A stretch of DNA of 64,000 nucleotides from Closterium sp. NIES-65. Taxonomy: Eukaryota > Streptophyta > Zygnematophyceae > Desmidiales > Closteriaceae. The stretch is from the NCBI GenBank assembly GCA_948144175.1, contig CANXME010002275.1:5018501-5082500 (forward strand), in the 5' to 3' direction. Shown here one piece after another: positions 1 to 64,000 of the stretch. Both the position numbers and the translations under genes were made by a program. Positions within the stretch are counted from its first letter, which is position 1, and each line of letters starts with the position of its first letter. Under the pieces are notes generated by a model. The model did no database searches and had not been told where the DNA came from. It saw only the letters and a program-made list of their open reading frames with translations.

Positions 1-1718
1 TTACACGTCAGCCAGGGTCGAGCCTGTACACACTGACCACTGCTTCTCCTCCCGGTACTGAGTCTGGTAGAGTCCCTTCGTCTGGTCAGGTGTTTGCTGC
101 AGCGTCCAGGTCTGGTCCTGAGTCTGCCCCCTGTTCGTGTCGCCGTCTGTCTCACGAGACTCTCCTTTGGCACCACCGCCTTGGCCACCCCTCTCTGCTT
201 CGGCTCAGAGGCATGGCCTCCCGTCTTCTTGTGTCTGGTCTCCCCCGGTCCCTCCCTCCCCTTCCTCAGGGCCCTGGCCCTGCCTGTGTCCCCTGTGTCG
301 AGGGGCGCCAGCACGCTGCCCCTCACTCCTCCCAGTTTCCTCCGACAGAGGCTCCGTTGCAGACGCTTCACATGGACGTGTGGGGCCCTGCCCGCGTCCG
401 TGGACTCGGTCACGAGCGCTACTTCCTGTTGGTGGTTGACGACTACTCGCGTTACACCACAGTCTTCCCCTTGCGCAGCAAGGGTGATGTCACTGAGGTG
501 CTGATCGACTGGATCCGCGCAGCTCGTCTCCAGCTCAGGCAGAGCTTTGGCTCGGACTTTCCTGTGTTGCGTCTGCACTCGGACAGAGGCGGAGAGTTCT
601 CCTCTGACCTTCTCCGTGCCTTCTGTCGTGCGCGAGGCATCCGCCAGACCTTCACGCTTCCGGACTCGCCGCAGCAAAATGGGATTGCTGAGCGCCGCAT
701 TGGCATGGTCATGGACGTCGCTCGTACGTCTATGATGCATGCAGCTGCCCCCCATTTTCTGTGGCCGTTTGCGGTCAGGTACGCGGCGCATCAGATCAAC
801 CTCCACCCCAGGGTCTCCAGGCCGGAGACCTCCCCAGCCCTGCTGTAGACGGGGAAGGTTGGCGATGCGTCGGCGTTCCTGGTCTGGGGATCTCGGGCGT
901 TTGTCCGCGACTTGTCTGCGGACAAGCTGTCCTCTCGCGCTGCTCCCTGCGTCTTCCTGGGGTTCCCCCCCGACGCCCCTGGGTGGCAGTTCTACCACCC
1001 CACCTCTCGACGTGTTCTGTCCTCCCAGGACGTCACGTTTGACGAGTCGGTACCCTACTACCGCCTATTCCCCTACCGCACTCCGTCCCTCCTCCCGCCC
1101 CCGCTCTTCTTGGTACCAGGTCCCCCCCCGGTAGACCCCCTCCCCCCTCAGGGTCCTGCCCCTTCAGGTGTGTCCCACGTAGACGCGATCGAGCCTGTCG
1201 AGGTCACTGGTGACTCTGGTGCTGTTGCGGGAGCTGAGCCTGGGGGTGCTGGGACTGGAGGTGCTACGCCTGGGGGTGCTGAGCCTGGGGGTGCAGAGTC
1301 TAGAGGTGCTGAGCCTGGGGGTGCTGAGCCTAGGGGTGCTGAGCCTGGGGGTACTGAGTCTGGGGGTGCTGGGCCTGGGGGTGCTGAGCCTGGGGGTGCT
1401 GAGACTGGGGGTGCTCCGCCTGGAGGTGCTTTGCCTGAGGGTGCTGAGCCTGGAGGTTCTTCGCCTGGAGGTTCTCCGCCTGGAGGTGCTTCGTCTCGCC
1501 GAGAGCCACTCTCCCCACAGGAGCTGCGTGAGTGGTTTGCCCGGCGCTGGAGGAGTGCTGCTGGTGCTGGAGGTTCTTCGCCTGCAGAGGGTGCTGCTGT
1601 CTCGAGTCCCGGAGGTGCTCGTGCTGTGGGTGCTGGAGCTGCTGGGCCTGAGGGTTCTCCTGGAGCTAGAGCTGCTGAGGGTGTTGGCGCTGAGACTACT
1701 GCTGGCGGTCCTACTGGC

Positions 1719-1734
1719 AGTGCTCATGGTGCTG
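1719..1734. repeat. Left target-site duplication of LINE fragment
   Basis: AGTGCTCATGGTGCTG here matches 15 of 16 bases of AGTGCTCCTGGTGCTG at 2249-2264, just after the poly(A). The surrounding copia linker is itself rich in GGTGCTG, so part of the match could be chance. Removing one copy and the insert (530 bp) puts the copia linker back in one reading frame, which supports the call. Confidence 0.75.
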
Positions 1735-2220
1735 AGCATGCTCAACCCCAATCGCACAATAACCTCGTTGGGTGACTTGCTGTTCCGGGCAACTGGCACC
1801 AATTCTGCTTTCCCGGAGCTGACGCTAACGACAATCACGTTTCATCAGCTATGGCTCGAGCGGTGTGATGCTGTTTTTCGGGGCAGCAAGTTTCGGACGC
1901 AGCGGGTTCTCAGGAAGATAGAGTTCGCATTCCGGCAGCATGCCAAGCGGTACTCTCGGAAAAATGGGGTGACGTGGCGGAAGCAGAATCACCGGTGTGT
2001 TTTGGATGAGCGGGACATGCTGCAGAGGATCAAACTGGATGGCAAGGAGTGGAAGTGGACGAAAAGCTTCGCTGCAATCTGGCTTCATCGGAGGGCACGA
2101 CCCATCAGGCCCTAGATTCATCCCCTCTGGAGTGGAAACTTGTTTTTTCTATCTCCTCACGCACGGTTACGACCGTTTTGTTTTGTATATGCTTGCTCAC
2201 TGGTGTATACATACATTATC

Positions 2221-2248
<28 letters not shown>
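1735..2248 (+). mobile_element. 5'-truncated LINE (non-LTR retrotransposon) 3' end
   Basis: A 514-bp insert in copia A. Its reading frame ends at 2115 and has the look of the C-terminus of plant LINE ORF2 after the RT zinc-binding region: a HQLWLERCDAVFRG block followed by a basic, Trp-rich tail (KEWKWTKSFAAIWLHRRAR). About 105 bases of 3' UTR follow, then a pure poly(A) run at 2221-2249. Severe 5' truncation, a poly(A) tail and flanking duplications are the standard marks of target-primed reverse transcription. The RT and endonuclease are absent, so it is a dead copy. Confidence 0.88.

Positions 2249-2249
<1 letters not shown>
2221..2249 (+). repeat. Poly(A) tail of the LINE insert
   Basis: Twenty-nine consecutive A, ending exactly at the right copy of the target-site duplication. 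The uninterrupted run suggests a fairly recent insertion, since old A tails accumulate substitutions. Confidence 0.95.
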
Positions 2250-2251
<2 letters not shown>

Positions 2252-4859
2252 GCTCCTGGTGCTGCAGGGGGTTCTGGAGCTACTGGAGGTGCTGCTGGAG
2301 GTGGTGCTGGAGGTGTTGCTGGAGCGGGTGCTTCTTCTGTGGGGTACTTGTGCTGTCCCTGCTGTTTCTGGCGTCGCCACGCGGCCCCGACCGTACTTCG
2401 TTCCGCTCCTGCAGCAGGTTCTTGGTCTTACACCTTCTCCTGGTCCTCCTCCTCCTCCCTTAGAGGGTCCACAGCCTGTCCAGTCCCAGTCACAGCTACA
2501 GCCTGCCTCTCCTTTGCCTGCTCCTTCTCCCTACGCTGGTCGGACTAGAGGTCTTACTGAGCGTCGTGAGCCTGCGTCTCGTCCTGCGTCGCCTGTCCGT
2601 CCTGCACACACTAGTGGTCGCGGTTCGCGTCAGCGTCCTCCTCCTGTCCCTGGCACGCACCGGATGTCTCTACGTCCGTCCACTTCCTCTGCGTGCCCCT
2701 TTGCCTTCTCCTCCTTCTTCCTCTCTTCCAGCTCTTGCCGACCCGGAGTCGGACTCTCTTCGTGCTGCCAGTCCTACTGTCACGCGTCTCCTTGCTACTG
2801 CTGTCACTGACCCTTCTTTCGAGTCGTCTGCTGCGTCTGCCCTTGTCACTGAGCTCGTCGACTTTGCTGCGCGCTGTCGTCTAGACTACGCAGCTAGTCT
2901 TGTCGCTGAGTCTGAGTCTGCCATTCCTCCGTCCGTCGCGGGTGAGTGTGCCCTTAGCACAGACGTCCTTGAGGACAGGCAGGAGGAGTTCCAGTGTCTA
3001 GCCGCCGCTTCACCTCATCTCGCATCTGTACTGCTCGCCCCTGAGGGAGACCCGGATGCACTAGACATCCCAACTCCGCGCTCTTACGCGGAGGCAATAG
3101 AGGGTCCCTACTCCTCTCAGTGGCAGGTAGCTATGGATGCAGAGATGGCTTCCTAGAAGTCCACAGGCACCTACATTGACGCTGTTCCCCCTCTTGGGGC
3201 GAACATAGTCAGTGGCATGTGGATTTTCAGGGTGAAGCGGCCACCGGGTTCTCCGCCTGCCTTCAAGGCGCGTTACGTGGCTCGTGGCTTCAGTCAGCGG
3301 CAGGGAGTTGACTACTTTCAGACCTTCTCCCCCACCCCGAAGATGAGCACTCTTTGGGTACTGCTGCACGTTGCTGCTCACCGTGACTACGAGCTGCACT
3401 CCCTCGACTTCAGCACAGCTTTCTTGCAGGGCAGCCTGCACGAGGAGATCTGGCTGCGTCGCCCACCTGGCTTCACTGGGTCTTTCCCTCATGGTACCCA
3501 GTGGAGTCTCCGGCGTCCAGTCTACGGTCTTCGCCAAGCGCCACGTGAGTGGCACGACACACTGAGGACTACGCTGGCTGCACTTGGGTTTGCTCCTTCT
3601 ACTGCCGACCCGTCGCTGTTTCTGCGCACCGACACCTCTCTGCCGCCGTTCTACATCCTCGTGTACGTCGACGACTTGGTCTTTGCCACAGCTGACACTG
3701 CTGGACTCGCCTATGTGAAGTCCGAGCTGCAGAAGAGACACACGTGCACTGACCTGGGTGAACTGCGCAGTTACATTGGCTTGCAGATCACCTGGGACAG
3801 AGCACGCCGCACCATTACCCTGACTCAGTCACACATGGTGCAGCAGGTCCTTCAGCGCTTCGGCTTCACGTACTCCTCGCCTCAGGCCACTCCTCTGCCT
3901 ACTCGCCACTCACTCTCAGCTCTGCCTTCGGATGAGTCCGTAGAGTCGAGTGGTCCGTATGCAGAGCTTGTTGGCTGCCTCATGTACCTGATGACCTGCA
4001 CACAACCTGACCTTGCATACCCTCTTAGCATTCTCGCACGCTATGTTGCTCCTGGGAGACACCGACCAGAGCACATGGCTGCAGCGAAGAGGGTGTTGCG
4101 CTACTTGTGCAGTACATCGGGCATGGGGCTAGTGCTTGGAGGGCGCAGTCCAGTGGTCCTCACTGGGCACGCGGACGCTTTTTGGGCTGACGACCAGGCT
4201 ACGCAGCGGTCGTCACAGGGTTACACCTTCAGCCTTGGTTCCTGCTCTGTCTCGTGGCGAGCTACCCGCTCGTCTTCTGTTCTCGGCTCCAGTTGTGAGG
4301 CTGAGATCTACGCCGGGGCTATGGCTGCTCAGGAGCTTCGCTGGCTCACCTACCTGCTGACCGACCTTGGAGAGCCGCCTCGTTCTCCCCCAGTCCTGTA
4401 CGTAGACAACAAGGCCATGCTGGCCTTGTGTCGAGAGCAGCGACTGGATCATAGGACAAAGCACATTGCTCTCCGCTAATTTCTTGCTCGTGAGCTACAG
4501 CAGCGTGGACAGTTGCGACTTGCGTACGTGGCCTCTGAGGCCAACACTGCTGATGTCTTCACCAAGGCACTTGCGCCTTGTGATCATCAGCGCTGCTGCA
4601 CGCAGCTGGGTCTTGTACCTCTCTTGCCTCACTTGCTCACTTCTTGACCTTGCTTGTACTTTTACCTATATATACTCTTGCTCTTGCTTGCTTGCCTCTT
4701 GTATATCTCTATATATGATCTTGCATGTGAACTGGCCTTCTGGCCTTTGAACTTGTGCTCGGAATGTGTGGTGACTTTGTGATCCACCCTGAGCTTTGCT
4801 TTGCTTTGCTTGACTGGTCTTGTGACCCCTTGTTCTCCCCCACTTTGCCTATGGGGGTG

Positions 4860-4993
4860 TGTCAGAACATTATAGCTTATATATTTGTGTAGGCTATAGT
4901 GTGGTATCCCATAGGGGGTACAACCCAATCAGGGTTTCCTATATGTACTCACTTCATTCATAGTTGATTCATTCTCTCGTTCACTTCTTCTCA
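4860..4993 (+). repeat. 3' LTR of copia A (134 bp)
   Basis: Starts TGTCAGAACATTATAGC directly after a purine-rich tract (ATGGGGGTG, 4851-4859) that fits a polypurine primer, and ends in TCTTCTCA. Length and sequence are close to the LTRs of copia D (37226-37356, 43199-43330), so A and D belong to one subfamily. Confidence 0.9.
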
Positions 4994-5529
4994 CTTTGAC
5001 CTAACAAGTACAGCGCGATAGCAAGGACAAAAAACTGACTCACTATTGAGCAGTTGCCCGAGTCGTCACTGTAACGAACCGCAACAGCAACAGCAAAAGA
5101 GTTATTAGTTATAACCCTTCTTATTCCCTTGTACTCTTATAAAAGCTTGTATCTCTTTGTTTTAATTAATCTACTTTGCCCTCACATACCGTACCAGCGC
5201 AAGGTGGCACACAACTCTTCATTAAAACGCTTCCGCTATTACATGAGTTCTACCAGGAGTTCAGTCCTGTAAAGATCCTAAGGCATTTTGAGCCCAACAA
5301 TTATAACTTAATAATTTGTGATTGACATGGATTGATGGCCTTGAAATTAATGACAGGAAGGTGGAGAGGTAAATTGAATCATGCCAGAGGTGATCATCAA
5401 GTGCTTTCAAATCTGTCCATAATCAATTTGAAGTTTCAAAACCTGCTGCAGCAGAGCTTGATTATGGGTTCATAAACATTTTTCTGTGCATACATCCAGC
5501 TTCGTGGATAATAGCTGCATCCTCCTCTC
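4994..5529. other. Intergenic, between copia A and the GST gene
   Basis: About 535 bases, more AT-rich than its surroundings. It must include the 3' UTR of the minus-strand GST. No coding match, repeat or RNA gene is recognised. A polyadenylation signal cannot be assigned with confidence. Confidence 0.5.
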
Positions 5530-7120
5530 TCACTGCAGCGCGGAAACCTTCTTCCAGGTAGGGCGAGAGGAAATCCTCTCCCACCACGCATTCACATTCG
5601 GACGCGAGGTTATCAGATCCGAATCTCCTGACACCCACAGCAGAGCCGTGTAGGGCAGGTGCGACAGATCCGCGAGGGAGAAATTCGACCCCGCCAGGTA
5701 CTCGTTGCTGGCCAGGTGAGCTTCGTACACATCGAGAACCTTCGAGAACTGCGAAAAATAGTTGAATTACGAAAGAGCATGTGGAAAGTGGACAGAAATA
5801 GATCGCTTGAATGGCATTCTCACTGCTAAGGGCTATGTTTTTTCCGCCGATGAGAACCAAATAGAAAACAGAAATAAATTGCTTGACTATTCTTGTCACT
5901 GACCTTCGCCTTGAGCTCTTCCGCCTTAGCCAGGTCGGGCTCGCCCCCACCGAACATGGGCTTGAACACTTTCTCCGCGATCAGCGCTGAGAGGGGCGGG
6001 TTGTAGTTCTGCGCCTCCACCTCCAACCACTGGTTCACCTGCGCACGCTCCTGCACGACACGAAAACACACAGCATACGCATTCTGAGAAATGTCCACAC
6101 GCCTTACAATAGAGAATTCTATCCCTGCACTTCAACCCACTGATTCACCAGCGCACGCTCTTGCACGGCAACACTGAGAAACTATCTAAGCTGAATCAAC
6201 AGACACACGTGGAGGCAATCGACTCTCACTGTTGGTAGCAACTGGCAGGCGTGTAGGACTAGGCGATAAACGTTTCGGCAAACTAAGGTGTGGAAAAGTG
6301 TTTTGACTTGAATACCTTGAGTGTGGAGCCGAGAAGTTCAGTGCCTTGGCTGGCATTCTTCTCGGCAATGTAACGAGCGATGGCACGCGATTCTGATGAA
6401 GACCATCGGGGAAAGACATTCAGGTGAACACAATGCCGTTTTGAGCAAGATATAGCATATATGGAACAAATGTAGGAACATTTGAGCAGAAAACTCCTGT
6501 GTAAGCGAAATTAGCTGTGTTCAGAAGTGGAAAATGGATGGAGCTCAATAGGTGCTAGAAAGAATTTGAGAAAATACAAACCGTACCGAAGAGTTGAACC
6601 TCCCCGTCATCGAGAACGGGAATCACTCCAAAGGGCTGCGCAGAAAAAGGGCCAGAGAGGAAAACAGACCGATTCGAAATGAACCCACACGCTGAAAATC
6701 CGATGGTCGTGTGAATGTAACGAGCTGCATCTGATGCTGTTGTGTAGCGAAAACGGACAGATACCATGGTGATTTTGCTTGTATATGGGGATTTTCGAAA
6801 AGAGGAATGCTTGCGTCAGAGCGTGGGAGTTTGCCGCCCACCTGCTTTTTCTTGAACTCTTCCGACTTGTGCTCCCCTTTCCGGAGATCCACTGTAACCA
6901 CCTCGTAGTCCTGAGGAAAAGAAAAACAATTGGAGTTGCTTAATTTTCTACTATTACAAAACGAGGAGGCAGGAAGGCGACATCCCCAGCTGAAAAAGAA
7001 ATCTAGTTCTTCGTTCTTTATATAACCAAGTCGTACCGTAACACCCGCCTCCTCGAGAGTGGTGAGCACCCTCTTGGTGCAGGTCGACATGTTCATGCCG
7101 TAGACCTTGACTGGAGCCAT
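5530..7120 (-). CDS. GSTF: Phi-class glutathione S-transferase
   Basis: Cytosolic enzyme that conjugates reduced glutathione to electrophiles or reduces organic hydroperoxides. Six exons can be joined in phase with GT-AG introns: 7120-7037, 6910-6842, 6635-6587, 6392-6316, 6050-5904 and 5748-5530, giving 214 residues, the usual GSTF length. Residues 1-80 form the thioredoxin-like domain: MAPVKVYGMNMSTCTKRV holds the N-terminal Ser expected for phi-class catalysis, then VDLRKGEHKSEEFKKK, the cis-Pro segment PFGVIPVLDDGE and ESRAIARYIAEK, all typical of phi GSTs. The helical C-terminal domain contains LAGSNFSLADLSHLPY (N-capping box region). The ATG at 7118-7120 fits the family N-terminus. It is divergent from ETFA with about 1.2 kb between starts. 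Flowering-plant GSTF genes usually have fewer introns. Intron 4 carries a partial copy of the exon 5 edge. Confidence 0.93.
6132..6167 (-). repeat. Partial copy of GST exon 5 edge inside intron 4
   Basis: Roughly 36 bases resemble the first part of exon 5 with its splice acceptor (6020-6055), including the CGCACGCTC-TGCAC stretch on the + strand, with a few substitutions. It lies 5' of exon 5 in transcription sense, so it is a decoy acceptor plus exon start. Confidence 0.7.
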
Positions 7121-8341
7121 GATGTCAGCGGCGACAGCAGTGATCACGGCGATACTGATGGGTTCAAAACGACGCGAGAATGGAAAATTGGCTGAAGGGA
7201 GGTACACGAGTAGGATGAAGCTCGTTAGGCGCTTGATTGCGGATTAAAGCCGCCATGGCGCTGTAAATACTCGCTAGCTACGCACGCTCCAGCCGGACTG
7301 GGATTGAACACCAAGCGCCGTCGAAGCAGCCTAAGCGACAGGGATGTTTGGGCCGTAGGAGGTTCTGGAAAGTCGCTCTGGCTGCTTCGACGACGCTTCT
7401 GCCTGTTGCGCTGCTGCGAAAGTGGAGGAAGACGAACCCTTCGGGAAGGGTCGGAGCCTTCCACGGAACAACAGCATTCGCGAAACTCACGTGACGTCAG
7501 TTTTCGTTTCGAAATCTCTATTATTGTGGTAATCTCTTCGCACGTTGTTGTCAGTTCGCAGATAGCACTGCTGTCACCAGACCAACCTCTCTGGGTTATA
7601 AAGTGACGGTTCAGTACGTTGCAGAACAATCTTAGACGGTCTAGAACCACTTTGTGTAACATGAATGTCTTCGCCCAGAGATTCGATAACCAATCGGAAC
7701 TCCGAGGGGAGAGCTTCTGAGTTGTTTGCCGCTGGACCCGAAGTTGAAAGTCAAATGCGTTGCGATCGACGAAGAGCCTTTGTGCAATTCGTTACATTTC
7801 GTCAGTCGTTTCCTGCTTCGCTTCTGGGAAATGCCGAGCAGCAAACGAAACGCCACTGGCATTCGCGGCAGCCGAAAACTCGACAGCGCGACGCAGCTTC
7901 AAACCACGTGGCGCTGACTCAGCGCAAAGTGGCAGCACCACCACAGCAACACCAGTGTAATACAATACCATATCACGGAGTGCAGTGCGGTAGCTATTAG
8001 CAGCAGCGGAACTAATGCCCCAGAATCAATGTGTATTACAGCAGAAGCTAGCAGCGCGGACCAGCAGCCGTATCTCCCGCGCTAAACCAGTCCCTCCCGT
8101 CCCGTGCCCCCTTCGACGGGGTAGTCAATCCCGCTTACCAGCCTGCCGGCTATTTTGCCCTTCGCCGCAAACCATCTCCGCCCGCCAATCCACCAGTCGG
8201 TCTCCGCTTTCCGCCCTCCGCTATCTGACGCGCTCAGCTCGCCGCCTCGCCTCGTTCGCTCGCCACGCTCCGGTTTCCGGCCCCCGCTCTCCTCCCTCCG
8301 CCCTCATCCCTCCGCCCTCCGCCTTCCGCCGTCAGCGCGAG
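7121..8341. promoter_or_regulatory. Shared upstream region between divergent GST and ETFA
   Basis: About 1.2 kb separates the two start codons and should hold both promoters and 5' UTRs. The 240 bases before the ETFA start are strongly pyrimidine-rich on the + strand (repeated CTCCGCC/CCCTCCG), as in many TATA-less housekeeping promoters. A short open frame joins in phase upstream of the chosen ETFA ATG, but it has no family similarity. No TATA box can be assigned reliably. Confidence 0.5.
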
Positions 8342-11300
8342 ATGGCCACGCTTCTGCGTCGCGTCGCGGGCGATTTCAGACGGAGTAGTGGCGCGTCTGG
8401 CGCCGTGAACCGCGCTGTCGGGTCGTTCCAGAGCGGCTTTTCCGCGCATCCGCGCAGTCTCCTCGATGTTCTCGCGCTTCGATGGGTTAGTCATGCGGTA
8501 GACAGGGCCTTGGGTAAAACGATTCCGGAAGAACGCGCTAGACACGAATACAGTGTAACTTCGTTGCGCGCAGTCTCCTCGATGTCCTCGCGCTTCGATG
8601 GGTTGGTCTCACAGTAGTTGCTTTCGTGAGACCGCTTCTGCTGGAACCCGTTTTTGTGATCTCGCGACGCGATGAGATCACTTCACGTTTGTGATCCCAT
8701 TACGAACGTTCTTCAATGGGCCCTTGATGTTGTCGAGGTTTGTTTGTGCTTTTTGTGATTTTTTTTTTTTTTTTTTTTCCATTCATTTCACAAAGACTAA
8801 AAAAAATACGGGGCACACCAGGCTCAACCTCTTCAGCAATCTCCGCCGCGCCCGCCGCCATATCTCCATCCCGCCGTTCCTCACTCGTCGCGCCCATGCG
8901 CCCCTTTTCCCCGTAATCCCCCTTTTCCCGTCCTCAGCGCGCGCTGGTACTAACGAAGCACACGGGAAAGGGGGAAAAGAGGGGAGGGGGGGAGAGCTCC
9001 GCCGCGGCCCCACTATCCCCTTTTTTCGCGCCCCCCCTCCGCTCCCCCCTTCCCCCCACCCCAGGCCAGCACGCTGGTGGTGGCGGAGCACACGGGGAGG
9101 GGCGCAGGGGGCTCCGCCGCCGCCCTGAAGCCGCCCACGCTCTCCCGCCCGTCACGCCTCCCCCCATTTGTCCTCTTTCCCTGTCCCCCTGTCCCGTCCC
9201 GCTTATCCCCCTGCCCCTACTCCCCACTCCGCAGGCCAGCACGCTAGTGGTGGCGGAGCACACGGGGAGGGGCGCGGGGGGCTCCGCCGCCGCCCTAAAG
9301 CCGCCCACGCTGTCCGCAGTGGCGGCTGCACGGAAGCTTGGCGGACCCGTGGCCGTGCTGGTGGCGGGGAGTGGCGACGCGGTTGCTGACGTGGCAGCTG
9401 CTGTTGCGAAGATTGAAGGGGTGGATGAGGTGGGTAATTAATTTCAAGATATTATAGAAACATCACAATAATCGTGACTTACTTGAAACCTTGGAATCGA
9501 AAAACGTTTGTGAGTACAATTATCACTCATACACTAGGCTGCCGAAGGGAAGTAATGGCATGCCCTGCCTGTCCTCAGCGCTTCCGTTCCTTATCCCCAC
9601 CTCCTTCCCATGTCATATTTCTCAGGTGATTACAACAGAGATTCTTTTGAGTTGACTCAAAAGTCACCTCGCTTACGTTCCTTATCCCCACCTCCCTCCC
9701 ATGTCATATTTCTCAGGTGATTACAACAGAGAGCCCCGCCCTGGACCACGCCCTGCCCGAGCCCCTGGCGGCGCTACTGACAAACCTCGCCACTCAGCGG
9801 TCTTTCTCGCACGTGCTCGCCGCCTCGTCCACCTTCTCCCGGAACGTGCTGCCACGTGTCGCCGCGCTATTGGACACTGCGATGGTGTCTGATGTGGTTG
9901 AAATCGTGGATGAGAAGACTTTTGTGCGGTAATTGGGAGGGGAAGGGAGGGGTGCGGTAAGGGGAGGGTGAGGGTGGTGGTATATTTTTTAGGATCAGGG
10001 AAATGGGGGACGGGGGAGGGGGAAGAGGGGGGGAGAGGAGGGGAGAGGGCGAACGGTTTGTGCAATAGGAATTTTGACGGCGAGAGTTGGCCTTCTTCGA
10101 GGCGCCTCAAAAATTGCAATAGGAAGTTTGAGGGCGAGAGTTGGCCTTCCCTTTCGAATCCAAAGGGTGAGACGACCTTCACTCGGTGAGAGGAGAGAGG
10201 GCAGAGGGAGGTCGGGGGGTGCGGTGACGGGAGGGGAGGAAAGGGGAAATGGAGGGAGGGGTGCAGTGAGGGGAGGTGAAGGGCGATGATGTATTTTTCA
10301 GGCCTCCTGCCCCACTCCCCCTTCTCCTTTGTTCCTCCTTACACCCTTTCCCCCCCTCCGCCACACCCCAGCCCAATTTCTGCAAGGAACGCTCTTGCCA
10401 CGGTTTGCTGCTCCACGCTCACCCTTTATTCCCCATTGTCCTCTCTGCTTCTTCTTTTCTTCCCCCCTTTCCCCCCTCCACAGTCCAATCTATGCAGGGA
10501 ACGCACTTGCTACAGTACAATGCTCCACCCCCTCCTCTGCCGTCCCAAGTCTCCTCACAATCCGCGCCACCTCCTTCCCTGCCTCCTCCTCCTCTGAACC
10601 CACCACCGCCCCCAAGACCACGCCTTTCGACTTCCAAGGTACGCTCTAGACTGACACAGTGCGCTGCTCCATTCCTTCCCCCGCCACCCCAACGCTGCTC
10701 ACAGTCCGAGCCACCTCCTTCCCTGCTGCCTCCTTCTCCTTATGCTCCATGTAGACACGTTAGGCATGCTTCATGTAGACACGTTAGGCATGCTTCATGT
10801 AGACACGTTAGGCATGCTTCATGTAGACACGTTAGGCATGCTTCATGTAGAAACGTTAGGCATGCTTCATGTAGACACGTTAGGCATGCTTCATGTAGAC
10901 ACGTTAGGCATGCTTCATGTAGACACGTTAGGCATGCTCCATTTAGACACGTTAGGCATGCTCCATGTAGACACGTTAGGCATGCTCCATGTAGACACGT
11001 TAGGCATGCTCCATGTAGACACGTTAGGCATTCTCCATGTAGACTCGTTAGGCATGCTCCATGTAGACACGTTAGGCATGCTCCATGTAGACACGTTAGG
11101 CATGCTCCATGTAGACACGTTAGGCATGCTCCATGTAGACACGTTAGGCATGCTCCATGTAGACACGTTAGGCATGCTCCATGTAGACACGTTAGGCATG
11201 CTCCATGTAGACACGTTAGGCATGCTCCATGTAGACACGTTAGGCATGCTCCATGTAGACACGTTAGGCATGTTCCATTCCAGCATGCTTACTTTCCTCC

Positions 11301-12453
11301 CAACTCAGCTCAATGTGCGTCTCCCTCCTAACCCAAAATCTACATGTAGAGATGGTGTTTTTGAGACGTCTCAGAAATGCCCTTTCCTCCCAACTCAGCT
11401 CAAGGTGCTTCTCCCTCCTTGCCCAAAATCTGCCCGTCACAGTTAGACACGTCTCAAGATTTTTGAGACGTCTCAAAATACCCCTCCTCTGCTCATTTTC
11501 AGCGCGCTCCCCTCCCGACTTACCCAGAGGTCCGTCTCCTTCCTTGGCCAGAAGTGCTTTGAGACGTCTCAAACCACTTCTTCATACATGTCTCCTTCCT
11601 TGGCCAGAAACCTGCCAGTCACGTTTGCGTATCCTTCCACCCCTTCCTTCCTTTCTCCCCCCCCACTCCCCTGTTCTCCCACCCCTTCTTCCCCCCATGA
11701 TCCCCAGGCCCCCCAGCTGAAAAGTCTTCCTGGGTCGGGCAGGAGTTGCGGGCAGCTGACCGACCGGACTTGGGCAGTGCAAAAGTTGTGATTGCCGGCG
11801 GGCGGGGGCTGAAGAGTGAAGAGAATTTCAAGCTGCTGGAACAACTAGCAGACAAACTGGGAGGGGCAGGTAAGAAAGATTGACAGTGAATGAAACACCA
11901 AAAGCGCGGAATCAACTAAGCGAATCAATAAACTCCTGCCCTAGCTGGAAGAAGATCTTGCCCTTGCTGCCTGGACGTATGCTCAACCACAACTACACTC
12001 TCCCTTTTCCATTGCTGTAATCCTCTCCTGCCCTTTTTGCCCTTCTTGCCAGTGGGAGCCTCTCGGGCAGCTGTGGACGCAGGTTACGTAGCCAACGACC
12101 TGCAAGTCGGGCAGACCGGAAAAATCGTCGCGCCAGACCTGTACATGGCGTTTGGAATTTCGGGCGCGATTCAGCATCTGGCAGGCATGAAAGATTCCAA
12201 GGCGATCGTGGCCGTTAACAAGGATCCAGATGCTCCGATCTTCCAGGTAACAACTCAAAGCACTCTGCTTTTTCTCTCCCCCATTTGAATCCGAAGCACA
12301 TGCTACAGTCCGTTTTTTGTTGATTCCAAAATGATCGTGGCCGTTAACAAGGATCCAGATGCTCCGATTTTCCAGGTCGCGGATTACGGGCTGGTGGGCG
12401 ATTTGTTTCAAGTGCTGCCCGAGCTCCTAGAGAAAGTTCCTGCCAAGGCCTAA
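8342..12453 (+). CDS. ETFA: Electron transfer flavoprotein subunit alpha, mitochondrial
   Basis: Alpha subunit of the matrix ETF heterodimer, which takes electrons from acyl-CoA and branched-chain/lysine-catabolism dehydrogenases and passes them to ETF-ubiquinone oxidoreductase. Seven exons join in phase: 8342-8485, 9235-9429, 9717-9928, 10484-10638, 11717-11869, 12053-12246 and 12376-12453, giving 376 residues. Exon 1 encodes an Arg/Ser-rich mitochondrial presequence ([16 protein letters not shown]). STLVVAEH starts the mature domain [13 protein letters not shown] is in exon 4, and the FAD-binding domain II spans exons 5-7 with [58 protein letters not shown] and [13 protein letters not shown]. 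All expected motifs are present and the total length fits. The gene is tail-to-tail with the GRAS gene. Its introns hold many degraded copies of its own exon edges and a 24-bp tandem array. Confidence 0.95.
8566..8610 (+). repeat. Second copy of ETFA exon 1 end plus splice donor
   Basis: About 45 bases repeat 8451-8495, the end of exon 1 with its donor (CGCTTCGATG then GGTTAGT versus GGTTGGT), with two or three differences, 115 bases downstream inside intron 1. Confidence 0.85.
8760..8779 (+). repeat. Poly(T) run in ETFA intron 1
   Basis: About 19 consecutive T. It could be a relic of a reverse-inserted poly(A) element or simple slippage. No flanking element is recognised. Confidence 0.7.
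8937..9150 (+). repeat. Two degraded copies of ETFA exon 2 start inside intron 1
   Basis: 9064-9150 repeats the acceptor and first ~85 bases of exon 2 (true copy 9235-9320; CCAGGCCAGCACGCTGGTGG) with few changes, then diverges where exon 2 continues. A much more decayed copy is visible at 8937-9016 (GCGCTGGTACTAACGAAGCA ... GCTCCGCCGC). The order decayed, less decayed, true exon suggests repeated tandem duplication at the same edge. Confidence 0.8.
9585..9716 (+). repeat. Tandem copy of ETFA exon 3 acceptor edge with palindrome between copies
   Basis: The block from CGCTTCCGTTCCTTATCCCC through the acceptor TTTCTCAG into exon 3 (GTGATTACAACAGAGA) occurs twice, about 9585-9642 and 9668-9733. 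The copies are separated by the palindrome at 9644-9663. Only the second copy continues as coding exon. Confidence 0.88.
9644..9663. repeat. Dispersed palindrome, TTGA centre
   Basis: CTTTTGAGTTGACTCAAAAG: nine-base perfect arms around a TG centre. It sits exactly between two copies of the ETFA exon 3 edge. Related palindromes are at 10097, 11358, 11461, 11558, 16956, 17099, 17161, 17221, 17283, 17606 and 17644. Confidence 0.85.
10050..10157 (+). repeat. Duplicated intronic segment around palindrome, ETFA intron 3
   Basis: GTGCAATAGGAATTTTGACG ... GAGAGTTGGCCTTC (10060-10095) recurs as TTGCAATAGGAAGTTTGAGG ... GAGAGTTGGCCTTC (10113-10149). The separator TTCGAGGCGCCTCAAAA (10096-10112) is a degraded member of the palindrome family with core GAGGCGCCTC. 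Confidence 0.8.
10364..10424 (+). repeat. Degraded copy of ETFA exon 4 start in intron 3
   Basis: CCCCAGCCCAATTTCTGCAA then GGAACGCTCTTGCCACG resembles the acceptor and first 60 bases of exon 4 (CCACAGTCCAATCTATGCAG at 10478 onward). It keeps an AG acceptor but has lost the reading frame. Confidence 0.8.
10653..10740 (+). repeat. Degraded copy of ETFA exon 4 second half in intron 4
   Basis: Downstream of exon 4, this stretch resembles exon 4 bases 10530-10600 (CGAGCCACCTCCTTCCCTGC against CGCGCCACCTCCTTCCCTGC). Exon 4 therefore has a decayed copy on each side. The 24-bp array starts right after it. Confidence 0.75.
10744..11279 (+). repeat. 24-bp tandem array in ETFA intron 4, about 22 copies
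   Basis: The unit is about CATGTAGACACGTTAGGCAT plus GCTC or GCTT. The first nine units carry GCTTC and the later ones GCTCC, so homogenisation has happened in two blocks. Single variants occur (AAACGTTAG, ATTTAGAC, ACTCGTTAG). Being a multiple of three and lacking stops in some frames, it produces long spurious frames on both strands. Confidence 0.97.
11293..11625 (+). repeat. Duplicated segments separated by GACGTC-centred palindromes
   Basis: TTTCCTCCCAACTCAGCTCA ... CCCAAAATCT occurs at 11291-11341 and 11385-11432, separated by TTTTTGAGACGTCTCAGAAA (11358-11377). GTCTCCTTCCTTGGCCAGAA occurs at 11533-11552 and 11589-11608, separated by TTTGAGACGTCTCAAA (11558-11573). A further exact palindrome TTTTGAGACGTCTCAAAA lies at 11461-11478, beside a degraded one (ACACGTCTCAAG) at 11446. 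Confidence 0.85.
12193..12377 (+). repeat. Duplicated exon end that bounds ETFA intron 6
   Basis: The last 54 bases of exon 6 and the following GT (12193-12248, from GATTCCAAGGCGATCG to TTCCAGGT) recur at 12322-12377 with few changes, 129 bases downstream. The intron starts after the first TTCCAG and ends with the second TTCCAG. The second copy is spliced out although it would still encode the same residues. See the finding on intron origin. Confidence 0.92.
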
Positions 12454-13406
12454 AACGCAGAGCACCCACTCAGTAAGGCACAACAGAAGCATATTTAGTA
12501 CATTATCCTTCTTGGAATCTGGACTTTTTTTTGGAGGGACTTTTATTCCTGTTTTGTTGGCTGGAACATCACATTTCCGTTACTAAGGAAGGATGGCATC
12601 TTTGTCCTGAATTATTACTAGTTGTCCTACCCTTCGAACAACACTGCTAGACATGATATGATATGACCCCCTACCAGCAGAATGAATGAGGAAGGGATGA
12701 AAGACTGCAACACAACTGCTGCAGAAGCTGAGCTGTCAAGCCACTCACATGTGAAACCCCTGCAGCACTATCCTTGGAACAACACTGCTGGATATGAAAG
12801 CCCTCCAGGACCACCATGAGAGAGGAGGCAATCAAACACTGCAGAAGCCGAGCTGTCAAGCCATTCACATGTGAAACCCCTGCAGCACTATCCTTGGAAC
12901 AACACTGCTGGATATGAAAGCCCTCCAGGACCACCATGAGAGAGGAGGCAATCAAACACTGCAGAAGCCGAGCTGTCAAGCCCTTTGCATGTGACCGGTG
13001 CAGCGCGGTGCTACCCGGTACCTCCAGGCGAGATGTTGAAACGGCTGGAAAAAATAAAATAATGACAGAGCACAAAAACCAAAGGGCCCAAGAGACTGGA
13101 AACACTTGCTGCTGCTGCTGCTGCTGCTGCTGCTATTGAGACGGCACAAAGGGTTCGAGAGACTGGAAACAATTGCTGCTGCTGCTGCTGCTGATTTCCT
13201 CACCCTGTGTGCTGCTTCAGACATCCCTATCACCTGGTCCTGCTCCTGCCCTGCTGCCCTGCTGCTATGCTACCCTGCTGCTATGCTACCCTGCTGATCC
13301 TGCTGCTGCTGCTACTCCTCTGCTGTCCTGCTGGCTATTCTATGTTAGCCTGCTGCTCTAGTGCTCTGGTATTTTTTGCTGCTCCGCTGCCCTGCCGTAC
13401 TAGCTC
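12454..13406. other. 3' intergenic region between convergent ETFA and GRAS
   Basis: Contains both 3' UTRs, a 120-bp tandem repeat (12721-13000), two CTG runs (about 13109-13135 and 13172-13193) embedded in a smaller duplication (GAGACTGGAAACA... twice), and CTGCC-rich sequence to 13400. No additional gene is recognised. Confidence 0.6.
12721..13000. repeat. 120-bp tandem repeat, about 2.3 copies
   Basis: Starts at 12721, 12841 and 12961 with GCAGAAGC(T/C)GAGCTGTCAAG. The last 60 bases of the first two units are identical. The third unit breaks off after about 40 bases. Confidence 0.95.
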
Positions 13407-16400
13407 TCATTTCCTCCCATCTCCTCCCCCGGGGGTCCAAGCAGAGGCACCCAGAATCGACTGACCATTCCACAGCAGGCGCACGCCCCCCTGCGGATGC
13501 CTCTCAACCGCAAACCCTTTAGGATACGGCGCGATCAGCTCTCTCAACCCCCACATGCTCCTCTTGCTGTACGGCCGTGCCGCCACCCCCAACCTCCCCA
13601 TCCGCGTGTGCATCTGATCCAACCTCTCTGCTCGCACCAGCCTCTGCATGCCTTCGCACGCCACCAGGTTCACCATTTCCCGTGCGAGAACGAACTCCTC
13701 GAAGCCGCGGCGGCCAAAGGAGAAGCGCGAGGCGAGTGCGTCGTGGGAGGCGAAGATGTTGTGGAAGAAGAGGAGAGCGTCTTTGAAACGGTGGAGAAAG
13801 AAGGGTTGTTGTTGGTTGGAGTCCCACTCGACTAACGACACCACCTTGGGGTCTAGCTGCATGATTGCCTGAAGGGAGGAAGGGAGGGGATGGGGGGAGG
13901 GAGTTGTAAGAATGTGTTCGATCAAAGAGGAGGTTCACCATTGCCCTCGCACGCCACCAGGTTCACCATTGCCCTCGCCAGCATCAACTCTTCAAAGCCG
14001 CGGCGGCCGAAGGAGAAGCGCGAGGCGAGTGCGTCGTGGGAAGCGAAGATGTTGTGGAAGAAGAGGAGAGCGTCTCGGAAGCGAGAAAGGAAGAAGGGCT
14101 GCTAGAGCGACTCTAGCAGGCTGCTAGAAGGGCTGCTGGTTGGAGTCCCACTCTACTAGAGCGACCACTTTGGGTCTAGCTGCATGATCGCCTGGAGGAG
14201 CAAGGGGGGAGGAATAGCAGTGTGCGCGGAGGGAAAGCTCACCAACTGAGGCATCAACTGCATGATCATCTTAAGGCAGGGGTAAAAGAGGTGGGTGGTT
14301 GACAAAGCCATATTAACACCGCTCCCCCTTTACCTCACCACTCTCTCTTACCTTTATTGCTGTATCCTTTGGGCTGTGCCTGAGAACTGTAGAATCTGCA
14401 ACACACGCCAGCCGCCCAGCCACGTTCACCAGCACACACTCGCCCCGCTCCACTCCAATCGCCGCCGCCCGCAGCGTCTCCGGCGCCGCCTCGACCCGGG
14501 AAAAGGACAAGCTCACGCCGCACTCCTGCGCCGCCCGCGCCAGCTCAGCCTGCAGGAAGGCCGCAGGAAGCTTCGGGCCAGTCCCATAGGGATGACCGAA
14601 AGGAGGGTCTACAGCTGTGAATCGGATCCGGAGAAAGCAGGGAGGGATGGGAGAAGGCGCAGAGGTACAAGGACCTTGCAGGGGTGTGGGAGAAGGGGAT
14701 GACGAGGGTGAGGGGGAGTGGTGGGCGGAGGTTGGCTGGGACGGAGAAGGGTGGGAGGCGGATGGTGATTTGGAAGCATGGCTGGTGGTAGCAGCAGTAC
14801 TGTCACAGATACCAACGCTGCTGCTGCTGCTGCCGCTGCTGCTGCTGCTGTTATGGCTGTTGATGGTAACAGCTGCTGCGGCCATTCTTTTCCGGGCAGC
14901 TGCCGCCAGCTGGCGGATGACGATTGGCCACTGGCCTGCCCACATGGCAAAGTCAACGATGTGGATGTTGGACTCATCCTCTGCCGCGTCCTGTGGAGGG
15001 AGAAAGGGAGAGGGTAGGTGGAGAGGGAGTGAGTAGGGAGAGTGTCGAGTGGGTTGCACGAATGGCAAAGCCGACGATGTGGGTGTTTGGTTCATTCATC
15101 CTCTGCCGCGTCCTGTGGAGGGAGAAAGGGAGAGGGTAGGTGGAGAGGGAGTGAGTAGGGAGAGTGTCGAGTGGGTTGCACGAATGGCAAAGCCGACGAT
15201 GTGGGTGTTTGGTTCATTCATCCTCTGCCGCGTCCTGTGGAGGGAGAAAGGGAGAGGGTAGGTGGAGAGGGAGTGAGTAGGGAGAGTGTCGAGTGGGTTG
15301 CACGAATGGCAAAGCCGACGATGTGGGTGTTTGGTTCATTCATCCTCTGCCGCGTCCTGTGGAGGGAGAAAGGGAGAGGGTAGGTGGAGAGGGAGTGAGT
15401 AGGGAGAGTGTCGAGTGGGTTGCATGAATGGCAAAGCCGACGATGTGGGTGTTTGGTTCATTCATCCTCTGCCGCGTCCTGTGGAGGGAGAAAGGGAGAG
15501 GGTAGGTGGAGAGGGAGTGAGTAGGGAGAGTGTCGAGTGGGTTGCACGAATGGCAAAGCCGACGATGTGGGTGTTTGGTTCATTCATCCTCTGCCGCGTC
15601 CTGTGGAGGGAGAAAGGGAGAGGGTAGGTGGAGAGGGAGTGAGTAGGGAGAGTGTCGAGTGGGTTGCACGAATGGCAAAGCCGACGATGTGGGTGTTTGG
15701 TTCATTCATCCTCTGCCGCGTCCTGTAGAAATAGAGGGGGCTGATGGTGGGGAGACGGAGAGGACAAGGTAAGGCTGAAGAACGGGGGGTGGGGGGGTTG
15801 GGGGGTGGGGGGGGTTTGGTGCACTAACGGCGTGTGAAGTCGACGATGTGGGTGTTTGGACTCATCCTCTGCCGTGTTCTGTAGAGGGAAAGGGGTGAGG
15901 GGAAGGGGGGCAGGGAGGGAGGGATGAGGGGGACAAGGAGGGGTGAGGCGGGGGAGAGGGGAGTTGCACGATGCCCACACGGCAAAGTCGACGATGACGG
16001 CCAGTGAAGTCAACGAAGCCAACGATGTGGGTGTTTGGCTTATCCTCTGCCGCGTCCTGCAGCAAGGGAGGAAGAGGGGTTTGTGGAAGGGAGGGGAGCC
16101 GGGGAGAGTGTGGGAGGGGGTTTGCATTGCACCAATGGCAAAGTCGACAATGTGGGTGATGTTGGTCTCGTCTTCTGCCGCGTCCCTGCAGAAACAGGAG
16201 GAGAATGAGGGGAGACGAAGGTGGGGAATGAGAGTGGTTGAGGGGGGTTCATCAGTAACAAAGTCAAAACAAGTTCAACTTTGTGAATGTTGGCGTGGAG
16301 CTCTGCTTTGTCCTGCAGTGAGAGGGAGAAAGAGGGGAGGAGGTGGTAGGGGAGGGGTGGGTGGAGGAAGAGTGAGTGGAGGATTAGAACGAAAGGAAAA

Positions 16401-19400
16401 TCAGCAGTATCACACATTCCTGACCATCACTGGACACTCCCTACCACCACTCTGCACGACTTGCCAGCACTCTGCAGCACCTACCGGCCATCTTCACTCC
16501 CCACCACCACTCTGCACGCCTTACCACCGCCCACCGCTCAGCACACCTCACCACCGCTCTGTACGCCTCACCAGCATGGCACAGGCCAGGGCGGAGTAGC
16601 AGAACTGCAGCGTGGGGCAGTGCGCTGCAAACGCCAGAATCAACGCTTCCTCCTGTGGTGGAGAGGGGTGGAAAGGGATGGAGAGGGACGGAGAGGGATG
16701 GAGAGGGACGGAGAGGGATGGAGAGGGACGGAGAGGGATGGAGAGGGATGGAGAGGGATGGAGAGGGATGGAGAGAATTGGAGAGGGAGCAGGTGGTGGG
16801 CGACAGCAGGTGCAGCACCATCAACTGTGCCCATCAACACCAACATCTCACTGTCCTCGCACTGTCCTCGCACTGTCCTCGCACTGTCCTCTCACTGTCC
16901 TCTCACTGTCCTCTCACTGTCCTCTCCCTGTCCTCTCACCTCAGGTGCGCGGTGACTTTTGAGTCGACTCAAAAGACAGCAGGTGCAGCACAATCAACTG
17001 TGCCCATCAACACCAACATCTCACACATCTCACTGTCCTCTCACCTCAGGTGTGCGGCTCAAATATGCGATCTAGTCTAGTCCATCCCCAGGGACGACTA
17101 TTGAGGCGCCTCAAAAGTCGGCTCAAATATGCAATATAGTCTGGTCCATCCGCAGGGCGCCTTTTGAGGCGCCTCAAAACTCAAATATGCGATCTAGTCT
17201 AGTCCATCCTCAGGGACGACTATTGAGGCGCCTCAAAAGTCGGCTCAAATATGCAATATAGTCTGGTCCATCCGCAGGGCGCCTTTTGAGGTGCCTCAAA
17301 ACTCAAACATGTGATCTAGTCTGTCCCCACGGCGCCTACAGCCCTCTTGGCGAGGGCAGTGAGGAGGTAGTGTGAGACAGAGGCGAGGCAGTAGCAACAT
17401 CAACATCTCACCACCACCTCACCTCAGGTGCGCGGCTCAAATATGCTATATATTTCATCCCAAGGGCGCCTGCAGCCCTCTTGGCGAGGGCAGGGAGGAG
17501 GTAGTGTGAGGCAGCAGCAGCATCAAGTGTCCCCTTCAACACCAACACATCTCCAACACCTCAGTACCATCTCTTACCTCAGGCGCGCGGCTCAAATATG
17601 CGTCTGCTTTTGAGTCTACTCAAAAGCCGCGTGTAATGAGTCTGCTTTTGAGTCGACTCAAAAGCAACACCTCAGTACCTTCTCTTACCTCAGGCGCGCG
17701 GCTCAAATATGCGATCTAATCTGTCCCCAGGGCGCCTACAGCCCTCTTGGCGAGGGCAGGGAGGAGATAGACAGCAGCAGCATCACCATCAGCTCTTGAG
17801 GCATCACCATCAGCTCTTGAGGCATCACCATCAGCTCTTGAGGCATCACCATCAGCTCTTGAGGCATCACCATCAGCTCTTGAGGCATCACCATCAGCTC
17901 TTGAGGCATCACCATCAGCTCTTGAGGCATCACCATCAGCTCTTGAGGCATCACCATCAGCTCTTGAGGCATCACCATCAGCTCTTGAGGCATCACCATC
18001 AGCTCTTGAGGCATCACCATCAGCTCTTGAGGCATCACCATCAGCTCTTGAGGCCTCACCATCAGCTCTTGAGGCATCACCATCAGCTCTTGAGGCATCA
18101 CCATCAGCTCTTGAGGCATCATGCATAAAACCATCTCACCTCGGGAGCGCGGCTGAGATAGGCAATGTAGTCAGTTCCTAAGGCGCCTGCAGCCCTCTTT
18201 GCGAGGGCAGTGAGCAGGTAGTGTGAGACAGCAGCAGCAGCATCAACCTTTCCCCCTCAAACACCAACATCTCACCGCCCTCTCACCTCGGGAGCGCGGC
18301 TGAGATAAGCAATGTAGTCGGTACCCAGAGCGCCTGCAGCCCTCTTGGCGAGGGCAGTGAGCAGGTAGTGTGAGACGCGCTGCATGGGCGTGCCGTAGGG
18401 GGAGGAGAGCGGACGCAGGCGACGAGTCAAAGACACCATTCGCGGCTGTCGCGGGGAGGCACATGGGGAGAGGGGGATGGGCAGAGCGAGAGGCAGAGGC
18501 ATGTAGTGAGGAGGTAGTGTGAGACGCGCTGCATGAGCGTGCCGTAGAGGGAGGAGAGCGGACGCAGGCGCCTGGTGAGCCTGACCATACGCGGCTGTAG
18601 GGGGTTGAGTGGAGCAGGGGGACACAGGGGGGAGGCAGGCAGTGAGCAGGTAGTGTGAGACGCGCTGCATGGGAGTGCCATAGGGGGAGGAGAGCGTACG
18701 CAGACGGCGAGTCAAAGACACCATTCCCGGCTGCGTGAGGGAAGCACAGGGGCTACAGGGGGCACAGGGAGAGGAAAGGGGGGGGGAGAGGCAGGCTGTG
18801 AGGAGGTAGTGTGAGACGCGCTGCATGGGCGTGCCGTAGGGGGAGGAGAGCGGGCGCAGGCGCCGAGGCAAAGGCACCATTCGCGGCTGTGGGAGGGAGG
18901 CACAGGGGCCACAGGGAGAGGGAGAGGGAGAGGGAGAGGCGGGCAGTGAGGAGGTAGTGTGAGACGCATTGCATGGGCGTGCCATAGGGGCAAGGGAGCG
19001 GGCGCAGACGCCTGGTGAGACTGACCATACGCGGCTGTAGGGGGTTGAGTGGAGCAGGGAGACACAGGGGGGAGGCAGGTGGTGAGAAGGTAGTGAGAGA
19101 CTCGCTGCAGGGGCGTGCACACTCTCCGAGTCACCAAACTCACTCACGGCCCACGGCACCGCCTCCACCCTCTGCTGCTCTACCACTCACCCACCCTCAC
19201 CTGGTCCCCAGTGGCCACGGCTTCAGCCAGTTGAAGCAGGTCCTGTGGCAGCATCTCACCAGAAACCTGCCCACTTTTACCCACCTGCCTAACCCACACT
19301 ACGGATGCACCCACCTGCTCGCAACTCCCCTCACCTCACCTGGTCACCTGTGGCCACGGCTTCAGCCAGCTGCAGCAGGCCTTGTTGCAACCCCTCATCC

Positions 19401-22400
19401 GACACCCGCCCACTCGCCATGTCGCGCACACTCTCCGTGTCACCAAACTCACTCACTGCCCTCGGCACCGCCTCCACTCTCTGCTGCTGCTGCTGCTCCA
19501 TCACTCTCGGTTGAATCACTCTTGGTTGAATCACTCTTGGTTGATGGTTCTGCTTCGGCTGAATTGCCCTCAGGTGAGGTACTCCTGGCTGATTCACATT
19601 CAAATTCACACTTGGATTTACACTCGGCTGATTGGATCTTAGTTGGTTGGTTTGTTGCTGCTGCAGCTGAGGTCCTGCTCTTAGGGCCCCTCTCAGCCGC
19701 TGCTCCAATGCCGACGCGCCACCTGGCGCGCCTCCCACTGCCCTGACTGCCAACGCATCTGTCAGCGTGTGCTGCTGCTGACGTGTGCTTGTATTGAAGG
19801 GGCTTATACTGAACGGGTCCCCTGCTGCCCCGTCTGCTGCTCTGCCTGCTGCTGCTGGGACTACCCCAAATCGAGTACCTACTCCTAAACCTGCTCCTGC
19901 TCCTACCCCTACTCCTGCTCCTACTCCTACTCCTGCCCCTGCTCCCGCTGCTCCTGCTGCTGCTGCCTGGGTTGCGGAATCAAGTACTCGCATCACTGAA
20001 TGGTCAACGGAGTATTTCCTGGTATCTGCAAAAGAACCTGGAGGGAACAGCACGAGATCTGTCCCTGCTGCTGACCCTGCTGCTGCTTTATCAGAGCTAG
20101 ATCTCGCCACAAGAGATGCTAGTTCAGACGCCAAGTCCCTTCCTCTTGGGGGAGGGTTTTCAAGCGCCACTTTACCATCAACTTGCATGGGCCTACCTCT
20201 TTCATCATAACTGGTTCTCGCCACAAACGATGCTAGTTCAGACGCCAAGTCCCTCCCTCCTCCTGCTGCCCTATTCTGAAGCGTTTCGTTGATATCAACT
20301 TGCATGAACCTACTGCTCTCACCACTCGCAGCTGCAGCGGCGGCGGCAGCACCAGCAGCAGCCGCAGCAGCAGTGCTATCCCCACTACCACCACCACCAC
20401 GAATACCACTCAAACCACCACCACCACCACTACCAGCATCAACACAAGCAGCAGTACTAACATCACCCCTACCACCACCGCTCCAGCCCTGGCCCGTCAT
20501 ACCCACTACACCGAACCTGCTCCTCTCTCCCGAACCTACTGCCGAACCACCAGACCCTACAGCAACCCTATCCTCGTTAGAAGCACCCCGTGAGAACCCT
20601 GTAATAGCCTTTTCCAGAGCCTCCATCTCTGCTGCGCGCATAGAGTCAATGCTAGCAAAGGGGAACTCTAAATCGAACTGGGACGCCTGTAGCGGCCGCT
20701 TGGACGGCTGTAGCGGCCGTTGCGCCGGCTGTAGCGGCTGGTTTGCCTGCTGCTGCTGACTCTGGTGCCGATTCTGCTGCTGGTATACATGCTGCTGCTG
20801 CTGCTGCTCCTGCTCCTGCTGCGGTTGCTGCTGTTGCTGATTCTGCGGCTCAATCTGTTGGTCCTGACCTTGCTGCACTAGCTCTGTATCCTGTCCCGAC
20901 AGCTGCCGTCGCACCAGCGCAAGCAAAAGCGAATCCGTCATCCTACCTCCTCCTTCCTGCTGCACTTGCTGCTGCGCCTGCTGCTGCTGCTCCTGCCGCT
21001 GCATCTGCTGCTGTTGCACTTGCTCCTTTCGCTGCATCTGCTGTTGCACTTGCTCCTTTCGCTGCATCTGCTGTTGCACTTGCTGCTCCTGCACCTGCTC
21101 ACGCCGCTGCATCTGATGATGCTGTGATTGCGGCCGCCCTTGCAGCGCCTCCCATAGCTGATCGTGCTGCTGCTGCTGCTGCAGTTGCTGCTGCGCCTGC
21201 TGCTGCTGCTGCTCCTGCCGCTGCATCTGATGTTGCTGTTGCGGCCGCCCTTGCAGCGCCTCCCATAGCTGATCGTGCTGCTGCTGTTGTTGCTGCTGCA
21301 GTTGCTGTTGCGGCTGCTGCTGCAGCAGCAGCTGCTCTAACTGCTGCTGCTCTACCTGCTGTCTCTCGTCTGTTTGCTTCTTCTGCAGGGGCTGCGGCTG
21401 CGGTTGCTGCTGCTGCTGCTGCTGCTGCGGATTTGACTGCGCTCTAGACACCTGCTGCTTCTGAAATCTAACCGCACTGGCCAGACGCTTAGCTAAGTCC
21501 ACTGGTTTCCTGCGAGGCCCAAGCTCTAATCCCCCCGAACCACTAAGTACTCCTCCCTCCTTGACGCCACTACTACTGCTACTGCCACCAACAGCAGCAG
21601 CAGCAGCAGCAGCAGCAACAGTAGGGCCGGTGCTGTCCGCGTAAGTGGTGAGGGCGGGTGTAGCGATTAAGGGAGATGCAATGGCGTGAGACTCGATGAA
21701 GGTTGGAGCGGCAACGGTGGGAAACGCAATGGAGGGAGGGGTTGCGGCGACAGGGGACTCGATGAAGGGGGGAGAAGCAACAGCAGGAGACGCAAGAGCG
21801 GGAGAAGCAGCAGCAGCAGCAGCAGCAGCAGCACCGTCGCCAGCACCCCCAGCAGCAGTAGCACCTGTTACCGACACTTGCGGCGACCCGGACGACGCTC
21901 GAATCGACGGTGACGATCGCTGCTGCTTGCCGCGCTGCTGCAGGCTCGAGCTCAGCGGCGCGCTCAGCAAGTACATGTTCCACTCCGCCGTAGCCGCTAC
22001 AGCAGCCACAGGCGCTACAGCCGCCACAGGAGCTACAGCCGCTACAGCCGGCAGAGTCGCTACAGTGGGCATAGCCGCTACAGCCGGCATAACCGCTGTA
22101 GCCGTTACATCCTCAGCCACGCGGTTACTACTGCTTCCTCCCTCTCTTCCACCCTCTTCTCCTGCTCCTGCGCCGCCTCCCCACATGTTTCCAAAAACCC
22201 CTTTGCTCCGCTTACCGACTCGACCTCTGCCGTCGCCGCCGCCCAATTCGCCTGATCCGCCGCCCAGCCCTCCCCCTTCAGGATCTGCGGAGGGGAACAC
22301 CGGCGGAGCAACGAATTCCTGCCAGCCGAGATCATGTGGTAACGCCGCCAGAGGCTGCTCCAGACTCGGATCCCCCCCTAGCCCTTGCCCTTGCGCTTGC

Positions 22401-22732
22401 CCTTGCCCTTGCGCTTGCCCTTGCGCTTGCACCCGTGCTTGTGCTTGCCCTTGAGCTTGCGCTTGCCTTGCCCTCATCATATCCACCCCGAAAACTGAAC
22501 CCCCCTGTTGCGGATCAATACTATGCTCTGTATCATGATCACCATGAACATAGTGCGAATCGACCAAATTAATAGGAGTGGTTGTAGTGCCACTATCACG
22601 GGTGATGTTGTAATTTCTAAATCCTTCGGCAAAGCGCGATTCATCGCCGGCTGCATGATCGTGAGATTCTGGCGGACGATCCACTAGAGGGTGATCCGTT
22701 AAACTGCCGTCGTGGTCATGGTGGTGTCCCAT
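13407..22732 (-). CDS. GRAS-domain transcriptional regulator with very long low-complexity N-terminus
   Basis: Nuclear regulator of the plant GRAS family. Five in-phase exons: 22732-19340, 18445-18287, 16652-16572, 14990-14352 and 13868-13407, about 1577 residues, where 450-800 is usual. The first ~1110 residues are poly-Gln, poly-Ala, Gly and Ser runs with no DELLA or other known motif. The GRAS domain begins at the end of exon 1 (GLLQLAEAVATGDQ, leucine heptad I) and continues in exon 2 (MQRVSHYLLTALAKR) and exon 3 (LQFCYSALACAML). The VHIID motif is IHIVDF in exon 4, and PFYRE and SAW regions fill exon 5 (KVVSLVEWDSNQQ, FFHNIFASHDAL, LLWNGQSILGASAW). Exon 4 carries an unusual ~75-residue Ser/Pro insert between VHIID and LRIRFTAVDPP. 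The start is uncertain: the frame stays open 5' of 22732 through a CA microsatellite, and an upstream exon is possible. Subfamily is not assigned. Confidence 0.87.
13930..14275 (-). repeat. Degraded copies of GRAS exon 5 start inside intron 4
   Basis: 13935-14200 repeats most of exon 5's upstream half (true copy 13660-13870; shared CGCGGCGGCC-AAGGAGAAGC block), including the acceptor and GATCATGCAG. Its frame is broken. A third, shorter copy of the acceptor edge (GCATCAACTGCATGATCATC) lies at about 14250-14275. Confidence 0.85.
15049..15726 (-). repeat. 122-bp tandem array of GRAS exon 4 acceptor edge, 5.6 copies
   Basis: Units start at 15049, 15171, 15293, 15415, 15537 and 15659. Each contains, on the minus strand, an acceptor CACAG followed by GACGCGGCAGAGGATGA and a decayed stretch of the VHIID-coding exon, then ~60 bases of intron. 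The parent copy is the true exon edge at 14935-15048. Units are virtually identical (one C/T difference near 15425), so the array is very recently expanded or homogenised. Confidence 0.95.
15727..16325 (-). repeat. Older decayed copies of the exon 4 acceptor edge
   Basis: At least four further copies of the CATCGTTGACTTTGC-type exon start with CTCTGCCGC-GTCCTGCAG acceptors are visible around 15830-15885, 15975-16065, 16130-16195 and 16255-16315. They diverge progressively away from the young array. Confidence 0.8.
16657..16790. repeat. 12-bp minisatellite, GGAGAGGGAYGG type
   Basis: About 11 imperfect copies of GGAGAGGGATGG / GGAGAGGGACGG immediately 5' (in gene sense) of GRAS exon 3. On the coding strand this is a CT-rich tract (CCATCCCTCTCC) next to the acceptor, so it may double as polypyrimidine tract. 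Confidence 0.92.
16800..17070. repeat. Duplicated GRAS intron 2 segment split by GTCGAC palindrome
   Basis: GACAGCAGGTGCAGCACCAT ... CTCACCTCAGGTGCGCGG (16801-16952) is followed by CTTTTGAGTCGACTCAAAAG (16956-16975) and then by GACAGCAGGTGCAGCACAAT ... CTCACCTCAGGTGTGCGG (16974-17058). The first copy also contains a CTGTCCTCGCA / CTGTCCTCTCA ten-base microrepeat. Confidence 0.88.
17058..17330. repeat. Fourfold segment with four GGCGCC-centred palindromes
   Basis: The segment GCTCAAATATGCRATMTAGTCT-like sequence, about 50-60 bases, occurs four times. Each copy is followed by a palindrome: about 17099-17116, 17161-17179 (CTTTTGAGGCGCCTCAAAA), 17221-17238 and 17283-17301 (GGTGCC, one arm mutated). 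Copies 1 and 3 and copies 2 and 4 are the closest pairs, so a two-unit block was itself duplicated (period about 122). Confidence 0.9.
17330..18250 (-). repeat. Degraded copies of GRAS exon 2 end inside intron 2
   Basis: Copies of the exon 2 segment encoding LTALAKRAxGALGTDYIA and its donor (true copy 18287-18370) occur around 17330-17380, 17440-17515, 17700-17770 and 18140-18235. Each has the CCCTCTTGGCGAGGGCAG core on the + strand. Two palindromes (GCTTTTGAGTCTACTCAAAA... at 17606 and GCTTTTGAGTCGACTCAAAA... at 17644) separate duplicated CAACACCTCAGTACC(A/T)TCTC segments at about 17557-17602 and 17664-17712. Confidence 0.85.
17781..18120. repeat. 21-bp tandem array, about 16 copies
   Basis: Unit CATCACCATCAGCTCTTGAG plus G, almost invariant (one CCTCACC variant near 18050). 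It lies in GRAS intron 2. It has no stops in several frames on both strands, which explains the long but meaningless frames seen there. Confidence 0.97.
18470..19110 (-). repeat. Five tandem copies of GRAS exon 2 start inside intron 1
   Basis: The exon 2 acceptor and first ~90 bases (encoding PRMVSLTRRLRPLSSPYG and MQRVSHYLLT; true copy 18360-18445) recur near 18505-18600, 18650-18735, 18800-18890, 18955-19035 and 19085-19110. Period is about 120-165. Each copy stops at GTAGTGTGAGAC followed by different intron sequence. Several remain open in frame but lack the rest of the exon. Confidence 0.88.
19118..19265 (-). repeat. Copy of GRAS exon 1 end inside intron 1
   Basis: 19118-19180 matches the exon 1 segment around 19425-19490 (CTCTCCGAGTCACCAAACTC, CGGCACCGCCTCCACCCTCT), and 19197-19260 matches the heptad-I coding end with its donor near 19335-19400 (GTGGCCACGGCTTCAGCCAG). 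The intervening exon sequence is missing, so it is a deleted duplicate. Confidence 0.82.
19860..22480 (-). repeat. Triplet-repeat-rich coding tract of GRAS N-terminus
   Basis: CTG/CAG, GCN and similar triplet runs encode poly-Gln (about 20690-21440), poly-Ala (20300-20370, 21590-21620, 21800-21835) and a GQAQAQ hexanucleotide repeat (22380-22470). Two ~120-bp copies of the HDQLWEALQGRPQ segment (near 21125-21170 and 21240-21285) show that the tract also grows by unequal duplication. Confidence 0.88.
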
Positions 22733-23005
22733 TTCGTGCTGACCGTCCAAGAAATCTCGCAGCGCGAATGGATCGATCGGGGTTGGGATTGGATCCAGGG
22801 CGGCATGATGATGTAAATCTGCTGCTACTAGTGGTAATGAATCGGGCAATTGCCACGTGGACTCTTCGAAATGCCATGGTTGCGTCGCGTCCCTGCGCAC
22901 CGTGATTATAGAACGCAAGGTCCGCGCAGTCAAAACGTGCGTAAGAAGACACGGAAGTACAAAAATAAAACGAAAAAGGAAAGAAGAGAGAAAGAAAGAA
23001 AAAAA

Positions 23006-23085
<80 letters not shown>

Positions 23086-23500
23086 GCACGCACGCACGCA
23101 CACACTCACTCTCTCTCTCTCTCTCTCAGACACACTCACACACCCAAACAAAACACAAAACAAACACAGAACTATAACGGGAAGAAGAAGAAACAACAAA
23201 GCTTCAGGAATTTCAGACCGACTATGAGACCCACCACAAAGAATTATGTTCGTCCATCAAGCTCCTGCTAAAATCAATCACAGCGGTATGAGCTCCAAGG
23301 ATCATCTCAGTTAGACACTCAAAGCACTCTTCTCTTTTTCCTACAGCAATCTCATGCAACAACTCGAAGTGGGAGGTGATGAAGGAGAGATCGCATGTAG
23401 TCTCGCCTTCCCTGTGCCACTGGGGAGGTGAAATCATACTCCTCCAGTTGTCGGCGTAACTGAGGTTCACTTGACATCACAACAGACAGCGTGGCCGCAA
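22733..23500. other. GRAS 5' region
   Basis: The GRAS frame remains open for about 55 codons 5' of the chosen start (segment encoding WHFEESTWQLPDSLP and HHHAALDPIPTPIDPF) without an ATG until the microsatellite. An AG at about 22890 could be an acceptor from an upstream exon. A 82-codon minus-strand frame at 23222-23470 (start MNLSYADNWRS) has no recognised relative; it could be that first exon, an upstream ORF or noise. Confidence 0.4.
23007..23130. repeat. Compound microsatellite (CA)n-(CGCA)n-(CT)n
   Basis: About 37 CA units from 23007, then CGCA units near 23081-23100, then CT units at 23108-23127. Located just upstream of the GRAS coding region on its promoter side. It translates as a Cys/Val run on the minus strand and should not be taken as protein. 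Confidence 0.97.
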
Positions 23501-26250
23501 TCAGGGCATAGAGTGGTGGAATGGAGAGAGCATAGGCGGTCGAAGATGCAATGTACTATCCTCGCTTGGACCGAACAAACAATTGGGTCGTGTCGTCGTA
23601 TCCTCCTGCTGGGATCAGTCGTCTGCACAGAGATTTAGCGGGCTAGTTACTTCGCTACCCATCCTCACCACACTTTACAACCCGCGTCCTAAATTGCGGG
23701 CCCCGAGGGTCAAGTTTTTATAACTTGACGAAGTTGAGTGTCCAAGCTTTAGAAAGTCACGCACTTGCAATTTGGGACTTGCGAAGACAGATACACTCAC
23801 CAGGGGGAAAACCGAGGGTTGGCTGGGTCTCGCGAAAAAAACGAACCTAGACGAAATCGGAAACTCTCGCCAAAGCCCACACCAGAAAAACTCCCTCTGG
23901 TCAACTTTTAAAAGCATGAACAATTTGGGCCGCCGGCTTTAACGTGTGAGAGGACACTGACCAATCCACGCAACTCTACACAGATTTTCGTTGATTTGTG
24001 CAATGTGCAAGCCAAAGCAGGTCAGGTCCAAGATGTGATGCGATGTGCTAGTTATGCGTGGAGAATAACGGATTCAACAAACCCGTTTCTTACCGTTACT
24101 GTACAGTTCTGCCCTGGGGTTGCTCTGCTTGCAAAATTTGCTGCTAAAAAAAAACAGTTTTCTTTGTTTATGCTGCGTTGATTGGTGGTGTATGTTATCC
24201 ACGGACGGTCCACAGATAAAAGACGCAAATCATCTGGGACCCCGCAAATCATATGGCAAGACTTCGCTGAAATGACTGTACGGGCTGAATAGTGTACACC
24301 CTCATTCTCGTTAGACTGGCATATGTTATACTGACGGGGACGCTTAGTGTAGCCGCAGCGGACCAAAGAAGGTCCTATCACATGCGTTATACTGACAGTT
24401 TGACCCAGGGCATTTAGTCAAGGTTCTATACGTTCTAGAATGGTATTGCTGTTTTCTAAGCGGTTAGGACAGTTATTCAGCGTTAACGGATTTTTACGGC
24501 CCCAAGTCTGGTTTCGTCGCCTCGTGCGACTTGGCCCGCAACCGAGTTATCTAACCAGCCCACTACGTCCAAACTTTGTAGCCACTGCGTCCGTCGGTGA
24601 GAAGACTGAGAACAAAGGTGTACATTAATGTACACTTCTTTGATCAACCTAGCAGCTCAACACCAAAAACCGACTCGCAAGCTGACAAAACGCCAGATCA
24701 CACGACATAAAGAGCAGGTTGCATACGAAACACGTTTCCCAGAGAAGTCCGCACATCTCAGCCATTAAAATCCGCCATCTCCTTCAGATCTTATCCTTCC
24801 ATACCGTTCTTCCCCTCCCCACATGGGCTTATGTCATCAGAGCAATAACCCTGTTTTGACTGAAATTACAAGGTTTTTCTTAAGGAGCCCTGATTTTCAC
24901 AATGCAATTTTTGGACCAGCCCGTAAAACTGAAGGGAAATTATCAAGGACACTCCATCGCTCCGGGAGATTTTCGAGGGGACCCGGATGTTTTAGCAACA
25001 CTTGTTCTCCCCGAGCTGCTTTGCACACCCTCCTCCCTCTGCTCGTGAACTACGAGCGGGCCACTTTTAGTGGACTTCCCTTACCATTCGTTCTTCGTTT
25101 GGTCTCCAAGTGGTTAAAACCCCGTTTTACGTCAGCATACCCCGTTCTCCGTACACTGACAATTTCCAAGTCCTACAAAAAGTCTCTCTCCCACACCTCT
25201 AGAGTCGCTCCTTCATCTCCAACCTCCCTAGCACTCATCTATAACCCAGTGTGAGTTTCTCGATCATCCCACCAGAGTCTGGTATGCAGGTTTCCAAACT
25301 TTTTCTGGCTCGAACCCGGATTTGACGAGGCTTTTTTTTCGCTGGCTCGGATTTTAAAGGGTCTTTTACATAGGGGCCCGGATCGTCCGAGCTAGCACAA
25401 ATCCTAGCAATAGCCCTACACCCCACCCCAGCCTCAACTTTGGCTCCCCTCACCAGCACCACCCTGACTCTGCGACTCCACAAAAAAACAATACAGCCAG
25501 CTTATTGCCAGCTACTTCTCAAATAATCATTGGAGCTGTGCCGTGTTTGATGGCCAATGACAACATCCAGTCTGGCACCGTGTCAATGGCACAGTGAGTC
25601 CTCACGAAGGAGTTGCTGGATGCAGTCGGGGAATCTGGATTCTGGAGCACCCAACCCTGCCACTCCAGGGTGAAGGAGGAATTTTTCCCGTTCAAGAGAT
25701 TGCGAATGTGGCAATACAGAACCGAACTGTGCTTTGCAAGTTCGCGAAATAGGCGTTGAAACGCACCCCACCTAGGCGCTGTTCTGCAGCCCACTTCCCA
25801 TCACGGAACGGAAAGTAGGAAATTGCCTAGTGTAAGGAATTTTCTCGGCATTCTTTACAGAGCCCGACTACATCGCGTACAGCAACAGCCGTTGTTCGCC
25901 CGTTACTACTAACGGGGGTTCGCCAACTTCGCGCACACTGTTTTGCCAAACCTCGCATTGCTGGCCTGGCCGTGTCGGCCTACGCTTCGGGACTAGTTCG
26001 AGCCTCGCTGCCAGCATAGCACTAGCTAGCTCACACGCACCGCGTTACCGTTTGCAAATTTCGCGTATAAATGTTCGCTCATGCCTTTGCTCACATGTTG
26101 TACTCGTTTGACACCTTAGTGCAATTCTCGCTACCTCGATCCATTGCACCCGTAACTCTCGGTATTCAGAGCCTCTTTCCTTTTCGGACCGCGCATCCCC
26201 GCACCCCAAGAACTCAGCTTTTGATTTTTCCTCGAAAGGACTCACGCACC
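23500..26250. other. Unassigned stretch upstream of the gypsy element
   Basis: About 2.7 kb with composition nearer 47-50% GC and only short frames. I recognise no gene, tRNA or transposon domain. The last few hundred bases (about 25830 onward, starting TGTAAGGAATTTTCTCGG) may be the 5' LTR and leader of the gypsy element, but no second LTR exists in the window to prove it. Confidence 0.4.
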
Positions 26251-26253
26251 TTA

Positions 26254-26402
26254 GGGCGTATTCCTTTCCTCCTATCAATCTGACCTCCTATCAAGCTCAC
26301 ACTGAAAAATCCCCTAAACCCTAAACCTCTCGCTACTTTTCCCAGGCAAAAGTACAGCCTTGATAGGAGGTGGCCTTGATAGGAGGCTGTAGGAATACGC
26401 CC
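26254..26402. mobile_element. 149-bp MITE with TTA duplication (PIF/Harbinger-like)
   Basis: Starts GGGCGTATTCCTTTCCTCCT and ends AGGCTGTAGGAATACGCCC; the outer 11 bases are perfect inverted repeats. A second inner inverted repeat (CTCCTATCAA with TTGATAGGAG) occurs twice on each side. TTA directly flanks both ends (26251-26253 and 26403-26405), the TSD of PIF/Harbinger and Tourist elements. It carries no ORF. It contains two CCCTAAA units (26312-26325). Confidence 0.88.
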
Positions 26403-26493
26403 TTAGCACCTAGGAGCCGCTGTCCTCGCGTTCTCTTGTAAACGCGTGAAGCCAAGACTGCGCCTAGACTAAGACGAGCCGACGCCCTTCGAA

Positions 26494-27663
26494 ATGGCTG
26501 AGCATATCGACGTCACGACTCTCACGCAGGAGCACTTGAACGATCTGTTGCGACAAATCCGCGAGAGCGCCGAAGAAATCGCGACGTTGACGGCACAACG
26601 CTCGTCCCTGCAAAATCATCTCACACGAGCACAACAAGCGCAATCTCAAGCACCTGGCATTCCGGAACAGCCCGCACCACAAGCATCACAACACGGAAGT
26701 GTGGGGCAACCCGCGAGCGCGGCCAGTGATGGTGTCGTCCGCCCCGACGGAGACGAAGACCACGGCACGACACACCTCGGAACGACGAATGCGGCCCGAA
26801 GCCAGCCACGCGTCACAATTTCAGCACCAACCGACGATTCGGCACTGCCGTCACCGATGCCGCTAAAGCCGCAGCGTCCGCCATGCTTCGATCTCAGTCA
26901 AAGGGGTAGTCCTACCGTTCAGACGTGGTTGTTCACGATGAACGTGCTTTTCGACGCCAACTACGTCTCGGAGGATACGGTGAAAATCCGCTACGCCGTG
27001 TCTCTACTGCGAGGACCCGCCATGGATTCGTGGCTCATCATCGTCACGAAGCCGATGGACTACGCGAATCTACCGACACGGGAAGGACAAACCAGACCCT
27101 GGGCGCCGTCGTACTTCGTGGAGGTGCCCCAGTATCGCACGTTGGACGCGTGGTGCGCAGGTCTGTGCACTCGTTTCGAGCCAATCGCGGCTTCCATGGC
27201 GGCGCGACAGAAGCTCCGCACTTGGCGCCAACTCGGTTCCGTCCAAGACTACAAGAGCGGATTTCTGGCGCTATGCGAGCAGGTGGGATGCATGCACGAG
27301 AGCGAGCGCATCGACCGCTACATCGGCGGCCTGAACCAGGACATTGCTCATGAAATCCAGCTTCGCGGCGTCACGGACTTTCAAGAAATTCTCGCTATGG
27401 CGGAGAAACTTGACTTCTTCCGCCGACCGAGACCGGGGTCCTACGGAAGCAGCCATTGGGGACATTGGTCTCGTGGGACGAACGAGGGCGCTACGATACG
27501 TGCCGTCGCCGCAAATGCCGCTGCTGTACCATTCAAAGGGCGCTGCTTTGCGTGCAATCGGCCGGGACACCGCAAGAGCGAATGCCCAGAGAACGCTAAA
27601 GGAAATGGGGAAGCTGAGCAGCAGAAACAGACCAAGCAGCAGGGAAACGCTGGAAGTCAGTAG
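26494..27663 (+). CDS. Gypsy Gag polyprotein
   Basis: Structural capsid-nucleocapsid protein of the gypsy element, 389 residues and uninterrupted. The N-terminus has a predicted coiled-coil-like stretch (HLNDLLRQIRESAEEIATL), then a Pro/Ala/Gln linker. The retrotransposon-Gag capsid region lies about residues 130-310 (VQTWLFTMNVLFDAN, WRQLGSVQDYKSGFLALCEQ). A canonical zinc knuckle CX2CX4HX4C (CFACNRPGHRKSEC) is at about residues 350-363. It is the only intact gene left in this element, and whether it is expressed is unknown. Confidence 0.88.
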   Translation: MAEHIDVTTLTQEHLNDLLRQIRESAEEIATLTAQRSSLQNHLTRAQQAQSQAPGIPEQPAPQASQHGSVGQPASAASDGVVRPDGDEDHGTTHLGTTNAARSQPRVTISAPTDDSALPSPMPLKPQRPPCFDLSQRGSPTVQTWLFTMNVLFDANYVSEDTVKIRYAVSLLRGPAMDSWLIIVTKPMDYANLPTREGQTRPWAPSYFVEVPQYRTLDAWCAGLCTRFEPIAASMAARQKLRTWRQLGSVQDYKSGFLALCEQVGCMHESERIDRYIGGLNQDIAHEIQLRGVTDFQEILAMAEKLDFFRRPRPGSYGSSHWGHWSRGTNEGATIRAVAANAAAVPFKGRCFACNRPGHRKSECPENAKGNGEAEQQKQTKQQGNAGSQ

Positions 27664-27722
27664 CAGACGGGCCCTCTACTGACAGGTCACGCCGCTCGCC
27701 CGACCCAACCGACCCTCACCGA

Positions 27723-30148
27723 GTGATTGTGCCGGTTCACGCAATCGACCACACTCGGCCAAATAAGGAGGGTACCGCAGTAGACAGCCCTATACTGCTT
27801 AGTGGGAAAATTGGGACAGACTTGGTTAAAATCTTCGTAGACAGGGGAGCTAGCCACAGCCTCATCAACACTGCCACGGCACGGAAGCTGAAACTGCCAC
27901 TGCACAAATGCTTACCTGAGATCGACGCAGGACTGGTCGACGGCACGCCACTGGCGATACGGGAACGCGTAGACCCGGTTCGGATTCGATGCGGGGGTAA
28001 CTTCACGTTTAGCCAGGAAATGCTCGCGACGACCCTCGACAGAACTGACAAGTTACTTGGTCGGGATTGGTTGCGACGACACAATCCGTGAATTGACTGG
28101 ACGACGAGTGACTGCACCGTGCAAGTGAACTGTAACAACATCGCCTTACCTCGCTGGGGCTTGCCTGAGTCTTCGTCGGTGCGTGTCAGCGCGATCACAA
28201 TGAAGCGCGGCGTAGCGGTAGGAGCTGACGTGTATGCGATTGGCATTCGGGAAGCCGAAGCAGCAGACCAGGGAGGGGATTTACAGAAACTGCTTGCCGA
28301 CGTACCGGATGACTTGGCAGCACTCCTGAAGCAATACAGCGAGATATTTCCGGATGACCTACCAACGGGACTGCCACCTCAGCGACCGCACGACCACAGG
28401 ATAGAGTTAGAAGCGGGGGCACAACCGACAGTATAGCGACAATTTCGAGTGACCCAACCCGAACTGGACGAACTGAGGAAGCAGCTGAATTACCTGCTCG
28501 AGAAGGAATTCATTCGCCCTAGTTTGTCACCCTTCGCAGCACCGATACTGTTCACACCGAAAAAAGACAAGGGATTTCGCATGTGCATAGATTACAAAGC
28601 AATGAACAGGGTTACCATCAAATCCCGTTACCCCATCCCGCGAGCCGACAAACTGATCGACCAATTGGGCACAGCCTGGGTTTTCTCGAAAATCGACCTC
28701 CAAGGGGGTTACCACCAGATTCGTGTCAATTCGCCCGACTGCCCTAAGACCACATTTCGCACATGCTACGGATCCTTCGAATACACCGTCATGCCCTTCG
28801 GACTGACCAACGCCCCCGCCACTTTTCAAATGACCATGAACGAAGCTTTCCGCCCGCTTTTAGAAAAGTCTGTCATCGTATACCTGGACGACATACTGAT
28901 TTACAGCCCTGACAGAGCCCAGCACTTACATGACATTGAAGCAGTTTTTAAGATACTGAGTGAGAACCGCCTACTGACCAAAGCGCCTAAGTGTGAGTTT
29001 TTACAAGACCGACTGGAGTTTTTGGGACACGTTACTTGAGCTGTAGGAGTGGAAATAGACCTGAAAAAAATCGCGACGATTCAAGTGTGGTACGCGTCGA
29101 CCAACTTGACCGAGTTGCAGAGTTTTTTGGGGTTCGTCAACTACGTGCGCCGGTTCGTCCCCGACATGGCGAAGCTGACTGCCCCGCTGACAGACCTGCT
29201 CAGGAAGGGGGCTGAGTACACGTGGGGGGAGAAAGAGCAAGCTGCCTTCTCGGCCCTCAAAAACATTTTGTGCTCACCGCCCGTGCTTCACATCGCAGAT
29301 CCGCACCGTCCGTTCGAGCTCGTCACCGACGCAAGTGACATCGCTGTGGGAGATCTACTGTTGCAGGATTTTGGGAACGACCTCCAGCCAATCGCGTACG
29401 AGTCCCGCAAGCTGCACCCGCCCGAACGCAACTAACCGATACACGACCGCGAGATGTTGGCGATCGTGCACGCGTTCAAGGTTTGGCGATGTTACCTGAC
29501 TGGCGCCGACGTGACAGTACGGACAGACCACCGATCACTTCAGTACCTGCGTGCCCAACCAATTCTCAATCCGCGACAGATTCGCTGGTTGGACTGCCTC
29601 GAGTCCAACTTCCACTACACGGTTACGTACAAAAAAGGCGCATCCAACATCGTCGACGCACTCACCCGCCCTACCGCCCAACTCCATGCCAATCTACTCG
29701 CCCAAACCAACCCTCTATTCACAGGCCTATTCACCCACGGATACCGCACCAACCCATTTTTCACAACCGAAAATTCACAGCAATTGGCAAAAGCTAAAGG
29801 TTGACCTTCGAACCCTAGGGGTAACGACGCGGTGATGGTCGTCGTTGACAGGTTGACGAAGATGGCACATTTCGCTGCGTGCAAAAAGTCGATCTAAGCC
29901 AAGGAGACCGCTCGCCTGTTCATCGCAGCCGTTGTTCGCCTATACGGGATACCAGCAGCGATTATCAGCGGTAGGGACACGAAGTTCACTAGCAATTTTC
30001 GGAAGAACCTCTGGGAGCTGTTCGGGACACGGCTACAGTTCAGCTTGTTGTACCACCCCGAGACCGACGGTCAAACGGAACGGACGAATCCGACGATGGA
30101 GCAGTTGATTCGTGCCACGTGCAACGACCCGACCACTTGAGAGCAGCA
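27723..30148 (+). pseudogene. Gypsy Pol remnant (protease, RT, RNase H, partial integrase)
   Basis: Replication polyprotein of the gypsy element, read in one frame for most of its length. The protease box reads VDRGASHSL, with Arg replacing the usual Ser/Thr of D-S/T-G. Reverse transcriptase holds the SKIDLQGGYHQIR block and the YLDDILIYS active site near 28880. RNase H begins near 29330 (TDASD). Integrase is represented by VVVDRLTKMAHF (about 29835) to the YHPETDGQTERTN block (about 30050). In-frame stops are at 28089, 28434, 29037, 29433, 29802, near 29895 and near 30138. The integrase N-terminal zinc finger is missing between RNase H and 29823, an internal deletion. Confidence 0.9.
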
Positions 30149-30273
30149 TGTCAAACTCATATGTTATAGTCTGTGTAAGCTGTAGTGGGGTAGACAATAT
30201 GGGGTACAACATTTCTAGGTTTTCCTATATGTACCCACCTCTTTCCTAGTTGATTCATTCCTCATTCCCCACA
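30149..30273 (+). repeat. 5' LTR of copia B (125 bp)
   Basis: Starts TGTCAAACTCATATG and ends TTCCCCACA. It is followed at 30274 by TGGTATAGAGC, a primer-binding site of the initiator-tRNA-Met type shared (with small changes) by all copia elements here. Sequence is related to, but distinct from, the D and G LTRs. Confidence 0.87.
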
Positions 30274-31274
30274 TGGTATAGAGCAGGTTCCCTCGTGGGA
30301 ACGCTTCTCAGGGCCCACCACTGAACTCAACTTTTTTTTCCTGCCCGAGGCGCGCCCCGTAGGCCGCCCTCACGTTGCGCCCTCCTAGAGGCCCCTCGCG
30401 CCACCCTTAGCGGCCCCGTCGCCGTCCTTTGCAGCCCCGTCGCCCCCCCCTCTAGGCCCCTCACGACCCCTTTGCGGCCCCGTTGCCGCCCCTCTAGGCC
30501 CCGTCGCCGACCCTCTAGGCCCCTCGCGGCCCCTTCACGGCCCTATCGCCGCCCCTTTAGGCCCCGTCGCCGCCCCTCTAGGCCCCTTCGCAGCCCCGTC
30601 GCCGCCCCTCTAGGCCCCGTCGCCGCCCCTCTAGGCCCCTCGCGGCCCCTTCAAGGCCCCGTCGCCGCCCCTCTTGGCCCCTCGCGGCCCCTTCACGGTC
30701 CCATCGCCGCCCCTAGCGGCCTCGTCGCTGCCCGTATCGGCCCAATCGCCGCCCCTCGCGGCCACGTCGCCGCCCTTCGCGGCCCCATCGCCGCCCCCAA
30801 GCGGCCCCGTCGCCGCTCTTCGCGGCCCCGTCGCCGCCTCTAGCGGCCCCCGTCGCCGCCCTTCACGGCCCCGTCGCCGCCATTACCGGCCCGGTCGCCG
30901 CCCTTCACGGCCCCTTCACCGCTGAGCCGCCCAGCAGCCAAGCAGCCGAGCAGCCGAGCTGCCGAGCCGCCCAGCAACCGAGCCGCCGAGCCGCCCAGCA
31001 GCCGAGCCGCCCAACAGCCGAGCCGCCGAGCCACCCAGCACCCGAGCCGCCGAGCCGCCGAGCACCCGAGCCGCCGAGCACCCGAGCCGCCGAGCCGCCC
31101 AGCAGTCGAATCGCTGAGCCGCCCTGTAGCCGAGCCGCCGAGCCGCCCTACCGTCGAGCCGCTACTGTCACTGCCGAGCCGCTGCCACCGCGGTCACAGC
31201 CTTGTTCCTACCGACGCGCCCCGGCCCTACTCACTCGGACTGGTGAGATCACTCCTTGCTAGACCACTGCTGTC
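30274..31274 (+). repeat. GC-rich leader of copia B with minisatellite
   Basis: Untranslated leader between primer-binding site and Gag. 30340-30920 is a CCCCGTCGCCGCCCCTCTAGG-type repeat (units about 20-30 bases), and 30930-31160 is a GAGCCGCC-type nine-base repeat (CCGAGCCGCCGAGCC). Both are unlike the coding part. Comparable but different leaders are found in D, E and G. Confidence 0.85.
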
Positions 31275-34200
31275 ATGGCTACCCCCAGTGTCCTTACCTT
31301 TGATGCTGAGGGTCGTGCTATTGACTTTGAGGTCTGGGTTGACGACCTCCAGCTTTTCCTACAGTCCGATAGGGCAAACGGACTCTCCTTGTTCGATCTC
31401 ACCTCTGGTGCCTTTCCTGCCCCGCCTACTGATGCTGACAGCACTGTTCGCTCACAGTAGGCCACACGCGATGTGGCTGCCCGTCTTGCTGTGCGTCGCC
31501 ACTTACCAACCACTGAGCGTGCGCACTCTAGTCAGTACAAGAGTGCTAAGACCTTGTACGACGCTGTAGTTGCACGCTACTCTTCCCCTGCCACTCCTGC
31601 CCTTAGCCGCCTCATGCTGCCGTACCTGTTCCCTGACCTTGCTGCCTTTCCCACAGTCGCTGACCTCATTACGCACCTTCGCACTAGTGACACTCGCTAC
31701 CGCGCTGCGCTTCCTGCTGAGTTCTGTGCCAAGAACCCCACCCCCATGTACATCACCCTCTACTACATAGTCACCCGACTCCTAAACTCCCTTCGCTTAG
31801 TCAGGGACCACTTCTTCTCAGTTTGCCCCACCACTCTCACCGTTGACCTCCTCGAGGAGCGCCTCCTAGCAGCAGAGAAGAGCATAGTCGTTGTAGGAGC
31901 CTCTCGTGGTGACCCTCGCACCCCCGTCTTTCAGGGGTGTTCCCCCTCCCCCCTCTTGCCCTCTATTGCTTCTGCTGCTGCGGCCGACCTCGTTGGCTTT
32001 GAGTCGGTCGGCGCTGCGTCTGCCCCTAGCGGGAGACCCCGCACCGGCAAGGGCAAGGGGGGCAAGGGCGCTAGAGGGGCTGGCGGGGGCGGTGGAGGTG
32101 GTGGTGGAGGCAGTAGAGGGGGTGGGGGTGGTGGTGGGAGTGGTGGCGGGGGTGGAGGTGTAGGTGGCGGCAGTGGAGGCGGAGGAGGCGACGGCGGTGG
32201 CAGAGGGAGCAGAGGTGGCAAAGGCGGCGGAGGTGGCGGAGGCGGCGGTGGCAGCGGCGGAGCTGGTCGTGGCTCTGTGCAGAGGAGTGGTTCCGGTGGT
32301 GGTCCGCGCCAACAGGAGCAGCGCACTTGTGAGACCCCGTCCCACCAGCAACTTCGTGATTGGTACACTGGGCATCAGCGAGGTGGGGGTACTGGTCACT
32401 GCTCCTCCGTCCTTCGTACCGGCGACCGCGCTGGTGAGCAGTGCGGGGGCTCGCACTCCACCCAGCGCTGCTTTGGCCGCCTGACGGACGCGTGGCGTCA
32501 CCAGTTCCCTGACGCCACTGAGATCCCTTGCTAGGGAGAGCTGTCTAGGGCGGGGGTTGCTATCTTTGATCTTGATTATGATGCTATTCTTGCTGCCATG
32601 TATGCTATGTCTACTAGTGATGAGGGTGACTGTTACCTGTGTGTTCCGCCTGACCCGAGAATTGAGGCTGCTGCTCTAGGTGCTGGTGAGGCTGCTGCTC
32701 TAGGTGCTAGTGCGTCTGCTGCCCCAAGTGCTGGTGAGGGCTCTCTCAGGTACCACGTCGGCTCAGGCCTTATACACCTTCACCCTTGACTCGGGTGCTT
32801 CCCGCTCCTTCTTTCGAGACCGCACCACGCTTACGCCACTTAGTCGGCCGGTTGCGGTCTCCCTGGCGGACCCCTCTGGGGATCCTGTCCTTCCTTGCTT
32901 CTCCACTGTCTTGCCGTGTTCGGCAGCCCCCTCTGGTACCCTGTCCGGTCTCTACCTCCCCTCGTTCTCTACGAACTTGGTGAGTGGAGCTGATCTACAA
33001 GATAGGGTTGACCAGTTCACTCTTGCGAGTCAGCGGGTGACCCACTGCACGTGTGCTCGGACGCGCCGACACTTGGCCACGTTTACCCGTCGGCCGGGGT
33101 CGAGCCTCTACACACTGACTACTGAGTCTCCTCCGATTGCTGAGTCTGGTCAGGTAGCTGCATCGAGTAAGGTGTTTGCTGCAGCGTCCAGGTTTGGTCC
33201 TGAGTCTGCTCCCTGCTCGTGTCGTCTCCTGTCCCACCAGACTCTCCTTTGGCACCACCGCCTTGGTCACCCCTCCCTGCCTCGTCTCCGAGGCATGGCT
33301 TCCCTATGTCCTTCTCTATGGTCTCCCCCGGTCCCTCCCTCCCCTCCCTCTGGGGCCTGCCCCTACCTGCATTCCCTGCGTCGAGGGGCGGCAGCGCGCC
33401 GCCCCTCACTCCTCCGAGTTTCCTCTGACAGAGGCTCCGCTGCAGACTATTCACATGGACATGTGGGGCCCCGCCCGCGTCCGTGGCTAGGGTCAAGAGT
33501 GTTACTTCCTGTTGGTGGTTGACGACTCCTCGCATTACACCACGGTGTTCCCCTTGCGCCGCAAGGGTTACGTCACTGAGGTGTTGATCGACTGGATCCG
33601 CGCAGCTCGTCTCCACCTCAGAGAGAGTTTCGGCTCGGACTTTCCTGTTCTGCGTCTGCACTCTGACAGAGGCGAAGAGTTTTCCTCTGCCCGTCTGGGA
33701 GCCTTCTCTCGTGCACAGGGCATCCGCCAGACCTTCACTCTTCCGGCCTCTCCACAGCAAAATGGGATAGCTAAGCGCCGCATTGGCATGGTCATGGACG
33801 TCGCTCGTACGTCCATGATCCATGCGGCTGCCCCCCATTTTCTGTGGCCGTTTGCGGTTCAGTACGCAGCGCATCAGCTCAACCTTCAGCCCCGGGTCTC
33901 CTTGCCAGAGACCTCCCCCACCTTGCGGTGGACGGGGAAGGTTGGCGATGCGTCTGCGTTTCGGGTCTGGGTATCTCGTGCGTTTTTCCGCGACTTGTTT
34001 GCGAACAAGGTGTCCCCCCGTGCTGTTCCCTGCGTCTTCCTTGGCTTCCCCCCTGACACGCCTAGGTGGCAGTTTTACCACCCCACCTCGCGCTGTGTTC
34101 TGTCCTACCAGGTTGTCACCTTTGACGAGTCGGTGCCTTACTATCATCTCTTCCCCTACCGCACTGCACCCCTCCCCCCGCCGGCGCTATTCCTTGCGCC

Positions 34201-34957
34201 AGGTCCTCACCCGGTAGACCCCCTCCCCCCTCAGGGTCGTGCCCCATCACGTGTGTCCCAGGTAGACGCAGTCAAGCCTGTCGAGGTAGCTGTTGACTCT
34301 GGTGCTGCTAGAGGTGCTGAGCCTGCGGGTGCCGGGTCTGGAGGTGCTGAGCCTGGTGGTGTGGAGCCTAGGGGTGCTGAGCCTGGGGGTGCTGAGTCTG
34401 GGGGTGCTGAGCCTGGGGGTGCTGAGCCTGGGGGTGCTGAGCCTGGGGGTACGGAGCTTGGGGGTGTTGGGTCTACTCGTGTGGCCTGTCGCGGTGCTTC
34501 GTCGAGGCGGGAGCTACTCTCTCCCCAGGAGCCGCGCAAGTGGTTTGCCCGGCGCTGGAGCCGTGCTGCTAGAGCTGGAGGTGCTACTGTTGCTGCTGGT
34601 CCTGGAGGTGCTCGTACTGGCAGTACTGAAGCTGCAAGGACTGGGGGTGCTACTGGGGCTGCTGGAGCTGGTCCTGCTGGACGTACTGCTAGAGCTGCTG
34701 GCGGTACTGGAGCTAACAGTCCTGCTGGAGCTAGGGTTGCTAGAGCTGCTGGAGCTGGAGCTGCTGGGGGTGTGGGCGCTGTTGGTACTGCTGGCGCTGG
34801 TGCTTCTGAGGGTGCTGGGGTTGGCGCTGTTGGAGCTGGAGGTACTACTGGCGCTGGTGCTGCCGCTGGGGGTACTGGTACTGTCCGTGTTGGTTCTGGA
34901 GGCGCTGCACGGCCGCGGCCGTACTTCGTTCCGCTCCTTGAGCAGGTTCTTGGTCTC
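31275..34957 (+). pseudogene. copia B Gag-protease-integrase remnant
   Basis: The Gag start MATPSVLTFDAEGRAIDFEV is conserved with E and G. Gag contains a glycine run of about 70 residues (about 32080-32270). The protease box DSGASRSFF is near 32795 and the integrase core covers about 33450-34150. Defects relative to copia G are TAG at 31458 (Trp), TAG at 32532 (Trp), a frame change near 32760, a frame change near 33300 and TAG at 33488 (Gln). The integrase and linker from 33512 to 34957 are open. RT and RNase H are lost at the inversion junction. Confidence 0.9.
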
Positions 34958-37225
34958 CCAAGAAGCGTCTGAGTGCCGAGAGAGAACAAGTGAGCTCCCT
35001 CCTCCAAGCACGAGCCCCATGCTCAATGTATTGCACAAGTAGCGCAACACCCTCTTTGCAGCATCCCAGTGCACCTTTTGGTGCCTGTCAGGAGCTGCGT
35101 AGCGGGCCAGAAGGCCAAGAGGGTATGCTAGGTTAGGACGAGTGCAAGTCTCTTCTGCAGCTCCGTCTTCACGTGGGCGAGAGCCTCAGTGTCAGCAGTG
35201 GCAAAGACCAAGTCGTCGACGTACACGAGGATGTAGAACGGTGGCAGCGAAGTGTCCGTGCGTAGAAACAACGACGGGTCAACATTAGAAGGAGCGAACC
35301 CAAGTGCCGCAAGAGTAGTCCTCAGTATGTCATGCCACTCACGTGATGCCTGGCGGAGACCGTAGACTGGCCGCCGGAGGCTCCACTGGGTTTCAGGAGG
35401 AAACGACCCAGTGAAGCCTGGAGGGCGGCGCAGCCAGATCTCCTCGTGCAGACTGCCTTGCAAGAAAGCTGTGCTGAAGTCAAGAGAGTGCAGTTCGTAG
35501 TCACGCTGAGCAGCAACGTGCAACAGTACCCAAAGAGTGGTCATCTTCAGGGTGGGGGAGAAGGTCTGAAAGAAGTCTACTCCCTCTCGCTGACTAAAGC
35601 CTCGAGCAACGTAACGAGCCTTGAAGACAGGCGGAGAACCCGGCGGCCGCTTCACCCTGAAAATCCACATGCCACTGACGATGTTCACCCCAGGTGGGGG
35701 AACCTCGTCGACGTAGGTGCCTGTGGACTTCTAGGAAGCCATCTCTGTGTCCATGGCTGACTGCCACTGTGAGGAGTAGGGACCCTCGATCACCTCAACG
35801 TATGATCGAGGAGTCGGGATGTTTGGTGCATCCGGGTCTCCCTCAGGGGCAATCAGCATGGACACGAGATGGGGCGCAGCGGCTGCAAGACACTCAAGGT
35901 CCTCCTGTCTGTCCTCAAGGACGTCCGTGCTTAGAGCACACTCACCCTCGACGGACGGAAGCCAAATAGACTCAGACTCAGCAACAAGACTGGCAGCGTA
36001 GTCTAGACGACAGCAAGCAGCAAAGTCGACAAGCTCAGCAACTAGGGCAGACGTAGCAGCAGACTCAAAGGAAGGGTCAGTGACAGTAGGACTGGCAGCA
36101 CGAACGGAGTCAGACTCCGGGTCAGCAAGGGCAGGAAGAGAGGACGGGGGAGGAGAGGGTAGAGGGACACGCTGTGGAGCAGTGGAGGGACGTAGTGACA
36201 TCCATTGTGTGCCAGGGACAGGTGGTGTACGCTCAGGTGGTACACGGCGACTAGCACAAGCAGTACGAACAGGTGACACCGGATGGGACACAGGCGACAC
36301 AGGACGAGACTCAGGCTCACAACGCTATGTAAGACCGCCTGTAGGACCAGTGTAGGGAGGAGGACCAGGAAGCGGCGAGGCACGTGGTAGCTGTGACTAC
36401 GAGTGGACAGGCGGAGGACACTCTACGGAGGAGGGAGGACTAGTAGGAGGCAGCTGACCAAGAACTTGTTGAAGGAGTGGAACGAAGTTCGGTCGCGGCC
36501 GTGAAGTGCCCCCAGAAGCAGCAGAGACAGCACCTGAACCTCCAGCAGCTCCAGCAGACCCTCCAGCAGCTCTAGCACCACCTCCAGCACCTCCAGTGCC
36601 TCTAGCGGCTCCGGCAGAATCGTCAGCACCTCCAGCAGCACCAGCAGCACCGTCAGGAGCTCCAGGACCTCCAACAGCGATAGCGTCTCCAACGCGCGGT
36701 ACCTCACCACCAGAAGCTCCACTCCGAAGGCTGCAGCAACAAGCGTACTACTCATGTAGCCGCTGAGGGGAGGGAGGCTCCGGCTGCGACACGGCACCCG
36801 CAGGACGACTAGCCCCAGCTCCAAAAGCCCCACGACGAAGGCTGCAACACAGGGAGTACCACTCACGCAGCTGCTATGAAGAAGGAGCGTCAGCAGGCGC
36901 AGCACGGTTAGTCTCAAAACCCCCAGCCTCAGTCCCTCGAGGCACAACACCCCCAGTCGCAGCACCTCCAGGCTCAGCACCTACAGTCTCCGCACCCGCA
37001 GACTCAGCACCCCAAGACTCAGCACCCCCAGTCTCCGCACCCCCAGACTTAGCACCCCCAATCTCCGCACCCGCAGTCTCAGCACCCCCACGCTCAGCAC
37101 GCTCAATACCTCGCATAGGACCAGAGTCAACAGCTACCTCGACAGGCTCGACCGGGTCTACCTGGGAAACACCTGAGGGAGCAGCATCCCGCGGAGGTAG
37201 GGGGTCTACCGAAGCAGCACTTGGC
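34958..37225 (-). pseudogene. copia E linker, reverse transcriptase and partial RNase H
   Basis: RT runs from MWIFRVKRPPGS (about 35672) to the YVDD box (about 35220) and LQKR (35140). About 95 codons normally joining RT to RNase H are deleted there, because the sequence jumps straight to CTRPNLAYPLGLLARY. The RNase H-proximal DAAKRVLRYLCNTLSMGL block ends at DASW, where the element meets copia B. A TAG at about 35731 replaces Trp in MASWKST. The upstream linker (35740-37225) is Pro/Ala/Ser-rich with several frame changes. Confidence 0.88.
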
Positions 37226-37356
37226 TGTGAGAATTGAAACGAGAATGGATGAACTATGAAAGAAGTGAGTACAAATATGAAACCCTAATTGGTTGTACCC
37301 CCTATGGGATACCCCACTATAGCCTACACAACAGCATAAGCTATAATGTTCTGACA
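37226..37356 (-). repeat. 3' LTR of copia D
   Basis: 131 bp, TGTGAGAATTG to TTCTGACA on the + strand. Next to it at 37357-37380 is the polypurine-type tract (minus strand GCCTATGGGGGTG). Confidence 0.93.
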
Positions 37357-37399
37357 CACCCCCATAGGCAAAGTGGGGGAGAACAAGGGGTCACAAGAC

Positions 37400-40300
37400 C
37401 AGTCAAGCAAAGCAAAGCAAAGCAAGCTCAGGGTGGATCACAAAGTCACCACACAGTCCGAGCACAGGGTCAAGGCCACACGGCCAGTTCACATGCAAGA
37501 GTACACACATATATATAAAGCTAGACAAGCAAGAGCACGTATATATATATGTGAGAGTACTAGTAAGGTCAAGAGGAAAGCAAGTGAGGCAAGACGGGCA
37601 CAAGACCCAGCTGAGTGCAGAAGCGCTGATGATCACAAGGCGCAAGTGCCTTGGTGAAGACATCAACAGTGTTGGCCTCAGAGGCCACGTACGCAAGCCG
37701 CAACTGTCCACGCTGCTGTAGCTCACGAGCAAGGAAGTAGCGGAGAGCAATGTGCTTTGTTCTGTGCTCTAGTCGCTGCTCTCAACACAAGGCCAGCATG
37801 GCCTTGTTGTCTACGTAATGGACTGGAGGAGAACAAGGCGGCTCTCCAAGGTCGGTCAGAAGGTAGGTGAGCCAGCGAAGCTCTTGTGCAGCCATGGCCC
37901 CGGCGTAGATCTCAGCCTCACAACTGGAGCCAAGAACAGAAGACGAGCGAGTAGCCCGCCACGAAACAGAGCCGGAACCAAGGCTGAAGGTGTAACCCTG
38001 TGACGACCGCTGTATAGCCTGGTCCTCAGCCCAAGAAGCGTCCGCGTGCCCAGTGAGGACCACTGGACTCTGCCCTCCAAGCACAAGCCCCATGCCCGAC
38101 GTACTGCACAGGTAGCGCAACACCCTCTTTGCTGCAGCCATGTGCTCTGGTCGGTGTCTCCCAGGAGCAACATAGCGTGCGAGAATGCTAAGAGGGTATG
38201 CAAGGTCAGGTTGTGTGCAGGTCATCAGGTACATGAGGCAGCCAACAAGCTCTGCATACGGGCCACTCGACTCTACGGACTCATCCGAAGGCAGAGCTGA
38301 GAGCGAGTGGCGAGTAGGCAGAGGAGTGGCCTGAGGCGAGGAGTACGTGAAGCCGAAGCGCTGAAGGACCTGCTGCACCATGTGTGACTGAGTCAGGGTA
38401 ATGGTGCGGCGTGCTCTATCCCGGGTGATCTGCAAGCCAAGGTAGCTGCGCAGTTCACCCAGGTCTGTGCACGTGTGTCTCTTCTGCAGTTCGAACTTCA
38501 CGTAGGCGAGTCCAGCAGTGTTAGCTGCGGCAAAGACCAAGTCGTCGACGTACACAAGGATGTAGAACGGCGGCAAAGAGGTGTCGGTGCGCAGAAACAG
38601 CGACGGGTCGGCAGTAGAAGGAGCAAACCCAAGAGCCGCAAGCGTAGTCCTTAGTGTGTCGTGCCACTCACGCGGTGCCTAGCGGAGACCGTAGACTGGA
38701 TGCCAGAGACTCCACTGGGTACCAGGAGGGAAAGTCCCAGTGAAGCCAGGTGGGCGACGCAGCCAGATCTCCTCGTGCAGGCTGCCCTGCAAGAAAGTTG
38801 TGCTGAAGTCAAGAGAGTGCAGCTCGTAGTCACGGTGAGCAGCAACGTGCAGCAGTACCCGAAGAGTGGTCATCTTCGGGGTGGGGGAGAAGGTCTGAAA
38901 GTAGTCAACTCCCTGCCGGTGACTGAAGCCACGAGCCACGTAACGCGCCTTGAAGATAGGCGGAGAACCCGGCGGCCGCTTCACCCTGAAGATCCACATG
39001 CCACTGATGATGTTCGCCCCAGGAGGGGGGACAGCGTCAACGTAGGTGCCTGTGGACTTCCAGGAAGCCATCTCTGCATCCATAGCTGCCTGCCACTGAG
39101 AGGAGTAGGGATCCTCTATCGCCTCCGCGTAAGAGCGCGGAGTCGGGATGTCAAGTGCATCCGGGTCTCCCTCAGGGGTAAGCAGTACGGACACGAGATG
39201 AGGTGAAGCAGCTGCCAGACACTGGAACTCCTCCTGCGTGTCCTCAAGGACGTCCGTGCCAAGGGCACACTCACCCCCGACGGATGGAGGACAGACAGAC
39301 TCAGACTCAGCGACAAGACTAGCAGCGTAGTCTAAGCGACAGCGAGCAGCAAAGTCAAGGAGCTCAGTAACGAGAGCAGACGCAGCAGTAGACTCTAAAG
39401 AAGGGTGAGTGACAACAGTAGCAAGGAGACGGGTGACAGTAGGACTGGCAGCACGAAGAGAGTCCGACTCCGGGTCGGCAAGAGCAAGAAGAGAGGACTC
39501 AGGAGGAGAAGGCAAAGGGGCACGCAGAGGAGCAGTGGACGGACACAGAGACATTCGGTGCGTGCCAGGGACAGGAGGAGGACGTTGACGCGAACCGCAA
39601 CCACTAGTGCGAGTAGCACGGACAGGCGACGCAGGGCGAGACGCAGGCTCACGACGCTCAGCCAGACCTCCAGTAGGACCTGTGTAGGGAGAAAGAGCAG
39701 GCAAAGGGGAGGTAGGCTGCAACTGTAGCTGGGACGGGACAGGCTGTGGACACTCTAAGGGAGGAGGAGGACCAGTAGAAGGTGGAAGACCAAGAACCTG
39801 CTGCAGGAGTGGAACGAAGTACGGTCGAGGCCGCGTGGCGACACCAAAAGCAACAGGGACAGCACCAGAACCCTCAGCAGGAGCACCCGCTCCAGGAGCA
39901 CTAGGAGCACCCCCAGCAGGACAGCCAGCGGTAGTCGTAGCGCCAACACCCTCAGCAGCACCAGCTCCAATCGACCCCACAGGTCCAGCAGCTCCAGTGC
40001 TCCCTGTACGACCACCTCCGGGACCCGCGACAACAGCACCCTCAGTAGCCGACGAAACTCCAGCACCAGCAGCACGGCTCCAGCGCCGGGCAAACCACTC
40101 GCGCAGCTCCTGTTGAGAGAGTGGCTCCCGGGGAGACGTAGCACCCGGAGAACCTCCAGGCGGAGCACCTCTAGTAGGAGCACCCGCTCTAGCAGCACCT
40201 CCAGGAGCTCCAGAACCTCCAGCAGCAACAGGAGCACCCCCAGCAGGACCGCCAGTGGTAATCTCAGCGCCAACACCCTCAGCAGCACCAACTCCAGCCG

Positions 40301-42065
40301 AACCTGCAAGCCCAGCAGCTCCAGTACTCCCAGGACAAGCACCTCCGGGACCCGTGACAGCAGCACCCTCAGTAGCCGACGAACCTCCAGCACCAGCAGC
40401 ACGGCTCGAGCGCCGGGCAAACCACTCGCGCAGCTCATGTGGAGAGAGTGGCTCCCGGCGAGACGTAGCACCCGAAGAACCTCCAGGCGGAGCACCTCCA
40501 GGCTCAGCACCCCCAGGCTCAGCACCCCTAGGCTCAGCACCCAGAGGCTCAGCACCCCCAGGCGTAGCACCCCCACGCTCAGCACCCCCAGGCTCAGCAC
40601 CCTAAGGCTCACCACCCCTAGTAGCCAAAGATCCTCCAGTACCAGCTGCACGGCTCCAGCGCCGGGCAAACCACTCGCGCAGCTCCTGTGGAGAGAGTGG
40701 CTCCTGCCGAGACAAAGCACCCGGAGAACCTCCAGGCAGAGCACCTCCAGACTCAGCACCCCAAGACCCGGCACCCCCAGGCATAGCACCCCGAGGCGTA
40801 GCACCCCCAGGCTCAGCACCCCCAGGCACAGCACCTCCAGGCTCAGCACCCTCAGCACCACCAGAGTCACCAGTGACCTCGACATGCTCGACTGCGTCTA
40901 CCTGGGACACACTTGAAGGGGCAGGACCCTGAGGGCGGAGGGGGTCTACTTGGGGGGGACCTGGTACAAGGAAGAGCGGGGGCGGGGGGAGGGACGAAGT
41001 GCGGTAGGGAAAGAGGCGGTAGTAGGGGACCGACTTGTCGAACGTGACGTCCTGGGAGGACAGAACACGGCGAAAGGTGGGGTGGTAGAACTGCCACCCA
41101 GGCGCGTCAGGGGGGAACCCCAGGAAGACAGAAGGAGCAGCACGAGGGGACAGCTTGTCCGCAGACAAGTCGCGGACAAACGCCCCAGATCCCCAAACCC
41201 GGAACGCCGACGCATCGCCAACCTTCCCCGTCCACAGCAAGGCTGGGGAGGTCTTCGGCCTGGAGACCCTGGGGCGAAGGTTGATCTGATGCGCCGCGTA
41301 ACTGACCGCAAACGGCCACAGAAAATGGGGGGCAGCCGCATGCATCATAGACGTTCGAGCGACGTCCATGACCATGCCAATGCGGCGCTCAGCAATCCCA
41401 TTTTGCTTCGGAGAGTCCGGAAGCGTGAAGGTCAGACGGATGCCCCGTGCACGACATAAGGCTCTCAGAAGGCCAGAGGAAAACTGTCCGCCTCTGTTCG
41501 AGTGCAGACGCAGAACAGGAAAGTCCGAGCCAAAGCTCTGCCTGAGCTGGAGACGAGCTGCGCGGATCGAGTCGATCAGCACCTCAGTGACATCACCCTT
41601 GCTGCGCAAGGGGAAGACTGTGGTGTAACGCGAGTAGTCGTCAACAACGAGAAGGAAGTAGCGCTCGTGACCCTGTCCACGGACGCGGGCTGGGCCCCAC
41701 ACGTCCATGTGAAGCGTCTGCAACGGGGCCTCTGTCGGAGGAAACTGGGAGGAGTGAGGGGAAGCACGCTGGCGCCTCTCGACACATGGGACACAGGTAG
41801 GGCCAGGGCCCTGAGGAAGGGGAGGGAGGGACCGGGGGAGGCCAGAAACAAGAAGACAAGAGGCCATGCCTCTGAGCCGAAGCAGAGAGGGGTGACCAAG
41901 GCGGTGGTGCCAGAGGAGAGTCTTGGAGACAGGAGACGACACGAACAGGGGGCAGACTCAAGACCAGAACTGGACGCTGCAGCAAACACGTGACCCGACG
42001 CAGCTACCCTACCAGGCTCAGCAACTCTGAGCGACCCTCTACTCTGAGCGTACCACTCACGAAGC
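37400..42065 (-). pseudogene. copia D Pol remnant
   Basis: Integrase is open from about 41990 to 40602 (LWHHRLGHPS, HMDVWGP, VVDDYSRY; the D,D,E catalytic region reads LHSNRGGQFS, so the conserved Asp-Arg-Gly-Gly-Glu has become Asn and Gln). The linker at 40100-40900 contains three tandem copies of the SPQELREWFARRWSRAAG module. RT is open from about 39900 to 38679, where a TAG replaces Gln. YVDD is near 38555. RNase H continues to a TGA at 37782 (Arg in G). At about 42040 the Gag motif LREWY is joined straight to the pre-integrase VAASGHVFAAAS, so protease and the Gag C-terminus are deleted. Confidence 0.88.
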
Positions 42066-42069
42066 TGCT

Positions 42070-43198
42070 AGGGCGTGAGAAACGCGCGTGGGCGTCGTTG
42101 GAGCTGCATCTGGCCGCCGCCAGTAGAAGCAGGAGCAGGAGTAGCAGTAGTAAGGCAGGCAGCCAAGCAAGCAGTAGGCGGCGCGCTAGTGAGGCAGGTG
42201 CTCACCAGTGGTGGGAAGAGGAGGCTCGACGACTCCGCGACTTGGCGACTTGGCGGCACGGTGGCACTGCAGCAACTTCGGCTCGGCGGCTCGGGCGACT
42301 CGGGCGGCTCGGCTGCTCGGGCGACTCGGGTGGCTCGGCGGCTCGGCGCGGCGGTACGGGTGCTCGGCAGTAACTGCAGCTCGGCGGCTCGGCGACCCAG
42401 CGGCTCGGGCGGTTGGGGCGGCTCGGGTGGCTCGGGCGGCTCGGGCGGCTCAGGCAGCTCGGGCGGTTCGGGCGGCTCGGGCGGCTCGGGTGACTCGGCA
42501 CTAGCTCGGCGGCGCCGGCGGCGTGGTGGTGACGGCGGGGCCGCCCGAAGACAGCGGCGGGGCCGGATGGAGCGGCGACGGGGCCAGCAGAAGCGGGGCC
42601 GGGTTCGGTGCAGGGCTGCGGGGCCGCAAGGGAGGTGGCGGGGCCGCGGTGGAGAATGGCGGCAGGGGCCGCGACGAAGGGCGGCAGGGGTCGCGACAAA
42701 GGGCGGCAGGGGCCGCGACGAAGGGCGGCAGGGGCCGCAACGAAGGGCGAGGACGCGACGAGAGTGGCGGGGCCGCGACAAGAGATGGCGGGGCCGCGAC
42801 GAGAGGTGGCGGGGCCGCGACGAGGGGCGGGGCCGCGACGTAGGGCGGGGCCGCGACGTAGGGCGGGGCCGCGACAAGGGGCGGGGCCGCGACGTAGGGC
42901 GAGGCCGCAACGTAGGGCGGGGCTGCAACAAGGGGCGGGGCCGCGACGTAGGGCGGGGCCGCGACAAGGGGCGGGGCCGCGACGTAGGGCGGGGCCGCAA
43001 CAAGGGGCGGGGCCGCGACGTAGGGCGGGGCCACGACAAGGGGCGGGGCCGCGACGAAAGAGGCGGGGTCGCGCGCCAGAAAGAAAATCGCCGTGGGCCA
43101 TAGGTCGCACGCCGCTGGGTGTGCGACAGATCGAGTAGCAACGGAAGCAGTAGTAGGGCCTTAGGAACAGTTCCCACGAGGGAACCTGCTCAATACCA
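42070..43198 (-). repeat. Leader of copia D with CGGGGCCGCGACG minisatellite
   Basis: 42640-43080 is a tandem array with units GGGGCCGCGACGTAGGGC and GGGGCCGCGACAAGGGGC (18 bp). 42280-42490 is a CGGCTCGGGCGG-type nine-base repeat. Only a short Gag tail (about 42070-42250) remains between leader and pre-integrase. Arginine/proline-rich frames here are open on both strands and have no support as genes. Confidence 0.85.
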
Positions 43199-43330
43199 TG
43201 TGAGAATTGAAACGAGAATAGATGAACTATGAAATGAAGTGAGTACAAATATGAAACCCTAATTGGTTGTACCCCCTATGGGATACCCCACTATAGCCTA
43301 CACAACAGCATAAGCTATAATGTTCTGACA
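43199..43330 (-). repeat. 5' LTR of copia D
   Basis: 132 bp, near-identical to the 3' copy at 37226-37356. Confidence 0.93.
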
Positions 43331-44818
43331 CTGGCATGAGAAAGAGCCGCGGAGGGGGGAGCGGGGCAGTGCGGTAGGGAAAAAGACGGTTAAAGGGTAC
43401 CGACTCGTCAAAGGTGACGTCCTGAGAGGCAAAGACCCGGCGCGAGGTGAGGTGGTAAAACTGCCAACCAGGCGTGTCAGGAACAAAGCCAAGGAAGACA
43501 CAGGGAACGGCACGGGAGGAGAGCTTGTCCGCGGACGTATCGCGGACAAAGGCTCGACATCCCCAGACTCGGAACACCAACGCATCGCCAACCTCCCCCG
43601 TCCAATGCAGGGTAGGCGAGGTCTCCGGAATAGAGACACGGGGCCAGAGGTTGAGCTGATGCGCGGCGTACTGCAGTGCAAACGGCCACAGGAAATGGGG
43701 GGCAGCCGCATGGATCATGGAGGTACGAGCGACCTCCATGACAAGACCAATGCGGCGCTCAACAATCCCATTCTGCTGTGGAGAGGCCGGGAGCGTGAAC
43801 GACTGGATGATGCCGTGCTCCACATAGTAGGCTGCCAAGAGGTCAGAGGAAAACTCGCCACCTCTGTCAGAGTGCAGACGCAGGACTCGAAAGTCCGACT
43901 GGAACCTCTGGCGGAGCTGGAGACGAGCAGCGCGGATCCAGGGGATCAAGACATCAGGGACCTCACCCTTGGTACGCAAGGGGAAGACCGTGGTGTAGTG
44001 CGTGTAGTCGTCGACGACTAGCAGAAAGTACCGCTCGTGGCCCTGTTCCCGAACGCGGGCGGGGCCCCACACGTCCAGGTGGAGAGTCTGCAGGGGAGCC
44101 TCTGTGGGAGGGAACGAGGAGGAGTGAGGAGCGGCGCGCTGTCGCCCCTCGACACAGGGAAGACAGGGAGGAGCAGGCGAGGGTGGGAGGGGAGGGAGAA
44201 CCCTGGGAAGACCAGAGACAAGGTACCTGGAGTGCATGCCGCGAAGGCGCTGCACTGACGGGTGACCAAGGTAGTGGTGCCAGAGGACAGTCCTGTGTGA
44301 CAGGGAGCGACACGAGCAGGGGGCAAACAGCTGACCTGACGCAGACGCAGACGCAGCTACCGGAGGAGACTCAGTGGTCAGTGTGTACAAGTCCGACCCT
44401 GGCTGCCGAGTGAAGGTAGCGAGGTGACGTCCCGTCCGCGCACACATGCAATGCGTCACACGCTCGTAGGCCGGGGTGAACTGGTGAACACCCGCGTCCT
44501 GGAGTGCGGATGCCGCCACCAAGTTCGTAGAGAACGAGGGGAGGTAGAGGCCCGACAGCGTGCCAGACGGGACAGCAGGACAAGGGAGAGCAGTGGTGGA
44601 GGTCACAAGGACCGGACCCCCTGAGGGGTCAGCCAGAGAGACAGCAACCGGTCGAGGAAGCTGCTCTAGGGCAGTGCGGTCACGAAAGAAACAGCGGGAA
44701 GCACCTGAGTCCACTGTGAAGGTGTGTAGTGCCTCAGTAGGTGCGGTGCAAGCGAACGTAGACGCACTAGCACCTAGGGCAGCAGCCTCACCAGGACCTA
44801 GAGCAGCAGACGCGCTAG
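43331..44818 (-). pseudogene. copia E protease and integrase segment
   Basis: Uninterrupted frame on the minus strand, cut at both ends by nested elements. The protease box DSGASRCFFRDR is near 44713. The pre-integrase zinc motif is LWHHYLGHPS ... CLPCVEGRQ (about 44290-44150). The integrase has HLDVWGPARV (about 44080), VVDDYTHY, LHSDRGGEFS (about 43880-43850) and the QQNGIVERRIG block. All integrase catalytic residues are present, unlike in D. It is separated from its Gag by TRIM F and from its RT by copia D. Confidence 0.88.
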
Positions 44819-44996
44819 TGTCAGAATATAATGCTTGTCTAGTCTATAGTGGGGTATTCAATAGTGAGTATACCCGTTTAGGGCTTGCTATTTGTACCTC
44901 CCTTCTTTCTAGTCAATCTCCTCTTTTGCCTAATTCTCTCTTACCTAGCTAGGTAAACCCTAGTTATGGCTCCTTCTTCTAGCTACTATTTTGACA
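44819..44996 (+). repeat. 5' LTR of element F
   Basis: 178 bp. The start TGTCAGAA-ATAATG and the TATAGTGGGGTA block resemble the copia LTRs of A, D and G, indicating dependence on the same machinery. Confidence 0.92.
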
Positions 44997-46050
44997 TGCT
45001 ATCAGAGCAGTGTCGCTCTTGGCCTGTGGGCCCGCCTGCTTCCGCTGCCCTACTGTCTGTCGCGCGCCCCGTGGCGTGCGATGTACATTTTTCTTCCCGC
45101 CATGCGCTCGAGGCGCGTGGCGGTTTTCTGCCCGCCATGCGCTCGGGACGCGTGGCCGTTTCCGTCGACCCGCGCGCCCGTCCCCGTTGACCTTCCCGTG
45201 GCTCCCCGTCGCCCTTCGCAGTGGCCCCATCGACCCGCCCGCGGCTCCCCATCGCCCTTCGCGGCGGCCCTATCAACCCGCGCGCGGATCCCCATCGCCC
45301 TTCGCGGCGAACCCGTCGACCCGCGCGCCGCCCCCAGGGACCCGTGCGCTCGTCCCCCGTCGACCCACGCGTCGCCCTACGCCCCCCCCCCTCCCCGGCA
45401 CACCTGAGTTTGCTAACCGCACACCTGAGTTCGCTTCCCGCACACTTGTGCATGATTCGCGCACACCTGAGCTCGCTTACCGCACACTCAGGGTATGGGG
45501 ATGACGGGTATGGGGGTGGCGGGTGTGTGAGCCGTCACCTACTCCTCCTCCTCCTCCTCCGTCTCCCACTGCTGCAGCTGAGGGGGGTGGGTGTGTGGGA
45601 GCCGAAGGAGTGGTGCTAGGGGGGTGACATGGGAGTGGAGTTAGGGGTGAAGCAGTTAGGGTGTGTGTTAAGGGTGTGGGTCAGTTGGAGGAGGTTGTGT
45701 GGAGGTAGCTGTCGTGTCGCCTGCAGCGCCTGTAGTCCGTCGCCCTTGCTTCGGTAACCAGTGAGCCTGTTGCACCAGTCGCCAGTGGGTCCGTTGCTCC
45801 TGCCGCTCGTCTTAGCCGCGGAGCCAGTCACTCCAGTAGTCCGTCGCCTTTTCTTCGGTAGCCACTGAGTCAGCCGCTCCTGTGCCCGTGCCTCTGCAGC
45901 TTCAGTCGTTGCCTCCCATCTTCTCTCCTCCCACAGTCTCTCCTCCTCCTCACTTGCCCTCTATGTTAGCCTCTAGCTTTGCTTGCAATTGTGAACCTGC
46001 TCTATGGCTGCTTGCTATGCTGATTATACCCCACTTTGACTATGGGGGTG

Positions 46051-46228
46051 TGTCAGAATATAATGCCTGTTTAGTCTGTAGTGGGGTACTCAATAGTGAG
46101 TATACCTTTTTAGGGCTTGCTATTTGTACCTCCCTTCTTTCTAGTCAATCTCCTCTTTTGCCCAATTCTCTCTTGCCTAGCTAGGTAAACCCTAGCTATG
46201 GCTCCTTGTTCTAGCTACTATTTTGACA
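46051..46228 (+). repeat. 3' LTR of element F
   Basis: 178 bp, same length as the 5' copy with about ten substitutions, mostly transitions. Confidence 0.92.
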
Positions 46229-47633
46229 GCTAGCACCTAGAGCTGCAGCCTCACTGGTCCCTATGCCTGGGTCAGGCGAAACACTCAGGTAACAGTCACC
46301 TTCAGCACTAATAGTCAATGCATACATAGCAGCAAGAATAGCATCATAATTAAGAGCAAAGATATCAATCCCCTTCTTAAGCAGATCAGCCTAGCGGGGC
46401 AGCTCAGAGGCGTCAGGAAACTGCTCACGCCAGGCGTCGTCGAGGCGAAAGAAACAGCGTGAAACCTCCCACAAGTCTGGCCAGTGCGGTCACCTGTGCG
46501 GATGACATACGGGCAGGTACCCCCTCCCCCAGACCCCCCATGCTGAGAGTACCACTCACGGAGCTGCTGGGGCGAGGGAGCCTCGCCGGGGCGCTGCTGC
46601 TGCTGCCTCTGGCCACCGCCAAACCCCCCACGCTGTACCGTTCCACCGCGCCCGCCACCCGATCCACCGCCGCCACCACTGCCAGCACCACCACCACCAC
46701 CCCCACCACCGTCGCCGCCGCCACCACCCCCGGTGCCGCCACTGACCCCCCCACCACCCGCGCCACTCCCACTCCCGCCACCACCCCCGCCCCCCCCCCC
46801 CCCTCCACCGCCGCTGCCCCCGCCTCCACCTCCACCACCCCTGCCTCCCTTGCCCCTGCCGCCCTTGCGTCTCCCACTAGGAGTAGATGCGGCCCCGACT
46901 CTCTCAGCTCCGAGGAAGTCGACAACAACAGCAGATGCAATGGAGGGGAGGAGGGGGGGGGGGGAGCACCCCTCAAAGAAGGGGGTACAGGGGTCACCAC
47001 GAAAGGCACCTATAGCGACAATGCTCTTCTCAGCTGCTAGGAGCTCCTTCTCGAGGAGGTCGATAGTGAGGTCAGTGGGGGAGAGGGCGAGAAACTGGTC
47101 CCTGACAGTGCGAAGGGAGTCAGGGAGGCGGGTGACAAGGTGGTACAGTGTGAGGTACATCGGGGGGGGGGGTTCTTGGCGAGGAAATCGGGGGAGAGTG
47201 CTGCACGGTAGCGGAGGTCACTGGTACGGAGGTGGGTAATGAGGTCAGATACAGTGGCAAAGGCGGACAGGTCGGGGAAGAGGTAGGGCAGTGAGAGACG
47301 GCCTATGGCAGCTGTGGCAGGAGAGGAGTAGCGCGCGACTAATGCGTCGTACAGCTCCTTGGCGGTCTTATGCTGTCCGAAGTGCTCGCGCTCATCTAAC
47401 GGTAGGTGACTGCGAACCGCTAGGTGAGCGTGTGCATCACGGGTCTGCCACTGGGAGCGAACCGTACTGTCAGCAATAGTGGGAGGTGCGGGAGCAGCGC
47501 CTGACGTATGGTCATATAGTGAGACATCGTCCTTGGCAGTGATCTGAAGGAACAGGTGAAGATCATCTAGCCACACCTCAAACTTAATCGGGCGACCCTC
47601 GGCGTCAAAGGTGAGAATGGACGGGGTGGCCAT
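46229..47633 (-). pseudogene. copia E Gag
   Basis: Starts MATPSILTFDAEGRPIKFEVWLDDLHLF at 47633 and is open to 47037. A frame change occurs at a run of 11-12 C (minus strand, 47160-47171), where most of the Gag continues in another frame (MYLTLYHLVTRLPDSL). A glycine run of about 60 residues lies near 46850-46690. The variant zinc motif begins CPYVIRTGDRTGQTCG near 46515 and loses frame just before its His. The reading frame then ends at F. Confidence 0.85.
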
Positions 47634-48154
47634 TGTGGCAGTAGGAACAGTAGCACTAGTACAGTAGGAACAGGAACAGGAGTTGCTGCAGGTGGGGCAC
47701 AGTAGGGCGGCGCGGCTCGGTTCGGGCGGCGCGGTTCGGTTCGGGCGGCGCAGCTCGGTTCGGGCTGTGCGGCTCGGCTCGGTCTGGGCTACGCGGCGGT
47801 GCGCGCCTAGGGGACGTGCGCGTGGGCGGCTGTAGCGGGCAGGCCGGGGCCGCTCGTGGGCCTTACTAGCGGGCGGGTGGCCTAGGGAGGGCGTCGTGGC
47901 GGCCTACGGGTGGCTAACGGGCGGCACGCGCTCAGAAACAGCCGCGCGCGGGCTGCTAAAGGGCGACGCGCGGGAAAAAAAAGGCCGCGCGCGGCACTAG
48001 CGAGCCGCGCACAGGCAGCAGGAGAAGACGAGGCGCACGAGGGCGCACTAGGGGAACGGCGCTCGAGGGCGCTAGGACGATGGGGCGCTCAAAGGCGCTT
48101 CTAACGGTGGGCCCTTATGTGAGTCCTAGGTCTAGAACCTAAGCTCTGCTACCA
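47634..48154 (-). other. Leader of copia E
   Basis: GC-rich leader between LTR and Gag. It contains a GGTTCGGGCGGCGCGG-type repeat at 47700-47790. No coding signal. Confidence 0.7.
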
Positions 48155-48278
48155 TGTCAATATGAGAAGTGTATGAACTATGAAAAGATGGAGTACAAGT
48201 AGTGAACCCTAGTTTGTGTACCCCCTAAAGGCTAACCCACTATAGCGTACACAACAACAACACATATAGTGTTTGACA
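48155..48278 (-). repeat. 5' LTR of copia E (124 bp)
   Basis: On the minus strand it runs TGTCAAACACTATATG to ATATTGACA, followed by TGGTAGCAGAGC, an initiator-tRNA primer-binding site. Right flank ACATA cannot be paired because the other end of E is lost. Confidence 0.88.
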
Positions 48279-48643
48279 ACATATTCACAAAATAAGAAAC
48301 CAGTTTTATAAAAACAATGTACATTCTTTATGTGCCTTCAGAGGTAAATAATGAAACGTTTTTGCGTTTTGGACCATTTTGAGCAAAGAAAAACACTATC
48401 ATCATTATCTAACTCTTCACCTCCATATACCACGTAAAAAACTATTATTTTCTAGTGAATGTCATTTCACAATAGTTAATGGGAAAAATACGCTGATAGA
48501 ACATCATGAGCATAATGTGCAAAAACATAGCTCACAAAAACTCCGTACAAAAGTACGTCCAAAATGACGCTCTAGATAGTGATGCAGCACGTTGTATCGC
48601 GGTTGTGTCCCAGTATAACGAAATCCACTCTGGCGATAAACAG
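48279..48643. other. AT-rich unassigned stretch between copia E and the fold-back element
   Basis: 365 bases, strongly AT-rich compared with both neighbours. It includes the left TSD of the fold-back (GATAAACAG, 48635-48643). No coding or RNA feature is recognised. Confidence 0.5.
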
Positions 48644-49139
48644 GAGAGAATTTCTCCAGACCCCGAACGGTGATTTGCTGTTGCACACGTGGCCTCGAAT
48701 TGCTACCGTGGTCGGACAATTCGATGATAATTGCTCGAGTGGTCTTGCCAGAGGTTTCCTCTGGCAATTTTTAAACCGGCACATTACCCAAAACCGGTTT
48801 TTAGCCCTGAAATTCTTACGTCGAACGTGTCTCTTCCCGCGAAAGTGTGGCGTACCTGGAAATACGTGCACGAGGGCGACAACGCCACTATTCGGATACG
48901 CGACAAAAATCAGCACACTCATCTAGGCAAACAGTTGCGCTCAATTTCGGTCCATATCGTAACCAATCCGCGCATAGTTATATGATTCCACGATCATATA
49001 TTCAGTTGGACGGATGTCAGTACGCGCGACCAATTACAGAGTGCGCCTGATTGGTCGACTTTATGCGCGGGGCCTTTTCTAACCTTGCGCGTCCAATCAG
49101 ACGCGGTCATGTAAGATCGCGCTCATATAAAACCGCATA

Positions 49140-49653
49140 CCGTCACCCCCCGGATATAAGCGCCACCCTAGGATAAGCGCCTGGCGCTTCTAATTGGCAT
49201 ATGGCGCTTATATCCCCTCCTCGATTATAAGCGCACCCCCTGAAAAAACTAGTTTTATTATAAGCGCACGTAAACTTTAAAATTTGAAATGTGTACAAAA
49301 CGTTGTAATGATTTTTACTTTAGCAGGCAGATATGTTGCAGATTCGGTTCCCTTCACATTCGGACCCTGCACTGGATGCGGGTCCAGTCAGCAGGAGCTG
49401 TCAGGAGCTGGATGTGAGTCAGATTGGGTGTGTCTCCCAGCGCGCGCGAGAATTTCACAGACGACCCCATGTAAATTCGACTCGATTGAAAGGGCAAGCA
49501 CGAGACCTACAGTTTGGTGTTAAAAAATATAAAAAATATGAATGTCATTTTATAAACGCCGGCGCTTATAACTTTACTCGATTATAAGCCCACCCCCTTG
49601 AAAAAACATGTTTTATTATTGCCCCCCATGGGGGTATATCCGGGGGGTGACGG
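49140..49653. mobile_element. 514-bp MITE with TA duplication, inserted in fold-back left arm
   Basis: Nineteen-base perfect terminal inverted repeats (CCGTCACCCCCCGGATATA at the left, its complement at the right), flanked by TA (49138-49139 and 49654-49655). The right fold-back arm shows the empty site (ACCGCAYATTTAYC), which proves insertion. Subterminal motif TTATAAGC(G/C)CACCCCC plus TGAAAAAAC occurs near both ends. No ORF of note. TA target choice fits Tc1/mariner-type transposases, but the terminal sequence is not one I recognise. Confidence 0.9.
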
Positions 49654-49755
49654 TATTTATCTGTATGAGCGCGCATATGTGATGCTCGAATGTGTGTATA
49701 ATCTGTTTTATTAATCTAAATTCGAGAGACATTATCACTGCCGGCGTTTTGCCAT

Positions 49756-49889
49756 TGTGAAACAATGAGAAGAGGGAATGAAATGACTAAGTCACAAATT
49801 GGTACAAATAGCAAATCCTAGGAATCTGTACCCCATATGTGCTACCCCACTATGGCCTACAAACATGTATCAGCTATAATGTTCTGACA
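49756..49889 (-). repeat. 3' LTR of copia G
   Basis: 134 bp, TGTGAAACAATGAG to TTCTGACA on the + strand. Has C where the 5' copy has A in GCTACC(C/A)CACTATGG. Confidence 0.96.
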
Positions 49890-50095
49890 CACCCCCATAG
49901 GCAAAGTGGGGGAGAACAAGGGGTCACAAGACCAGTCAAGCAAAGCAAAGCAAGCTCAGGGTGGATCACAAAGTCACCACACAGTCCGAGCACAAGAGCA
50001 GGGCCAGAGGCCAGTTCACATGCAGGAGTACAGACATATATATAATACTAGACAAGCAAGAGCAGGTATATATATATGTCACAGTACAAGTGAAG

Positions 50096-53000
50096 TCAGG
50101 AAGAGAGCAAGTGAGGCAAGACAGGCACAAGACCCAGCTGGGTACAGAAGCGCTGATGGTCACAAGGCGCGAGTGCCTTGGTGAACACATCAGCAGTGTT
50201 GGCCTCAGAGGCCACGTACGCAAGTCGCAGCTGACCACGCTGCTGCAGCTCACGAGCAAGGAAGTAGCGGAGAGCAATGTGCTTCGTTCTGTGCTCTAGA
50301 CGCTGCTCTCGACACAAGGCCAGCATGGCCTTGTTGTCTACGTACAGCACTGGAGGAGAACGAGGCGGCTCTCCAAGGTCAGTCAGCAGGTAGGTGAGCC
50401 AGCGAAGCTCCTGTGCAGCCATGGCCCCGGCGTAGATCTCAGCCTCACAACTGGAGCCGAGAACCGAAGACGAGCGAGTAGACCGCCACGAGACAGAGCC
50501 GGAACCAAGGCTGAAGGTGTAACCCTGTGACGACCGCTGCGTAGCCTGGTCGTCAGCCCAAGAAGCGTCCGCGTGGCCCGTAAGGACCACTGGACTCCGC
50601 CCTCCAAGCACTAGCCCCATGCCCGACGTACTGCACAGGTAGCGCAATACCCTCTTCGCTGCAGCCATGTGCTCAGGTCGGTGTCTCCCAGGAGCAACAT
50701 AGCGTGCAAGGATGCTCAGAGGGTATGCAAGGTCAGGTCGTGTGCAGGTCATCAGGTACATGAGGCAGCCAACAAGCTCTGCATACGGGCCACTCGACTC
50801 TACGGACTCATCCGAAGGCATAGCTGAGAGCGAGTGGCGAGTAGGCAGAGGAGTGGCCTGAGGCGAGGAGTACGTGAAGCCGAAGCGCTGAAGGACCTGC
50901 TGCACCATGTGTGACTGAGTCAGGGTAATGGTGCGGCGTGCTCTGTCCCGAGTGATCTGCAAGCCAAGGTAGCTGCGCAGTTCACCCAGGTCTGTGCACG
51001 TGTGTCTCTTCAGTAGCTCGGACTTCACGTAGGCGAGTCCAGCAGTGTCCGCTGTGGCAAAGACCAAGTCGTCGACGTACACGAGGATGTAGAACGGCGG
51101 CAAGGAAGTGTCGGTGCGAAGAAACAGCGACGGGTCAGCAGTGGAAGGAGCAAACCCAAGAGCCGCAAGCGTAGTTCTCAGTGTGTCGTGCCACTCACGT
51201 GGTGCCTGGCGGAGACCGTAGACTGGCCGTCGGAGGCTCCACTGGGTGCCAGGAGGGAAAGTCCCAGTGAAGCCAGGCGGACGGCGCAGCCAGATCTCCT
51301 CGTGCAGGCTACCCTGCAGGAACGCAGTGCTGAAGTCGAGAGAGTGAAGCTCGTAGTCGCGTTGAGCGGCAACGTGTAGCAGCACCCGAAGAGTGGTCAT
51401 CTTCGGAGTGGGAGAGAAGGTCTGAAAGTAGTCAACTCCTTGCCGCTGACTGAAGCCACGAGCGACGTAACGCGCCTTGAAGACAGGCGGAGAGCCCGGC
51501 GGCCGCTTCACCCTGAAGATCCACATGCCACTGACGATGTTCGCCCCAGGAGGGGGAACTGCGTCAACGTAGGTGCCTGTGGACTTCCAGGAAGCCATCT
51601 CTGCATCCATAGCTGCCTGCCACTGAGAGGAGTAGGGACCCTCTACAGCCTCCGCGTAAGAACGCGGAGTCGGGATGTCTAGTGCATCCGGGTCTCCCTC
51701 AGGGGCAAGCAGTACAGACGCGAGATGAGGTGAAGCAGCCGCTAGACACTGTAACTCCTCCTGCCTGTCCTCTAGGACGTCCGTGCCAAGAGCACACTCA
51801 CCCCCGACGGACGGAGGACAGACAGACGCAGACTCAGCAACAAGACTAGCAGCGTAGTCTAAGCGACAGCGAGCAGCAAAGTCGACAAGCTCAGTGAGTA
51901 GGGCAGACGCAGCAGAAGACTCGAAAGAAGGGTCAGTGACCACAGTAGCAAGGAAACGCGTGACAGTAGGACTGGCAGCACGCAGAGAGTCCGACGCAGG
52001 GTCGGCAAGCGCAGGAAGAGAGGACGCAGGAGGAGAAGGCAAAGGGGCACGCAGAGGAGCAGTGGACGGACGCAAAGACATCTGGTGCGTGCCAGGGACA
52101 CGAGGAGGACGCTGACGCGAACCGCGACCAGTAGCGCGAGCAGGACGAACAGGCGACGCAGGACGAGACGCAGGCTCACGACGCTCAGCAAGACCTCCAG
52201 TAGGACCAGTGTAAGGAGAGGGAGCAGGTAGCGGAGAGGAAGGCTCCAGCAGGGACTGCGACTGGACAGGCGGTGGACTCTCTACCGGAGGAGAAAGACC
52301 AAGAACCTGCTGCAGGAGCGGAACGAAGTACGGTCGAGGCCGCTCAGCAGCTCCAGGCGCAGCAGGGACAGCTCCAACACCCTCAGCGATAGCACCATGG
52401 CCACCAACTCCTCCAGCAGCAGGACCAACAGCAGCAGTCTCAGCACCAACACCCTCAGCAGCGCCAGCTCCAGGAGGACCCGCAAGCCCAGCAGCTCCGG
52501 GACCGACAGCACCAGCACCCTCGTCAGTCGAAGAAGGTCCAGCTCCAGCTCCAGCAGCACCCCCAGACTCAGCAGCACGCCTCCAACGGCGAGCGAACCA
52601 CTCGCGCAGCTCCTGTGGAGAGAGAGGCTCCCGGGGAGGCTGAGCAGCAGGAGAAACCCCAGGCGCAGCAGCTCCAGACGCAGCACCCCCAGGCTCAGCA
52701 GCTCCAGACACAGCACCCCCAGGCGCAGCAGCTCCCAACTCAGCACCCCCAGGCTCAGCAGCTCCCGACTCAGCACCCCCAGACCCAGCACCTCCAGTGA
52801 CAGCACCCCCCGGCGCAGCACCCCTAGGCTCCGCACCCTCCGCACCAGAACCCCCAGGCTCAGGACCCCCAGCAGCAGCTCCTCCAGGCTCAGCACCCCC
52901 GCGGACAGCACCCCCAGAGTCAGCACCCCCAGGCTCAGTACCCGCAGCAGCACCAGAGTCACCAGTAACCTCGACCGGGTCAACGGCGTCTACCTGGGAC

Positions 53001-56000
53001 ACACCTGAGGGAGCAGGAACCTGAGGGGGAAGGGGGTCTACCGGGGGGGGAACCGGCACAAGGAAGTCCGGGGGAGGGGGGAGGGAAGGAGTGCGGTAGG
53101 GGAAGAGACGGTAGAAGGGGACCGACTCGTCGAACGTGACGTCCTGGGAGGACAGAACACGACGAGAGGAGGGGTGGTAGAACTGCCACCCTGGGGCGTC
53201 AGTGGGGAAGCCAAGGAAGACACAGGGAGAAGCACGAGGGGACAGCTTGTCCGCAGACAAGTCGCGGACAAACGCCCGAGATCCCCAGACACGAAACACA
53301 GACGCATCGCCAACCTTCCCCGTCCACAGCAAGGCTGGGGACATCGCAGGCCTAGAGACCCGCGGGTGAAGGTTGAGCTGATGCGCCGCGTACCTCACCG
53401 CAAACGGCCACAGAAAATGGGGGGCAGCCGCATGCATCATGGACGTACGAGCGACATCCATGACCATGCCAATGCGGCGCTCAGCAATCCCATTTTGCTG
53501 TGGTGAGTCCGGAAGCGTGAAGGTCTGGCGGATCCCCCGTGCACGACAGTAGGCTCGCAGAAGGCGAAAGGAGAACTCTCCGCCTCTGTCCGAGTGCAGA
53601 CGCAGAACAGGAAAGTCCGAGCCGAAGCTCTTCCTGAGCTGGAGACGAGCCTCGCGGATCCAGTCGATCAGCACCTCAGTGACAGCACCCTTGCTGCGCA
53701 AGGGGAGGACTGTGGTGTAACGCGAGTAGTCGTCAACCACCAACAGGAAGTAGCGCTCGTAACCCTGCCCACGGACGGGGGCCGGGCCCCACACATCCAT
53801 GTGAAGCGTCTGCAGCGGAGCCTCTGTCGGGGGGAAGTGGGAGGAGTGAGGAGTAGCCCGGAGGCGACCCTCGACACAGGGGACACAGGAAGGCCCTGGC
53901 CCGGGGGGGGGAGGAGGGAGAGACCGGGGAAGACCAGAGACAAGGACACGGGAAGCCATGCTCCGAAGACGAGCCAAGGAGGGGTGGCCTAGACGGTGGT
54001 GCCATAGGAGAGTCTCGTGAGACAGGAGGCGAGAGGAACAGGGGGCAGACTCAGGACCTGACCGGGACGCAGCAGCAAACACCTGACCTGACGCAGCTAC
54101 CCGACCAGACACAGGGATAGGAGGAGACGAAGTGGTCAGGGTGTAGAGACTCGACCCCGGCCGACGCGAAAAGGTGGCCAGGTGTCGGCCTGTGTCTGCG
54201 TCCGTGCAGTGGGTCACCCGCCGCCTCGCAGGAGTGAACTGGTGAACCCCCGCATCCTGTAGGTCCGCACCACTCACTAAGTTCGTAGAGAACGAGGGAA
54301 GGTACAGACCAGACAGGGTGCCCGAAGGGGCAGCCGGACACGGGAGGACAGTGGAGAAGTGAGACAGGACAGGACCCCCAGAGGGGTCAGCAAGGGAGAC
54401 CGCAACCGGTCGGCCAAGCGGCGTGAGGGTAGTGCGGTCTCGAAAGAAGGAGCGAGAAGCCCCAGAGTCAAGTGTGAAAGTGAGGGAGGACGAGGGCGAC
54501 GCAGTACCTGAGAGCGCAGTCTCACCAGCACCTGAGAGCGCAGTCTCACTAGTACCTGAGAGCGCAGACGCACTGGCACCTAGAGCAGCAGCCTCACAAG
54601 TACCTAGTGCAGCGGTACCAATGCCCGGGTCGGGCTGGAAACACCGGTAACCCTCATACTCCTCACTATAAGTCACAGCATACATAGCAGAAAGGATAGC
54701 ATCAAAATCAAGATCAAAGATCGCTACACCAGCCCTAAGGAGCTCATCCCAGCGAGGGATCTCACTAGCCCCGGGGAACTGCTGACGCCAAGCGTCCATC
54801 AGGCGGCCAAAGCAGCGCTGGGTGGAGTGGGCACCCCCACACTGCTCACCCGCGCGGTCGCCGGAACGAAGAACGTAGGCGCAGGGACCAGTACCCCCAC
54901 CCCTCTGACGCGCAGCGTACCACTCACGAAGCTGCTCAGGCAGAGGGATGTCCCGCGAACGCTGCTGCTGCTGCCGCTGCGAGCGCTTGCCACCACCACC
55001 GCCGCTCCGCTGCTGGGTACCACCACGACCAGCTCCACCTCCTCCACCACCACCGCCTCCTCCGCCGCCGCCTCCACCGCCTCCACTTCCACCGCCTCCA
55101 CCTCCACCGCCTCCACTCCCGCTGCTGCCTCCACCACCACCGGTGCCACCACCACCACCGTCTCCGCCGCTGCTGCCACCACCACCACCACCACTACCAC
55201 TACTCCCGCCGCCACCCCCACTCCCTCCGCCGCCCCCGCCGCCACCGCCACCGCCCCCTCCAGCTCCGCCCGCGCCCTTGCCCCCCTTGCCCTTGCCAGA
55301 GCGACGTCTCCCACTAGGGGCAGACGCCGCGCCGACCGACTCAAGACCAAGCAGGTCGGCCGCAGCAGCAGAGGCAACAGAGGGCAGCAAGGGGGAAGGA
55401 GAGCACCCCTCAAAGATGGGGGTGCGAGGGTCACCACGAGAGGCACCTACAGCGACTATGCTCTTCTCCGCTGCGAGGAGGGCCTTCTCGAGGAGGTCGG
55501 CGGTGAGAGTGGTGGGACAGACTGCGAGAAAGTGGTCCCTGACTACGCGGAGGGAGTCAGGGAGGCGCGCGACTACGTAGTAGAGAGTGATGTACATGGG
55601 GGGGGGTTTCTTAGCGCAGAACTCAGCAGGAAGGGCGGCGCGGTAGCGAGTGTCACTAGTGCGGAGGTGCGTAATGAGGTCAGCGACAGTGGGAAAGGCA
55701 GAGAGGTCAGGAAAGAGGTAGGGAAGCATGAGACGGCTCAGTGCAGCAGTGGCAGGAGAGGAGTAGCGCGCAACTACAGCGTCGTACAAGGTCTGAGCAC
55801 TCTTGTACTGACTAAAATGCGCACGCTCAGAGGTAGGGAGGTGGCGACGCACAGCAAGACGTGCAGCAGCATCGCGGGTGGCCCACTGAGAGCGGACAGT
55901 GGGATCAGCATCGGCAGCAGGAGCAGGAGAGGCGCCAGAGGTGAGGTCAAAGAGAGAAAGGCTGTCAGCTCTGTCGCACTGTAAGAAAAGCTGCAGGTCA

Positions 56001-56068
56001 TCTAGCCAGACCTCAAAATCAATGGCGCGACCCTCAGCGTCAAAGGCTAGGACACTAGGGGTGGCCAT
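50096..56068 (-). CDS. copia G Gag-Pol polyprotein, intact
   Basis: Complete Ty1/copia polyprotein of 1990 residues. The start is taken at 56068 (MATPSVLAFDAEGRAIDFEV), shared with B and E; the frame opens eight codons earlier. Gag covers about residues 1-520 with a run of ~100 mostly Gly residues, then a variant zinc motif C-x13-C-x3-H-x4-C (CAYVLRSGDRAGEQCGGAH and onward) in place of the CX2CX4HX4C knuckle. The protease Asp is residue 534 (DSGASRSFF). Pre-integrase LWHHRLGHPS ... CVPCVEGR precedes the integrase, whose first Asp is about residue 758 (HMDVWGP), followed by VVDDYSRY and LHSDRGGEFS. A ~300-residue Gly/Pro/Glu linker leads to RT with YVDD at 1664-1667. RNase H contains YVDNKAMLALCREQ and TKHIALRYF. 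No stops or frameshifts were found; it is the likely source of activity for D-like and F-like copies. Confidence 0.96.
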   Translation of the reverse strand: MATPSVLAFDAEGRAIDFEVWLDDLQLFLQCDRADSLSLFDLTSGASPAPAADADPTVRSQWATRDAAARLAVRRHLPTSERAHFSQYKSAQTLYDAVVARYSSPATAALSRLMLPYLFPDLSAFPTVADLITHLRTSDTRYRAALPAEFCAKKPPPMYITLYYVVARLPDSLRVVRDHFLAVCPTTLTADLLEKALLAAEKSIVAVGASRGDPRTPIFEGCSPSPLLPSVASAAAADLLGLESVGAASAPSGRRRSGKGKGGKGAGGAGGGGGGGGGGGGGSGGGGGSSGSGGGGGGSSGGDGGGGGTGGGGGSSGSGGGGGGGGGSGGGGGGGGGGGGGGGGGAGRGGTQQRSGGGGGKRSQRQQQQRSRDIPLPEQLREWYAARQRGGGTGPCAYVLRSGDRAGEQCGGAHSTQRCFGRLMDAWRQQFPGASEIPRWDELLRAGVAIFDLDFDAILSAMYAVTYSEEYEGYRCFQPDPGIGTAALGTCEAAALGASASALSGTSETALSGAGETALSGTASPSSSLTFTLDSGASRSFFRDRTTLTPLGRPVAVSLADPSGGPVLSHFSTVLPCPAAPSGTLSGLYLPSFSTNLVSGADLQDAGVHQFTPARRRVTHCTDADTGRHLATFSRRPGSSLYTLTTSSPPIPVSGRVAASGQVFAAASRSGPESAPCSSRLLSHETLLWHHRLGHPSLARLRSMASRVLVSGLPRSLPPPPPGPGPSCVPCVEGRLRATPHSSHFPPTEAPLQTLHMDVWGPAPVRGQGYERYFLLVVDDYSRYTTVLPLRSKGAVTEVLIDWIREARLQLRKSFGSDFPVLRLHSDRGGEFSFRLLRAYCRARGIRQTFTLPDSPQQNGIAERRIGMVMDVARTSMMHAAAPHFLWPFAVRYAAHQLNLHPRVSRPAMSPALLWTGKVGDASVFRVWGSRAFVRDLSADKLSPRASPCVFLGFPTDAPGWQFYHPSSRRVLSSQDVTFDESVPFYRLFPYRTPSLPPPPDFLVPVPPPVDPLPPQVPAPSGVSQVDAVDPVEVTGDSGAAAGTEPGGADSGGAVRGGAEPGGAAAGGPEPGGSGAEGAEPRGAAPGGAVTGGAGSGGAESGAAEPGGAELGAAAPGGAVSGAAEPGGAASGAAAPGVSPAAQPPREPLSPQELREWFARRWRRAAESGGAAGAGAGPSSTDEGAGAVGPGAAGLAGPPGAGAAEGVGAETAAVGPAAGGVGGHGAIAEGVGAVPAAPGAAERPRPYFVPLLQQVLGLSPPVESPPPVQSQSLLEPSSPLPAPSPYTGPTGGLAERREPASRPASPVRPARATGRGSRQRPPRVPGTHQMSLRPSTAPLRAPLPSPPASSLPALADPASDSLRAASPTVTRFLATVVTDPSFESSAASALLTELVDFAARCRLDYAASLVAESASVCPPSVGGECALGTDVLEDRQEELQCLAAASPHLASVLLAPEGDPDALDIPTPRSYAEAVEGPYSSQWQAAMDAEMASWKSTGTYVDAVPPPGANIVSGMWIFRVKRPPGSPPVFKARYVARGFSQRQGVDYFQTFSPTPKMTTLRVLLHVAAQRDYELHSLDFSTAFLQGSLHEEIWLRRPPGFTGTFPPGTQWSLRRPVYGLRQAPREWHDTLRTTLAALGFAPSTADPSLFLRTDTSLPPFYILVYVDDLVFATADTAGLAYVKSELLKRHTCTDLGELRSYLGLQITRDRARRTITLTQSHMVQQVLQRFGFTYSSPQATPLPTRHSLSAMPSDESVESSGPYAELVGCLMYLMTCTRPDLAYPLSILARYVAPGRHRPEHMAAAKRVLRYLCSTSGMGLVLGGRSPVVLTGHADASWADDQATQRSSQGYTFSLGSGSVSWRSTRSSSVLGSSCEAEIYAGAMAAQELRWLTYLLTDLGEPPRSPPVLYVDNKAMLALCREQRLEHRTKHIALRYFLARELQQRGQLRLAYVASEANTADVFTKALAPCDHQRFCTQLGLVPVLPHLLSS
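54990..55280 (-). repeat. Glycine-run coding microsatellite in copia G Gag
   Basis: CCNCCN-type triplets on the + strand (GGN on the coding strand) encode about 95 residues that are nearly all Gly with scattered Ser. Equivalent runs occur in B (about 32080-32270) and E (about 46690-46850), with different lengths, indicating frequent slippage. Confidence 0.92.
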
Positions 56069-57105
56069 GATGACGACAGCGAAGCAGTGCAAGCAGTAGG
56101 GAAAGAGGGCGCAGTGACAGAGGGACTGTGCTCACCAGGCAGGGCAGGCCGTGCAGCTCGACAGAAAAGCAGAGCGGCGACCGGGCGGCTCGGGTGTACA
56201 GCTGCTCAGCTCCCGGGCGGCTCGGCGGCAGGGCGGCTCGGGTGCAGGGCGGCTCGGCTTCCGGGCGGCTCGGCGACGGACGGCTCGGGTGCAGGGCGAC
56301 TCGGCTCCCGGGCGGCTCGACGACTGGGCGGCTCGGCTGCCCGGCCGCCCGACTGCTGCAGGGGAGGTGGCGGGGTCGCGTGAGAGAACCGGGGCGGGGC
56401 CGCGAAGGGGCCGGCGGTAGGGCCGCGTGGGAGCCGGGGCAGGGCCGCGTTGGAGCCGGCGGCAGGGCCGGCGGTAGGGCCGGCGTAGGAGCCGGGGCAG
56501 GGCCGCGTTGGAGCCGGCGGCAGGGCCGCGTAGGGGTCGGCGCAGGGCCGAGTAGAGGCCGGCGGCAGGGCCGCGTAAGGAGCCGGGACGGGGCCGCGTG
56601 AGAGCCGGCGCGGGGCCGAGTAGGAGCCGGCGGCGGGGCCGCGTAGGAGCCGGGGTAGGGCCGCGTAAGGGGCCGGCGGTGGGGCCGCGTAAGGGGCCGG
56701 CGCGGGGCCGCGTAAGGGGCCGGCGGCGGGGCCGCGTAAGGGGCCGGCGGACAGGGCCGCGTAGGAGCCGGGGCGGGGCCGCAATGGAGCCGGTGGCGGG
56801 GCCGCAATGGAGCCGGTGGCGGGGCCGAGTAGGAGCCGGGGACGGGGCCGCGTAGGAGCCGGCGCGGGGCCGCTTAGGAGCCGGCGCGGGGCCGCGTAAG
56901 GGCCGCGTAAGGGGCCGGCGCGGGGCCGCGTAAGGAGCAGGCGGCGGGGCCGCGTAAGGGTCAGGGCGGGGCCGCGACAGAGTGGGCGGCGAGGCCGCAG
57001 GGGAGAGGGCGACTCGAGGGGTCGCTAAAAAAAAAACCGCGCCTCGGGGCGCGCTTCGGTGGGCCCAAAAAAAAATCGGTCCTGGAGGGACCTAGCTCTA
57101 TACCA
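56069..57105 (-). repeat. Leader of copia G with GGGCCGCGTAGGAGCCGG minisatellite
   Basis: Leader of about 1.04 kb between the 5' LTR and Gag. 56360-56990 is made of imperfect GGGGCCGCGTAGGAGCCGGC-like units of about 20 bp, and 56190-56350 of CGGGCGGCTCGGC units. Base composition exceeds 75% GC. No convincing ORF. Confidence 0.88.
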
Positions 57106-57239
57106 TGTGAAACAATGAGAAGAGGGAATGAAATGACTAAGTCACAAATTGGTACAAATAGCAAATCCTAGGAATCTGTACCCCATATGTGCTACCACAC
57201 TATGGCCTACAAACATGTATCAGCTATAATGTTCTGACA
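57106..57239 (-). repeat. 5' LTR of copia G
   Basis: 134 bp, one difference from the 3' LTR. Adjacent on the right is the TSD GCCAT and the fold-back loop region. Confidence 0.96.
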
Positions 57240-57918
57240 GCCATTATACCTATATCACGCTATACGATAGAGGTATGCACAGTTTGATATAGGTATAATG
57301 GCAAAACGCCGGTAGTGATAACATCTCTCAAATTTATTAACATGGTTTTATATTAATAAAACAGATCACATACGCATTCAAGCATCACATATGCGCGCTC
57401 ATATAGGTAAATGTGCGGTTTTATATGAGCGCAATCTTACATGACCGCGTCTTAATGGACGCGCAAGGTCAGAAGAGGCCCGACGCATAAATTCGACCAA
57501 TCAAGCGCACTCTGTAATTGGTCACGCCTACTGCCATCCGTGCAACTGAGTATATGATCGAGGAATCATATAACTATGCGCGGATTGGTTACGATATGGA
57601 CCGAAATTGAGCGCACTTGTTTGCCTAGATTACCGTGCCGATTTTTGTCGCGTATCCGAACAGTGACAGCGCCGCCCTCATGCACGTCTTTCGGGGTGCG
57701 TCACACTTTCGCAGGAAGAGACAAGTTCGACGAAAGAATTTCAGGGCTAAAAACTGGTTTTGGGTAATGTGCCGAATAAAAAAAAAGCCAGAGGAAACCT
57801 CTGGCAAGACCACTCGAGCAATTATCATCTAATTGTCCGACCACGGTAGCAATTCAAGACCACGTATGCAACGGCAAATCACCGTTTCCGGGTCTGGAGA
57901 AATTCTCTCGATAAACAA

Positions 57919-60217
57919 GGTGCACCATCCCAGACTCTTGAAGGACGGCTGTCAGCCAAAACTGTTGCTCTGCCTGCCTGACAGTTAAATTGACTGAGGA
58001 CGCGTTACAATTGAAATACCGAGGAAGGTTAGGGGCTGTTCACCGACCCTGTCAAATCGATCGTCAGATCGGTGTGCTACGACTGCATTTTTGCAATCGC
58101 GGGCCCACCTCAATTCTCAAGGGACACGTTTGAGAAATCATGGGGCAAAATCGCCCGATCTGGTCAAAATTGCACGATTGATGTGTGGCAAGGGCACATC
58201 GATCGCGTGACTCCGAGGGGAACACTGTACATTGGCGACAGATAACGAAATTAAATAACTATTAATTCGCGACTGTACCCGCAAATCACCGATCCTTCGC
58301 AGGATCGATGTTAAAACTGTAACGCGTCCTAAACGTCGGGAGTCTCCACTGTGCACCGATCAATGAACTGCTGGTGGCTGTCATAATGTCGCCAGCTGGT
58401 TACCGTTATGACGAACTTCCAAGATGGTTACCATTATGACGATCCCGACGAAATTCCGAAGCCAGCAACGAGAATTTCTAAAACGGCCAGCTTCATTGAT
58501 ACTCAAATCATGCCAGAAGCAGTTTGCAAACGTAATCAACCAAAAAAAATTCAGTATAGTTTGTGCAAATATTGATTCTACTAGCTATAAGCACAATCCT
58601 GAAGCAATGTTTCCACCAGCAGCTCCGCACATACCCAACAAGGAAGGAAACATACTAAAACGTTTCGACAACCAAGACAGAGTCTGGAAATATTAACCCT
58701 AAATACGGGAAGTCGTCAAGTGCATATAATTATCTGCTTGGAAAAACAACACCGCCAAACAAAGCCTACTACTCGTGGGCAATTAAAAATAACCCCCTTG
58801 CTAAAAGGCATCCATTCAGAATCACATTAACCTTATACATATTGTCACATGATATTTAGAATTGATGCCATCCAAAGGGAATTTTGTTTTTCTTCCGTAA
58901 GAGGTCAGCAGATCCACGGTCGATGGAGGGTTAATGGTGATGTCAACCCAAATCCGTTGAATTATTCCAAGTCTCTATCATTTTTTCCAATGGTTTTTTT
59001 TTCTGCTCTTTACGCAATTTGCGCCTGATACAAATTTTAATGGGTTCAGTATTCAATGTTTTTTTGTCTATTCTTAAATAGCACCTCGACACAATAGTGT
59101 ATATTTGAGTTCAGTAATTTTTGCGTTCTAGTTCGTCACATTTCGGGAGTGTTATCAGTGTGAAAATTGTGATTGAAAATCGAGCACCAATCAGCGATGA
59201 GAAATCGAGGTTGAGTACTGACGCAAAACGTCTCTGGCACAATTTGAGTATCAATGAGGGTAAGTAACTTTGGAAGGGCTTACACTAGCGACCCTGTGCT
59301 CCGAGGGGGCCTACAGTGCAAGTAGAGGGCACTTTCCACCCCTCCGTGCCTCAGACAGGGAAGTTATAGAAACAGGACAGGGCAAATCCCCACATTCACC
59401 CACGTGTCAACAATTTCCATGCCACCTACTGTACTGGACATCTGACCACCTGTGCACAACAGATTTTTGTCCCCACTGCAGAATCGAATCCACAAACTGG
59501 GTGGCTCGGCTGCCACACTGTTCCGAAATCCGCTAGGCTACTGTTTCGCGCCCAGATTTTCGGAACGGCCATCAAGGCAGACGGAAACGAAAACGGAGTA
59601 TCTCTCCGTCAAATCTTTCGAGTGACTTCGTCTCAAGTTACGTGGGCTCCTTCAGAAATTAGGGTTTGCGACAAGTCACAATGCTAAACTCTGTCTTAAC
59701 TTAACGCGTAGCTTCCCGCTAGCAATCTTAAATTAGCATAGGCGCCATGCGTTGTTCCCGAATCTGTGGCTGCACCATATCGAGCAGTAGGAGCATCACA
59801 TTCTCTCGGATAATGTTACATTGGCTAGCGATCCAGGATATGCGTTCTTGTTCGTTTGATATGTGCACCCTTCATATATCTTCTCTAATCCTTGCGGTCG
59901 ATGGTAAGTTGGCGAGTGGCATAAACTGATTGTGCCCTATGACTTTCCTTCCGCACGATTAATCGCCAATGTTACAGACTCCATGCATTGGTCTGTACAT
60001 AATGCTAAGCATTAGTCACCACACACGGGTCTTTCATCCACATTTTTGGAGTGCTGATTTTGAATATAATCCACCATTTTCATGTCGATCCTTCACGTGT
60101 TTCAATTTTGTTTTCTCCAGACTTTCGTCACTCGCAAACTATTGTGTAGACAGGGACCATGTGTGCACAATGTTCAGGAGTTCTCTTTCAAGGTGATCAC
60201 ACTGATTCACACATGCG
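57919..60217. other. Unassigned stretch between the fold-back and the Mutator-like transposase
   Basis: About 2.3 kb at moderate GC with only short frames. It probably includes the 5' end, TIR and any upstream exons of the Mutator-like element, but I cannot locate a terminal inverted repeat. No tRNA or other RNA gene is recognised. Confidence 0.4.
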
Positions 60218-63200
60218 ATGGATAGGATATGTCTACGCGTTCCCGTATTGCTACACGTCCCTTGTTTGGGTTGCAACAAACTACTCACATATGATTCCAT
60301 TACCTTTGCGGTCATGTGTTTTTTAAACAGGGCATTTCTTGGACAACAGACGGAGGAGATCAACATTTACCAAGGGAAAATTTATTCATCCGTAAGCGCT
60401 GCCAGAGATGAGATAGAGAAATATGGCGATAAGTTCAATTTCAAGCCCTGGTATAGGGACAACAGGCCAGAACGCCTTGACGTGTGTTGCCCTTCCATGA
60501 AAGGAAAAGACTGGCCCAAGAATGAGGCCAAAGCACCAGAGGGGTTTTGTCCCTTTCGGATTGTAGCTACCGGGCCTGGAAATCGCAGCTTTAGTGTGAG
60601 ATCAGTGACGCTGCAGCATGCACACACGTGTGTGCCACGCCCTGGTCGGATTAGGAGGGAACAGGTTAATCAAGTGGCGCGTGAAGTACGTGCTCATACA
60701 GTCATTAGACCTGTTGGACTACGAGAGATGGTGCGGGAAAAGTTAGGCGTTGACTGCTACAATGCTACGTGTGGCCGATCAATAGATGATGTCACTCGAG
60801 AGGATCCTCTAGGTGGAGAGTCGGGTTTCCAGTACATTGGTAGCATCCTTGATGTTTTCAAGAGACATAACCCATCGAGCGTTGTGTCATTGTTGCTGAA
60901 CGAGAATAGGTTCCATCGTGCTGCAGTGATTTACCCAGGAGTCCGTGAGGTAGTAAAAAATTGCTTTCCGATCGTATTTGTAGATGGATGTCACAACAAA
61001 GGTGTATGGCGAGGCCATACTCTGAATGCATGCATGATTGACTGCGAACATAAGCTGGTGAGGTTAGGGAGTGCATGGGTAGAAGGTGAGAGTGCGGATT
61101 CGTGTGAGTATTTTTTGAGCCAGCTGAAGCTAGCTGCCCCTGAGATCAAAACTCCAAGGTTTACACTGATGCATGATCGCGGAAAAGCATGGAAAGCGGC
61201 TGCTGCCAGAGGCGCGTGAGGCATTTTGCATCACACACTTGGTGAGGAATTTTAACTCAAAGTTTGGTTCAGACTGTGATGGCAAGATCGAGCTCGCGGC
61301 TGCAGCATTGACCAGAGATGTGCTGCGGGGCTACATGGACAAAATCGAGGAAGAGTGCCCTGGGGGGAAAGAATACTTGGAGAGGGATGGATTAGCCGCA
61401 CATTGGGCTACCTTTCTGTTTGGTGCGTCACGTTTTGGGTGCTATACCTCAAACCCAGTGGAGTCGCATCATGCCTCTATGCACAAGTGGAGGAGGGACA
61501 ATCCAGCACAAGTTTTGCTTGCATTCATAACACAGCAAGCGAATGCAATGGAAGAGGGTTGTAAGCTGTATGGGAATCTCGGGGTAGCTGATCTCCCCCC
61601 CATAACAGCAGGCATCCTTCGTGCTAATTGTCAAATGGGCACTCAGTACAAAGTGGAGAAGACTGGCAGAAGTTCATACCATGTGAGCCGTGACACTGGA
61701 GCCAAGGAGGAGCGTGTGGTGGTATTGGAGGTTGCAAAGCCAGAGGAGGCGCAGTGCACGTGTAATTACCAGAGGTGAGTTATGTGTTTGAGCTAAACCT
61801 TGAAACACAATAGGGAAACATTCTGCAGCTGGTGTTAGGGTTGTCGGAACATGCATACATTTTATTCTCCCTCAGGCAATCTCTTGATGTTCGTCATTTG
61901 ATGGATCCTAACGTTCGTTTGACACCCATTTGATTTTCCCGTACACATGCAGAGAGTATGGGCTGCCATGCATGCACATGTATGCGGTACTGCTCCACAT
62001 CATCAAGCCGGCACGTGGCAACGAGTATGCGGATGTCCAACCTGTGGTTCAAGCCATGATCCACAGGTGTTACACTTCAAACGCTTTGAAGGAGCTCTAC
62101 AGCACGGAGATTCGCACTCTTGACCGCACTGAGCTCGTGCCAGATCAGACAACTGAGGCACCAATATACCCAAAAAAGTCGGGGAGGCCACGCAACAACC
62201 GGTTGAGGTCCCACGGTGAGATTGATGGGAGGAAGCTGCGTAGATGTGGGAAGTGTGGGGAGAAAGGGCACAATCGAAAGACTTGTGATTTGCGCAAACA
62301 AAGGAGAGACGTGTGGGAGGCACTTCACACTCCGGAAGGGCACATGAGTGTGCAAACAGCTACGCAAGCAGAGGCTGAGGTGAATGTGGTGTTGTGTGGT
62401 GCATGCAATGTAAGGCACCACAGGGATGTACTGTGCGAGCCTAGGAGGCAACCTCGTGAACATGAGCAACCACAAACTGGGGTGGGGGTGGTGGACGGTA
62501 GCGCGACTCACGCGGGGGATGGTGGTGAGAATGAAGGTGTTGAGGTATCGGACGAGGAGGAGGACGGGAGTTCGGAGTCGGAGGGGGAGGGAGAAGAGCA
62601 GCCGGTAGATGCGGGTGCTGGTGTCCAACAGGCTGTCCCAACAGTACTCCGTGAAGTTTTTGGCGAGGCATTTAACGGGCTCAACACCTCAGGAACCAAC
62701 AGAAACTTGCGCCCGGGGGGTGTGGGGTTATCAAATCCAACAGCGGCTGAGAGTGGGGGATGCGGGGAGAGCGGAAGAGTATCCGAGAGTGGAGGATTGG
62801 GGGAGTGGGAAGGAGGATACGCGAGCGGGGCAGAGAGGGGAGGAGCATCAGCGGGTGGGGAATGGAGGAGAGGAGCAGCCGAGAGTGGGGCGGGGAGGGC
62901 AGGAGCAGAGAGTGGGGCGGGGAGGGCAGGAGCAGAGAGTGGGGCGGGGAGGGCAGGAGCAGAGAGTGGGGCATGGAGGGCAGGAGCAGAGAGTGGGGCA
63001 TGGAGGGCAGGAGCAGAGAGTGGGGCATGGAGGGCAGGAGCAGAGAGTGGGGCATGGAGGGCAGGAGCAGAGAGTGGGGCATGGAGGGCAGGAGCAGCCG
63101 AGATCGGGACAGGGAGGGGAGCAGCCGAGATCGGGACAGGGAGGGGAGCAGCCGAGATCGAGAAAGGGGGAGGAGCAGCCGGGAGCGGGGCAGGGAGGGG

Positions 63201-64000
63201 AGGAGCAGCAGGGAGCGGGGCAGGGAGGGGAGGAGTACCAGGGAGCGGGGGGGGAAGGGGAGGAGTAGCAGGGAGCGGGGGGGGAAGGGGAGGAGTAGCA
63301 GGGAGCGGGGCAGGGAGGGGAGGAGTAGCAGGGAGCGGGGCAGGGAGGGAAGGAGCAGCAGGGAGCGGGGCAGGGAGGGGAGGAGTACCAGGGAGCGGGG
63401 GGGAGAGGGAAGTAGCAGTGAGCGGGGCGAGGAGGGCAGGAGCAACAGGGAGCAGGGCGGGGAGGGGAGGAGCATCAGGGAGTGGGGCAGGGAGGGGAGT
63501 CGAGAGTGCGGCAGGGAGGGGAGCTGCAGGGAGCGGGTCAGGGAGGGAAGGTGCTGTAGGGAGCGGTGGAGTGGCGGGTGAGATGGAAATTGACCACAAC
63601 GATCCCACCCCTGGTGATGCCTCGCATAACAATGGTGACAATGTGGTTCGTTTTAGACTGAGGCGGCTGCAACACGTTCGTCAGCAAAGACAAGTGGCGC
63701 CAGAACCAAAAAATATGGATCAGAGGCCAGCGGATGTGGTGGCGGAAGGGATGGGGGCGGACTCAGAGGCAACGGGCCATACAAACCAGTCCCCAGTACC
63801 TGGTACGCAAGAATCAATCGTTGTGGATAACCCAGCGGACCACAACGGGGAAACGCTAGATGAACAACAGCATGTGAAGTTGGGGCAAAAGCGACGTCGC
63901 CAGTTGAGAAGGTTGCAGATGCAGCAACGACATCAGAGACGGAACCAGCAGCGACAACAGGAACAGCATCAGGAGCGGCAGGGACAGCAGGAGCCGCAGG
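60218..64000 (+). pseudogene. Mutator-like (MULE) transposase, one frameshift, runs off the window
   Basis: DDE transposase of the MuDR/MULE family. The first frame (60218-61219, true start perhaps an exon after the AG at about 60330) has the DNA-binding region CCPSMKGKDW ... CPFRIVATG and the first catalytic Asp in FVDGCHNKGVWRGHT, then FTLMHDRGKAW with the second. The frame changes by one base near 61195 and continues in 61173-61774 with ITHLVRNF and the Glu of NPVESHHASMHKWR. An in-phase GT-AG intron (61775-61952) splits the SWIM zinc finger (CTC ... CMH). A CCHC knuckle CGKCGEKGHNRKTC follows near 62250, then an acidic and Gly/Ala/Glu repeat region. The frame from 61953 is open to the window end. 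Calling it a pseudogene rests on the single frameshift, which could be a sequence error. Confidence 0.88.
62877..63575 (+). repeat. Coding minisatellite in MULE C-terminal region
   Basis: 27-bp units (GGAGCAGAGAGTGGGGCRKG plus GAGGGCA; peptide AGAESGAGR or AGAESGAWR) run from 62877 to about 63100. They change to GAGCAGCCGAGATCGGGACA-type units and then to 30-bp GAGCAGCAGGGAGCGGGGCA-type units up to about 63575. All unit lengths are multiples of three, so the frame is kept. The minus strand is also stop-free here. Confidence 0.92.

Follow-up and report, generated by a model that had tools for sequence, protein, structure and literature searches.

The window, the 64,000-nucleotide stretch of Closterium sp. 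NIES-65 DNA analyzed here, carries a gene with electron transfer flavoprotein alpha domains (ETFA) and a gene with a GRAS domain, as the first-pass annotation had called them. The twelve short palindromes reported in their introns are all in place; each matches TTTTGAGNCGNCTCAAAA with at most two mismatches, four of them exactly, and no match at this threshold turned up in 100 dinucleotide-shuffled versions of the window. The bases flanking the central pair had been said to change together, and they are complementary in 12/12 window palindromes versus 30/131 matches that occur by chance in contigs of prokaryotes and viruses. Among those chance matches with enough flank, 0/128 have a flanking repeat of score at least 40. 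Re-alignment of the segments recovered a duplication, with a palindrome between the copies, at all seven places where one had been described.

At the first ETFA site, the left segment copy (9579..9641), at the end of an intron, is identical at 61 of 63 positions to the right copy (9670..9732), which in the alignment runs into an ETFA exon. Between them sits a T-type palindromic insert (9642..9669; core 9645-9662) in which the central CG reads TG and the right arm GTCACCT is kept. In the next ETFA intron, a G-type insert with a decayed left arm (10095..10114) separates aligned segments at 10061..10094 and 10115..10148 (32/34 identical). Farther on in an ETFA intron, an A-type insert with a long left arm (11342..11381; core 11359-11376) lies between aligned copies at 11292..11341 and 11382..11431 (46/50 identical), and another A-type insert (11554..11589; core 11557-11574), whose right arm is CACTTCTTCATACAT, lies between copies at 11534..11553 and 11590..11609 that align with 20/20 identity. 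The size of 18-22 bp first given for the palindromes is too low, as the letters beyond the 18-mer at 9642-9669 and 11554-11589 are arms: GTCACCTCG (9642-9669) and CACTTCTTCATACAT are both arms also found at unrelated places in the genome. The insert at 11342-11381 fits the arm family of these two; its similarity to the half-element was equaled in 0/500 shuffles, with a test string that contains half the core.

Two further palindromes stand close together in this region. An exact A-type palindrome (11461..11478) is surrounded by no more than a weak, older duplication (score 38; 1.0 in the anchored test), and a decayed A-type palindrome matching at 14/18 positions (11442..11459) is a thirteenth, outside the first list; matches with four mismatches number three in the window versus about 0.8 expected by chance. 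As a separate observation, the intron at 12193-12377 is bordered by a duplicated exon end (AG/GT), and its spacer resembles an A-type half-element (one test of 24, p = 0.002, with a string that includes half the core).

The GRAS gene lies on the minus strand. In its intron, a left segment copy containing an 11-bp array (16802..16952) aligns to a right copy at 16975..17057 across a T-type insert (16953..16974; core 16957-16974). An array of the form (segment-palindrome)4-segment follows at 17058..17332, with five copies of a segment of about 36 bp and four G-type cores at 17099, 17162, 17221, and 17284. At 17395..17530 there is a paralogous unit free of palindromes that, by alignment, is the unoccupied counterpart of three GRAS insertion points. 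The last site has aligned segment copies at 17554..17602 and 17665..17713 (48/49 identical) on either side of an insert (17603..17664) that holds two T-type palindromes, 17608-17625 and 17646-17663.

The palindrome family in the genome

The genome-wide search that had been called for found TTTTGAGNCGNCTCAAAA at 24,964 exact places in the 874-Mb genome carrying the window, as against 0 for the reversed control, and 30,327 places when any four-base centre was allowed (control, 4). The N = A and N = G variants occur at 5,047 and 5,851 places, respectively, and the N = C variant at 4, all copies of one locus. Chance origin of the palindromes is rejected by the two controls together with the window shuffles. 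The copies sit within contigs and in arrays. The places sampled for closer reading were the first ones of each search and so are not a random sample.

By its sequence, each copy read is a palindrome with a common centre and longer outer arms that end differently on the left and right. The centre in these copies is TTTTGAG-NCGN'-CTCAAAA, where N is A, T, or G, and an AATT centre is rarer. Among the 50 places listed from the any-centre search, 46 have a self-complementary centre and the remaining four are one transition away; the arm survey took only self-complementary centres, and its centre counts are no evidence on this point. The 18-mer is the middle of a longer palindrome, and one copy forms a perfect palindrome of 52 bp. 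Followed outward from the centre in the copies read, the arms agree between copies for 35-38 nt (T-type) or about 30 nt (A-type) and then cease to agree; no longer donor element was seen. Outer ends differ from copy to copy and arm variants are many; the centre is nearly always retained. A 14-mer from the outer arm occurs at 1,839 genome places. Of 20 such places chosen by hand, some of them in arrays, 13 have an exact core and five a decayed one; one of the other two stops at the centre without a left arm, and the other is an array that has lost the centre. Within nine A-type copies, hand-picked for having two long arms, arm identity is 0.914, compared with 0.502 between copies, and 0/20,000 re-pairings reached as high a value.

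Flanking direct repeats

Enrichment of flanking repeats over controls had been proposed as a test, and it is seen: 50/56 sampled copies have them, compared with 48/150 mock positions drawn from the same fetched loci. This sample leaves out arrays, 36 of 92 unique exact palindromes having been set aside because they lie within 130 bp of another. With both gaps limited to 30, direct repeats are found at 40/52 palindromes and 87/400 mocks (Fisher p = 6.6e-15), and at these 40 sites the repeats are 16-178 bp long, with a median of 57. Close duplication is absent at 6 of the 56 sampled palindromes. The local background is itself high. In the window from 8.4 to 19.5 kb, 8-23% of mock positions pass the duplication test at spacer limits of 45, 65, and 80, as compared with 6 or 7 of the 12 window palindromes in a similar test at those limits, and the same region contains at least seven segment-spacer-segment duplications that have no palindrome. 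The association between palindrome and duplication is strong, against this high background.

Single sites read segment-insert-segment with no outer palindrome; they thus contain a non-repeated insert, which a minisatellite does not. Palindrome-segment arrays with exact periods of 27, 37, 42, 53, and 90 also occur. The segment is missing from at least one edge in three of seven arrays (L142, L188, and L210), and the left edge of array L203 was judged by eye, its printed identity of 0.31 being due to a shift. Insert and segment share 1.15 letters on average at their junction versus about 0.33 expected (13 usable of 23 parsed), and this apparent excess is suggestive only.

Loci with and without the insert

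One locus (L149) has a near-identical second copy in which two palindromes are missing, and with each of them one of its two flanking segment copies (57 and 55 bp), so that this unoccupied counterpart has a single segment at both sites. It is the only locus to give an unoccupied copy among those tested for empty sites. No empty site was found at three loci (the ETFA stretch of the window, L187, and L164), the second copies being of equal length and 99-100% identical; one palindrome is common to two copies of the ETFA stretch that are ~100% identical. In four loci, two of seven palindromes tested differ between the duplicate copies and five are common to both. The with/without pair alone does not give the direction of change because recombination between the two segments would delete one copy and the palindrome exactly.

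Discussion

We put the probability at roughly 60% that these sequences belong to a family of ultra-short palindromic inserts, dispersed in high copy, that would enter at staggered breaks. Among the readings offered in the first-pass annotation, a tiny hairpin element that duplicates tens of bases of its target fits best, given about 25,000 exact places, flanking repeats at most sampled copies, and one locus with and without the insert. That insertion goes together with target duplication is highly likely. How the insert itself is made can be put forward with less assurance, and double copying from one template, with joining at the four-base centre, seems to us to have somewhat less than an even chance. 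In such a process, the target strands would be nicked tens of bases apart, and fill-in of the overhangs would leave the segment between the nicks on both sides of the insert. Each 3' end would be extended by copying one common short template, which may be an RNA or an arm of a palindrome already present; copying would start at differing points but run to the template end. Both ends would then bear an identical tail ending in a self-complementary four-base sequence, and the tails could anneal at this end and be sealed. Two tails copied from one template would make a perfect palindrome for any template variant, and the centre would be retained, the outer ends would vary, and the arm match would be renewed in each new copy. 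The RNA-template version predicts a short RNA with the 5' end NCGNCTCAAAA.

The second of the earlier readings, a scar of break repair, survives in part: repair is probably how the duplication arises, but the hairpin-element reading fits better. If the whole were a scar, a staggered-break overhang would be duplicated and abundant palindromic DNA ligated or copied in as captured filler, with neither element machinery nor selfish spread. The palindrome-free duplications that are common in the same region would be expected then, as would the frequent passing of the duplication test by mocks within the fetched loci, and the variable outer ends do resemble trimmed filler. Random fragments, however, would not keep the centre, exact or decayed, in 18 of 20 arm places, and the matching of arms within a copy (in the nine hand-picked) also speaks against filler, as does the fact that one sequence family supplies 112 of the 125 palindromes of at least 14 bp in the fetched DNA and window, loci chosen for this family. 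We regard such a scar as unlikely, at perhaps one chance in four.

It is less probable still that the palindrome came first, its hairpin stalling replication so that the polymerase slipped back over the neighboring segment and skipped the hairpin the second time. Exact-period arrays do show tandem expansion at such loci, and this order of events allows for the sampled palindromes that have no close duplication. It would need two coordinated jumps every time, however, and at two sites the unoccupied counterpart carries the segment only once. A prior palindrome is also unlikely at 9579-9732 because the right segment copy there runs straight into a coding exon. A pure recombination signal, also considered at the outset, leaves unexplained both the second segment copy and the pair with and without the insert. 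Library preparation is capable of generating palindromes as artefacts, but a linker at a contig join, an adapter, or a chimeric join appears very improbable given some 25,000 places, the decay of some copies, the divergence of duplicates, and inserts that lie inside contigs and arrays, are shared by both ~100% identical ETFA copies, and have many arm variants.

If the insertion reading is right, insertions of ~20-60 bp, each accompanied by a duplication of ~57 bp, would have gone unseen in their tens of thousands, plausibly because repeat finders are built for elements with a longer body and a short target duplication of fixed length. One testable process would then connect palindromes with tandem duplication and intron growth, and a sequence would be shown to spread without coding capacity and almost without length. 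Duplicate loci with and without the insert leave the mechanism open to direct testing. More tentatively, with a probability of about one in three, the inserts may represent a new class of bodiless, ultra-short selfish DNA: a template of 30-40 nt would be copied onto the two 3' ends left by a staggered cut, and its self-complementary end would join the tails. On this view palindromy would be how the element transposes and no by-product, and matching arms would arise anew in every copy; each insertion would duplicate tens of host bases and so supply material for arrays, intron growth, and perhaps new introns. Paired prime editing would be its natural counterpart.

Comparison with known systems

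In MITEs and other transposons with terminal inverted repeats, the outer ends are conserved, and the target duplications are short, with a length characteristic of the family. The Closterium inserts are like MITEs in being non-coding, dispersed, inverted-repeat sequences with target duplication, but here it is the centre that is conserved and the outer termini that vary, and the duplications are 16-178 bp (57 and 55 bp at L149) rather than short and fixed. LINEs and SINEs insert by target-primed synthesis from target 3' ends, including twin priming, with variable target duplication and truncated copies. Variable-length target duplication and truncated copies are found in Closterium as well, and the process proposed above would likewise start synthesis from 3' ends of the target; the insert, however, is symmetric and lacks a one-sided body ending in a fixed 3' end, and truncation occurs on both sides of a fixed centre rather than only at the 5' end. 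Bacterial REP/BIME elements are likewise short palindromes in high copy, and to our knowledge have no long target duplications. Introners are whole introns, present in many copies in genes, that alter intron content, whereas the Closterium inserts are ~20-60 bp and, in the window, lie within introns.

Six palindrome strings searched for in papers were not found. Among the best matches of literature searches, none described the like of these sequences under palindromic or hairpin elements of green algae or target-duplicating palindromes, and none matched under filler DNA with tandem duplications, paired nicks, long target duplications, or introners. The word stem 'palindrom' has 0 occurrences in the main text of the Closterium genome paper (PMC10407611). 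Judged by the GRAS gene, the organism is probably close to the Closterium peracerosum-strigosum-littorale complex.

Two published accounts remain to be compared, each on the part of its text available. Repair of breaks with protruding ends gives tandem duplications in mouse embryonic stem cells (PMC5730883, which cites Schiml 2016 and Vaughn & Bennetzen 2014 on staggered-break tandem duplications). The direct duplication of one local segment is common to that process and to Closterium. In duplications of that class, filler is lacking or unrelated from site to site, and the text compared does not mention palindromic inserts recurring as one sequence family, whereas one palindrome family lies between the segments at 40/52 sampled Closterium copies. 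In Volvox carteri organelle DNA, short palindromic repeats of 11-79 nt are present in high copy in intergenic regions and introns and are thought to be selfish; their stem length varies, their centres recur, their loops are 3-5 nt, and their nuclear copies are called inert (PMC2670323). The terms 'target site' and 'duplicat' are absent from the available text of that paper. The Closterium palindromes resemble these repeats, as there described, in being very short and high in copy, with variable arms and a recurrent centre, but they are nuclear, hosted by ETFA and GRAS introns on a contig of more than 5 Mb rather than by organelle DNA, they have no loop, and they lie between long direct repeats.

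Palindromes and duplications in the window

The first-pass annotation had placed twelve palindromes of the form TTTTGAG-NCGN'-CTCAAAA (an 18-mer core with N and N' beside the central CG) in introns of ETFA and GRAS. All were recovered at those positions as 12 matches at ≤2 mismatches, four of them exact, compared with 0 in 100 shuffles of the window. Its other observations also held: complementary bases flank the central pair in 12 of 12, the gene calls are correct (ETF and ETF_alpha domains; GRAS domain), and re-alignment recovered the segment-palindrome-segment layout, in which local DNA is repeated directly on both sides, at all seven places named. A decayed thirteenth palindrome lies at 11442-11459 (three four-mismatch matches in the window, ~0.8 expected). 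No family match at ≤2 mismatches falls outside 9.6-17.7 kb of the window, and none of the remaining palindromes listed for the 64 kb is a family member.

The region 8.4-19.5 kb is rich in all sorts of duplication. With the spacer between segment copies held to ≤45 bp, 6 of the 12 palindromes pass, against 8.2% of mock positions drawn from that region; at ≤65 and ≤80 bp, 7 of 12 pass, against 15.2% and 22.7%. At least seven segment-spacer-segment duplications in the same genes are free of palindromes, and exon-edge or coding-like duplications with spacers of 39-243 bp but no palindrome occur at 9046-9315, 10348-10738, 13649-14209 and 19114-19488. Local segment duplication is a frequent event in this genome.

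Several neighboring features were recorded. One exon edge (like SHYLLTALAKRAAGALGTDYIAYLSRAPEVR) recurs as many partial copies in tandem in the intron region of the minus-strand GRAS gene (17300-19150). Long minisatellites occupy 10742-11278 (24 bp × 22), 14944-15726 (122 bp × 6.5) and 17780-18121 (21 bp × 16). Copia-like retrotransposon domains (RVT_2, integrase core, SH3 and, in part, GAG-pre-integrase) lie at 3217-4479, 33512-34972, 43227-44714 and 50096-56092; a zinc-knuckle gag lies at 26494-27663. At 12193-12377, an ETFA exon end (TTCCAG/GT) is duplicated around a 73-bp spacer, and an intron would span the GT of the first copy to the AG of the second. The start of this spacer is similar to an A-type half-element, that is, half of a palindrome with N = A (p 0.002, one of 24 tests); it is possible that a palindrome-type insertion created or lengthened this intron.

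Abundance and flanking duplications across the genome

Across the window's own genome (874,075,685 bases, 2,400 contigs), TTTTGAGNCGNCTCAAAA occurs exactly at 24,964 places, and the reversed pattern at none. When any four-base center is allowed, the count is 30,327 (reversed control, 4). By the base N, 5,047 places are A-type, 5,851 G-type and four C; T-type plus unmatched pairs make up 14,062 by subtraction. All four C places trace to a single 3-kb locus present in four copies (L150, L151, L152 and L153, 98.5-99.9% identical), the sole place with center CCGG, where both sides of the center have changed together relative to the other types. Because the tested loci occur in at least two near-identical copies, independent insertions are fewer than places.

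Bases beside the central CG are complementary in 86 of 91 unique contexts from the fetched loci. Among the 50 places listed from the any-center search, 46 have a self-complementary center; in each of the other four, a single transition separates the center from self-complementarity, as decay would produce. Chance matches in prokaryotic and viral contigs, drawn from at least 120 stretches plus a further 11, served as a control: complementary bases flank CG in 30 of the 131 matches listed, which is the chance expectation, and, of the 128 listed with enough flank, 0 lie between direct repeats scoring ≥40. The palindrome alone, therefore, does not attract flanking repeats.

In the palindromes' own genome, such repeats are common at the copies sampled. 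From 92 unique exact palindromes (fetched DNA and window), 36 with a neighbor within 130 bp were excluded. The 56 left include four in the window; an anchored duplication (score ≥10) flanks 50 of them, against 48 of 150 mock positions from the same loci. The six lacking one at this score are L137, L148, L174, L177, L184 and window 11461. A duplication with both gaps ≤30 bases is present at 40 of 52 genome copies versus 87 of 400 mocks (p 6.6e-15), and the duplicated segments at those 40 sites measure 16-178 bp (median 57). Locus L164, for example, has a perfect 34-bp palindrome between two copies of a 42-bp segment. Four of seven palindrome arrays have the segment at both edges (L156, L160, L203 and L212); L142 lacks it at the right edge, L188 lacks it at the left, and L210 also does not begin and end with it. 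The last of these (L210 808-1536, contig C43) is an exact 27-bp array of 27 cores, its unit being a core plus one nine-base arm.

Copies with and without the insert

Two palindromes, one T-type and one A-type, lie in 900 bases of locus L149 (contig C14). The counterpart of this stretch on contig C975 matches in three overlapping blocks (100, 99 and 94% identity). At the first site, C14 has a 57-bp segment, a 21-bp insert and the segment again; at the second, a 55-bp segment, a 40-bp insert and the segment. C975 has a single segment at each. On C14, the two 55-bp copies match perfectly; the 57-bp pair has two differences, with the left copy as in C975. Recombination between segment copies, with exact loss of what lay between, would give the same picture, so it is because the family exists that gain of the insert is inferred as the direction. 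Inside the window, a paralogous GRAS unit (17395-17530) spans the three GRAS insertion points without palindromes. Second copies of window 9425-9960, L187 and L164 are equal in length and 99-100% identical, so their inserts are taken as common to both copies. In all, two of seven palindromes tested differ between duplicates and five are common to both.

Anatomy of the insert

A longer palindrome surrounds the 18-mer, which forms its middle. The A-type arm, in the copies read, runs outward from the center as CTCAAAA, ~12 variable bases and CACGTGGCT or a relative, beyond which the letters disagree. The T-type arm, CTCAAAAGTCACCTCGTTAC(C/T/A)ATGGCACACGAC, extends 35-38 nt from the center in some copies; its 36-bp form has 47 exact places. 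The longest perfect palindrome is 52 bp. Left and right endpoints are unequal, often with one arm long and the other nearly missing. Among nine hand-picked A-type copies with two long arms, arm identity is 0.914 within a copy versus 0.502 between copies, a value reached in 0 of 20,000 random pairings.

An outer-arm 14-mer occurs at 1,839 genome places. Of 20 read, 13 have an exact core and five a decayed one; of the other two, L216 stops at the center with no left arm, and L228 is an array with the center deleted. Cores being retained at most of the outer-arm places read, the center is what stays constant between copies, and it is the outer ends that change. One arm is tandemly repeated in L168, L211 and L218, as a copying enzyme restarting on its template would leave; slippage is one alternative.

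A proposed mechanism

The facts to be explained are the self-complementary four-base center, arms that match within each copy and differ from copy to copy, variable truncation on both sides and the long target duplication. We propose that a staggered cut in the target, with its overhangs filled in, would duplicate the segment; tandem duplication through repair of protruding-end breaks has been shown for mouse embryonic stem cells (PMC5730883). Both 3' ends could then copy one short template to its end, giving identical tails that would anneal through their self-complementary end. The annealed tails would form a palindrome with the observed features, its arms made alike in each copy. The template might be RNA or the arm of an existing palindrome. 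This origin by cut, fill-in, shared-template extension and tail annealing is what we infer for the insert. Letters common to insert and segment at the junction average 1.15, compared with ~0.33 expected (13 usable junctions), an excess that, from these few sites, hints at priming by short matches.

Comparison with known systems

Inverted-repeat transposons have conserved outer ends and short fixed duplications, and the insert has neither; with its constant center and variable outer ends, it is the reverse of an ordinary element of that class. Target-primed elements have one fixed end, which the insert lacks. In size and number, the insert resembles the short palindromic repeats known from the organelles of Volvox (PMC2670323), but it is nuclear, loopless and set between long target repeats. 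No comparable element was found in the literature searched, a coverage outside which most subscription journals fall. The palindromic insert, surveyed here in one genome, may be of a new kind.
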